A stretch of DNA of 64,000 bases from Marchantia polymorpha subsp. ruderalis (Eukaryota; Streptophyta; Marchantiopsida; Marchantiales; Marchantiaceae). The position numbers and the translations under genes are program-made. Under the pieces are notes generated by a model. The model worked only from the letters and a program-made list of their open reading frames with translations. It made no database searches and was not told the DNA's origin. The DNA lies in the NCBI GenBank assembly GCA_037833965.1, contig AP031353.1:746501-810500 (forward strand), in the 5' to 3' direction. Of the stretch, positions 1 through 64,000 are shown one piece after another (position 1 is the stretch's first letter; each line of letters opens with the position of its first letter).

Positions 1-1171
1 TCTAAACAGGTCCTTATCGACAAAGTCCCTACTGAATACTGAAGCAAAAATTTAACTCTAGACGAAGGGAATACTGATTCCCGTGAAATCTGAAACTTGC
101 CCACTGAGCGACTGTCATTGAACTCATCGACAATTATGATGATCATCGTGCAGAAGCATGAAGCTTCCTAGCTCAACATATTTCAAACAGACCTACTGAG
201 CTGCTGTGAGTGCATTGGTCAAGTGACAACGCGAGCGTGGAGCACAGCACAAGCAATTGAAATATCGAAGGCTCTGACTTCCCCACACCACATGGAAAAT
301 GCTGACTAGGTTACAGCATTGACTATATTCAAGCTTGTCTAGCCTGTTAGTAGTGTGCAAGTAGACAACCGGGCCTATACAAACATGACCGCCCTTGATC
401 AGGAGCACCACTAACAACTTGCGTGCTGGACAGCTTTAGACTTTTGACTATCATTGTACCAGGAATACACAGGACGTACTCTTTAGGGAGCCCATCTCCT
501 TCCTGTGAAATAAATCCCGTATTTTAGTATCGTGAAGTCTTGAAAAGTTTGAGCTTTCTACGCTGTTCCAATGAGAAGAAGCCAAACTCACTTTCAACAA
601 GACAAGATAAATATGGTCTAACGTTGACTATTGAGCTTTAAAACCCAATCGAGTTCAAATGGTCCACGTTAGACGATAATCAGTCTTCCTTACTAGCAAG
701 ATGAGACATACCGAGAGATTAAGCTGAAAATTTAGTCATGCTTCAGCTTTCCACAGTATATCATCTTGGAAGTATAATAATCAGACACATCGTAAAGTAG
801 GTAATGAACGGCTGTTGACAATGATCGCTGGTACTCCTAGAGCCATACTAGAAAACTTCAGTTCCATTAACTAACCAAACAGAACTTCCGATCCATGGGT
901 GTCGCACAAGATGCATACTCGAAATGTATACACGAGGACAAATTTTCATTCATTCAGGACCTAGTGACAACAGCTCTCATAATGGCTTGATTGTGTACTC
1001 ACAAAAAAATGCAGCCATTGCTCAAGGTTTTTGGTTAATCTGTAGATCGAACTGCAGGCCTATAGGTGCCTTAAGGGTCATCTGAATGCTTAACCGGCGC
1101 AGAAGCACAAAAACGGAGGGCAAAAAAGTATCGAAGGTAGTGGTGAGGGGGGGGGGGAATTTATATCGTAC
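1..1171 (-). other. Intron (and downstream part) of the CRLK-like kinase gene
   Basis: After the kinase exon ending at 1172 there is a GT donor, and no further kinase exon can be found down to the window edge. The family normally continues with the C-lobe and a short basic tail (a conserved RKRPxMRDI block). I looked for that block on the minus strand here and did not see it, so the remaining exon or exons probably lie beyond position 1. A run of about a dozen G's lies near 1147-1157. Nothing else recognisable. Confidence 0.5.
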
Positions 1172-4115
1172 CAGGTGGACATAGTCCATGAGTCCTTGCT
1201 GTGGATTTCGTGCAGTTATGAGTTCGAATAAAAGAACTCCAAAGCTATACACATCACTTTTCTCGGTAAAGTTGTTGGTGGACACATACTCAGGATCAAC
1301 ATAGCCGAAAGTTCCCTTCACACCTGACACAAAAGAATGTGTACTGGCTTCTTTGGACAAGCCAAAATCCGCAACCTACAAGGCATCCACGATAAACTTT
1401 TCTTATCCACGGTGATGACATCGAGATGTAAAGGAGACTACTGGAACATTGGTAACAACTTTGAAGTTTGAAGGCTCAACTAGATGACATCATGGCAATT
1501 CTCTTTTGCAACTGAGAACTAACCCACCACAACGTACCCTGGCTGTCATTGATACATCTAGAAGAATATTCGCCGATTTTATGTCACGATGGATAACAGG
1601 TGGGACAGCCTGCAGCAGCCAGATCATGCGTGAGAAAACATATTAGGTCAATAGCAATTCGCCTTTAAAAGTACAGATAATATCCGTTATGCACGGCAGA
1701 TGATAAATTGCACCTCACGCCCGTTAATTCGGAATCCAAAAAAATACTAAATCAGCATGTACTGCTCTTGAACAAGCAATACATGCTGATTTAGTATTTT
1801 TTGAATTTTTTGAAGGAGCAATTACGACGGATGCAGTCGACCAAATTGCACACACGAACACAAGCTCACAGGCAAGCAACATAATGTTTTGACACGAAAT
1901 TGAACAGACTATGCGATGCAAAGTAAGAAAGATTTCCAGTGAAAGTGTCCTGTAGTGAACTTCGAGACCATCCAAAACAGAAATATAGCAATTAGCATAC
2001 CCCTTCGTGAAGATACTCCAAGCCTCTTGAGACGTCTTGAGCTATGCGAACTCTATTTTCCCAGCTCAATGGCTCTCCAGTTTGATCTGCGGCGTAGCCA
2101 GAATCTAAAAGTTAAGCAACCGCAACACGGCTTTCGTTGAAAATATCTGAATACGGGACATATACCAAGTAATTCACGTCTTCACTGTACCGTACCTCAC
2201 ACAATTTACATACTCTCGACCTCCGGGTTTCAAACTAACATAGAGCTATTTCGAAGCAAATGGTCATGATAACGAACTAGGACTAATCTTCGACACCCAC
2301 AAAATATCCAAAATTTCCACGTAATGGCCCCAATCACCAATAATTCTGATGAAGATGTGGATCGGAAATTCCCATAGACTCCTCAGGAAAAGTTGCAGAC
2401 AGTAGCCATAAGAGAACTACACAGTAAACTGTAACAAACAAACAAAAAATCCTGTCCTCAAACAAATAAAAATCCTCCACAGCAGCACGCTAAAGAACAG
2501 TTTTCGCAAGGATTATTAATTCCTCTAGTGGTTGGATTCAAAAGTTACCACCTCTCGAATAATAAAGGGCTCAAGAAACAAACAGACAAACATACCATAG
2601 AGCCAGCCAGCTAAGCTGCCATTGGTCATGAACTCGTAGACCAGCATTCGTTGTCCTCGTTCGGCACAATATCCAACTAGATTAACTAGATTTCGATGAT
2701 GTAGCCTCCCCAAGAGCATAACCTAACGCATCCAAGAACACGAGTTGAACTCGTCAAAAAAATATATACTCAAACTTTTAACATAGTACAGGAAACCCTT
2801 TCTCAATGAAACCTCGAAATTCTGTGGACAATGAGAAAATAGAAAAACCCAAAATCTTCATAACAATACTTCTTCCATAGCAAATGCTACAAGTGACTAG
2901 ATTGGCACAATGAGTGTCCTATAGATCACTCTCGTATAAAAGAAAAGGACGAAACGCTCTTAACAAATTGGTTAGATTCATAGAGTTTCTAAACACAACT
3001 GGCATTCCTCCACATAATAAGGACAACTGAAGTAACACTCCAGGTACCTCACACGAATTGCAGTGACTGAGCTTGCTTGAGAATTCTACGCTCTAAGAAC
3101 ATGATGAGAATCTGGGATGCTATTTCGAAAACAATGGGATTCTCCAACTTCAGTCTTCTTTCATTCTTAACTTTAGCTCAAGTTCACTGTTGAGTAATCT
3201 CTGCACTATACTACTCCCGGACATCCCCGTCCAAGCAACCCAATCATTGCTGTTTAGGGTGTTCTCACAGATATGTGAGCTTTAAAGAGGTTTACCTTGT
3301 CATATGATCGTAATCATGCAGAAAGATATTTCGGATAGCGAAAGTGGGAGCACAAAACAGTTGCAGAATGGCCAGGATAAGAGTTATTTATAAGGTCAGC
3401 TACCTCTGTTTGAAATTCTTTCTCGCCTTGCTTCGAGTAGCTTGAAAGGACTTTCACGGCCAATGTTGTGGCTGATGGTTGCAGTATAGCTTTATACACA
3501 GGGCCGAAGGCACCCTGGCCCAGCAAGGCTGTAAAGTTATTCGTTGCCTTCTTGAGCTCTCTGCAGTTGAAAAGCATGAGAATAAGCTACGGTCATGCTG
3601 AAATCACATCCAGAATGACTCCACGAAAGGAGAGGAAAGTTGAACTATATTGTTGACAAAGCCATGAAACCTTTGGAAATAATCTTTAACACAAAATAAC
3701 CCATGGGGCCGACCCTCGCCGTCAGCACTCACCCGTAGCTGAACTTCGTTACTCCGGAGCTTGCAAGAAACCTCTCGCTGCTGCCGAACCATGACGAAAA
3801 TAGAGTATTTGCATAGTGTCCGGTAGAAGGTGATTCTTTCCCCAGGTTAGAGTCAGACAGTATAGTGCTAGAATTGACGCCATTCACCCTGATAGGTAGT
3901 GATAGTCCTCTGCGCTCACTGCCATCTTTGCTCGTTTTCTTTTTCCATCGACAGCACAATAATACACAGACAGCTAGAAGCACTCCAACGAATACTCCTA
4001 TAGAAATGCCAATAATCACTCCGGTGGAGAGTTGGTTGTCCTCCTTGGCAGTTGTGGTGCTATTCGATGGTGTTGTGTCTTTCAAAATCCGTGACAGCTC
4101 TCTACCTGCCATCAT
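1172..4115 (-). CDS. CRLK1-like: Receptor-like kinase, CRLK1/CRLK2 type (partial, 3' end outside window)
   Basis: Calcium/calmodulin-regulated receptor-like kinase family; Arabidopsis CRLK1 sits at the plasma membrane and acts in cold signalling upstream of MEKK1. Six exons read by eye: 4115-3733, 3560-3404, 2722-2596, 2086-2001, 1609-1538, 1375-1172, all with GT-AG borders and matching phases (343 codons). Order: short outer part, one membrane helix (about residues 32-55), basic stop-transfer, then the kinase. Visible kinase motifs are the LGQGAFGPV loop (about 141), the lysine in [17 protein letters not shown] (about 258), DFG (about 278), [10 protein letters not shown] and [14 protein letters not shown]. 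The start is one of two adjacent ATGs (4115 or 4112). A TTTCTGCAG acceptor lies just before them, so a 5' UTR intron is likely. Calmodulin binding is family knowledge, not shown here. Kinase key residues are intact; the last exon or exons are missing from the window. Confidence 0.9.
1739..1802. repeat. Perfect 23-bp foldback in a kinase intron
   Basis: Arms 1739-1761 and 1780-1802 are exact reverse complements (core AATACTAAATCAGCATGTA), with an 18-nt loop that itself partly pairs. It lies in the intron between the exons at 2001 and 1609. It could be a small MITE-type foldback, a young miRNA-like hairpin or an intronic structure; the sequence does not decide. Confidence 0.8.
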
Positions 4116-5760
4116 CTGCAGAAACCTTTCAAAGATCAGTTACTCGGAAGCACATAGAACACAATATCGAAATGGCAACAGTGAGCTCCTTAGGAGCATA
4201 CTTGGTAACTCACAAGCAAAGGTTCACAACGAGAAAATGAAGATATTATATCTGCATTTTGAGGGCAAGCATGCTAATCGGAAGGGCAAATTGTAATCAT
4301 AACAATGCTCTCATTGGTAACATTTAATTCGCCTTTCTTTTTTCAAAAAGACATAAGCTTTGGCCAACAGGTGCATGGCATCAAATGATTCGGTAAACCG
4401 GAAAAACTCAATGCAGAGATACAAAGCTCATCCATTCTAGGAGCAAACAAACGTCGACTTATCAAGACGTTGTAACAAGCATCAAGTTGCGTTTGAAACT
4501 AAGGCTCCACTTATCACTCGTAGTTTTGACTAGGAGTCGACTTCCTTCGTGGAGACCTCGTAGCAGAGGTGATGGCTAGAGCTCTACATCTCTTAGAACC
4601 TTATTCTGATAGGCAGATAAGATTCTGAAACAGGAGAAAGGTCATGTTTTAGAGTCCTCCATCCTGCTGCACACAATTCGAGGTCCGTGTTTACAGGGGA
4701 AAGAAATCCAGAAGTGCAAATACTCAAGGACAAGAGAGCCGCGTCTAATTTCCAATTAGATTACTTACTCTGAAGAAGCGACCTAAGGGTAACCGTAACT
4801 TCAGAAAGAGCTATCATTACAACAAGAAACTCAGTGGTTTTTCCTTGAATCCTAACGAGCTGTGTCTCCAGCAAGAACACTTACTCATCAGCAGAGAGAG
4901 GTCGATAGATTAAGACGATAGCAACATCTGATTGTCAAATTAATTCTACACAATCAACATTGCTGACCTCATGGGTCAAAGGTGGGTTGCGCAGCTCGGA
5001 GAGACAATCCAGTGCAAAGATTATCTCGGACAAGCGCTAAAGGTGAAGGCAAAATGAGTAAAGTCTTCACTCAGACTCCGCTATTCTCAAAAGCGACTTG
5101 CTCCTCGGCGAGACTACTACATCGTCACGGCATCTGGAATTCCTTGATTATGACAGTTTACAAGCTCCAAAAAGCGTCACATTGTTGAAAAACGCTGGGC
5201 TTTCGAACTGATCTACTGTGTGGAGACTAGGCAGCGTGCTTGAGACAGAGTCTAGTGCACTCCCTTCGAGGTCGTGCACTGCGGGATCTTACAAACACAA
5301 ATTTGCCAGGTTCGAAGGTTTAAGATTTGGGCTAATATCAGCGTGGTCCGACAGGATTGTGCCGGGGGAGTAAACTGTCGTTTTGTGAAGTCCGGCATTT
5401 CTCGAGGGGTTGTGTTACACAAGAACTTCGGGGACCACGCTCCTCGAAGGCGGACTTGCTTCCAGACTCGTCACCAATTTCCATCCAAGAGCAGGATCGC
5501 GATAATTGTTTCGGGAGAACTTGCGACTCTCATCAATTTCTCTCGACAGGCAAAGATGGTGCAAGGCCGAGAGGAAGTGAGAGCAGGACGCACTCACTAC
5601 ATCAAAAAGAAAGACACTTCAATCCTCAAGTCGATCGTAGTAAGAGTCTGCAGCGGTCCCGAGGGCAGAACAGGAGAGACTCCTCCACAATCTAAGCTGG
5701 AGCGAAATCGCCACCTATCCTCCACCGTCATCCTTGCGCACCTCTCATCCCGTATCAAAT
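4116..5760. other. Region upstream of the kinase start; no gene seen
   Basis: Mixed-composition DNA with only short, stop-broken frames. Because an intron acceptor abuts the kinase ATG, part of this is probably a 5' UTR intron of that gene on the minus strand. No coding exon recognised on either strand. Confidence 0.4.
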
Positions 5761-8350
5761 GCTCACTCTAGCCCTACCATCGATCCTCAGACATTTTAAA
5801 GCTCCCATCCTCTAACGCGCTCGGAGATCATCGCCTTCATCACCATCTCCGCGACCAACGACGACGAAGAAGTCCAATCCTGCGCTCCGCGCGGCTGATC
5901 TGCACTTCCCCCCAGACAGCGAGAATAACTCGCGAACCACGCCAAATCCACCTCCAATCCACTCAATTTGCAAAACCCAAAGAAGCCCGACTCTCGACCA
6001 GCAGCAGCAGCTCCACCACCACCACCTCCTCCTCCTCCTCCTCCGACTTCAAGACCTTGCATGATCTGGCTTATCTACCACCGAAGCTCGTTCAACTCCT
6101 CCTCCCCCTCCTCCTCCTTGCTCTTCCTCGAGAGTAGGAAAAATAATGCTGCAGCCAAATTTGCTCGCTTTCGCGCCCGCGCGCCAGAAGGACAGTCGTC
6201 GAAGTCGAAGAGCAGCAGCGGCAGCCCCCGCGGAAGAGCGTTTGCTCGAGCTCCTGCTCTCGCTCATCGGCCCCCTCTCTCGCCCCGCTCCTCCTCTAGC
6301 CCCGGAAGGCTCTTCTCGCTCCTTCTCTCTCTCTCTCTGTCTCGATCCCGGTCCTCGGCTCCTGCCCCCGCGCCCCCGCGCCCCTGCTCGCACGCTCCCA
6401 GAGACCGACCGTCCCGGCTTGACTGCCAGTCGTCGTCCTGCTCTCTCTGCGTCGGAGACCGACAATCGACCGTTGCGGGCACTGGCTCGCGGCCGCTTGG
6501 CTTGCCTTCTCCCCGCTGGGCGTCGCGCCGGGGGAGAGGCACAGCGGTCGTCTAGTTTGTTTTTTCCTCGTCTCCGTGGCCGGAAGTTGCAGCCGGCCGG
6601 GCACGGCGGGCTGAGGTCGGGGCAGCGTTTACCAGGTCCCGGCTCCACGAACATCGAGCGCAGGCACGGACGAACGCGGTTTGGCCTGGCCCTCTGCCGT
6701 CCCTCGTTGCTCCCGGTGACGGTGACATTAGTAAGACTGCTCCCCACCCTCTGCAGCGCGGTCAGACGATCAGTCGGGCGGGCAGGGGGTCGGTCAGAGG
6801 ATCTGTGACCATCAGTCCGAGTCAGTCGACTGTCGATCCGTAGAGGAGGAGTAGAACGACTGCACTGCAGAGGCAACCGAGTTTCCGTACGTGCCGTAAA
6901 TGTCTGAAGTGGTCCGGCGGTGGTGGTGGTGGTGCGATGTGATCCGATCTCCCTGGCAACGATAACCGCAGTTGAAGTCCGCACCGGGTCGCTGCGCGAG
7001 GCCACGCTCGCACGAACGCACCTCACCCTGGCTTCACCTCACCTCACCTCGCCTCGGGTTATCTGCCTACAGCAGCTGCATCATTAACCATCATCATCGG
7101 CATCTGGATCACCATCGACGGCCCACAGCGCGGCCACCTGCACCGCAGCATATTCCTCCATCAATTGTCCTGTGTATTCCATCGTGACACAAGGTGTCGA
7201 GACCCCCTCACGAATTTGGTATTTCGGCCCTTTGTATTTTTCTCAATTAAGACGGCTGACTGTCGCAGGGGAGCGCTTTTCTCCGAGGCACTAGACCGCC
7301 CTGAATCGAGTGGGTAAAGTCCCAGGAGATTCTCGCTGCGTTCGTCCGTCGATCGAAGTGCATCGCAGGGCCCAGCGCGCGGGGCTTGACTTAACCGACC
7401 CTCGGGTGGGCCACCCGAGCAAAGGAAACCGGACAGAAGGGAGTGAGTGAATGGAAGGCGGTCCGACCCAGTTCGAGTGCCTTACTTTCTACGCTTGTGT
7501 ATATAATTAAACGCATTAATTTTGGCCCCCCGGAAAATTATCGTGGTCCTCGGATTCCCGTGACAAACTCTGCCAGCCGAACGACGACGCTCCATCTCAA
7601 TCTCATCACTCCCGACTCCCCGCCTCGGCAAAACGTCCGCGAGACCGATCAGTGGACGGACCCGCTAACTCGCCTGCGTCATCGGTCCACTTGGCGAACT
7701 CGGGCTGACTTGGAAGAACTCCACCTCTCCCCGTCATCCTGATCGCGAAAAGCAGTCGCAGTCTCATCGACGAACCACAGTAACACTCGACGGTTAGCGA
7801 GCGGAGGTGCGGACTTGCATGAGCGTTCTTCCGATCTTCGACGTCAAATCGGCCGACGCGTGTACCCGTGCAGCTGAAAGTCTGTCATTCGTATGGTCAC
7901 TAGAGTCAAATGGTCGTCGAGGGCAAGTGCGCGAGACCTACTCCTGTTTGCCTACTCGCTCTACGGCATCGGGTCTTGGGAAGCGGAATGTCGACGAAGT
8001 CAAAGTGCGATGAGATGACACCAAGTAGTCCAGCAAAAAGCAATCTACCACGTCTCCCCGCTAGCAAAAGGGATGGATATGCCGTGAGACGAGAGCATCC
8101 TCGTTTCGCGATTCGGAATAGCATGACGGAGTAGGGCTGGGACCGTAGTAAAGACGGAGACATATACAGCCCAGTGGATCGCAGGGTAGGTGCTTGACTT
8201 GGTAGCCGTACTTTATATTGTAGGGGAGAATTTCGGTACAGTGCTGTAACCAACGCAGGGAATCATCCGAACACTCCGACTCGATCTCCAACGGATAATT
8301 ATCCCGTGTGTAACTTACCGGTCATTCCCGGTTGCCTCTTATCCAGCAGA
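5761..8350. other. GC-rich, pyrimidine-rich block; probable promoter/5' leader, no protein gene
   Basis: GC-rich block with simple repeats: CCA/CCT triplets near 6010-6050, a CT run near 6318-6345, GGT triplets near 6918-6935 and CACCT repeats near 7025-7055. Long open frames on both strands (one of 325 codons on the minus strand) start only at GTG or TTG and encode Pro/Arg/Ser- or Gly-rich low complexity, as expected by chance at high GC. The upper strand is CT-rich, so RNA of the minus-strand kinase would be GA-rich. The same arrangement occurs upstream of the PP2C gene. I infer a transcription start region, most simply of the kinase gene, but no start site is identified. Confidence 0.4.
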
Positions 8351-9244
8351 GAACATGATCACGTTCGTTCTGCGGGTTTGTGCTGTGTTTCGCGGGCTAG
8401 GTTTCTTTACTAACCTATGGACCAGTGGGCGACATTCGGTGTTAGTCATATTGCGGTACCTGGATACTAGCAGCATTCCTAAAAGCTACTTTCTGCTGAG
8501 AATAATTTCAAACATTTTGCCCCAGCCTCTCCTATCCGTTGCCAGGTGCAGACCACTTGTAGAGGGAAAATGTTTGGACTGGAAAGTGCCTGATTTTCAT
8601 ATCTTATTGGTTTATCAGTTTTAGATGTGATAAGTTAAAAAAGTCACGCAGGTACAATTCTGGAAAGCAGATTTATATTGAACAAAAAAAAAACTTCATT
8701 CTCATCCAGTGTGAACTTTTTTCATTATTTACAGTCTAGGCAGATTTGAAAGTAGCTCATGCTTTGATGAATCATGATTTCAAAATAGGAAATACATCAT
8801 TTCATGATCAAAATCAATATGGGTTACCAAAGGTTCAGATCCTCTTCTCGCATGTGATAAAAAATTGAGGTAATTTTGAGTAAAAGAAGAACAAATTTAG
8901 TACTGTTACCGTGTTTTCCTAAACAATTGTAAATCTACCTTATAAAGAGCACAAGATTTATTGAAAAAGATTTCGATGTCTACCTGGTATGGCTCATGAT
9001 TCATACTGTACACTCACAGCATGCCTAAAATCCAATATCACTCAAAAGTATGAAGTTAAAACTCGCATGATGTTGCGTTGAAGGTCTACCTACTTTGTAA
9101 ATCAATAATCGTCCATTCATTGTAATATAATATTATATAAAACCCAATCGAGCCTTAAGAAATTTGAGTCTGTATCTACACCTGAGATAAACCAAGGTGC
9201 AAACTAATCATTGCAATTTCCTATTTCAATTCAACAAATGCAAG

Positions 9245-9509
9245 AATCGGTGTCATATTACAAAACTTGCATTAAATGTAATATCTCAAATATCGGATAT
9301 GTTAAACTTGACCTTTTTACTCACCTAACTGTATTACATCCCATTTTCAAAACGCGCCATTCCTATATCCGTTCACAATCGGTGTCATATTACAAAACTT
9401 ACATTAAATGTAATATCTCAAATATCGGATATGTTAAACATGACCTTTTTACTCACCTAACTGTATTACATCCCATTTTCAACAACGCGCCATTCCTATA
9501 TCCGTTCAC
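9245..9509. repeat. Two-copy tandem duplication, 132-bp unit
   Basis: Unit 1 is 9245-9376 and unit 2 is 9377-9509. They differ at only about five positions, including a short insertion near the end of unit 2, so the duplication is young compared with the surrounding sequence. Each unit contains the stretch AATATCGGATATGTTAAAC. Confidence 0.95.
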
Positions 9510-10797
9510 AATAGCACACGCTTGTTACTATAACCTCTGTTCACAACAAGGAGCACCAGTGATACGTTCTGGAATCATAGAGTTTTGCATGAGGTCATTG
9601 TTTTCTTGAGATGCATGGTGACCTGGGAACTGTTGTAAATTTTCATGTGAGAGAGTTCCTTAACGCACCCAAAAAAAAAAGTTGTTACAAGCGTCGATCT
9701 TATTGTTTACTGTAATTGGATATAAGAAGGGGTTCAAATTGGAAGTGGTATGGAATATATTAGGCTGCGTAAAACATGTGACTCGTGTCACATCCATTTA
9801 TTTGATTCCCGCAGACTTTCCCATTAATATGCACAGGAATCACACTTTCTTCTGTCGCATGTTTTATGTATTTTCAAACATATTATGGTATTAAGCTTCA
9901 ATGAGCAATATATATTTATACACAAGAATAAGTTTTAACATCGTCCTTGTAAGTGATCAATATCTGTCACTCAAAATTTTATTTATGATTTCTTATTTGC
10001 TGGCATGAAATACTGAGAAGCAAAGGGGAAAACAAGACTTGCTTATAGGATAGCATATACTTTTTCATTTCCTTGACTTCACGTGACTTAATTTCTATAT
10101 TTACATTCTTCGACTATCTTGATAGTTTTAGACCAACATTTTTTTTGTATTTCTTGAGTTTTTCAAGAGATAAAAAATTCAATATTCTATTAATAATCAA
10201 TAAAAAAGGGTGGAAAGCCCCCATTGGATCATAAATTATGAAATCAAACAAAAAATGGCCATTGTTTTATGCATTAACATTACAGCGAACAACCTGTTGT
10301 AACACACCTGAGTTTTTGCACACATCTAGATCAAACAATCTAAAAAAACTTACCCATTACAAAATAATCGTCTAACAATTGATTCATGTTTTATGAATTT
10401 AACTGATTTGTTATAATTTAATAAAATATTTACAATCTACACTTAACATCTAAAAAAATCATTATATGATGTTAATTCTAGTTTGATGAGCTTTCACCAA
10501 GTTTGTTGCAAACATGTCAAATCAGCATATTCTATGCATATCACAAATTTAGAATCCTATTAGTTTTTGTTTTAACGGTTAATTGGAAGCAGCCTGACCA
10601 TTTGAAACTATGTCATGTATGTTAGTTATTACATGTATAACCAATTAGTCTTGAATATACTAGATATTCTTTATATGAACACAATTACATGGCAGGTAAA
10701 TGATCATGAAGGGAGATCATCAATAGTTTGTCATACAAACAAACCATTAAAGTTGTCATCATGTTTAGTTGTTTGTGTTTCGGGTGGTAAACCAATC

Positions 10798-10819
10798 ATA
10801 TATATATATATATATATAT
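10798..10819. repeat. (AT)n microsatellite
   Basis: Eleven uninterrupted AT dinucleotides in AT-rich spacer DNA. Confidence 0.95.
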
Positions 10820-12340
10820 TGATATTGCATATAAAGTAGTTTTAAATTCATCATTTGAGTAACTAATCTGAAAGATCTGGATTTATTTAACTAAGATGAT
10901 TGATCTGATAGATGAAAAAATTATAACATTTTTAACAGCATCTTTAAAAGTATCGAAAGGTTACGATGAAAATTATTTGAAAATATTGTCATGATGAAAA
11001 AGAATAAGTCTTTACTATTATTTTTATTTTTATTATTATTTGATCCATCACAAACAGTAATTGAGATGCTTCTAACTCTTGTATTAAGTGCAAAGTCGTC
11101 TAGTTCAAAATCAAGATAAGTTTTAACTCATGAACTTTCCAGTACTTCATTTTCTGGAGAAAAAATGTAATATTCGTTTCGATTGATGAAGTAGAGTTGG
11201 ATGTCTGACATGGCTGAAAATAATCCATCACGACTTGAAAGCTCTCATCTTTTGGAGGCCAAAATGAGATAAAAGGAAATAAAACGATGTCGGAAACTTA
11301 TGGTTGTCCAAATTGTATGAGGAGTTTAAACCTTGGAAGAAGTCATGAAAAAGATTAAACGTCAACAAGCTATGGAGTAATAGATTGTACGCCTATACCA
11401 ACAACAACATGAAAGCTTAGTTCTAACCATGACGAACAAAGAAAGGAAATTTTTGGACGAAAGGAAACCGAGGGAGCAAGGAGTTATGGTAGATAAAAAG
11501 TGTGTAATGACAGTAACAATCTCTTCCTTCAAAGAGGCTGTCGAAGGGGCAAGCGAATATCTTCGCATCCTCTATCAAAGCGTGACCATCACATTTCCTG
11601 GTCCCAAGGCATAACGTGACAAGAGAGAAACCAGCAATACAGAAAAGAATCTTCACCTTTTTCTTCTTATTTTTTCCCCTAATTTAACCACCTCAGGGAT
11701 CTAGCCCTCAGGGTTTCTTCTCACCCCTTGATCGTTCAGTATTAGAACTGCAAGCAGCTAGTCCAACTAGCTTTTCAATCCCATTATTCACCAATTAATC
11801 AATTTCATTTACTCGTAATAATATTCCTGATAAGCTCCACCATTATCGATGCCGATAAGGTTTCATCATAAGCCTGGTTTTGACATGATTAGGGTGATGT
11901 CCTGTTCACGCAGACAACCCCGCTCCAATCCGCTCGTCATTCCGTCGAGCCTCAGATATGCTAATCATCACACTGCCGAGCAGAAGCTGAAGAGATTAGA
12001 TAATTCAGATTTGGAATTCACAGTAGATTTCATGCGATCGCTGGACCCGCAGTTGGCGCCAGCGGCTCGGTGGTCACACGCTTATATACACATAGGAATG
12101 ATGGCCCTGCAAGAAGAGACGAAGTATCAAACAAGCGGAATGCATGTTGAGAATCTTTCATAATTCGGCCTTTCATTTAATCATTAATTATCTTTTCAGG
12201 GAATAAAGATGATCTCTATACATATTATTTAGCATATAATAAATTTTAAGGGAATATTTTTCTAGATATATATTCATATATTTTTATGCATAAATGAATG
12301 AAATATAATCAATATTTTATTTACATTAACAGAACAGAAC

Positions 12341-14450
12341 TTTAATCAAAGATCTCGTAAGCTTTTTGAAAGTGGAAGGTTTCTTTCACCTTTGTGGCCG
12401 ACATGTGTTTAAAATTTTTGTTCATATCTATGATCAAAAGGCTGAAGATATATCCTCGGCCTTTTTTGTCTGTGCACAAAGTAAGAAGAAAGCTCAATGA
12501 GAAATATCTTCTCGGCATTTTTCTGCATCTCCAGCTCGGTCTCTCTTCTAGATGCCTTGCGCATGCATGCACTTTGACCAGACGGCATGACGTACAATTT
12601 CCGGGAAATACAGCAGGCCACTTGGTTCAAACCCAAATCTCGATCCACCACAGAAAAAGTAGTAATCAAACAACAGTTCGGACCGCGCGACCCGTTGCCT
12701 GCCCCCACTGCAGAGGTAATGCTGGGGGTTGTGGTGGTGATGGGGCGGGTGCCGAGAGAGGCCGACGAGAAGATAAAATTGAGAGTGAAAAGTCTGCAGG
12801 GAGACTACAGCTGCGGGCCCGAACATGCCTCGATAAAATTCAACAAAACTGACGGACGGACGGCTGGAAGGTTTCTCGGTGAACCGACTGACTACGAAAG
12901 ATGTGTAATTGATTGATCGGCATCTAAAACCTTAACAAACGCTGAGTTTTATACCAAAATCTCTTACCATCGAGGAGTGGAGGAGAATACAGCAATAAGG
13001 ACGGGAAGGCCCGTCATGTGCTACATGGATGAATTCGAATCGGGAAGATGTGCTCGGCCTCAATAGCATCACGATGGCATGCAAGTCACACTGCGCATAA
13101 CATATCCGAATTGTGTAGGCGAATTGTTCTACATGCAGTAGGATCATAATCCAGGAGTCATCACCAAAACGAGTCTAGATCCTTGGCATCACATATGAGA
13201 TAATGTCGTAATATTTAGAGCTAACTGAGTTTGACAGGCAGGTATGCGGACGAGCTTCCCAATGAAAAAAAAAACTCGATAATCGTTTTTCTACCGAATT
13301 TCTTAAACTACAAAATATGTTCGAGGTGAACACAAGTTCGGACCAGTCCTTGGTAGCCCTCCCCTGTGCCTTCGAGCTCCCGCTGCCTTCAGCGACTTCA
13401 GGCGGCCGGGGCGGCGACGGGTAATAAGAGCGGGTGGTGTTCAAGCGTGTTCTGGTGTTGGACGATAAAGTGCAAAGTTTCCCGAGGGGACTGTGCGCGG
13501 GGGCACGATCGAGATGAAGATTTGAGCCAGTGATCGAAAACGCTGTGGCCGAGGACGAGGAGAATTCGGTGATCGAACTCGCCGAAATAGTGGGCATCGT
13601 TCTTTTCGTGCATGGGACACGATCTCGATGCGGCCCCCACTTTACAGCTGACCTCATCTCCCGAGAGGCGGGACGACAGCGGACGATGTCCCCCGCGCCC
13701 TGGCACTCACTACGACGTAGTAGCTCGGTCAGCTGACCGCGACGACGACGACGACGGCCACAGGCGCTGCTGCAGTAGAAGGGCCGAGCTGCCGACTGGA
13801 AGCTGCAGTCCTGCACGCCATGCATCATCACCGCGACGGCCAGTGCGGACACGTGAAGAATCACGGTGCCCCGATGAATCCACAACGAATCGGCGCTGAC
13901 ATACATCGATCTCCTGCGTCGCCAATAATTTCCGGTCGAAGATCATGAAAGAGCAATCTGTACGGGCAGCAAAAGCTGCGGCTGTGAGCGCTTTCCCGCA
14001 GCAGAGAAGCCCTGCAGCGGCCGCAGGCTCGAATGTGGCTTGTGTAAGATCATGAACCCAGCCGAGCTCCATTGGTCGTGTGCAATCTCTCCAAAGCTGC
14101 AGCTGCCACCTCCTCGATGACCGCTTCTCGTCCAGGCTCCAGAGCCCATGAACTACAGGTGATGGTGTCCTGCTTGCGTGCCTGCCTGCGCTGCGTCTGC
14201 TGCTCTGGGCAGGGCAGTCGTCCACACTGACAGGGCGTTTGCGTTATCGACTGTCAGCACCACTTCCGTTCCACTTCCCTCCCCCCTGCCGCTAGTGCTG
14301 CTGCTGCTGCAAAGGTACCTTTGAGAGGTAGGGAGCTTTCACATTTGTTCTCGCCGAGAGTACGTGAAGCGGCGGGCGGGCTGGATTCCTGCTAGCCTGT
14401 GAATGCCTGAGCTTTACATAATTTACAGTTGTTTTCTGGCTGGGGGACGA
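12341..14450. other. GC-rich block with a 243-codon ATG frame; no recognised gene
   Basis: Composition rises from about 12.6 kb and falls again by 14.45 kb. The longest frame starting with a true ATG is 13906-13175 on the minus strand (243 codons, Ser/Arg-rich). It resembles no family I know and contains a run of arginines from a GAC-type triplet repeat near 13739-13755. It could be the 5' exon of an unseen transcript, a lncRNA or chance. Short tetranucleotide repeats (GGAC type) occur near 12850. Confidence 0.3.
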
Positions 14451-17400
14451 GGTCGAACAATGTTGGGGTACAGAACGACGTCAGTGTCTTTCGGGAGTCC
14501 ACGACTCTAATGTTGAATGAATGAATGGCTGCCTGCCTGCCTGCTCATTAGGTCCTGGTTTCAATCCCTGACCCATCTCGGGGCCTGATTTTCATTCTTC
14601 GGCTGTGGTACAAGAGAATGTTGCACAGTTGAGCCAGCTTTGATTCGATGCCGGTGAGGAAAAAATGACAGAACTGAACTGAATGCGAGAGCGGTCTGAA
14701 TGATTTTACATCAGGTACTTCACCACGGGTTCAAGGATGAGGTGAATATCCATGGCCTGGTGCAGAGGCGAGGGCTTGTATACGACGGGGTTTATGTGTT
14801 GGAGCTTTGTAAAAGTTTGTGTCCGTGCTGATTGATGGTGGAGGGAGATACAGAGAAGTGAGGCCTGTCATGCAAGCCCACGCTGTGTCAGTTAGCTGGA
14901 AGCAATTAGACGAAGGCCTTGGATGGCATGGAATGGAACGGAACTGTATGCAAGAGCTTTCGTCATGTTTCTGATGCCGGTCCGAAAGTTGGGAGGTAAC
15001 GACTTTCTGCACTAGCGTGGTCACATTTCAAGTCTCCATGTGCCCCCCCATACCACAAACTGCAAGAGTCTCTCAGAGCTCGTTGTGTCATCAGCCGTGA
15101 ATCATCTCTTGATCGTCCTTGTAGTTGGAGGTACAGAGTTCTGACGAGTCAAATCAGGATCAGTCCTCATTTGACTGATCAAAAACTCCAGATATAAAGA
15201 AAGGAATTACTTTCCAGCCCAGGACCCTTTTCTTCAGGACACAGCAGAGCTTCTCTTTCCCGAGCTCAGTCCGTCGCAGCTCCAAGAGCAGATTCGAGCC
15301 GTATAACAAATGCTTGGAGTCAACAGCTTCAAATACACTTCTCATGGTTCTCTCACGGTTGAGATTTACACATGATATCATCCAATCTACGAAATCCTGA
15401 CTCGGTCGTTCTTGTCATAATCGATTAAATTTCAGTACACTTTCAGGATCTGATTCGTGAAGATGGGGCTCGGTGTTCTTACACCAAAGGCAGCCGTTGA
15501 TTGGAATCGACGCGAGGTGTAATCTCTTGGAGAGGATGTGGAATATGAAATGGATCCTGATCTCTCTCTACCTTGACAGCCGATCATCGTTCTTACTGTG
15601 TGAGAAAGAGTGAGGGCGTCCAGCGAGCTTATGGTGAATCAAAAATTTACTCTGTCGAAAGAATCCTTCTTGGACAGCGAAGCATTAATATTTCGTTGTG
15701 ATCGGAAGATTCGCAGCTTCCAGCCTTTTCTTTTTATTATTGCCCCCCTGTGGTTGGCTCTGTGAACTTCAAGCTGCATCCTCACCTCACGGTCAAATCA
15801 ACAGCATAAAGTGAAGATCAGTGGCATATATGGCCGTCTTACAGTCATAGTTTTGTAGTGCCTGATGTCACTGGTCGATGAATCTAAATTCTAATTGACT
15901 TTCCCCAAACTTTCTCCAATAAATTCGAAATCAGATCACGATTCCCAAAGCAGAAAAAGCCTCCAACATTTCCAAGTTTCCGACATTATCCTCAGCCCCT
16001 CGTGAGTCTTGTGATCTGATCTTTGGGTGAAGAGTTTCCTTCCGTGTTAGTGTCCCTCTGAACCTCTTATGAACCCTTTATACTTTCGTGTGTTTTATCT
16101 GTTGAACATTCAAACCTGCTGCCTCGTCCAACACTCTGCGACCCAGACAGAGATCATCAAGATATTGTTGCTCGAGGCTTTTGTAGGATACGTATTACCT
16201 TGGAGTCAAACTGGAGATATGTCCTTCGAGCCCCTCCTTGCTGACAGCTTTCCAGCTTTCCAGCTGTCAGTTTGATCTCTGATGGCTCGAGCTGGGAGAG
16301 GCAGGAGACGTTAGGTGAACGGAAAGGAGGGGGTCTGCTAGAGTACGCACAAGCTGTGCAAGATTTCACATTCTCTAGCTCCTCATGAGGAGCACGACGG
16401 TATCAGTGAAAACAAAATCCATACAAAACTCCCTTCTCCCATCGCTGGGTGGTGCTCGTGGGGCTGCTCAGGGGATGATAATCAGGTAAGCAGCTATTTA
16501 TGATCTCTCCTTTTCAACTGAAAATCCTCCATCCCTGCTTACCCTCAGATTTTCTCCATGGAGATCAATCGATCTGTTCTTCGTTGCACGACACGTTTGT
16601 GAACAAGGACTTGGGAATCGGCATGCCTTCCTCTCTCTATCTCACAAGTCGTTCAGTGGTTCACGTGCACCAACGAACCAACCAGTGATGGGGACGAGCG
16701 AGCGAGAGAGGCTGCATGAGAGGACAATGGCATGGCACTTATGGCAGCCAGCTGAGCTGTGTGGATATTGTGTGCACGCTCGGGACGTTTGCATATAGTT
16801 TGCACCCGATGTTGCACAATGAGGTACACGGAGGGCATTCACTCTCGACACCTGTTACGTAATGATTGCCGACACATTCATCGTTGCCATCACTCGATCC
16901 GGTCTTTCAATGAGGCTCACCCACCGACTGCTGCTGCTCTATTATCGCAAGGCCTTTCCAACGAGCCCCTACGAGACATTAACTTGAACTTTATGAGAAA
17001 GAAAATGCTCGAAAAAACGAACACGAAAATCGCCATGCAATTTGACATCATAACGGACCGACCGACCGACACCAAACACCCAATCCTACACTCCCTCCCA
17101 CCGCCATGTTCCAGAGGATGAAAGTTGAAACTAGCGATGAAATCTAAAGAAAAATCATTAAGCAGCGAATCAGCAACTTTGCAGTCCATTACGAGGAACA
17201 TTTGATTTCAGACTCGAGAGTAACCCTAATTTTCCTTCTCCATCGAGGGTATAGAGCGGAGAGGGTTATTCTCATCCTCGAGTTTGTTCGGCGCTCTTTT
17301 TGTACTGGGAGGCATTTTTCACTACTCATCATGGCCTCCGACCCGTGGTCCTTCTTTAACCCAAAAGCATTCATACATCAATGCACTAGTCCCGTGCATG

Positions 17401-18594
17401 GCGCTCACGGATGTGATCGCAGCACGGATCCATGAGGATCTGGCTGAAATGCTCGTCGAGGAGTGATGGCTCGGCTACTATTACTATTCCATGAGCTAGT
17501 GATGGATGGAGAGAGTGGTGAATTTGAGTTGGAGTCAATGTCGACGATGTTGGACTTCGCTTGGGGGATGTAATTTGGGTTTCCCATGAACGAATCTCGT
17601 CTTCCGGAGCTCGCTCGATGACGCGCAGTGACACCGTTAGGGCTTGCGGGGGCGACAATCCGAACTGTCGAACTGAATATATTATTGTCTGGCAGCAGTT
17701 TCGTCCGGGGATATCTGGAAGCTGGAATTGCGGAGAAAACTGTGTGCCGTGCAGGAGAGCTGTACTTCGAGCTCGGAAGTCGTCCTCTTCTCGAGGGGTT
17801 TCTCCGACTCCTTCGTCACCGCCGCCCTGAGGTGCATCAGGGTTTATAGTACAGGCCCTTTGGCGGCAAGTGAAAGCGATAGAAGAAAAGGACGGGGCGA
17901 GGGCTGATTCAAATTCCACCGGCTCCCACAAATGACAACTCTAGAAAGGTGTGGCTTCACAAATGTGGAATATCAGATCTGTGCTCGGTGCCAATTTCGC
18001 CTGGACGGACAAGAGCTGGAGACGGTTGCGATGTACCACCACGTACAAGTAGGGCATTGTAGACTTCAATTTGTCAAAGGTTCGCCAACGACAGGCTTCA
18101 CGAACTCCAAGAGACTGACGACTCGGTGATGGAGCATCGATTTTCTTTGATGTCATTTTCTGCTGTGTACATGGTCGAAACTCCGCTCGGCTCCGAGTCT
18201 TCGGGAGAAAAGCCATCACCATTACGAATGACTGTGGAAGGGAATTTCGTGAAAAGTACTTCTCAAAAATCTTATCAGCCCTTATCTCGAAACTAGCCCG
18301 ACACTTGGCATTGTCAAGATTTGCTCGATGCATTACATCCAGTGTGTGCCTTGACTTGGACCGAAGGCTGAATGAACAAGAACAACTTCCGAAACAGTGA
18401 CATTGAAACTGACGAATTGAAGGTTAAATTTTAGTTGCAATAGAACGCAGACAATAACGACCAGTAAGCTGCCTTGGGCAAGGAAGAACGACAAGGAATT
18501 TAATCGCTGAAAGAATGGCCACACTGACATACTGGTCGGGACTCAGAAGCGAGACTAGGAATCGAGCCGAACTCAAAATCTGGAGTTGGCAGAG
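14451..18594. other. Region upstream of the proton channel gene; no coding gene seen
   Basis: Contains small tetranucleotide runs (AATG and TGCC near 14514-14545; GACC near 17055-17070) and a nested inverted repeat (listed). Long frames on the minus strand (for example 17931-17386) begin only at TTG and match nothing. An in-frame TAG at 18556 shortly before the channel ATG argues against an upstream coding exon reading directly into it. Confidence 0.45.
16206..16275. repeat. Nested inverted repeat
   Basis: Outer arms TCAAACTG (16206-16213) and CAGTTTGA (16268-16275). Inner arms CTGACAGCT (16241-16249) and AGCTGTCAG (16262-16270) enclose a 12-nt loop. Function unknown. Confidence 0.7.
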
Positions 18595-19314
18595 ATGAGA
18601 GAAGCTAGACAAATGAAAACATCAAACCCAAAATTTCAGGAAGCCAGAGATTCTATTACAACCATTCACCAACTTTACAATGCAAGCCGAAAGTCCACTC
18701 TCCACCCTGTGTCTGATCTGCAGACAAGAGACATCCAAGAAGCGAGAATACAGTGGAGGGTGAGGCTGGGAAAAGTTTTAGAGTCCACTCACTTCCACGT
18801 CTTGATCGTTTTTCTGCTTACGGTTGATCTGGTGGTTACGGTGGTGGATATCGTCAAGACGATCCATTCCAAGGACGCTGATTTCAGAACCTGCACCAAG
18901 TTACTGGAAGACTGTCAGTGTCATGATCATCTTGAGCATGCGAGCCACTGGCACTTTCTCTTGTGGGTTTCTGTTGGCATTCTTTCCTTTCTAGCACTCA
19001 ACGTTGTCGGCCTGATGGTGGCATTCGGCATGTCGTTTTTCCGACACATTGGTTACGTTTTGGACGCTGTGGTCGTGGGGCTCTCTTTAGGTCTAGAGAT
19101 CGGTTTAAATTCGGATACTCCCGGACTGTTGGTGCTTCTGACCCTCTGGAGAATCGTTAGGGTAGCACATGGAATTTTCGAGGTTGCCGATGAACATTGG
19201 GAGAAAGAGATCAAGAAACTGGAGGCACACGTACATGAACTTGAAGCTGTGCACAAGAAAGATCAAGAGCAGATTGCTCATCTTTCAGGTCAAAAAGAGG
19301 AGGTACTCGCTTGA
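18595..19314 (+). CDS. HV1-like: Voltage-gated proton channel (Hv1/HVCN1 family, plant type), single exon
   Basis: 239-aa voltage-sensor-only protein expected to carry H+ across a membrane as a dimer. Cytosolic N-terminus (1-65), S1 about 67-91, S2 about 121-146, S3 about 152-172, S4 about 178-194, then a charged C-terminal coiled coil (200-235). Aligned by eye to human Hv1: the selectivity Asp112 is kept (D78), Glu119 is Asp (D85), Asp174 is kept (D157) and Asp185 is Glu (E168). In S4 (LLVLLTLWRIVRVAHGI) the positions of Arg208 and Arg211 are kept, but the Arg205 position is Thr183 and Asn214 is His192. Glu153 of S2 is Asn136. The S1-S2 loop is long, with three Cys and a His-rich stretch (CHDHLEHASHWH). 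The start is the first ATG after an in-frame stop at 18556. No intron is needed. Family assignment is strong; gating behaviour is inference. Confidence 0.9.
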   Translation: MREARQMKTSNPKFQEARDSITTIHQLYNASRKSTLHPVSDLQTRDIQEARIQWRVRLGKVLESTHFHVLIVFLLTVDLVVTVVDIVKTIHSKDADFRTCTKLLEDCQCHDHLEHASHWHFLLWVSVGILSFLALNVVGLMVAFGMSFFRHIGYVLDAVVVGLSLGLEIGLNSDTPGLLVLLTLWRIVRVAHGIFEVADEHWEKEIKKLEAHVHELEAVHKKDQEQIAHLSGQKEEVLA

Positions 19315-20387
19315 CAGAAACAACACAAATAGTATAAGATTCTGCCCTTTCACCACTACTAATTGTAAATCTACGTTATGACAGGCTGAAACAGTGAATT
19401 TGCCGGGAGCACTTAATGAGCGCAGAAGTATTGGCGGCACACTCCATACCGTCTGAGGTTTCATCACATGGTGTGCTTCTAGCTTCCTCACCCGCTGCAT
19501 TCAGTTGGCCCGCAATCAGCTCACTTTGGTACACATCGTTAAGAATTTATCGGTCGTGGTTAATTGTTTAGCTATCGTGATGACATGGCGAATTCGAATA
19601 CATTCTCATTATGTAAAACGCACGACAAAGCGCAAACTGAATCGGGCTGAACGTTGGCATGGCCTGCCTGGGCGAATTTGGAGAGTAAAGTAGTAATAAA
19701 CTGACGCAATTGCATTCATTTTGTATTCCTCAAGTGTAACATGAATAGTTTGATATAATAAATTTCTATACACAGTTTGTACATTTCTTCATGTACAAAA
19801 GCTGAACTGCGAGGAAAACATAAGTGTATATGCCCCATTCTCTCCCTATCCATTAGACCGCGAATAATCTGTATACTTCTCTTCACTATGTATGTATGAT
19901 CTTACTGCTGTACATTCAAAATCAAATGTATCCTAGAAGAGGTGCAACCTCTGAATTCATAATCAATGTATATACATGATCACAAGGATGATCCTTACAA
20001 AAACGGTTCTACTGCTGCTTACCCCATAAAGCTATTACCATGGGCAATAAATGGTACTGCCCAACGTACTTCGAACTTTCCCTTCTACGCGTTTCTGTTC
20101 TGCAGTTTTCTGGCCTCGAGCGTTTCTTGTCCACGACATGTTCTCCAACATCTCTCCATTGTTTAGGGTCACAGCTCAAGGATAACTACGAGAGTAAATA
20201 TGGACACTGCTCGGGTTCGTGTATTACCCTTCTGCTCGATGCTCTACACTTTGTATATGTCCTGGTAAGCAGACTGGGCACTCGTAACTAAGATTGTAGT
20301 TTTTTAACGTCAAAACCAAATGTCAGTGCAACAATCCATATCCCGGCACAGACGAAGTGACCTGACGGTGATACAGAATCCACAAGT
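19315..20387. other. Spacer between the convergent channel and LHC-like genes
   Basis: Holds the presumed 3' UTRs of the two converging genes. No coding potential or repeat recognised. Confidence 0.5.
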
Positions 20388-21623
20388 TTACTTGGATTCG
20401 TCAAAAAAGAGCCCATCAATCAGATTATCAAGAGCTGAGTCCATCATCGTCTTGTAGTTCCTGGACATCATAGATACCACATCGGCCTTAGCCCGCCAGG
20501 CATAAGCAAAACTGGCAGCAGATACAGTTGCCACCGCACACAAGGCTGCTGCTCCCTGAAGCTCGGTGAGATTAACGCCCTCGAACACGCTATTGCCGGT
20601 GCAAAATTCGACCCCAATGGCGATCGACAGTGCTAACTGCAAACCAACAGAAAAATGAAACTTCCTGATTAGAAACGCATACCATCTACTCTCAAGCAGC
20701 AGAGCTCAGAAATCAAACACTGACGCTCGGAAAAAATATGAAATAGGAAAAAGAGCTTCAACCAGACACTTCGTAACTGACGAAACTTCCAAAAACCCGT
20801 TCATTTTCTTACTAAGATATACAGACTGAAATCAACACAATTCCGATCAAGTAAACGATATCACAACTATAACAACACATCGAAATCAAGTTCAAGAGAG
20901 AAAGCTTTTCCAAGGTGACTTCCATCACCTCTTTCAGCGTAGTTCCCTGCCAATAGGAATCTCCGCTCCATCAAGAAGCAAAGAATCTTTGGCAAATAAA
21001 AATCTTGAACCGCACACCAAAAACACACAAAATTTCATCCATACATTTGAAGCGACCAAAGATCAAGAAATTACCATAGCTAGCCTTCCTGAAAGCACTT
21101 CCCAATTGCGTACTTGCTTCGATGCTTCTATGCTGGCAGCAAGTAGCTCGAAGACAGAAGTGCCGCCAAACCCTGTGACGACTCCATTTCCACCGGCCTC
21201 TCCAAAAGCCCTAAGAGTTGCAAACCTTGGTGGTTGCACAGGCTTGTTTCTAATTTTTCCGGATCTCGAATTCAAGAGCTCTGCATCAGATATTATTTTT
21301 GCCATTTCCACGTCATCTAGAGATCCATACATCTCTTCCTTCCTCCTCTCCGTCGCATCCTTCATGGACTTGAACACTTTCGAATTCTCCTCGTCGCCCG
21401 CTGAACCTTGCTGCGAAACAACAGCCAATCTCCTCTGCACCTTCGAGCCTCGACTCACGCGCAGACTTGATGACTGTCTCAAGACATTCCTCCTGGGACT
21501 CAATTGAGTCACGCACGAAGAAGTAGACATCAAATTCGAACGCGCCCTTCTCTCGGGTAAACTACCTACACCACCCACGAGCGCTGATCCTGACATCGTT
21601 AACAAGGACGACGACGCCGCCAT
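20388..21623 (-). CDS. LHC-like (LIL/SEP-type) chloroplast membrane protein
   Basis: Two exons, 21623-21075 (donor ATG|GTAATT) and 20636-20388 (acceptor TTTGCAG), giving 265 aa. The first true ATG starts MAASSSLL, a Ser/Arg-rich stretch typical of a chloroplast transit peptide; the frame is open further upstream but only from a TTG. The splice falls inside the chlorophyll-binding-like motif: exon 1 ends WEVLSGRLAM (Glu175 and the SGRLAM signature of ELIP/SEP/LIL helices) and exon 2 continues the first helix. A second hydrophobic helix follows (about 200-222), then a soluble tail ending DGLFFDESK. Relatives sit in the thylakoid and are linked to photoprotection or chlorophyll handling. I am confident of the broad LHC-like type, less of the subgroup. 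The gene converges with the proton channel gene. Confidence 0.75.
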
Positions 21624-24350
21624 CGGATGATCTTGCAGTCGGTGGGAATGTTGCAGAAAACCAGATCTTGCCCAAAACCCACCCAAAACAAAACTTCTGC
21701 TTCGGCACAAAAACAACAGACCTCTCGGGGAGGACTTGGAAAAAATTTCCAAATCAACGTCGAGCGAAACGAGAATCTATCAACCGTCTGACTCTCAAGA
21801 ACTCGCTGCTCAGGGTCAAGAATGTTGGCTAAGGAGGCGAATCCTTGGGGGAGAAAATGCTGTTCTCTATGGAGTGAAGAAGAAGGAATGCGGTCTCTAG
21901 CGCGGCAACGGAAGATGGGCTTTCAATGACGACGATGAAGCTTCCCTGCGTCCTCCCTGGTCGAGTAACCGGACCAGCTCTAACCACGGTTAGCGAGCGC
22001 GTCTCGAACGTCCTGCCAAATTTAGACACTAAAAGTGCAACGTGAGACCCTATTCTGACGGAAAGTGCAGTAACCATGGTTAGTTCCGACCTTTGGGCGC
22101 GCCAATGCTTAATGGCCGAGGTGGCCGGCTGACGACGTCTCCACTTCAACGTTGCTAGGTTGGACACGTGAGCCCGCTTCTTCTCGTTCAGACTTCCCAC
22201 CGGTTGACCTCGTTCACGGATGTTCTTGTATCGAGTGTGCTCTCCACGTGCTCCTGTATCGGCGACCTTTTCCTCTTCGCCAGGAGACGATTGTGCTCGC
22301 AAAACGTGTTGACCTGATGGCGGATGCCTTTGTCCGCTTTTGGCAGATGATCCTAGTTCCACAGAAGCTGGAGGAAACCCTGACTGCCCAAATTGGATAG
22401 CACTGAGCTGTATGACTTACCTCTGTACTACTATATCCAACCAGGACCGGAGTCAGCAGACCATGGCGTGCCCAGAATATCAAACTCTAGTTACTTCATT
22501 GGGTCAGACCGCATGACAGTTATGGAACTTTGGGATTTCAACATCATTTATTTTTTCCATACAAAATATTATGCGTAAGGATACCATCTCCTTACATCGT
22601 GCGCTACACTTGCGAAGTTAAGAAGTCCGCTGACATTTCGTTTGCAGCGGTCTGGAAAATGGATCTGCTATTTTCGTGGGAATTTAATTTACAGAATATC
22701 AATTTAGCACTTGTGTCTAGCTGTAATCCATCTTCAGGACAGGAGACTTTTATTTCATTCCTCACAAAGCGAATCGTCACGCTCTTGGTAGTTATGCCAT
22801 CCTTCGATTTTAATATATAGGATATAATAAACAGTTTCAAAACATTTCAACATTTCCTGTGTCGGAGCTTTCAACGCATCTTCTTGTAGCTTCAGAGTTG
22901 TTGAACCTGTATTTTCTGCATGGAATAAGATCTATCACTCATACAAATTCGTGACGAGTGTCTACTCAGAAAACTATGAGTATGTTTGACCACACAAAGT
23001 ATAGGAGCCTGGAGATCATCAACGGAAATAACCGAGAATTTTAACTTTCTCTTGACGTATTATTCCACGTAAGACTCTTCATGCCGTTCATGGTCAGAAG
23101 TCAAGTCATAATTCTAAAGCAAGAATTTTGTAATGTATGAAAAACGTAGTCCAGTCAAGGGCATCGTATATAGATTCTACCTCTACATATCTCGCCAATA
23201 TTATCAATACAGCATCTCCTGTAATATATTAAAGAGGGGACCAAATAAACCTCTCTACACTATTCCAGGAGAATATCAAATATTTTGGATACGCAAAGGA
23301 GAGATATACCATCTGAGAATCACGCCATACTGTAGTTGGAACTGGACTGTAGGCAGGAATAAATAGCCCCGCCGCAACGGCTACCATAGTTCAGGAGGCA
23401 GTTAGGAGCATCTACGACACATGTCCGGTGCAGAGGAGGACAGACAGCGACCGGGGCTGGGGGTGGGGTTCATGAACGCGAGACATAGTCGGGCAATGCC
23501 ATGCAACTGCGCGCCTACATGGTAAACCGGGGGAACCCGGTGAGGGCAGCCAAACGTCAGCAGGGGGGCCTGGTTCGGGTGTGGGGAATGTCAACCAACC
23601 AACGCACCAACGTGGGGTTGCGGAATATACATGTGAACGGGCGGCTGTCGGCGTTGGAATCACATGTATCCAGGTCAGTTTGCTGGCCATTCGTTGGAAC
23701 ACGTGGTGGAGGCGTGGGGCGAGACGTGAGCTGCACCCCGGATCCCTTTTGTCTGGTCTGGAGCCCAGAACCTCGGCTCTGGTTACCTTCACCAAGTGTC
23801 GTGGTTAGCCTATCGCCGGAACGCGTCCAGCTGCCGCACCCACGCTCTTACAAGTCGACGATGCGGACTTTCCTCGCGTCTAATTATTGGGGTCTGTGAC
23901 TTGGACAAGAACATGGTGCATGTCGACGTCGTGCATGTGGCCTCGAGTCTCGACAGTGGACCTCCAGAGTCCGGACTCTGGACTCCGATCTGGTCATGTT
24001 TCTGAGTTCTGTTTCGTGTTGCATTCTGACTGAATCTGGAGACTCCGAGCTCTTGCTCCGTAGAGCATTCTTAGGCACCACGTAGAGCATACAATGCACT
24101 TTGCGCCCACCGAGTCTCGGGAGCAACGAAACTGTTCATTCTGAACTGGATCTTCAGATGGCTTGCACAGTACCACCTTCCATTTATCGTTAGTTCTTCT
24201 GGAGAATCATTCGCTGATCGAGTTTAACCCCATGCATAGCTTTTTAATAGATTTTGCACCAGCTTCCAGACGGTTTTCCGGGCATTATGTCATGTGTGAC
24301 AATCCTGTTTCGAAAGTACCGGTGCATGATGTCCATCAGCTGTACTTTTA
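21624..24350. other. Upstream region of the LHC-like gene and spacer
   Basis: The first several hundred bases are the likely promoter of the minus-strand LHC-like gene and carry two palindromic GGTTA-type motifs (listed). Frames on the minus strand at 22362-21829 and 23795-23412 match no family I recognise. Composition becomes moderately GC-rich at 23.4-23.9 kb and then drops. No gene called. Confidence 0.4.
21980..22082. promoter_or_regulatory. Paired palindromic TAACC/GGTTA motifs upstream of the LHC-like gene
   Basis: Two inverted motifs, CTAACCACGGTTAG (21980-21993) and TAACCATGGTTA (22071-22082), lie about 360 and 450 bp before the ATG of the minus-strand gene. GGTTA/TAACC cores match plant MYB- and GT-factor sites and are common in light-regulated promoters. 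Binding is inferred only from the symmetry and the neighbour. Confidence 0.35.
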
Positions 24351-27300
24351 CAGTTTCAATTTTTTCAAGTTCATTTGAACGAATTAAAAATAATTTTATT
24401 ACTTGATTATCCACATAATTTGAGAAAGAAGGTAATAATTTATAATCTATAAAAATAAAATTTTGCAAAACATGTACATTTCACGATAGAAATAATATTT
24501 ACTTTCTAATTTATCAAATTTTTTAAAAATCAAATTCATTCACTGTAATAAAAATTTCTACTTTTATGTTCTGTTTGATACATAAAAAATAATAGTTGTA
24601 TCGAAACTCTTTACATGGGAGAAAAAATAAATTTTCCTACATTTTTATTATGTCTATTATATATTATTTTTATTGTATGTCTATTATAAAAGAAAACCAA
24701 TAAATCTAAAACTAAACATAGATCACCAAATAAAAGTTCAAAGAAAAAATCATTGGGCTTTAAGTCATTTACTTTTAATTACACTTCGGAATTTCTAAAA
24801 TTGGAATAACCTAATATCCAATTCTAAAAATTTTAAAGATTTCAATGATTGTATCTATATGCAAAATGGAATCAAGTAATGCCATTATATAAAGTTAGTT
24901 TCACTGTTTGACTTCTGCCTCTAAACGATCAATTTTACTCTCACAGTATCAAGAGGCCAATAATCACATTGTCTAAGTAGAAAGATACACAGTAATTTAC
25001 CATCTTTCCGACCTTACATATGTTGTGACATTCTAAGTGGAGTGAGTATAATTATTTGTTTGGTTTTGAGCCATATACCACTAATTTTAAGAGAATGTAG
25101 GTTTTTGAACTGAATGCAATAAATGCTAATAATGCGATTTAAAATACAGAAATTACTGGATGATGGTCCTGTCGATTGATGCTAATTATTTTTTTCAATA
25201 AGGGAAACACAACTATCTAGTGTAGAAAATCTGCATGATATATATGAGCAAGAATAAATGGGTAGGCCATTTGTGAATGGAGAAACTATCAGATCAAGAA
25301 AAAAAAAAGATGAAGACAATCAACCAATCCAGACTTACTCTAGTAAGATTTTCTATACCATCCAATATTCATCTATGTCGATACTCAACATACTACAAAC
25401 ATCAATGATTCTTGTTGCTTGATCCTATCCTTGAACAATGTTTAGATAACTTTCCATAGTCACAAGCCAACAAACATCAAGTTGAATTCTAAAAGTTAGC
25501 AAATAGCGCCGCATGCAAGAGTGTGTTTCAGTGTCGAAAAGCACGAGGGAGATGTTCCAGTTCCTCCACAAGTGAAAAGAGTATGTCATGGAGACACGAG
25601 TTGCTGATATGGTACCAGATAGAAAACAAGCTCTTTCTTGCTCCTGCGTTGCGAGATAAGGTATCTCTTCTGGGAAATGAATCTCATCATGCCTTGTGAT
25701 GGAAACTATTGACTACCTGCCGGCCTTACGGCCTTCGCTTTCTCTCCTTAGAACCCAGCAACGGGTGGTAGCCAAATTCCATGCACGAACATACATTGTC
25801 CTACAACACAAAAAGTTGACACTTGTCCACTTTACGGTCGAACAATCGGCAGTCACAAATCACTGGACCCACGCTATTTCTCAAGTCCAATAGATGGCCA
25901 CTCGTTCGCTAGGGCGTGCCATAAAGTGCATCCCGAATGTCGTAAAGTGCTTAACGAAGTAGACTCTGTAGACTCCTATGAATTTCAGTGAGATGTGAGA
26001 TACCCAAATGTAGGACATGTGAATAAAAACTATCCAGCTAAGAAAAAGATGTGGGCTGCAGGGCATTTCTAGCGTAGTGCGCTAGGTCAGACTTATTACT
26101 AGAAATGCCACGAACTTTCAACGACATGACAGCTAAGTCAAAACTCTGAAACTTGCTCCTGATCATCCACTTTCTGGTTTACTACCTTTCCCCGCAAATA
26201 ATCAAGTACGGCGAGTTGCCTAATGATGAAGGCAAGCGTTTCAGGAATTTTGATATGAGTTCACGGTAGCTTTAATGTTGCAACCTTTCTTTGGCAATAC
26301 AGTTGGGCAATGACTGCGAGCATTCTTCTTGCCCCAAACTTCGAAATTCAGATCCTAATACGTATAGTCCAACTTTCCTCCGATGTTTACCCACAAAGAT
26401 TGAAGATTCGTTTCGTCGGAGCACGTTAATTCGAAATTAGTGTTTATTTTGCTCGTGATTACAGTACTGTACATATTCAATTTGATGCTATTGCGGTGTC
26501 AATAAAAACAGAAACAACTTGGAACTGTAAATAAGGAAAGGCCTTGACCAGTCAGATTCGATATGTGGAGTCGAAATCACACTTGCCTTTCCTAGGTCCT
26601 GATCTTTGACTACAACCTCACGTTCATCCCGTCAGCTTACTCCGACTCCGCAGCTACTTCCAGCAGTGAAGACCTTGTCCTTTCTTCGTAAGGTGTGATA
26701 CGATACATACAAAACTTTTTTAAATATAATCCGTTAGGTAATATACCCTTCTCAGCTAATTACAAACTATGTCTGAGCATCGGACTAGGCTCATCAAACA
26801 TCACAATGAGAAAAATGTACTGCACAATCTAATACGTCTTGAAGTGTCTAAGGTCTACAAGTAACCAAACCGAATAACATGAAATTTCTGCGGTAAGACC
26901 CGACCTCTCAAGTGGTCGTTACTGGTTTATTCTCGGCTTATATGCCATTCTTGATGACCGTTGATAACCTTCGGAGTAAACGCAGACTAAACGTCATGTT
27001 AATCATTCAATCGTGAAATTAAAGGTATTTGAAATTCCTTTTACTGGTTGCTGCTGCCTAAGATACATACTTCAAACGATGATGCTGTCTTATTAAGAAG
27101 TTTCGTCTCTACAAGAAAAAAAGGAAAACCCAGTATAGACCATTCATGGAGGAAACTTAAGCTTTAGTCTTCACATTACAACCAGCGATATACCACTTCG
27201 ACTTTATTAGGGACATTACAATAGTTATGGAATCGTTCGGTTGAAGGAGAACACTTCAAAAGTTTTGCAGACCGCTGAGGTCGGACAAAAAGGCCTCCAA

Positions 27301-27694
27301 TGGCAGACGCTTGAACCTCTACACATAATCCTTAAACAAAAACTCCGTCCAAGTCCATCAATAAGACTGGGAGCACTAGGGTCTGAGTAGAAACTGGACT
27401 GATCCAATCTTCTTCATGAGTATACCAAGTTCGCCCGGAAGTGCGATATTTAACTGAAACTACTCCGACATGACACATAATTACATTCAAGATCATTCCC
27501 GGCCTTTCCTCCACAACATCACACAAGCCCCCAGAGCGGAAAAGTGCGAAAAAGAGAATGGTCTGGCAAGACGTACAAATCTTTCCTCAACCCAAGAATG
27601 TCCCTCGATTCTAGATATATTACAGCTGAAACAAAGCATGAACAACCTGCATCACAAGCCAGACGACTCTGAAACGATAGCTGCCCACACATGA
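24351..27694. other. AT-rich intergenic region downstream of the PP2C gene
   Basis: Strongly AT-rich from 24.35 to 25.5 kb, then more mixed. The part next to 27.69 kb should include the 3' UTR of the minus-strand PP2C gene. No coding region, RNA gene or transposon recognised. Confidence 0.5.
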
Positions 27695-30600
27695 TCAAGA
27701 TGCACTTGTGCTGGACTTGCTATTCGTGATATATGACACGATAACTGTGATGTCGTCCATTTTACCACCGTAGAACCGGTATCCCGCATCTTGGGCAGCA
27801 GTCGAAAAGGGGGTCTGTCTGTTCCTGTCCTGAGCTCGTGTTCTTGCTAAATCAGCCACATTTTGAGCGGTCACTTGAGGGCCCATACCCGACCTGACCG
27901 CTTGTACTACCACCGTAGTCAACTCACTATCATACAAGTTGTCGAACAGGCCATCTGTGCCTGCAACAATCACATCGCCCACAGCTACTTCGATCGAGAA
28001 AACCTGGCACCCAAAAAAACAACCACACGCTCGTCAAGAGCCCGGTCCATGTAGACAGATGCCGGCGGAAAACTCAGGTTCCATCAATGTTCGATACCGA
28101 TCATGGTCTAAGAGAGCCAAACGAGACTCGAGTTACAGCTTAATATTTCTATTTTAAAACTATTTAAACAGCAACTTATGATTCGAAATTGCGAAAGTAA
28201 TAGGCGGCTATGCTGGGCTTCTGCAACACATATAAGTCAGAAATGAGTATTTGTAACAGATTTCATGTAATTAAACTTCACCTCGGCGGCACTAGGAGGA
28301 TCGCTCCCACCACTCTCCAGCTGGAAGGGAATATTGAACTGGTGTTGCTGCGCAGGCGACTTGAAAAGAGTACGAGAATTTCTCAAAATGACAAAACCAC
28401 TGTCTCCCAAGTTGGCCGCTTCCAAAACCTGTTCTCCAATTGCATAGAAGTTTTTGTCAGAATGGATAGGGCAATTTCATGTTCTTTGTTCGTGCTTTTC
28501 TTTGTATACTCAAGATGCGTTCAGACACTTCGGCGTAGAATGATGGAGGGAAACCCAAAAATCGCTGACATTCGGCATGAATAGATGGAAAGAACTAGTA
28601 ACATGATTGCAAGAAGTACTAATAATACTTCTGGTACCTTGCTAAAAATAGGCAGACGAGCATCACCCACTATCAGCGGACTCAGCCACCGCTCATCTTC
28701 ACTAAGTCGACGTATAAACAGCATAAAAATAATAAATCTAAAATTTTCACCATTAGATGAGGCAGAGTTTCTTCTTAATTAAGGTTTCAGAATGACAGCC
28801 ATTTATACGAGATAATTTGCTGACAATCCCTTTGGATTATATCACATGATCATAATGCTTCGAGATGATTCAAATATACAGACATTCTGGCAATTGCAGG
28901 AGCTTGACCAGCTACCTGTGATCCTTGCTTTGAAGCACACTCAACCCATGTCAGTTCCGCATATGAGGAGACTGAGATCTCTTATCTCTTTCCAACAACC
29001 AGTTCATAATTCAATGCATACTGGATAGGTTGTGTAGTAGTATTCATTAAGTGAACGTAAACTGTTCGGGTCATCCACATCACCATATCGACCTCAACAT
29101 TTGGCTTCAACGGCTTCAGTCCTGACATGAAGCTTGTCCAGATAAAATCAGACTGATGGGACTAATCTCTAAATAGCTTGAAACATAACGATGTACAATG
29201 GTAAACGATGCGTCCATGATGACAATGGATACATGGGATTTTCAATTACCTCACTTCGAAAAGAATCACAACGATCAGGCTCCTCAAGCTTTTTTCATTG
29301 ACTCTTCTCAGAAGCATATCCGAGCTGGAGAAGGCTGAAGGTATGAACCAGGATCATACAACATTGTTATGGCCACAGGGCAGCCACAGGAAAACTGCCC
29401 TGGAAAGTGAATCCATAACTTCAATCAGTAACAAATGTGGCTTCCTAAATATCCAAGAACCCAGCTACGTTATTACTATTTCCACAACAGAGCAAAGGTG
29501 CTAAGTGAGGCCAGAGAAAAAGTATCCTCACAGACAGAAGAAAGGATGGGAAGGATAAGTCAGATCGTGTTCATCCTACTTCTACACGTACGTCAGCGAT
29601 GAAAGTACACTAACACCAGTGTGTATTCATATTTCAATTTAAAGACGAGTATGGCTCGAACTAGGAGTTTCTCTTCCTTACTCCACACGGTGTCCAGCAT
29701 GATTGATGAGGTTCATAGCTGAAGGACCGATGTCCACACCCTCGATCAAACATGAACCAAGGTTCGAGTGAGGATGGAAAATTTGGCTTCTACATTGAAG
29801 AAACTGTAAGGAGACGTGATCGACTGCAAGGCCTACAGAAATTTTGCAATAAACACCAAGTGGGTACAAGTGCTGTACAATGGGTCTAAAAGACGACACA
29901 GAACAGAAAAAGAAGAGACGATATTCACAGAAACTGATCATACAATATATTCGAGCACAGAATGCATTACTTTGGTAACTCTGCAATAACAGTAGACGAA
30001 TAAGTGGGTCAAGGAAAGAAGATGGCATGGCCCGATCCACGTACCAATCCCTACAACCCAAGGGCGACTCCACCGAATCGAAAGAAGGTTTGACTGCCCT
30101 CCAGAAGGCGCTTCTACCAACAAAATACCATATTGCCCACCTACTCAATATACTGGCTAAAAGGCTCTAGGGCAAGTTACAATATTAACTTGAACTTAGA
30201 TAAGATAAGAAGAAGCCTGTAGGAAAACAAAGATTTCTCCACGGGCTAAGATCGAATCAGTCAAAAGTCGTGGATGGAAGCGTATCGACAGCTAGATGTC
30301 ATTGTTGCAATGGTCGAAGGGCATGAAAGGTTTGTAATAGTGGCAAAAGTTTAAGTTTGAGTCATCTCATGGGAACATTTTTCTCGACACAGAGGTTTAC
30401 AGACCGACCGTGGAAAAGAAAAAGTCAAATGACCACCAATCAGCAATATTCGTGTTGTTGACTCCAACAAACGGGCGCAACAAAAGGACTTCTATTATTT
30501 ATGAGACAAACAAACGTGATTATAAATGAGATGAGAAAAGCAGCAAACGAAAAGTTTAACAGGAGCTTCAATCTGAACACCACCGCAAGATAAAGGCGCA

Positions 30601-32621
30601 ATTACAGGGGCCCGACTTGTACAAGACTGAGAATTCCCAATAAGGGATAATGAACGTCTTGCACAACGTAAGTTGAGACGAAGATCCGAAAGAATATTGA
30701 GAGTAATCTCGATCAACTCTACCGAGTTCGGTGGAGCACAGACTTGAAGCAAACTATTGTATAGTAGCGAAGGTACAAGCATTATCAAGAAATGCACCAA
30801 AGGCAGAATGCAAACATATATGCATTGAAATGAAATGGAAAAAAATATACAGGACAAATGTACAAGCGGCATAACTTGAAGTGACAATGTAAAAGTGAAC
30901 AAATGGAAATTCTCTTTAAGGTTTTCTGTCAGTGAGCTTACAGAGTCTGACAAAGCAAGTATACAAGCCGTAGAGGAGCCTCTGCATTTCGTCATAGAAT
31001 GAGCTTTCTCTAGCACTCTCGCAGGATCGATGGATCCTTGAGGCTCCTCTCTGACGGCAATCATCGCTTGCGACATCAACTCGCGGGCATACTCTCCGGC
31101 ATCGATTCCTAGATCCGCCCAACCACCAACACCATCTGCCACTCCGACCACCTGCTTATCAGGGCATATGAAGTATGCATCCTCTCCTCCAGTTTTGATT
31201 TTGTCGGGGTGCGGAAGATTACACGCCCCGGAGAGGAGCTTCAGGGATTTGCTATCACTTACAGCTCTGCACAACAACAAAGAGGACATGAAAATCGTGA
31301 AGCATGAATAAGCAATACCGTATGAGGACTCGCAAATCCCTTCCACTGTTAAAACTTGGAACTGGACGGGTTAATAAAAGCTCTACTGTGAACTGCAAAG
31401 TGTGTAGACCACAACATGCGTCTACACTCTTCATGTTATGACACGCACATTTATCAGAGCTATGTATTCCGGTGACTTCTTGATTATGTTTTATATATCT
31501 CCATTCTATTTGGCCCTGTAGGTTCAGGGTGCTTAAGAAGTAATAACACATAGAAGAAGAGCTTCTTACTGCTCAGACTGCCGCTCGGGGGTGTCATTGT
31601 CAGATAACCGCTCCAAAGGCAAACCATCCCCTGCTAAACTCACGTCATGCAACGCCCTTATAAACACTTCGCCGAAGCGGGGTAAAATGGAGCTGCCATT
31701 GTGAACGCTAATTCCAGGAGCACGATTGAGCAAGGCTTGTGGTCTTCCTGACCCGATATTTCCTGGTTTCTCTTGATCTTTCTGCTGTGTCAATCCATTC
31801 AGCTTCCCTGTCTCCTCCACTTCCAGGGTGTAATCGCCATAATAGTTGCCCGCCCCTCTTTCCGAATTTACTACGGAGCGGGCAGTCCCTCTTTTCACTC
31901 CATACTCTCTACATTCAGCTCTTTCACCATTGCTGTCACTTAGGGTCTTGCATTCTAAAGATGAGACTTTACCTAGGGGATCGTCCCTAGCCTCAAATGA
32001 CAAATCCCTCCATCGTCTCTCCTTCCACAGCTCTTGCTTAAAGGAGGAAAGAGCATTCCGCGATGAGCCCTTGTCATTTCTCCTTGAAAATAATCTTTCG
32101 CCGGACTCGTTTGTAAAGGCATCTTTAACTCTTCCAAGTACTTCCTTCGCTGTTCTACCCGGTGCTACAAAAAGGCCTTTCTCCGACAAGTCTCTATTCT
32201 TGTCCGAATCGCTCCCGTCGATCAAAAGCTGAGAAGACTGTCGGAATTGACCGTGCACGGACGGAGTGGAAATCACCCTCGAAATTGCCGCGGTGGCCGT
32301 CAAACCTCTTTCCTTCTTCCCATTCTTAAGGTCAAGAGTAGACGCGGAATATGGCACCGATGATGGCCCAGCAGGTCCGGCACCGGGCGAGAAGGCGGAG
32401 ACGAAAGAATTGACAAACGATGGCCGCGTCGAAGAGGTATTAGGATCACAATCTACAGGCTTCCCCGGCGCGCAAACCGACTGTTTACCTTTCTGCCACC
32501 CGGGAGACTTATCGTTTTTGCTCGAACGTAGCAGAAAAAGCCGTCCCTTCCCCTGGCCTTCTAATTGCACAGTCGCTCGCACGCCAGCCTTCAGCTTCAA
32601 GAATTTGTGCAAAGAGGGCAT
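27695..32621 (-). CDS. PP2C-family Ser/Thr phosphatase (PP2C55-like) with long N-terminal extension
   Basis: Four coding exons: 32621-31570, 31266-30942, 28428-28282, 28003-27695. All have GT-AG borders and compatible phases, giving 610 aa. The first true ATG (MPSLHKFLKLKAG) was chosen; the frame upstream opens only at GTG. Residues 1-350 are a Ser/Gly/charged extension without a known domain. The PP2C domain (about 352-605) shows GGEDAY, VADGVGGW, GSSTAC, NLGDSG, AGTDGLFDN and DDIT, which carry the metal-binding aspartates. This is the short SpoIIE-like PP2C subgroup of Arabidopsis PP2C55 and relatives, a metal-dependent protein phosphatase, often organellar; its substrate is unknown. Intron 2 is 2.5 kb. 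It contains a 156-codon frame on the same strand that lacks an ATG and is not needed for the domain. The gene looks intact. Confidence 0.9.
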
Positions 32622-33600
32622 TTTCAGGAAATTCGCCCTCGTCACACACTCGTAATTCTCAATGACTACATCCACTCACTCCTCTGCCCCGCCACCACCT
32701 CTTCCCGACACCAAATCATTCCTGTCATCTCTCTCCTCGATCCCTCCCCTCCACTCCACTCCACCCAGCTCCCTCATACACCCTCCTCTCTGACCATGAT
32801 GTCGTCGCGAGTTATTGCCCTCTGGATCGCCACACTCACCCCCGAAATCCAGATCCCCTGTCTCGCTACCTCGTCTAAACTCTCTTCTCGCCTCGCCTCT
32901 CCTCTCTTTCCCTTCCCACCCTCCTCCGCTGCCACTGCCAACAAGAAACAACAACGAGAGCTCGCTCGATGTACAAGGAAGAAGGAGAGAGCAGCAGCGC
33001 AAACTTCAAAGCATCAAATACAGCAGCCCACACTCCACGCACGCATTTGACACGTTTCGTTCCCAGTTTCGTTTGATCGGTTCTTTGCTCCTCCCTCGCT
33101 CTTCGTCGGCCCGCGCTCGCTCTCTACAACTGAAAACTGCAGCTCCGCGGTGGATCCATATACGGCTCTCCGTCCGTTACTCCGCCCGGCGGACCGACCC
33201 CCTCTGTCCTCATCCGTCCGTCTGTCCGTCAGGCTCGCAGTCACCTGCCACGCTTTGTCAGGACTGACTCTGGACGAGGACCCCGAGCCGCAGCAGGACC
33301 GGCGCTGGCCTCCTTCGTCGACCGTCCGTCTTCGATTGACGAGGTGTCAATTGGCTCACGGCGAGGACAGGCGACTGGCCCAATTCGCTGTCCGTGGGCC
33401 TTTTTCCTCCCTACGGAGCTTTCCTCGCCGACCGGCGACCGGCGAGGGCCCGATTAGTTAAAGATGGGCCTTTTCTCTCTCTGCGGAGTGTTCCCTTGCC
33501 GACCGCGCTTTTTTATACTATCGGCCGATTCGCTGGGCCGCTTTCTTTCTATATATTATTCACCTAAAGCCTGTATTCTTGCCGCGACGGTCGTTCGGTC
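32622..33600. other. GC-rich leader/promoter region of the PP2C gene
   Basis: CT-rich on the upper strand (GA-rich in the PP2C transcript sense), with GTCC tetranucleotides near 33165-33235. It directly abuts the PP2C ATG, so it is most simply its 5' UTR and promoter. The proline/serine-rich frames here are by-products of composition. Confidence 0.5.
33377..33539. promoter_or_regulatory. Cluster of TGGGCC (site II-type) motifs in a diverged tandem duplication
   Basis: GGCCCA at 33377-33382 and TGGGCC at 33395, 33465 and 33534. The segments from 33395 and 33465 are diverged copies (70-bp spacing) sharing TGGGCCTTTT, a GCGGAG/ACGGAG block and TTGCCGACCG/TCGCCGACCG. Site II elements bind TCP factors in many plant housekeeping promoters. 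The cluster is about 750-920 bp upstream of the PP2C ATG. It could equally serve an unseen plus-strand transcript. Confidence 0.4.
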
Positions 33601-34531
33601 CTCAATTTTCTGAAGTTTACATCCTTCTCCATTTGTCACCTGCTGCCCATTATTATTCTCGTTTGCGGTGTGATCCAAGGTCGACAAATTACGACGTCAC
33701 AAACCCATTACAGTAGTAGCCGGAGAGATCGATTCATGAAATCTGTCATCGCGGATTCATCGTGGATACGTATATTTATTTACAAATATCCTATTTACAT
33801 TGGCCCTAACTTAATAAACAATTAGTAAGTGTGTCGGATGCATTATGGAATCGATTCCAAAGTTACCTTCACTTTCTATATTCATTGAAAAGGTCTTCTA
33901 CTATTTTTAACTAAAGTACATATTTTATATTGTAAAGAAAATTTATGTATTGTTGAGGATTGAAAGTGACAGGAAAAGAGAATAATTGTAAATATTGAAT
34001 ATTATTTAGCATCTTCAAGCCAGAATACATTGGACTAAACATCCACAAAGTTTTCATCTTGCCCAAAGAAAATACATATACCAACTTACATATATATCAA
34101 AATGTTATATATGTTGTAGCACAGCATCTGAACCTATTGCATTGAAAAGATGACGTTGATGACGCATATGTATATATTTAATCCCAAAATCATGTTCGTT
34201 TATACTACTTGGTAGTATAAGCATTGCGTATTTATCTCTTTTCATCTTTCATATATGTAACCACATTTTACGCCTAAATCATATCTCTTGTATTCAAGGT
34301 TTACTATACCTGCGCAAACCATTTTTTATTTTGTCATTTCTCTGAACATATAAGTGCTCTAGATTTCAACCTATGAAAACATTGTCTAAATATTTGCTAC
34401 ATATCATATGGTGAAAGATAGTTATAGTCTTCTACTCAACATTATAAATTAGATATTCAATTCAAAATCATTTACATGATATAAGATTCATTTTACAAGT
34501 GATTTGTTACACTAGTGTCAAGTCAACATTG

Positions 34532-34578
34532 GTGTCAGTGACAGTTTAGGGTGTAGTTTAAACCCTAAACCTTGACAC
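34532..34578. repeat. Inverted repeat with telomere-like arms
   Basis: Arms GTTTAGGGT (34544-34552) and ACCCTAAAC (34562-34570) flank 9 nt, with outer partial arms GTGTCA (34532-34537) and TGACAC (34573-34578). Each inner arm contains one plant telomere unit (TTTAGGG/CCCTAAA). Too short to be an interstitial telomere array; it could be a telo-box pair or a small element end. Confidence 0.6.
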
Positions 34579-37435
34579 TGCTTGGTTATAGAGTTGCTTT
34601 CATAATTCTTTTATGTAAGTTAGATGCCACAACATTTGAATTATGTTGTTGCACACATGATAAAAAAGTAAACTCTTCAAACATCTCTTTAAGGGTATAT
34701 AATTTGTGTCATGAGTGACTCCAAAATTATAATATGTATATATGAAAAACATATGCATCAAAGCCAACAAATACTAGGATAATGCAAAAATACTTCCCCA
34801 AATACAAGCTTCAACATTTCCAGCTGAATCATGGAATTCATCTTGATTTCTAAGTAAAATTATCATGCCGGTTATACAACATACAAATGAACTGTTAGAT
34901 TGAGTATGTGGGTAAAAATAAGTATTGATTTCAATATTTTATTTTGTAAGAATATGAAGAAAGCAAGAAATTGGTTTCAGTTGTTTTGGCTAAGATAAAG
35001 GTATGACATAATCCACATACGTATTGCAGCAAGTATATTTTTTGTCACAAAAGAAGATACTAATTATGTTTTGACAAAATGCATGTAAGGTAGATAGAGC
35101 ACAACATAAAAGGAAATGTTTAAAAGATGTGAGCCACAACATAACTGTTATGATGAGCAAACCGTACAAAAATAATGATCTATTTTATTCTACTTTTGAT
35201 AGAATTCTATCGACTTAAAGAAAAAAACTACAACACTTATTATATACTCTATGATATTCAATAGTTGTATCATAGATAAACGGTTATATGATTCATGATG
35301 TCAACTAGCAATCTAGCTTTAATTAGATTGCTTGATTCAAGTTTTGCTTAATTAATTACTACATTTTGAAATATATTCTAATTTTTTTGTCGTTTTTGCT
35401 GGTAAAAAAAATTCAACACATGAAATAATAAATTTCATTTCTACAGCATTACATACTTCACACACATATTGTTTTTTAACCATCAATTTATGCATGCATA
35501 GCTTTCATCAACTTCTTTGCATAGTCATACAAATCCTTAACAATTGTTTATACTATCAAGCTATGATTACATTGATTTTGATTTAACATGAGAAAAAACT
35601 TCTAACAATCATATGTATAAATCATATTTATGTGAGGATGTAGATATGTAAAAAATAAAGTATACAGCATGTACGATCATATATATGATTTGATTATTGC
35701 TACATATTTTATATTTTAACATATATAATATATATATATATAGTTATTTAGTATAATGTTTCATATATGGTGTTGAGGTTAAATCTTGTTTAGAAGTAAC
35801 CTAGGTACTAGCTAAGTTAAGCTGCAAAGCGTCAAATCTGTTGAAAGTATTCAACCTGTGATCATTTGAATTACCAATACTTTTACTATTCAATATTCTC
35901 ACACGTGAGGTTTCCTATCGTGGACGTATCGGACAGAGTTTGAACACTTTAAACTTGGTGACTGTTATGTCTTGTGGTTAGCTGTGATTTTACTTTTACT
36001 TACATTTACTAATTATTGTTTAATCATAACATATCTGCAAGTGACACAATCTATCTATAAGTGCATAATGTTCACATGTCTTGTAAATTAATTTAAATTT
36101 ATGATATGATGATAATGTGATATGTGCAAGTATTGCTTGTAAAATATAAATAAGATGTTTTTGAATTGTTAAATCATTATATATAATCTAGTTTGATAAT
36201 ATGCATCTTTTATTTACTAGTTTGTACAAAATATGTGAATTAATGAAGTAGAACCAACATTTTATATTTCATCATAATATATTATTATTGTTATTGTAAA
36301 ATTTTTTAACAGTGTTTATTTAGAATATTAAAATTTTAGAATAATGTTTTTTTAATATGATAAAGTTATTATTTTATTTCATGATGTTACGTATGTAAAA
36401 GATAATTACTGTTTATATTAATGTGATATTTTATATTTTACTATAATCAATGACTATAAAAAAAAACCCGTTTGAAATAAATTTACAAATCTTATAGGCC
36501 AATTTTCTTAAATTCTTTTAAAAATATTTTTAAATTATCAAAGGAAAATACAAAATTCAATAATTAATCTTATTGTATGATTCATAAAAATTCATATAAA
36601 TATATTCATAACATAATGATATTCATTAGTGTAAAAAGATAATTGTGAGTACAAATTTATAATCATAATATATAATTTGTTGATATATTAAAAAATTATT
36701 GAATATAATTTTAAATATTTGTTATATACAAGTGAAATAATGTTTATAAAAATAAATTTAAAATTTTGAACAGTTTTTTACAATCTAAAATTATAACTTG
36801 AAAAAAAATATTTTCTGGTAAAAATGAAAGTTGTTTATAACATATCACAAATGTTTATGTATTTTTTGAAAAATAAAATAAAATCAATCATAATAAAATA
36901 TAATTTAAATTCAAGTTGTAAATTTTTGTTTCAATACAATTAGCTTGTAAATGTTGTATTCATGTTTCAATGTCACATTAAAATATATGTAACTTACAAT
37001 CGTGAGATTTCAATTTATATTTGTATAAAATGAAATAAACATAATGTATTTTAAACTTTATTTATTGTACTATCACATCAAATTGAATAGATTTGAATTT
37101 TATTATTAAGATATTAAATCATTACACTTTTAGAAGTTTTCCATTATTTTGTTGTAACATATTGTAATTGTAATATTGCACATATTGTAATTGTAGTGTT
37201 TATGAATGATTTTAATTTTTAAAGTTAGTGGCTAGTTGTAATTCACTTATGGCTAATTAGCTCTCACCATACTATACACTCTTACTTGATTGGTAGATGC
37301 AGGATTTAAGAGTGAGTTGTTGCTAATTTTGAAATATGATGTTTATTATGAGTTGACGGATTTTCATTATTTTTACTCTGCGTCAAAGCCGCATTTACGG
37401 TAGACGCCACATCAAAACCACGCTTGCCACGTTTG

Positions 37436-37545
37436 GTTAAAGCCGTCTAGTTGGTTCAATTCTCATGAAGATATTAACTTAGTAGAAGTCGTTAAAGCCG
37501 TATAGCCGGTTCAATTCTTGGAAAAATCTTAAATTGGTAGAAGTT
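37436..37545. repeat. Two-copy 55-bp tandem repeat
   Basis: Units start at 37436 and 37491 with GTTAAAGCCGT; each contains GGTTCAATTCT and ends GGTAGAAGTT or a close variant. Diverged, so older than the 132-bp duplication at 9.2 kb. Confidence 0.7.
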
Positions 37546-38887
37546 CTTAGAAGCATACGTGCATCTAAGATGATTATGCTTGAAAACAAAAAACAACGAC
37601 GACATCAAGAGACGCGTATGCAACCGTGAAAGAAAATTACGAGAATGAAATAAACAACAATCAATTGAAATCATCATCACAATCTGCTCAAGAAACTTAT
37701 AGGCTTGATGCAAGCATCAAGCATGATTCATCGATGTTTCAAACTTTCATAAATGATGATGACATAATGAAAATTGAACCTGACGAGCGCTGACTCTTTG
37801 GTTTAATTCTCCAAGAGATTTAAAATGAACATAGTTTAATTTCAACAACTCTTCTAAAAAAGCAGTGTGCTTGCTTGCCGATCATATATATGTCCGTTGT
37901 TTGCATGCGGACGTACTCTGATATGTGAAAACTAAGTTGGCTTTTGTGCGCCATGCCACACAAAGACATCTTAATCTACATCATCGGCTGTTAAGTTCAA
38001 TTTGATATCGAATGCGAAGGCAAAGTTTTATTTTGAACGTGTCACATGAGTATGCCATAGAGACAAATTTGACGCAGATGGGAAATAACTAAAACCCGTC
38101 AACTTAGTAAGAACATTCTATTTAAGAAGTAACAAGAACTCAACTTATAATCTTGCATCGACCAATCACATAAGAGCTTATAGTAGAGTGAGGGTTAAAT
38201 AGCCAAAAGTGAAGTATAACTAGACTCTACTTTTTTAAATTGCGTGATGTTTTGATATAAGTTTTGTTAAATGTTGAGATGCATGTTATTTATACACGAG
38301 AGGTAGAAAATAATTTATTTTGAGATTTAATCTTAACTAGTAATATGATTACAATTATTTGCATCTGTCAATTGAATAGAAAGATATAGTGATGTTCTAC
38401 ATAATATTACTATAACATTTTGATGCTATAGTTTTACAATATTTTGGATTTTTTATTAAAGAGATTTATTTTTTTAATAAATTAATAATGGAAAAACACA
38501 CATATCATGACAATCTTGTATTTTATTTTTGTGTGGTTCCATATTTCTGAAATTGTCAAGGTTAAAGTTTGATAATATATACATTGTTGATAAAATTGTA
38601 TTTTATGTATTGATGTTATAATAATTTGTAATGGATGGTATACTTTTGTCTTCATATCTTTTGTTTGATATCAATAAATGACGTCTTTCCGGAATACAAA
38701 AATATAAAAACAGAAATAAATGTATCAAATCTATAATTCAAATGTAGGTTAGGATAATTTGTTGGAAAATTTTGCTTTTTTAGAAGTTTGTTTTATGTAT
38801 TTGAAACTAAGCCTTCAACAATGAGTATTATAATTTTTAATTTACAGTAGGAATTAAACTTGATTGTGTAAGATGTAAAAATTGTAA

Positions 38888-39012
38888 TTTTTCGAAACTC
38901 AATATAGCTATCATGCTAAAGATTTCGTCCATAATCCTGATATCCACTCTTACCTTTATCAGAAAGCAGCTTTCAACTTGGAGAGATTATTTACTGCTGA
39001 GGAGGAGTAATG
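38888..39012 (+). other. Coding-like remnant, unidentified
   Basis: A 41-codon open stretch (includes HAKDFVHNPDIHSYLYQKA) with protein-like composition ends at a TAA at 39010-39012. It is followed by another coding-like stretch in a different frame (39.06-39.2 kb). The setting is AT-rich and the wording is not low-complexity, which suggests a decayed gene or transposon exon. I do not recognise the family. Confidence 0.25.
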
Positions 39013-39594
39013 TATGACTATCGGGCTAGATATATGATAACTGAGTTAATCTTCCTATAAATAAACATGTTAAAGCAGAGCTTGTTCGGAAAATCCAAAG
39101 CAATGGTACCACATGTCCTCTACGTAATATCAAGATACCTAAAGGCAACACAAAATATGAATCTATTCATCGGCCAGAAGCAATGCCTAACAGCTGTGTT
39201 TGAGCGCTGGAAAAAAGACGGGTCTGAATCATATGTCGTCAGAATGGTCGTGGCACTTAGGGTATGAATAAACTGCAGAGGGAATATGTTTTCAGAGTAA
39301 AGCTTCGCTGCAATATTAAAATAGCGAAAACTGAAAAAGGGGGCCAAGAAGTGAGGACTACATTTGGCATAATGCAGATCGCTGACTTCATAACATCTAT
39401 GTAATAATCAGGCGACCGAGGCCGTCCGATCTAGGGATCTGGTATTGCAGATCTCCCGCAACTTCGTTCGAGTTTTGAGTGCCGATCTCAGCACTTTGCG
39501 ATTCTTTCTGACCTCGAGCTCTCGAGCTCTCACAGGATTTTGCGCGGTGTTACTGTTTTGAATCTCCGCGAGTTGAAAACCGAGGGGAGTCACA

Positions 39595-40647
<1,053 letters not shown>

Positions 40648-43560
40648 GTTTTAACACCCCTTTGTAAGATGAGAAATTATTTTTGTTCCTGAGCCTTTTG
40701 CTATCAATAGATTGCCACAATCTTCCTGGCAATGCAATGATTAAAAGGTCAAATCTGAATTATGTGCTGTTCTTTGTCTACATTTTATTGAATGACAAAC
40801 CTACCAAACAGCGACAGTTCGCGCTTTCGTTGTCTCATGGCTCAAATGGAGGTGTTCACGATCTTATATCTCTCTTTATTGTCTCCAGAGTTGTCTGAAA
40901 GTGGCTCATTGTGACCAGAGTTTTGAATGACGATTGCGTTCGTGTAAACAACCTCTCATGGGTGAAGCTTCCATGTGAGGAAATTGTCACTCTTTAGTTG
41001 TAAGTACTTTTGCCAGCAGTCTGCATGGACAGATCTTCAGGGCTTCTTTCAAGGTAGAAGAACTCCATGCAGTAGGGAGCGGTGTCGAGCATTTGCTTTT
41101 TGGCAACGCTTCAAGATCAAAGTGTGGACGAGGATCGCATGGGCTTCAAGAACTGGTTAAAGGTGTTTGAATCACGTACGCGAACAGCTAGGGTTCTTGA
41201 AATCTCGCTCTCTTCCAGATTGGAAGAAGTAGCATACCTATGTATTGTAAATTTCGTTCAAGAACCACTCGCCAGGAAATATACCCAGGTTGGACTTCAC
41301 TTCGTGGCTGTGTGAAGAACCTCTGACATGTAGCTGAAGGGTATTTTTGTCGGTAGAATCATAGCTCGAAGGCAAGAGGAACAGGGGTTGAAGGTTGTAA
41401 TGGAGGTTATGGATTCCTGGACAAGCAGAGCATACGTACAGGAAGGATTTGGCAGAGCAGCTCGTTGGGTGGTTTGGGTCCTGGGAAGTTTGGGAGTTAT
41501 AACATTCGTGGTTGTCCTCTAGGCTTGTATTCTTGCTTATATCAGCCCACGGTAGTTTGAGCAACCTTCTTCTTCATTGAGACCAAATGTCATGACTCTT
41601 GTCGAGGGTGATCAACTCCAGGGAAACCACCTGGTCGAACAGTACTAGGGGTATCCACGATTTAGAGGACTCCTCAACGCACCAGGTAAGCCGCAGTTCC
41701 ACATGTTGCCGTGACTGTCGGTTTCAATAGATACACAATGTTTCCGTTCCTTGTTATCCCGCAGCCACTCAGAGCCCTAGTTTAAGTGTTGGGAGTCAGT
41801 TGCACGACTGGCGGAACTGAACTGGGCTCGAGAGGAGGCATTTTAGTGAGCTTTTACGTCTACGAGTAAGAACTCTGAAGCCCAGGAGTGGATGCTCCAC
41901 TCTACCCGCGTAGTCCTGGATACCGTGGAACTCGTCCATGACACTTGCAGCTTAAGGCTTGTTAAATAGATGACTGTTCAAGTTTACAGGACTGAAAATA
42001 TCTGTCGTGTAATACGGACACTAAGACTCGTGTATTCTTGCATTGCTCTGGACCAAATCTTTAGCGTTATAGAGCCTATCCTTGTCGGTTTCGAACTCCA
42101 TAGTTGACTTCAATACCGAATTTGACTTTGACATGTTGGGGTTAGGTTGAAAAGATAATCAATGTAAGTCCGTCTGGACCCGTGTCCGAGTGCGTGTTTG
42201 TACGTGTGGAGGGCAACTTAGGCATCCCTATGCACAGATGGGATGTCAATTGACCAATTGTGACAATTGTGACATTCATCTTTTATCTATGTATTGAAGG
42301 GGAGTTAAGCATTCAGGCTGCCTCGACTGTGCATGCCACGGCGAGTGACATGCACATCCTGTAGGTACAGCTTCTTCAATAAATTGGTAGGATTTGTTTC
42401 TACATTCCACCACGCCTATGGTGATGTGTGTTACGTATCCTTATATTAACTGTGATACTTATCTGCTTGGTTCTCAATCTTGGGATCGCGAGTTAAATAT
42501 ATTACGACATCGCTCTGTCTTGGAGGTCTACTGACGACGGATATATTGACGGGGCATGCAATTCATATGGGATGTAACGGTCAGGATCTGTTTTTAGGCA
42601 TTATCTCTAAGTATGTCTTGTGCCCTTAACTAGATTGTGGTACATATCTCTTTGGTTCTTAAACGTTTGATCTCAAGTTATAATACTTGAGAAATCGTGA
42701 TCAATACGATGGCGCCACCTTTTAGTGATGGATGTTATCGATTTTGGTGCTTTATCTGTGATGGGTTTTCATTGAGGACACGGACATGGATGATAAGGGC
42801 GAGCGTGGAAGTGATCAGATTTCTGTTCGGAGGGAATTTGATGAGTGTGTGTAAGTTCTGGTGTGGTTGAGCTGGTCAGGTCCTGTCTTTCGGGTGAGTG
42901 GACTGGACGGAGAAATTGGTGGTCTTTCCATCTGATTAAGGCGACGCTCCACATACTTCGCGTTGATTATTTTATTGCACCACGTTGTGTTCTATTGTGT
43001 GAATTGATATTACCGATTGAACACACACAATAGAACTATCCGTCTCGTTTCGATTCAATCTTTCAAAGGTTACACCAATTGAGAGATGTTATAGAGCTGT
43101 ACCAGGTTGTCTGCAGCCTATCTGCTAAACAGGCAGTTACAGCTCCAGTCACCTACACGCAAGGCGTGCACAGAATTAAGAATGCCTGCTAAGAATTTGT
43201 GTTGTCTCAGTACCCTCTAAGGCAGAGCCAGCGGCAATGCATTATGACTGTACACGTGCTTCACTGGTCATCTTACCAACTTGTCGAGTTAAAGTTTCAC
43301 AGATTATCTCTCAGATCTTCCAACTTTCTACTTGCAAGTCATAAACTAATGATATCATCAACTATGTTGGTTTTAGCAAAATTACACGATTTCCTGATAT
43401 TTAGGTAGTGATGAGTGCCGAGTCTAATTTGTGAATCTCCACCTTGTGCACGGAGGGTGAGTATGCCTCGCGAGATAACGAACACTCTGTTTTCTTTAAT
43501 AGCAGTAATCTTTGCTCTACTAGCATCAATATTACTTTTCTCAGTTCAATTGTAGATTCG
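40648..43560. other. Intergenic region downstream of RPS9; no gene
   Basis: Mixed-composition DNA with short broken frames only. It contains a 13-bp perfect inverted repeat (GTTCTATTGTGTG at 42989-43001 and its complement at 43024-43036). The first few hundred bases should hold the RPS9 3' UTR. Confidence 0.5.
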
Positions 43561-46500
43561 GAGCTAGATGAGGACGGATAGTGAGAGACGAGAATTGCAA
43601 CAGTTTCACAAAGGCCATAATCAAAGATGGAGAAGGTCTCAACATCTAGCTAGAATGTCTCCATCATCTCCAGCGTCAACAGAAGTTGTACAACTTCAAC
43701 CTGTATTAGAACTAAGCATGTTTCATTACCATGTTCGACGGAGAGAATATCGATAATATCAAAACCTTGTTGCTCAACTTGACCTCAACTTGACCAAATG
43801 GATTAATTTGTCGGAAATAGTTACTCAAATAATCATATGCGAGAATTGGATTTTTGAGCAGCGACATGAGCGACAATGTCTCTTTGGGTCGTATCGAACT
43901 CATCACACTTCTCAAACCCGCCAAACATTTTCAGCACTTTGAACTTGAAGCTCATGTAAAGCAACACTATGAGAGTTAGGAAGCTAAACATAGAAAAGAA
44001 ATAAACGTTGTAGAGATCACTGGTATTTTCATTGTTGAGAAAAACTCATGAGTGAAAAAATTGCTCTTTGGAACTTTAGGATAGTAGTTACATAAATTTT
44101 GGTACATTTCAAGCACTTGTGAGCCAAGACAAAAGAAAATCAAATCAGAATACAATACCAGCCAGTCACATCAGGAACCATGCAAATGACAAGTGTTGCC
44201 ACATCATCAAGTACTATAATACACTATTAACTTCTTTTTATTTTAATATCTTGCTTAAAATAGATAAATCCTTACAACATTAAGATCAAAGACTTGTTAG
44301 ATTTTGGAAACTCTGCTTGTTTTATTGATAGAAATCTTGTAATACATCATAATACAACTAAATAATATCACTTGCCATGTAGACATATATATTTCTAATT
44401 TTGTATGTAATATGTATTCAAACATAAAAATACATTATTTATTTCACTCTAAGCTTATAAATTAGGCTCCGACCTCAATCTTCATGCCATTTACTTGTAG
44501 CTCGTTGATATGCTATTGTAAAAATTTCTTATATCTCACTCTTTTCATGCTGAAAAAACTTCACACACATTTATGAAGAGTTGAATATGACCTTGATTTG
44601 AAGAGATGTCACTCACATTAAATTCATTAGATACTAAACTAGTAGAACAACATAGAAATATTCTTGTATTCAATATCATTAGTTCTCCCTCATTAGTTCT
44701 CTCTCATTCTAGGTATTTCTTGGTTAGAGATGATTAATCTCGATATAGATTGAAAAAAGTGAAAGTTAACATATCTAACAACAGTTGTTCACATTTTGTC
44801 TAAACAACTTAAAATGTTCCACATCCGTGTTTCTATCAAGTTCAAAGATCAAAAATCAAAGAATCATTGATGATTGATGTTCAAAATTTTATGAGTACGG
44901 CCAAGAATGGAAGTATGTTTGCAATTTATACAATTTTGACATCTCAATCTATTCAAGAACCTACCAAGTTACCAATATAATTTAAGAAGTTTCAAGACAT
45001 TTGAGAAGAAAAACAATTATACGCTTACTCATCATGTACCTTGTGATTTTGAAATCACACTCAGAAAGTCATAGCTGCCACGTTCGACACGCGTTTGGAG
45101 AAATTATAGTTTGGAGAAATTATAGTTGGAGTTGGTACCCAGATTCCAAACGCTCAAACGTGCTGAAGAACGTCAAATAAAGTCGTTCGGAAGCACGTTC
45201 AATGGAAGATCGCGCCCAACCAGCTCTTACTCTGTCAAAAATTGAAAATAGATAAAGAAAAGTGGTGGTGGCGCCAACAAATGTGGCCGAAAAGTCTTGC
45301 GCGCGCTTGCCAAAAGTTGAAGCTAGCCAAAGAGGAGCTAAAAATAGTCTAAACCTCCATCCAAACGCCTAAGCCGCAAGGAAGTAAAATCATGAAGCGT
45401 CCAAACAATCCAACAACATACTAAACACCAGTGGTGAGGTCATACATCAATGCAATCCCGAATAGCCCCAAAATCCAAAGTTTCTACCATCATCCTAGTC
45501 AAGAAACTCTATCGTCATGGATGTACCACTTAGTCATACATAGTGAGGAGCATAAGATAGGAGGAGGGAGTAATGAAGCATTATTGTCGCATAGCCAAGA
45601 GTAAGGAAGAAAGGAAGCTGGGCCATCAATCAAGACGTAACTTCGTAATTCCAGGGTTGTTCTTCAAGATTCTTAGAGCTATTAGAAGCAGACATAGTCT
45701 GAGATACTGCCAAATTAATGCATCAAGCAGCTCAACCAATCAACGACCAAGGACTAGGCTGGCACCAATATAAATTTTGATCCGCCGAGAAAAAAAACTC
45801 GCATAGATCATCAAGCGATTGAATCCCCATAACTCATAGATCATCAGGTTGTTTAGCTTCAAATTTATGCTAGCAGTTTCAAAACTTTCAAACGCACAAA
45901 AACGGCAAGCACACCGCCAAAAACCATTGCCAACGCACAAAATGCCATGAATAGTGCCAAGACAGACGTAGATAGTAAGAAGTCACATGACTGTGTCGTG
46001 GGATTTATTTGAGTCTTCAATTAATGTTTTCTTGATAATGTAGTTAGTGTTTTGTGTGAGTTTAAGTTAGGAAAAATATCCATAAATAGTGCATGTGCTA
46101 TGTTTTTTTAAGTAACTAGAGTTGAGTGCAATACGTACTTTCAAGTTGTACAACAAACTTGTTTTACATGTTATACTAACATTGAATGTAATACATACTT
46201 CCAAGTTGTACTACATTTGTACTACTTGCGTTTTCCGTTTTACTTTTGAAAGTTGTTTTTATAAAACCATATAGTAAAGAGTTGGCAGCTTATTTTGCTG
46301 CCAACTCTAGCTAGAGTCATTGTGACTAATGTTTTATTCTTTACTTGGAAAAAGAAGAAAGCGCTTTTTTTTCCATACAAAATTTGTTTGAGATTAAAGT
46401 GATCTTAGGGAAAAAAAATATTTTTTCAAAGCATTCTTAAAATTACAACTCACACAACTCACACTAACGTGTATACACATGACATACTTCTCTTTACAAC

Positions 46501-47189
46501 GTAAAACTTAGAAAATTCTACGACAAAATTAACGAGTCTATTTTCAAACCCTGGAATCGGCTGTCCATCTCTTCCCTCTAACAACCCTAAATTGTAAAGG
46601 ATTTTGACGTAGCTGCAAAACCCACAAACAATTTTCCATTTCTTCATATACATAAGCTAAGACAGAGTCCAAGTAAGACTAAGAGTAAGAGAAGAGATCA
46701 AACCTACAGGACGTCCTTGATGCCGACGCTCTCCACACTTCTCCAAAGTTACCCACATCCAATTCAAAGTCTTCCTGAAGTCACCTCCTCATCACAATTG
46801 GAGAGTCTCGGTGCACCAACACTCGACAACGATTCAAAAAATATCGATCCATCAACCGAAACAACTCAGGCTGAAGAAATGGAGCAACGTCATCAACGAC
46901 CAAAACCCCAACAATTGAAAGTCGGCAAGTCTAACACAAAAGATTACATTATGACATTTCAGATCAAAATCCGCCATTGTAGAATAGAAGCACTCCAATT
47001 CTCCCCGTCTTTGGTTGAGAGAAAATGTTTGCGTAAATAAAACAAACCTAGAGTTTGTGACACATCACCGCGGCCATGTATATAAACTCATTGTTTAATC
47101 TCAATGGCTCTTTCTATGGAGACGGTAGAAATTATAAGAATACATGTTGCCTTGATTTTTGGACTCTTATTAGCTCTTCTCATACCGTT
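43561..47189. other. AT-rich region left of the MULE; no gene
   Basis: AT-rich with short frames. A 16-bp direct repeat (TTTGGAGAAATTATAG) occurs twice in tandem at 45094-45125. A 107-codon frame at 46717-47040 (plus) encodes a polar Gln/Ser-rich peptide with no recognised family. The hairpin at 46278-46316 is listed separately. Confidence 0.45.
46278..46316. repeat. 12-bp stem-loop abutting a 12-bp palindrome
   Basis: AGAGTTGGCAGC (46278-46289) and its exact complement (46297-46308) enclose a 7-nt AT loop. CTCTAGCTAGAG (46305-46316) is itself a perfect palindrome overlapping the right arm. No gene is adjacent, so terminator function is not implied; an element end is possible. Confidence 0.75.
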
Positions 47190-47560
47190 GTCTACTGCTT
47201 TTGAAATCTTAGCAAACGCACAAAGGACGTGACTTCTACAACAAATGGCGCTACTCTCCCACTTTTTTGGACACACTTGTTAATTTACTATATTTTACTT
47301 TCAATGGCGGCGGAGATGGCTTAGGATCCCTAAGACAACCCAGCCGTGGCCCTTAAACTTGCATGGCTCCTGCTTTGATGCAACTAACTTTCTTTGGCGA
47401 GTTGGAGAGTTTGGAAGTTGGTACCTATCTCAATTTCAATTTATTCCAACATAAGCAGAATGTGTCTTCCACAACGATTGAGACCTGCACTCTCTCTTCT
47501 TCGGCCACTAACTGTTTTTAACTATATTTAACTCTCAGTGGCGGCTGGATTGGCAAGGCC
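47190..47560. repeat. Left part of a degenerate direct-repeat array flanking the MULE
   Basis: Two diverged copies about 233 bp apart, recognised by a GCAxAA...GACTTC/GTCTTC...ACAAC block, a TTTAACT-like AT stretch and a GGCGGCxGGATxGGC block (near 47306 and 47539). Related segments in the same orientation reappear right of the MULE, so the transposon seems to have landed inside an older tandem array. Confidence 0.5.
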
Positions 47561-47562
47561 TT

Positions 47563-47653
47563 GTCACTAAGGGCTCCTCACAAAAGGGGAAACGCGAGCG
47601 CTGCCCGAGAGGCTTTCTGCCCGCAACCCGACCCCCTCCCTCCGCAGCCCGAC
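47563..47653. repeat. Left terminal inverted repeat of the MULE
   Basis: Begins GTCACTAAGGGCTCCTC and ends with GCAGCCCGAC. Its reverse complement is at 51729-51812. Much more GC-rich than the element interior. Confidence 0.8.
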
Positions 47654-48095
47654 TAGGGAGGGCCGCCCCACTCCCTGGTTTAGGGTTTATGGGTCCGGGT
47701 AACCCTTAGTATCGAGGGTACCCACTATGTTAAACTGTTTTATGTGTAATGTGAAACATTACACTCCGTGAGATTCCATGACATTACAATCCATGAGTGT
47801 CAAATTGCTAACCAAAGTCATTTTATACTCTCCTTATAACACTGTGGACAATTTTGAACTTCTTTCCACTTCTTTTATTCTCAAGGTATGTACAACTCTC
47901 TATGTTTTTTTATTCTTCATTCAATTGTAAAATGCAAGTAATTTTTTAACTCTATATACATGCAAGTTTGTACCTACTGTTTTGCAATTGTAATAATTTA
48001 GGGTTTAGTATATTTTCATTTGAGTATTGTGTGCTAAATGGAAATGATGTACTTGTAGACTTTGTGTCAAGCATTGACGTGAGAGATGGAAGAAG

Positions 48096-51000
48096 ATGGA
48101 TGATAATTTCTATCCCTCTGACTTTGAAGAGGATTTAAGTGAGATCGTGGGGATGGAAGAATTTATTGAAGGTGTGCACATTCAAAATGTAGGGTTTCAA
48201 AAAACTCATTTCTTGTCATCAAATGGAGAGTCGGATGTTGATGAGGAGATTTTGAAGCCTTGGGAAAAGATGTTAGAGGAGTGTATGGAGCATGTCAACA
48301 TTGGAGGTCCAACAACTTCATAAATTTTTGAAGATATTTTCATTGAAACATTTTCCAAATATGTGCACTTCAATCTCTAATATCTTGTACTCATGATTGA
48401 TTGTACTCAGGATATTTTTCCTCATATCAATAAATTCATGAGAGAAATTTTTTCTTTTGTCCCCTTTTCAACCTTCATAGGCCTTCCATCCAAAAAAATG
48501 TGGAATTTCTTACAATTGAGAGGTGGCAAAAACTTCAAGGAAGATTAAAAGTTGTAGAACTTTTAAGTGGATTTATTTTATCACCTTTGAATGACACAAA
48601 GGGTAGACAAATTCCGCCAATAGAGTCTTGGCGTTCCATGGTGCATAGAGGACAAATCGACAAAAATGAAAAAACATTTGTCATTCACCATGACAACAAA
48701 TGTCATTCGTACTCAATGAAATACGGATAGCTATGTGGGAGGAATTCAAACCGCATTCATACAAAATTGTATGAACTCTTCTGATGTATGCCAGGAGAAC
48801 AAAATGTGGTATGAGGTAGTGAAGGTTCCATTAGAGGATTTGAGTGCAACTATATATGCACTTTGCACAAAGTACATTGTGTTAAGAAGGCATTGGAGAT
48901 GCCGTGTAGGAAAAACCAAAATTGTGACTTATTCACGTTGTCATCGTGGACACAACAAAAACCGTCCTTATAGTAGAACGGTCGACGTGAAACCTATGAA
49001 TGACAAGGGCTCTAGAAGAAATAAAATCTCTAGATTATGTAGTTGTGAATTCTAAATGAAGGTTGAGTAGCTCAATGTGTCAAAGTGCTCAAACATTTTG
49101 CCTCATAGTAAACTTCAAGCTACAATCTATGTTCATAACAAACATAGTGGTCACACTCCAGGTTTTGATTCTGATATTTTTTTCCTACCGGTGCACCCTT
49201 ATGTTATTGCATGGGTTATGGAGAACTTAAAGTTTATGCTTTCACCAAGGATTATTGAAGCAACGTCGGTTGAAGCTCAAGAGAGATTTTCACAAAGTGA
49301 ACCGGAGGTGAAACATGCTACATATAATTTTTTTGTCATAAAAAAGAAGTACAAATACTTGCATATTCTTTAAAAATCAACGGAATTTAATTCTTTTTTC
49401 TGTATTTCATTATTTATGTGAAGTTATGAAATGCATTTAGTATATAAATTGCACTTTAATTCTTCATGTTTATGTTACTATTTTCTTTTTAAATTCTTCA
49501 TGTTTATGTTTTAATTTGTTATCAACTTTTTGTTTAGGTGTGTGTAGATGCACTTCAAAAAGACGATTGAGATGCAGCACAAATTGAGATCATGAATTTA
49601 CAAGCTCAAGGAAAAATTTTGTACTATCAACCGTATGCACCCAAGAATTAGGATTCCAAGAAGAAACCATTTGTGGTAGTTATACAAAATGATTTCATAC
49701 AAAAATTGGCCTGCGGTTTTCAGGTGATAATTCTTGGGCCTTGGATTCTACATTTAAAACAAACCAATACGGGTTGTCTCTTTATGTAGCAATTGTATCA
49801 AACCAAGATGAAATTTAAATTCTGGTTTTTTACATGCTTTGTAACAATGACGTTAAAGAGGTTCATGAGGGTCTTGCTATAGAGATAGCATTATCCCATG
49901 TCTTTGGATCTTTAAGAGAGGTAAAACTCTCCGCAATCATCATTGACAAATACAAGCCATCTTTGAATGCTATTCAAAGGTTTGTGTGCAATGATGTTCA
50001 TTGTTGGATTTATGAAGAGGTCACCAAAACACAAGTTGGTGGACAAATTTTCTTGTGTCACTTTCATGTGATGAAGGCATGGAGTGAGAACTTGTTAACC
50101 AAGGTACCTAATGAGTACAAGGATCGGGTGTGAAGGACCCTAGTGAAAACTATTTCGATGAGACTTTAAGAAGATTTTGTGTTGAATTTCAACACAAACC
50201 GACCTTTGCCAAATACATGATTTCTAGATGTGCCGGAATTACTTGTCATTGGAGAAGGTTGTAGTCTCAATTTGGGAGGTTAATTGCTTTTGGGGGTATG
50301 AATACAATTAACCATGTTGAAAGATTTTGGGAGTTGATTAAATACACACTCTTACAAGGAAAAGTGAACCGGTCACTCCAAGACCTTATTGCAGCAATTG
50401 TTGGTAGTGCCAAGATGACACTAGTGTGGGCCAACCCACATTATTGAATCAATTCAAAATGACTAAACGTTTATGTAGGTTTTTTTATTTTTGTATAGTA
50501 TTCTATGCTTATTTTATTGTATTCAATTTTTTTCAAAAATATCTTTTGAACAAGATGCTAAGTTCAAAACTTTTTTTTGAACTTGAAGTTTACTCGAAAC
50601 GATAAATAAGGAGAGCAAATGACCAAGCTCATAGACATCAATTGAAAGGAGTAGAACAAATTTTGAAGTCTTATCAATCTTGTACTATGAATGTCTTGAA
50701 GGTTGTTGATGAGGAGCATTTACTCTTTCATGTCAAGAGTGAGACTTCTCCTTACCTATGGTATAGTGTTTCATTGAAATCACATTATTGTGATTGTCCC
50801 AATAGGATCTCCACTTGCAAGCACATACTTGGTGTGTCTTGAAGGTATTTTTTGAAGGACTCGAAGAAAATGAAGTGATTGAGGAATCATTGACTCCAGA
50901 AATCAACATGGAGCTTATGACTCCAACTCGATCGGATGTACCAAGAGAGTAGGCTCTTTCGATTGGTCTCATGCGTGAGAAGATGTTAAACATGGTACGC

Positions 51001-51258
51001 GAAATCAAATCACTATTTCAAGCAACTCTTTATGATGACAATGAAGAAGAGGTGAATAAAAAATATCAAGCCCTTCAAGCTTGTTTTGACACAATATTGG
51101 AGCCTTCAAATTTTGAAAGGCCCAATACAATTACTCTTTCCCTCCAAGGTTCTATTGCTTCTATTCAGAAGAACGTGAAGCAAACGAGAATAGTACATGG
51201 GAAGAAACGGAAGATTTCGGAAGTTGGTGAAACAAGTGCTTCACGCCCCCCTTTATAA
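48096..51258 (+). pseudogene. MULE/FAR1-type transposase, degraded
   Basis: Pieces in order: an acidic ATG frame (48096-48323); a FAR1-like DNA-binding region (48500-49055, frames change near 48730); a region ending around 49373; the MULE catalytic domain (about 49.74-50.13 kb) with LDSTFKTNQYG (first Asp), a frame interruption near 49818, IIDKYKPSLNA (second Asp) and CHFHVMKAWSENLL; and a SWIM zinc finger (50642-50842; CDC followed by CKH). A charged C-terminal stretch runs to 51258. The stops at 48728-48730, after CEF near 49053 and around 49590-49820 show that it is dead. The whole ORF lies between the inverted ends, so it is the element's own transposase rather than a domesticated host gene. 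Confidence 0.85.
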
Positions 51259-51728
51259 TGCTCTTCACATGTGCTTCTTTCACACTCCAAGCAAAAGAGT
51301 ATGAATTTTCGTAAGCTTCCCAAAGTCATTTGTGACATTTGTGCTACAAAAACATTGATAGAGAAAGAAGCAAATTATATTTTTTACAAAACTTGTGACG
51401 GAGATTTTTGTAATATAAAATTTATGATCTGAGTTTTTTCATTGATTTTGTTATCACTTTGTAATTTGTGCAATCTTTCATTATGAGTTCTCTTGTGATT
51501 CTCCATCATGTTAATACATGAATAGATTTATTTAGTTTTTAAAATACCTAATTTTTTTTTTTTGGGGAAGAAGAGTGGAAGCTCCAAACATGCTACTCCA
51601 TTTCTCATGGGAAAAAAAATTCCCAGTACAAGTTCCTGCGGGGAAGGGAGGCCGAGAGACAAAGAACCTGATGGTCGAGTGGGAGTGGGGCGATCTAAAG
51701 CGGGAGGCCTCCTTGGTCGAAGCGGGAG

Positions 51729-51812
51729 GTCGGGCTGCGAGGAAGGGGGCACGGGTTCGGGGCCTCTCGGGCAGAGCTCGCGTTCCCCCTAGTGCGAGGA
51801 GCGTTTAGTGAC
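51729..51812. repeat. Right terminal inverted repeat of the MULE
   Basis: Reads GTCGGGCTGCGAGG inward to outward and ends TTAGTGAC at 51812; complement of the left end at 47563-47653. Shares GCCTCTCGGGCAGAGCTCGCG with one or two changes. Confidence 0.8.
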
Positions 51813-51864
51813 TAGGTTGGCAGGGCGCGAACGTGCACCGCTCTTGATTCTGGTCAGTTTTTGT

Positions 51865-52140
51865 TACCTTTCTTCGGCAAGATGGAACTTTCGCAAGCTG
51901 GGTACCTGTCCCAATTTCAAACTCTTTGAAAGCTCGCCGGACAAGACCGCTACCATTTCTAAGTTTCCCGCTGCCTTCGATTTGCTTTCTATCTATTTTT
52001 AATTTTTCGCGGCGGAAGGGATGGATGGGCGCGAGGTCTGGGTAGCTTTTGTTAGTTTTCTGAGGCACGATGGAGCGTTGGGAAGCTGGCTAGCTTTCCC
52101 AATTGGAGTTTCTTCGACCACTTGCCGGACGAGGCAGCTT
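51865..52140. repeat. Right part of the degenerate direct-repeat array
   Basis: Two copies about 188 bp apart carry a CTTCGGCAAGATGGAAC/CTGAGGCACGATGGAGC block, GAAGCTGG-like and CCAATTT/CCAATTG blocks, then a TTGCCGGACxAG/TCGCCGGACAAG block. They match the left-flank copies in direct, not inverted, orientation, so they belong to the host site and not to the transposon ends. Confidence 0.5.
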
Positions 52141-52451
52141 TGATCTTCTGAGTTTTACGCTGTTCCGACCGCGGTCTTTGAGCTTCTGAGCGAGTTTTGG
52201 GGATCTTAAGAGCTTGTCTGCTGCGGCTCATGGGAATTGCTTTGCCTGCAATGCTTCTTCTCTAGACTCCGGCCTCCTCACGTCTTGCTTGCCCAAGCCA
52301 CTCTCCTTCCTTCTGTCTATAAGCTGCTTGTGATATATTTTGAGTTTGGATACGTGGGACTCTACTCTTTGGCTTGTATTTTGTAAAGGTGGTGACCCCT
52401 GTGTTCTATAGTTTGCTGGTTGAGTTTACTTAATAGATCCCAGATCATTAC

Positions 52452-53645
52452 TTGTGATTTCGCTGGACATTTTTCATATTTGTAACAAATGTATACTCCA
52501 GGAGAAGATGTCTGGGTACACATTGAAGTGTCACCTACGGAACTATTCCCAGAGCTCCAAGAGCACAGCGCGACAATAGAACAAATGTGCATCGGATTCC
52601 GGAGACAGGTCTAGGGTTCCCTTTGCAGGAGTCACCAATTTGAGGCTCACTACTTGCTCATCCACAGGAGGTAGCGTTGCTCCAGTCCCAAGAGCACCAA
52701 CCTACACCACATCTGAAGTTCCACGTTAGTAATAGATGACAGCGATGGAAAACTCAACATAAATCCCCAAACAAGAATCTCAGATTACAATGACGACAAA
52801 TATTTTTGATAAACACGAATCCGATATATGGAGATTTTTGGGTACTCGACTAAACCGACAAGACTCTCTTGCTTCTGATGCCTACTTCTATATATATTTC
52901 ATTGGTAAAGCGATGGAAGTTTCCTGGAAAATTCTCTGATTCTCTGATCACTTCTGTTTGCGAAGGTACTGAGTTGACCTTCATGTAATAATCATGTCAT
53001 TATTCGCAATATGTTCATGATCACACGAAGATGTGAAGGTAAAACTACTTGAACACATGGCCTTTGAAACAGTGAGCTGAAATCAGAACAACGGCTGTAT
53101 GATTGGATAATAAACTCTTATTAAAAAAAAAAATCGAAGGAATTGTGATTGTGCTAGCAACAAGTGCGCGTATAATCTTATGTTTTAAAGTGGAGGACCC
53201 AACTCTTCTCCTCAGTAAGAATTGACTTCCAGGGAAAGAAAATCAGTGACTTTATTCATAGAGACCAGAATCACCATGTGGAACTGTTACTCGTTTGGAT
53301 TCAAATGTCGATTAACACGATATTGAACGAGTTCTAGTATTTTTTAGCCGACACTCAAAAACAGTAGAACGGGACTCACCTGTATAAATCCACCAAATTG
53401 TTGCTCCTTAATAGATGCATAATTTTGAAGAGTCAGACCGTGGGGCTTCAATGCTTCCAAAACCTGCTCCACTCTTGCGCCTGCTTGGACAGTCACTTGC
53501 ATTTTCTCTTGGTCCACGTTCAAATTTTTGTCCATCAGATCTAAATTCACCATTCCATCACTGGAGAGCCCGCATCCATTCGGAGACAGCCCAGATCCAA
53601 CCGGCCTAATCTTTTGCTTGTGGGCATCAGCAATCTTAATTAAAT
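52452..53645 (-). pseudogene. GLDH: L-galactono-1,4-lactone dehydrogenase (GLDH) pseudogene fragment
   Basis: GLDH makes ascorbate in the mitochondrial inner membrane. Two exons of its FAD-binding domain remain: about 53645-53380 (RPVGSGLSPNGCGLSSDGM, LMDKNLNVD, VTVQAGARV, LTLQNYASIKEQQFGGFIQ, then GTGAGT donor) and 52701 to about 52452 (LPPVDEQVVSLKLVTPAKGT, later TLQCVPRHLL and NHK). The second exon has a frame change near the expected RCALGALG (about 52574) and a TAG where the family has Glu in VAEVTLQ (about 52547). The GAHGTGA motif reads GALGTGA. The upstream N-terminal and downstream catalytic exons are not found. It is therefore a dead partial copy; the working gene should be elsewhere. 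The upstream border lies in a TTAATC-type repeat and is uncertain. Confidence 0.85.
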
Positions 53646-54786
53646 CTTAATCTTTAATCTTAATCTTAACCCCGCCAATTTCCAATGAAATTTTTTTCTC
53701 ATCTCGTTTTCACATTCTGTAACTCACAACCTACGTAGACCCTTCCTGCCCCCCACCTGTAGCTCCGCCACTGCTCGTAACCAAACCCCTGAAAAAGCTC
53801 GACATTTTGGCAAACTCGAATCAAGAACTTGTCTCTCCAGAAGTGCAATGTCAGCTCAAATCTGGTTCATCGGCCCTCGACCCAAAAACTCAAATTCGGG
53901 CTAGCATCTCGCTGCAAGACAGAGCATTCAATCGCCGTCACTCCCTGCTCACTCACTGTCGATTCCCAAGCGAGACGCCCCTCTGAGCGATCCTGTAAAC
54001 CCGACAAAAACCCAGGTTCCATTCTCCCGCCGTTCTGAGTCTGTGCTCACCGTCGCTGCGTACATGCCGGTGTCCCCTTTCCACCCTGTCCTGCTCAATG
54101 GATACTGGACACTGCCACAGGCAGCGAAATGGTATTCAGTCTCCCGGCTTTTCAAACATTCATGCGGCAATATGGTGTAGGCAGGTTTGATTTGTAATGC
54201 CACAGAAATATATGTATTTGAGAACAAGATTTTTTTCTATAGCTTAACTATATATCACGGAAATATGTTGCCTCTGAATGTTCACATCATATATACTCTT
54301 GTATATATGTTGCAAGCTATAGTTGATGCTCCTGTCATTCCAGCCGATAAAAATCCCATACGAATCTCGACTTAGTATAAGGAACACCACTGTACTCTCA
54401 CTCTCACAAAGCTTCTTCCGCAAAATTATGTAAACTTCTATAATTTCTTTCTCTTAAGCTAAGAATACTTTCATGCCTTTTTTTTCCTGTTTGCGCAGAG
54501 TTAAATTCATATTCAAATTCAATCTCTAAACAACCTTCGCTAAATCCAGCGATTGTTCAATATGTATTAGAGATTATTTTGTTTACAGTACGATTGTTCT
54601 TTACAATTTTGTGGTAGAATCTACATACTTTACTTCGAAACAGGTAATGGTATGGTCCAGTGGTTCAGTTTTATTTTTCTTCACGAGCCGCGAATATAAT
54701 CTCTTATTTTCTTTTCTAAAAGCATTGCTTAGAACAACAAAGGATATTTATCTGTTAATGTACCTTTCACAGCTCCATCGCGCTTC
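53646..54786. other. Spacer right of the GLDH pseudogene; no gene
   Basis: Starts in a short TTAATC/ATCTTAA repeat (53633-53670). The rest is mixed and then AT-rich. The missing N-terminal GLDH exons were looked for here on the minus strand and not seen. Confidence 0.45.
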
Positions 54787-55057
54787 TTTCGCGAACTTTA
54801 CTCCACTTCGAGCATCCTTAGAAAATTCGGATCCGTTGCAATTTCGCCCCAGCTCCTTCCGCGAACTGTCGTCCACTTCGAGTATCGTTACTATGAACGT
54901 TAGATAATTTTGATCCGCTGCCCTTTCGCCAACTGTCCTCCACTTGGAGTATCATTACCATGAATCTTAGAATATTCGGATCCATTGCACTTTCGCAAAC
55001 TGTAATCCACTTCGAGTGTCGTTCTTATGAACGTTAGAATATTCGGATCCGCTGCCC
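54787..55057. repeat. Four-copy 67-bp minisatellite
   Basis: Units begin at 54787, 54857, 54924 and 54991 (TTTCGC-AACTGT) and a partial fifth begins at 55058. Each has TCCACTTCGAGT, a GAACGTTAGAATATTC-like block and GGATCCGCTGCCC or close variants. The first unit is shorter in its middle and longer at its end. Copies are clearly diverged from one another. Confidence 0.85.
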
Positions 55058-55735
55058 TTTCGCCCCCAACCTCGGTTTGTCACTTTCAACTTGTTTGACA
55101 TCGGATCACAATTCTAAGGTACTGTATACATTAATTTAAACATTGCATGTTCAAAATAACCTAGTTATTATAAAAATTGAGAGTAGATTGAGGGAAAAAA
55201 TTAATGGAAATTTATTACTGAACAAAATATGTCATATATGTGTAGAGATTTATGTGATGATATGTACATTGAAATAATACTATGAACTAAGTGGGTTGTA
55301 ACTAGAGCTATATGTTGCCATAATTTTGACTCAATTGTTGCAATCAATTATTGTTTTTCATGTATATTCTTGTAACATTATCCTTTGCGAAATACCATGC
55401 ATTTGTCTCTAGGAGACACATTCTAGATTTAATAGTTTTTTGAATAATGTTAAATTCTATGTATATATAATTTTTCTTATTGATATAACTTTTATCATAA
55501 AAAGAGATTTATTATTGTATGAGATAAAACATAATCACAAGTAAATGAGTATTTGGAACCATTTGGATAAATCTATCGTGATTATGTTACAATAATTTTT
55601 TTCAGTTGTTATGATAAAATGAGTAACATGCTTACAAAGAGATGATGTCAAATCAATTTTCTCTTCTTGGTACTCGAGGTCTAATGCAAAAGTTGATTAT
55701 ATGGTTAATCTGCCAGTAGTCATGTGCTTGTCTCA
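55058..55735. other. AT-rich flank before the LINE array
   Basis: AT-rich DNA without frames or repeats that I can recognise; it is the host sequence into which the LINE copies inserted. Confidence 0.5.
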
Positions 55736-55751
55736 AAGATTGCTTTGCTTT
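55736..55751. repeat. Left target-site duplication of LINE copy A
   Basis: AAGATTGCTTTGCTTT, identical to 60206-60221. Homology between copy A and copy B starts at the very next base (55752), so the repeat abuts the truncated 5' end exactly as a LINE target-site duplication should. Confidence 0.8.
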
Positions 55752-56239
55752 AAGCAGCTCACCTGCGGTGGAACCCGCAGGACAAGACAAACATCTTTAG
55801 CAACGCCGAGTCTCTGCTCCAGATGATTGAGGCAGGACTTGACAAACCCAGGAACCGCACGCTGGACGGACAGTGGATGCTACTTAGCGAAATCTGCAGA
55901 CACCTGTGGCTGAGCAGAAATCAGAAGGTGTTCGCTGGGTCCACGATCACGATCAATATACACGGCAGGGTTCGAAACACGGTGGACAAAGCGGTCTCGC
56001 AGTGGAAAGAATCACGACTCACCCCACCCCCGCGCAGGTGGCTGGAAATTGCCAAAACTCTCCAAAGCGCAATTGCAACGACTATGATCACGCGACTGGA
56101 AAGATGGCTCACAAAGACACTGATAATAAATCAGGACCCGACAGGACGTTCGGAAGCCTCCCACACGACGGAGGCAGCGATCAGATCGGACCTCCCCGAA
56201 TCTCCCGTCTCGGGCGATCCGGGCGGCATCCAATACTAG
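55752..56239 (+). pseudogene. LINE ORF2 C-terminal fragment (copy A)
   Basis: An open frame of 162 codons including the stop, covering the extreme C-terminus of ORF2 after the zf-RVT region (LRWNPQDKTNIFSNA, GRVRNTVDKAVSQW, LERWLTKTL, ending PGGIQY). It lines up without gaps with 62599-63086. Differences are mainly silent, and the frame is uninterrupted although it cannot be translated from its own start. Confidence 0.85.
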
Positions 56240-56428
56240 GTGCCCTCTCTCACTCACACCCCCTCCTGGTTCGGTCTCGAATGTTGTGACTGCTTGCTGG
56301 GAATGGTAATGCTGTTGTGACTATGCACTTGCGTCCGAGGTTGGTTGAGAGGATGGTTCGGGCTGTAAGACCGCTGGTTCTTCTGTCACTACGCCCGCAT
56401 AGCGGCCCCTCCTCTAAGTCCGCCTGCG

Positions 56429-56453
56429 CCCCCCCCCCCCCCCCCCCCCCCCC
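56429..56453 (+). repeat. Homopolymer run of 25 C
   Basis: Uninterrupted C run about 190 bp after the ORF2 stop of copy A. At the matching place in copy B (about 63282-63290) the run is much shorter, so it is length-variable between copies. Confidence 0.9.
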
Positions 56454-56727
56454 GGACAACTCTGAAATACATACCGAAGTACCCCGGCCGCCGCGCCGTT
56501 CTCCCCTGCAGTTTACACACCCACTCCCCACCACAGTTCACCACAGTCAGGCCTCTGCTTCCCTGCCACGTGTTGACCCCCAAGAAACCTCCGTACTCAA
56601 ACCGCCACACAGTCAAAACCAACTTACGCTCCAACCTCGTACCTGGTGGGTCTTCTCCCGGCTACTCGGACCGCTCCCCCGCCGGCCGCACACGCTTGCA
56701 CCTCATCGCCCCCTCGACGCACTCCTA

Positions 56728-57119
56728 CCCTGCACCCAGTACACAAACACCTCTCTGTCAGCTCCCCCACGCACGCTCACCCCCCGGTGCCCGCTGGACT
56801 GTGCCGGACCCTGCCGATCCCTACTCCCGAGCTCGGTGTGCCGCCTCACGCGGACACTGTCTTCCTCGGGACTGTGGATCTACTACTACGTTTTGGAATC
56901 TGCTATGCTACCACGAACTGCCACCCTGCACCTAGTACACAAACACCTCTCTGTCAGCTCCCTCACGCACGCTCACCCCTCTGTACCCGCTGGACTGCGC
57001 CGGACCCTGCCAATCCCTACTCCCGAGTTCGGTGTGCCGCCTCACGCGGGCACTGTCTTCCTAGGGACTGTGGATCGGCTACTACGTTTCTGGAATCTGC
57101 CTTGCTACTACGACTGCGG
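56728..57119 (+). repeat. 196-bp tandem duplication in the LINE tail (copy A only)
   Basis: Units 56728-56923 and 56924-57119 share CCCTGCACC-AGTACACAAAC, CTCTCTGTCAGCTCC and CGGTGTGCCGCCTCACGCGG with few changes. The matching part of copy B (about 63566-63760) has a single unit, so the duplication is specific to copy A or its source lineage. Confidence 0.85.
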
Positions 57120-58681
57120 CTCTCCCCCTCCCCACGTGGTGGGCCGCCCCACGCGTGCGGATCTTTTTCAGAGGGCGCTGCGGGGGGACGACACGTGGAC
57201 CTCCCGTCAGTGGTTTCTTCCCGGTGCATCCCCGGAACCCTTCCGGATCTGCACGGCTCTGTCATCACTGGGATCGCCCGACGGCCGCCCCCTCCCCCGC
57301 CCTCGGCTCATCATTGCTGCCTCCTGGCCACCCGGTTCTTCGCCCTCGCCGTGGAAACCTTCCCACGGCCCGGCGAACTGGTCCCAGGTGTCCCGGCCGG
57401 GCCCCTGCTTTTGCTGCTGCTGGAGGAGAAGACTGCAAGAAAAATTCACTCAAAAAAGAAGCTGGAAGTTCTCGGTGTTACCGCTCTGGGACCTCTCGAC
57501 CGCACACACTGGAGTCCTCGCTGCGCGGACGGAGTGCCCCCGGAAAATTTTGTACCCGGACCCTTGGCTGCTGCTCAGCGGCCCGACTCACCCCAGGAGC
57601 TCGTCCGGGGCTTCTCTCCTGCTGCTGCCGCTGCCGTTTCCGCATCTCCGCCTGTCACATTGGTGTGACGCTCGAGCCGGACCTCAGACGGACAGGAAAA
57701 GTGGCTGGCAGTCTGCAACCGCCACAAACGAATACCCCGAGCGACCCGGGCACGCCCACCTCGTGAAGGAACACCCCGCACAGCAAGTCGGGCCGCCACT
57801 GTCGGAGTCGGACCTGGAGATCTGCAATCTCCTCGTAAGTCCGGACCTGAATGACCCAGCCGCTCGGCCAGGGCATCATCAGGCACACCGGGCTTGGTGC
57901 GGTCCCGCCGCTCCCCCCTCCGATTGTGATTTCGCTCGGCTGCGGGTTGTTTCTCCCAGGTGGTCGCAGCTCGGGACTCGGCACATACACTCGCTCCAAC
58001 GACGGCTGCACGACTGGCAGATACTCATCCTCGAGTCCGAACCGATCGGGCACTCCCCGATGTGCTGCTGCAGATGGATCCGCCCGTTCCTGCCGCACGG
58101 CCCCCCGCATCCTCCCCCTCGCCATCTCCCTACAGCTCCACTACTATCACCGCCGCCCTCCTCTCCCCCCCCCCTCTCTACAGTCCCTCTCCCCGGTCGA
58201 TGCTCCCCCCCTCTACCACCTCGGCCGGTGGTAATTCTTGCGAATTCTGGCACACTCCACACCCCCCCTCACCCGCCTGATGCACCTAGCGTTTCTCTCG
58301 ACAAACTTGTCTCTTCACTCAAACACGTCACTGCCTCAGCACGGCCCCCTGCTCCGACTCGAGATCCTTCACCTCGATCGGAAAGACACGCCCACCCCCT
58401 TCGAAAAGGTCCCCACTCCACTCTCTCTTGCTTGCCCTCGTACTGTTCTGCTCCTGGTGCGTCTGGTGCTTCTGCGACCTCCTCTACCTCCGCGCAGGGA
58501 TAATATACCCCCCTGCCCGACCCCGGCACGTGCTCCTTTCGCCCGGAGTCTCTCTGCCCCGTCGGATCCCGCTAGCGGCGATCCCCCTCCAGGCTCTGGT
58601 TGCGACGGCTTCTCCTTCTCCCGCACCGTCGATCCGGGCGCCGCCTCGTACATCCGTCTCACGCGCACCACTCCCCCCCAC

Positions 58682-58820
58682 GGACTGGACCTGCCACTAA
58701 CCGTTAGTGGAAGGTCCGGTCCCCCCGTCCCGACCACCCCCTGGTCGGGACCAAGATCCCCTGGTCCGGGACAGGTGGCACCCTCCGGTGCCCTCTGTCA
58801 GGGAGTGGGGGCACGCCCCC
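58682..58820 (+). other. Cluster of four GC-rich stem-loops in the LINE tail
   Basis: Loop 1 (58682-58722): 4 + 6 + 7 paired bases with two single-base mismatches around CCG. Loop 2 (58727-58751): GTCCCGACCA paired with TGGTCGGGAC across CCCCC. Loop 3 (58770-58799): GACAG/CTGTC and GGCACC/GGTGCC around CTCC. Loop 4 (58807-58820): GGGGG/CCCCC. Four in a row within 140 nt is unusual even for GC-rich DNA and suggests a folded RNA. No known ribozyme or RNA family recognised. Confidence 0.7.
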
Positions 58821-59117
58821 CCCTCCCCCAGTCGCACTCCGGAAGACATTCCCTCTGACGGCGGGTTCGCCGTCCCCCTCTCGCCACGTGGCCTCTCCCC
58901 GGCCAGGTACGCCCTCCCCCTCCCCGCGGTACTCCCTGCGGAGAATCGTTGCTCCGTGTGTTTTTATGGGCCGCCGTGGCTTTTACTCGGCCCTGGCCTC
59001 GGGACTGTCTGACGCCGCGCGTGCCGCCCGGTTCGGGCTGGACGTTCGGCCCGAACCTGCTCCCCCTCCCGACCGCTGGCTCGTGCCGCGGACCGGAGGT
59101 CCCCGCTCCCCCGTGAC

Positions 59118-59175
59118 CCTATCCCTTTACGGATAGGATCCTCCTGCCTAGGTCCGACCGCCCGGGTTGACCTAG
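59118..59175 (+). other. Two further stem-loops in the LINE tail
   Basis: CCTATCC/GGATAGG (59118-59137, 6-nt loop) and CTAGGTC/GACCTAG (59148-59175, 14-nt loop), 300 bases after the main cluster. Confidence 0.65.
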
Positions 59176-59493
59176 TCCCCCCCCTGACTGACCCCCTCTG
59201 TCGGCCTGTACACCTGCTCTCCCCAGTGACGTGGCACTTTCGGACGCCATGTCTCTGTCCGCCCACTCTGTCCGACCCGTCACCTCTGCTTCGGCTTCTC
59301 CACTGCCCCGACATCTGCCATCCACTGCACCCGCCTCAAGATGCCTCCGACGTCCACGCCCCGCACACCGCCCGGCATCACTCCCGGCCGCCCCTGTCCC
59401 AGTCGCACGACACGCCTCTCGACGAACAAGTTACGCTCCGGAACCATGTAGCCCACCCTGACCACGTTCCCCGCGTACCAGGTTGCCTCGCCC

Positions 59494-59601
59494 GACCACG
59501 TACTCCGACCTCGACCACGTACCCCGACCGACCACGTACTCCGACTTCGACCACGTACCCCGACCGACCACGTACTCCGACTTCGACCACGTACTCCGAC
59601 C
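59494..59601 (+). repeat. Three-copy 36-bp minisatellite in the LINE tail
   Basis: Units 59494-59529, 59530-59565 and 59566-59601, each made of two related 18-bp halves beginning GACCACGTACTCCGAC or GACCACGTACCCCGAC. Near-identical; a degraded fourth unit follows. In one frame it would read as a 12-residue Thr/Tyr/Asp repeat, but nothing supports translation. Confidence 0.9.
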
Positions 59602-60205
59602 GACCACAGTCACCACCTCGACCACGTTACTCCAGGCTTCCTGGACTCACACTCTTCCGACGACAAATACGACTTACGACGCTGCCCGCCTCCGAGCTTC
59701 CCACCCCAGTGCAACACCCTCTGATTCTCCCTGCTGCTGCTTGCTTGCTGCTGTTCCCGGACCTCAGTGACAGATGCCGCGACACGGTCCCCACCGCCTG
59801 GATTACCATACTCTCCATCCTCTCTCCCTCCCTTCGCTCTCTTGTACATTTTCACGATTGCTGCACCTGACCCTGGGGACGGGGTACGTGGGCCCCCTCC
59901 CCTCTATGCATACAGCCCCGACTTTCTGTGGCTCTGAACCTTGCAGGTGGCGTGGATCCTTCTCCGACTGCTCGCTGTGCTGCGGGGCCCCTACCCCGGC
60001 TACGCTGCTGCCTGCTAGTTAGGATTGACCCGCGCTTGGCCGTGTATGCGCCCCTCTGCCCCCTCCTGTGCCCGGCTGCTGCGTCTGTGCGGCTCCTGGT
60101 GCGGCTGGGTGGCTTGTATTTCGCCCCAGTGCTCTTCCTCGCTCTCCCTCTCTCTTTGCAAGAGCCGAAATATGATTTCCCTGCGCGTCACACGCAGATT
60201 TCACC

Positions 60206-60221
60206 AAGATTGCTTTGCTTT
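60206..60221. repeat. Right target-site duplication of LINE copy A
   Basis: AAGATTGCTTTGCTTT, the exact partner of 55736-55751. It is followed at once by GCTTTGAGC and then copy B, so both copies use essentially the same GCTTTG-repeat target. Confidence 0.8.
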
Positions 60222-63200
60222 GCTTTGAGCTCATATCCTTCAGCTGAAACTTCAGTCGGGGGAGGAAACCAGGGACCCGGCGGTCATCCTTTGCACGATC
60301 GGCAAGTTCTACGCTGACCTCTACACCGCGCGTCCGAATTGTGAGACGGAAGTGACTGTCAAAAAGGATCTGATGGGCAAACTCACCGATAAACTCTCGG
60401 AGGCGGAGCGACTCATGCTTTCGGCCCCTCCGACGGAAAAAGAAATCGAAGACGTGCTTTTCGCCCTCCCCACGAACAAGGCACCAGAAGTCGACGGAAT
60501 CTCGGCTGAGGCCCTTCGCAAGACTTGGCCCCACATGAAAAAATTCTACCTGGCCATGGTGGCCAAGTTTTGGGAGGACGGGGTTTTAGCCGAAACGGTC
60601 ACGGAAGGGATGAACCGTCTCATCCCGAAATCGGTGAACAAACTGGAACTGAAGGATTGGAGGCCCCTCACGATGCTGAATACGGACTACAAAATCATCG
60701 CCAAGATCCTAGCCAGCCGTCTCCAGCTTCTCCTCCCGGCGATCATTCTGCCACAACAAACCGGGTTTGTGAAAGGCAGGAACATGCTGGATAATGTACT
60801 AACGCTGTGGATGGCACAAGATGCAGCTAAATCCAGTGACAGGAGTGGCATGTTTGTGAAGCTCAATTTTGAGAAAGCGTACGATCGGATGGAACACGAT
60901 AACCTCTGGGACACCATGCGGCATTGCGGCCTCGGCGAAGGTTTCATCGCGCTGGTGCAGGGCCTCACGCTGGGAGCATCGACCGCAGTTCATGTGAACG
61001 GCGCAAAAACCTTCCGCTTCCCCGTCGGAAGAGGCGTCAGACAGGGATGCCCACTCGCCCCGCTTCTCTTCGTCCTCGCAACTCAACCTCTGATGACGGA
61101 AGTGCAACATAATTACCGCATCGGCAAACTGAGAGGATTCAAAGTGGGCGAGTCTGTATTCTTGGATTACTCCCTGTTCGCAGACGACATGGGGGTCTTC
61201 ATCGAAGACTCCCAGGCATCCTTCTTGGAACTTCGCGCGGCCCTGGCGAAATACGAAGCCAGCAGCGGTGCGCACCTAAACCTTGCGAAGTCTTTGATTC
61301 TGCTGCTGGGAATGGATCGTCCCCCGAACTGGCTCTGCAGAACCGGGTGCGTGCTGATGGAACCTGGGGTAATCCACAAGTACCTCGGGGCCCTGACCGG
61401 GCTCGCTATCTCCAAACAACAGCAAGATGAGTTCTGCACGGCAAAAATAGCAAAAACACTTGGGGGCTAGGAGACCCGGCTTCTGTCGTTCGAAGCTCGT
61501 TCGGTCCTCCTCTAGCACGTCATCCAGGCGCAGCCAACCTTTTACACCTCGCTGATACGCCTCTCGCCGCAGACCTGCAGACGGGTGGAGCAGATGTACA
61601 GACACTTTCTCTGGGGGTACAACCAAGAAGGCAAGACGAAGAAAGCACTGGTACGCTGGGAGATGGTCTGCCGGCCGAAGAAACAAGGTGGCCTTGGCAT
61701 CTGCAGCCTGGCCGACACCAACGCCTCGCTCATGGGGAAGTGGATTGGTACGTTGCTTGACGACAAGGCAGGAGCGTGGGGTGGTGCACTTGCCGAGATT
61801 GTCACAAGCAGCCTGAAATACAATAAGAATGTGGTAAGAAGAGAGTACAGCATACAGGACATGATTTTTACAAATCAGCCGCTACGGATTCACAATACCG
61901 ACATGGGGAGTGCGCTACTGGCAAGCTGGAAACAAATCCAGAAGGACCTCAAATGGGAACCGGCAGGAGCGGCCATCCCAAGACATCTCACCCTGTGTGA
62001 CATTGTCTGCCTGCTGATGAATGAGACTACGTCCGCGGCCCCGCCGATAAAGCTCATCATGGCTAAGCTGCGCACGCTAAAGATTACGCAGGCCAAGACG
62101 ATCTGGACGCGTCAAAATCAGCTTCAGCAATGCTTCTCGCTGAACTCGATCTGCGAAAGCAGCAACACGGCCGACAACCACTTCCATCTGTTCTTGCAAA
62201 AAATGTATTCGACGCCAGGCTTAGCTGACACCCAGCTAAACAGAAGCACCGGCTGGAGGCTACGGGGGAAGCCGATCACCGGAGGGTTCACGGAGGCGGC
62301 GAAAGAATGGTTTGTGAGTGCCCCCCGAAACTCTCGCTGGATACCCATCTGAATCAGAAATGGAGGGAGCGGAAATCGGGGCCTGAATGGGAACACATCT
62401 TCTCCTCGCTCTGGGAACAGTACAACACGAACCGGGACAGAATTTTCATGTGGAGAATCCTGCAGCAAGCACTCTTCACTAACGAACGCGCAGCAAAGAT
62501 TGGCTTTGGGGATGGAAAGTGCGCGAGGGGCTGCCCGGACTCCGAATCGGTGGAACACATTCTCTTCGACTGCCCTTTCGCACGTCGGGTATGGGGCGAA
62601 GCTGCTAACCTGCGGTGGAACCCGCAGGACAAGACGAACATATTCAGCAACGCCAATTCACTGCTCCAGATGATTGAGGCAGGTCTTGGCAAACCCAGGA
62701 ATCGCACGCTGGACGGACAATGGATGTTGCTTAGCGAAATCTGCAAACACCTTTGGCTGAGCAGAAATGAAAAGGTTTTCGCTGGGTCCACGATCACGAT
62801 TAGTATTCACGGCAGGGTTCGGAACACGGTGGACAAAGCTGTCTCGCAGTGGAAAGAATCTAGACTTACCCCACCCCCGCACAGGTGGCTGGAAATCGCA
62901 AAAACTCTACAAAGTGCGATTGCCACGTCTATGATTACGCGACTGGAAAGGTGGCTCACGAAAACACTGACAGTAAATCAGGTCCCGACAGGACGTTCGG
63001 AAGCCTCCCACACGACGGAGGCAGCGATCAGATCGGACCTTCCCGAATCCCCCGTCTCGAGCGATCCGGGCGGGACCCAATACTAGGTGCACTCTCTCCC
63101 TCACACCCCCTCTTGGTTCGGTCTGGAATTTGTGACTGCTTGCTGGGAATGGTAATGCTGTTGTGATTATGCACTTGCGTCCGAGGCTGGTTGAGAGGAT

Positions 63201-63999
63201 GGTTCGGGCTGTAAGACCGCTGGTTTTCTGTCGCTACGCTCACCTGGCAGTCTCTTCCCTCAGTCCGCCCGCCTACCCCCTCCCCCCCCCTTTGATGACT
63301 CTGAAACACTTACCAATTCGCCCCCGGCCGTCGCGCTGTGCACCTCTGCAGTTAACACACCCACTCCCCACCACAGTTCACCACAGTCAGGCCCTCAGCT
63401 CTTCTGACAGGTGATGACCCCTAAAGACCCCGAAATCAGCACTGCCACACAGTAAAAACTGACATGCGCCCCAACCTCGTACCTTGTGGGTCTCTTCCCG
63501 GTTACCCCGACCGCTCCCCCGCCGGTCGCACACGTATGCCCACCATCGCTTCCACGACGCACTCCTACCCTGCACCCCGTGCACAACCACCACTATGTCA
63601 GCTCCCCCACGCACGCCCACCCCCCTGTGCCCGCTGGCTTCTGTGGCTTCTGCCGATCTCTACTCTCGCGCTCGGTGTGCCGCCTCACGCGGGCTCCGTC
63701 CACCTGGTGACTGTGGCACTGCTACTGCGGTTGGGCTCTGTTTGCTACTACGACTGCGGTTCTCGCTGAAGTCCTCTACTCTACGCGGTGGGCCGTCCCA
63801 CACGTGCGAGGCTCTCTCTGGTGATCGCTCGCGGGGACGACACGTGGACCTCCCGGCAGTGGTATCTTCCCGGTGCATCCCCGGAACTCTTCCGGATCTG
63901 CACGGCTTTGTCATCACTGGGACCGCCCGACGGCCGCCCCCTCCCCCTCACTCGGCTCGCTGCAGTTACCTGGTCGCTCGGATCAACCCTCGCCGATGA
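60222..63999 (+). mobile_element. LINE copy B, 5'-truncated, continuing beyond the window
   Basis: Starts within ORF2 upstream of the reverse-transcriptase domain, directly after copy A's right duplication. It runs through the ORF2 stop (63084-63086) and into the same GC-rich tail as copy A, cut by the window edge after 0.9 kb of tail. The exact 5' joint lies between 60222 and about 60235. Same strand as copy A, giving a head-to-tail pair. The RT and zf-RVT order is that of the plant L1-type LINEs; no endonuclease domain is present because of the truncation. Confidence 0.8.
60229..63086 (+). pseudogene. LINE ORF2 (reverse transcriptase + zf-RVT), inactive
   Basis: Conserved RT blocks: LPTNKAPEVDGISAE, RLIPKS, WRPLTMLNTDYKIIAKILASR, QTGFVKGRNMLDNVL, FEKAYDRMEHDNLW, VRQGCPLAPLLFVL, LFADDMGVF. 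The C-terminal zf-RVT is seen as CARGCPDSESVEHILFDCPF. The motif A catalytic Asp (KLD in relatives) is Asn here (codon 60865-60867), while both Asp of FADD (61183-61188) are kept. TAG codons at 61468-61470 (expected Trp) and 61513-61515 (expected Gln), and a frame change at the C run 62321-62326, break the frame. An in-frame TGA at 60226-60228 marks the 5' side. So this copy cannot encode an active enzyme. Confidence 0.9.
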
Positions 64000-64000
64000 A

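Follow-up and report, generated by a model that had tools for sequence, protein, structure and literature searches.

The 3′ UTRs of plant L1 elements are normally short, and a zf-RVT domain placed after the reverse transcriptase is associated with plant LINEs. The L1-clade LINEs of plants have been divided into groups, e.g., Cin4, BNR, Karma and LIb (available sections of PMC9033089). According to the available text of PMC3747384, poly(A) is found at the end of almost all L1s in flowering plants, while stringent-type plant L1s (maize/sorghum group, ME1 lineage) and the Chlamydomonas element L1-1_CR possess a conserved 3′ region for template recognition. Exceptionally long 3′ UTRs, and copies lying head to tail beside one another, are described for HeT-A, TART and TAHRE of Drosophila and for GilM, GilT and GilD of Giardia (PMC5537684, in the portion available). 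Zepp and ZeppL of green algae are L1-type LINEs that form clusters, located at putative centromeres in Chlamydomonas (PMC8226300, in the portion available).

The 64,000-nucleotide stretch of Marchantia polymorpha DNA analysed here (the window) contains two LINE copies arranged head to tail, each 5′-truncated within ORF2 (at 55752 in copy 1 and at about 60229 in copy 2; Table 1). The truncations put ORF1 and the apurinic-type endonuclease, two further marks of L1-type LINEs, out of view. No further LINE remnants were found in the window, where tblastn with pieces of the copy 2 ORF2 added one 19-residue match (E 8.8). Copy 1 (55752-60205) is fairly likely to be a single insertion, made via target-primed reverse transcription, of an L1-like LINE with an unusually long (~4 kb) C-rich 3′ UTR. 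The evidence for this reading comprises an exact duplication at the start of homology, a tail present in two copies, lasting C-richness, trinucleotide likeness, CpG content, an L1-like reverse transcriptase with zf-RVT, the dN/dS ratio and conserved UTR blocks. Against it stand the single visible copy of 57357-60205 and an A-rich patch at 57440-57457 that could mark an earlier 3′ end; a structured cluster is also conspicuous within the tail and might have been inserted separately. A missing poly(A) is, moreover, at odds with what is usual for L1-type elements (PMC3747384).

Table 1. Positions of the LINE copies, the duplication and the tail features within the window.
Feature	Position	Strand	Basis
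Target-site duplication, left copy	55736..55751	+	Exact repeat; adjoins homology start 55752
Copy 1 LINE, ORF2 end, 5′-truncated (C-terminal 161 aa and stop)	55752..56239	+	Open frame; homology to copy 2
Conserved 3′ UTR block directly after the ORF2 stop	56240..56379	+	133/139 columns identical to copy 2
Remaining shared C-rich 3′ UTR	56380..57356	+	Alignment to copy 2
C-rich tail of which the window contains no second copy	57357..60205	+	Assigned by duplication and composition
A-rich patch, possible old poly(A) in an alternative reading	57440..57457	+	Sole A-runs of at least 5 in the tail
Near-perfect hairpin cluster in the tail	58670..59190	+	Folding against shuffles
Tandem repeat array, period 19/36	59492..59633	+	Repeat search
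Target-site duplication, right copy	60206..60221	+	Exact repeat
Copy 2 LINE, 5′-truncated in ORF2 just before the reverse transcriptase domain	60229..63086	+	RVT_1, zf-RVT and PDB matches
Copy 2, start of the same C-rich 3′ UTR, interrupted where the window ends	63087..64000	+	Homology to copy 1 tail

Like plant L1-clade LINEs, the Marchantia element combines an L1-like reverse transcriptase followed by zf-RVT, 5′ truncation and a target-site duplication of L1 size. It differs from plant L1s in that copy 1 lacks poly(A) at 60205 and has a far longer 3′ UTR, provided that the entire tract belongs to it. The idea of a conserved 3′ region is shared with stringent-type L1s. However, in the descriptions available, the maize/sorghum group carries a conserved hairpin in the last 45 nt, whereas the last 50 and 100 nt of copy 1 do not outfold shuffles (z -0.52 and -0.64). 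L1-1_CR terminates in poly(A), whereas copy 1 is without it and has its conserved block adjoining ORF2. Head-to-tail neighbours, and perhaps the unusual length of the 3′ UTR, are common to the Marchantia element and to the Drosophila and Giardia elements. The tail of copy 1 may also resemble HeT-A, TART and TAHRE in being strand-biased and G-poor (PMC5537684, portion available), over at least 0.9-1.1 kb as judged from the two copies, or 3.97 kb if the duplication bounds one element. In contrast to HeT-A and the Gil elements, the host is another organism, two truncated copies with an ordinary duplication are present and the reverse transcriptase is L1-like; HeT-A, TART and TAHRE also end in oligo(A) in the available account, which copy 1 does not. 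Antisense G-quadruplex motifs have been raised for HeT-A-type elements (PMC10088271, portion available), but the copy 1 tail is no richer in them than shuffles (2 motifs, where shuffles average 3.37 and 266 of 300 contain as many), and such a function was rejected. Relative to Zepp and ZeppL, one pair lies here beside gene-like DNA, and the likeness is one of description rather than of sequence comparison. Among the titles and abstracts listed in a literature search, none dealt with a plant LINE bearing such a tail, a weak negative given that '3 UTR' phrases may miss papers and that subscription journals fall mostly outside. Neither a reverse-transcriptase search nor an exact 33-mer of the conserved block gave a match in viral_contigs, and none of 28 pattern matches in genome_contigs was confirmed; these negatives are weak because both collections hold viral and prokaryotic sequence.

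The identity of the element has been examined mainly through copy 2, in which Pfam places RVT_1 (6.3e-30) ahead of zf-RVT (PF13966, 1.5e-11). The best PDB match is L1 ORF2p 9hdo (1.1e-42, against 3.9e-19 for R2, few LINE clades being represented), and 8uw3 gives 2e-42, its chain residues 393-745 aligning to query residues 6-362. The copy 2 ORF2 is broken by stops at 61468 and 61513 and by a frame change before 62350. In view of the missing poly(A), the element appears to be an L1-like LINE rather than a typical L1, its probable clade being judged from similarity to the few clades in the PDB. At the ORF2 C-terminus, copies 1 and 2 are identical at 149 of 162 positions (stop counted), with coding DNA ~10% apart and a dN/dS of ~0.11-0.12 (dN 0.039 and dS 0.36 by NG86; 0.040 and 0.33 by YN00).

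The ORF2 stop of copy 1 lies at 56237-56239 and is followed by 3,966 bases (56240-60205). The initial annotation noted that both copies share the start of this tail, which holds as far as the window reaches: 749 of the 903 aligned columns are identical between 56240-57356 and 63087-64000, where the comparison stops at the window end. Gaps in copy 2 account for 214 columns, mostly through a 196-bp tandem duplication found in copy 1 only (56727-57117). Since the ORF2 end and the tail are common to both LINEs, it is well supported that the LINE has a 3′ UTR of its own measuring at least 0.9-1.1 kb. The first 140 bases past the stop are 96% identical, and the best 140-column run anywhere in the UTR has 5 differences, which none of 2000 column permutations equals. 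Among 60-column windows the best fall at 56293-56383, and 29 of 2000 permutations do equally well for runs of that length. A second conserved stretch is found near 57201-57300 (94/100 identical), and a C25 run occupies 56429-56453 within the shared UTR of copy 1. Conservation of the block just past the stop has the look of functional constraint. The block's folding is slightly poorer than that of shuffles (z +0.98; copy 2, +1.28), and it is thus unsupported as an RNA structure. Template recognition, RNA stability or promoter activity are candidate roles for this block and for the hairpin cluster.

Copy 2 leaves the window at 64000, hence one copy of the remaining 2.85 kb (57357-60205) is visible, and this part was assigned solely by the duplication and composition. 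The trinucleotide distance of three unshared parts to the shared tail is 0.28-0.32, against 0.419 for the nearest host window and a median of 0.765. C-richness persists from about 56.4 kb to 60.15 kb, with a C-rich, G-poor sense strand, and 62 of 66 overlapping 500-base tail windows have C of at least 0.36 and GC of at least 0.58, versus 15 of 1104 in the host. For CpG, the observed/expected ratio per 200-base bin ranges over 0.51-1.71 (for the most part 0.8-1.0) across both LINEs and the tail, and over 0.28-0.44 in the three such bins of the left flank. Composition is nevertheless weak evidence because the tail profile is approached fairly closely by GC-rich host DNA at 5.8-6.8 kb and 32.75-33.4 kb. 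Of the single unit with a 3.97-kb tail that had been proposed for this locus, the LINE, the duplication and at least 0.9-1.1 kb of tail are well supported; given the duplication and composition, the element probably owns the whole 3.97 kb as its 3′ UTR.

No poly(A) precedes 60206, where the sequence reads ...GCAGATTTCACC, and the only A-runs of five or more in the tail begin at 57440 and 57452; the missing poly(A) and the TTTCACC end noted earlier are thus borne out, and the A-rich 3′ end of L1-type elements is absent at 60205. An aberrant or alternative 3′ end may underlie this, and the absence is insufficient to expel the element from L1 because the available text of PMC3747384 says 'almost all'. 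The A-runs would fit a LINE that ends near 57440-57457, with a 3′ UTR of about 1.2 kb and an old poly(A), the remaining 2.75 kb being flank transduced by read-through from one source copy. Homology to copy 2 can be traced to 57356, 84 bases short of the A-rich patch, as this reading would allow. However, a transduced end should carry poly(A) at 60205, composition dips at 57400-57600 with no lasting step, and host DNA is improbable as a mimic of the C-rich UTR profile over 2.7 kb when so few host windows pass. A LINE end near the A-rich patch followed by transduced or nested DNA is the foremost alternative; transduction is considered unlikely.

The tail had also been described as strongly folded, which applies to one stretch of it. 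In four pieces of 966-1000 nt, taken 5′ to 3′, folding gave z = +2.45, -0.07, -4.67 and +2.07 (20 shuffles each), and the third piece outfolds shuffles because of the hairpin cluster. The cluster itself gave z = -6.42 on the plus strand and -5.65 on the minus strand, with 0 of 100 shuffles folding as well, and contains 5 hairpins, whereas 200 shuffles average 0.97 and reach at most 4. Folding and hairpins concentrated at one place, with the other three pieces no better than shuffles, might indicate a second mobile element nested in the tail, e.g., one holding the cluster; the LINE's own 3′ UTR would then be shorter than 3.97 kb but would still end at 60205. An imperfect 15-nt direct repeat (58601-58615 and 59287-59301, 87%) flanks the cluster, but it may well be chance because it is one of 16 short direct-repeat families (at least 14 nt) in a low-complexity tail. 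Given also the C-rich composition on either side, the lack of a Pfam match in the frames tested and of an Rfam match at the cluster, a nested element appears quite unlikely.

The tail looks non-coding. One frame is open for 737 codons (56290-58503), a length reached by 0 of 300 shuffles (maximum 447). A coding tail was rejected on the comparison up to 57356, in which differences from copy 2 are spread evenly across the three codon positions (51, 57 and 42 of 284, 285 and 285), frame-shifting indels recur and none of the forward frames of copy 2 is free of stops. Pfam up to E 1 returned nothing in seven tail stretches representing six distinct frames, one of them minus-strand; the scan took in 6 of the 24 stop-to-stop frames of at least 95 aa overlapping 57357-60205. 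A tRNA-like end (ARAGORN, 0 genes) and a known RNA end (three Rfam matches at E 5 or lower, each falling far short of its cut-off and lying outside 56240-60205) were also rejected.

The limits of copy 1 are set by the 16-mer AAGATTGCTTTGCTTT, which, as the initial annotation stated, occurs exactly at both positions; these are its sole matches in the 64-kb window even when up to two mismatches are allowed (shuffle mean 0.04, n=100). Its length is within the usual size of L1 target-site duplications. The left repeat was also correctly placed against the start of homology between the copies, which begins at the very next base, 55752 (= 62599). At 60205/60206 the C-rich sequence stops and the middle of the copy 2 ORF2 starts shortly after. 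Copy 1 therefore shows 5′ truncation with a target-site duplication, a feature of variable length in L1-type LINEs; the right end of copy 2 lies outside the window. The open frame of copy 2, whose start stands in for the exact junction, opens 8 bases past the right repeat, near the equivalent of ORF2p residue 390. As the copies lie head to tail and nearly touch, the GC-rich tract could be read as the 5′ region (5′ UTR or ORF1) of copy 2, or both copies as one tandem template-jumping product. Such a 5′ region is disfavoured because copy 2 begins mid-ORF2 within about 8 bases of the repeat; moreover, the tract follows the ORF2 end in copy 1, the same beginning follows ORF2 in copy 2, and a 16-bp duplication between units is unexpected after a template jump, which leaves this reading highly improbable. 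A coincidental repeat, with a meaningless boundary at 60205, can draw on the simple TTTGC run in the 16-mer and on one other dispersed exact repeat of at least 16 bases in the window (22551, 17 bases; short-spacing tandem or simple repeats and LINE-LINE homology excluded), but is very hard to credit when the left repeat ends exactly at the homology start, recurs exactly at the C-rich end just before mid-ORF2, and, as the longest suffix ending at 55751 to recur downstream, reaches 16 bases against a control maximum of 12 (suffixes at 740 upstream positions).

Under the single-insertion reading, copy 1 would be a dead-on-arrival insertion of a LINE whose RNA ends without a poly(A) tail. Judging from the anatomy of the locus, the element endonuclease would nick the bottom strand before AAGATT, and the reverse transcriptase would start on an RNA ending in ...TTTCACC instead of poly(A), which could share no more than the two A's of AAGATT with the target. 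Synthesis would then proceed through the tail and 0.49 kb of ORF2 before stopping, and repair of the staggered cut would yield the 16-bp duplication. Copy 2 would be a relative that has diverged somewhat and integrated independently at almost the same site, with ~2.8 kb more tail expected beyond 64000, followed by a duplication starting AAGATTGCTTTGCTTTG.

In the available text of PMC3747384, mammalian L1s and most of those in flowering plants are believed to rely on poly(A), and a stringent ancestral mode is proposed for green plants. How L1-type elements choose their RNA is an open question, and a poly(A)-less L1-type LINE with a long, partly conserved UTR would offer a testable element for that proposal. 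If transduction were true instead, all that would remain is an ordinary LINE whose 3′ UTR measures 1 kb, together with a transduction event. More tentatively, and at rather long odds, the element might represent an L1-type lineage in green plants that dropped poly(A) priming and uses a 4-kb strand-biased, partly structured 3′ UTR for template recognition or as a promoter of downstream copies. The long UTR would parallel the long 3′ UTRs of telomeric LINEs, and the element, if so confirmed, would be an independent parallel to HeT-A and the Gil elements and a living case of the stringent L1 recognition proposed as ancestral.

The upstream LINE insertion (copy 1, probably 55752-60205) is read as the end of ORF2 (55752-56239) followed by a C-rich tail (56240-60205), and is bracketed by a 16-base repeat at 55736-55751 and 60206-60221. 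Its homology with the downstream, head-to-tail LINE (copy 2) has an exact onset (55752 = 62599), which the first occurrence of the repeat adjoins, as the initial annotation had described. Both occurrences are exact, and the window holds zero further matches at up to two mismatches. With short-spacing and LINE-LINE pairs excluded, the exact repeats of at least 16 bases in the window were this one and an unrelated distant pair at 22551. Furthermore, the longest downstream-recurring suffix was 16 bases when ending at 55751 and at most 12 for 740 upstream control positions. Lying at the truncation point on the left and at the C-rich/mid-ORF2 border on the right, the repeat looks like a target-site duplication. 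On the left, the flanking DNA (55.2-55.8 kb) is rich in AT and poor in CpG. Directly upstream of the LINE pair, a 67-bp unit is present in about three copies (54855-55064).

Copy 2 carries RVT_1 (6.3e-30) and zf-RVT (1.5e-11) domains. The latter domain, together with the apparent genes in the neighbourhood, would suit a plant host, as the initial annotation took it to be. The closest solved relatives of its reverse transcriptase are L1 ORF2p chains (best 1.1e-42), which we take to be human, with R2 behind at 3.9e-19. Copy 2 is 5'-truncated as well: its open frame starts at 60229, with residue 6 aligning to residue 393 of ORF2p chain 8uw3. Two stops (61468 and 61513) and a frame change disrupt this frame. 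Copy 1 retains the final 161 ORF2 codons in an open frame. Across this shared end, 149/162 positions are identical, stop counted (DNA, 441/488), and a dN of 0.039 against a dS of 0.36 (NG86) indicates that the LINE family was under protein selection during divergence of the two lineages. No further LINE remnants were found in the window.

The first kilobase of tail is common to both copies, as previously claimed: 749 of 903 columns after the stop are identical (56240-57356 against 63087-64000), the alignment ending at 57356/64000 because the window ends. Since the tail is alignable up to that limit, the 3' UTR, as read from the sequence, has a minimum length of 0.9 kb (copy 2) or 1.1 kb (copy 1); the tail of copy 1 has a 196-bp tandem duplication absent from copy 2. 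Identity is uneven, with 94/100 at 57201-57300, 71-82% in five other measured segments, and a first block more conserved than ORF2 DNA (133/139 against 441/488). The best 140-column UTR run has 5 differences, and 0/2000 permutations were as good (100 columns, 0/2000; 60 columns, 29/2000). This first block gave no sign of coding, has a one-base indel inside, and showed no support for an RNA fold. The tail does not look coding: a 737-codon open run exceeds shuffle expectation, yet within the shared part the frame is broken in copy 2 and the differences between copies are flat across codon positions.

For the remaining tail (57357-60205) the window offers no second copy, which leaves the assignment of the whole tract to one element only partly upheld. 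Two lines of evidence, the bracketing duplication and composition, probably join it to the LINE. Trinucleotide distance to the shared tail is 0.28-0.32 for three unshared parts, compared with 0.419 for the nearest host window and a host median of 0.765; a composition rich in C as well as in GC is seen in 62 of 66 overlapping windows of the tail, against 15 of 1104 host windows. A single L1-like element comprising copy 1 and its entire tail is somewhat favoured, the full length being provisional. Alternatively, the only tail A-runs of at least 5 bases, at 57440 and 57452, the first starting 84 bases past the last comparable position, could be a worn poly(A), beyond which lies transduced or nested DNA. 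When four tail pieces of ~1 kb were folded with 20 shuffles each, only 58206-59205 folded better than shuffles (z -4.67; others -0.07, +2.07 and +2.45), and the initial description of the tail as strongly folded applies to that piece and not to the other three. The signal comes from a hairpin cluster (z -6.42 on the plus strand, -5.65 on the minus) with 5 near-perfect hairpins against a shuffle mean of 0.97 (entire tail, 8 against 2.7) and no Rfam match. The repeat 58601-58615/59287-59301, which flanks this cluster on both sides, would fit a nested insert, but it is one among 16 short repeat families listed in the tail.

Copy 1 displays truncation, duplication, a shared UTR and, as had been noted, a right border without poly(A). 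These features would be consistent with target-primed reverse transcription after bottom-strand cleavage adjoining AAGATT, with synthesis probably starting at an RNA terminus that lacks poly(A); priming from within a still longer RNA is possible. The copy 2 open frame begins 8 bases beyond the right repeat, so nearly the same site was used by both insertions. A simple account would be that copy 1 re-used a nick site within copy 2's own left duplication, which predicts AAGATTGCTTTGCTTTG following the 3' end of copy 2, beyond the window.

Elsewhere in the window, open frames at 30495-32675 (-) resemble pieces of a PP2C-type phosphatase gene, judging by motif; Pfam returned nothing significant for them.

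Features of the LINE tail and of the rest of the window
Feature	Position	Strand	Details
Tandem duplication, 132-bp unit	9245-9512		97% matching
Exon-like open frame, relative of voltage-gated proton channels	18559-19314	+	PDB 5oqk 7.5e-08, 3wkv 1.2e-06
Conserved block after ORF2 stop, apparently non-coding	56240-56379 and 63087-63225		96% identical between copies
Hairpin cluster, long near-perfect GC-rich, unlike remaining tail	58670-59190		flanked by imperfect 15-nt direct repeat

Unusually long 3' UTRs are described, in the part of the source consulted, for HeT-A, TART, TAHRE and Giardia Gil elements, together with strand bias for the Drosophila elements HeT-A, TART and TAHRE (PMC5537684). 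The present LINE resembles these elements in architecture; however, it differs in its L1-like reverse transcriptase, and any telomeric location would be putative. With its full-length tail provisional, it is a credible novel form of an already known element type.
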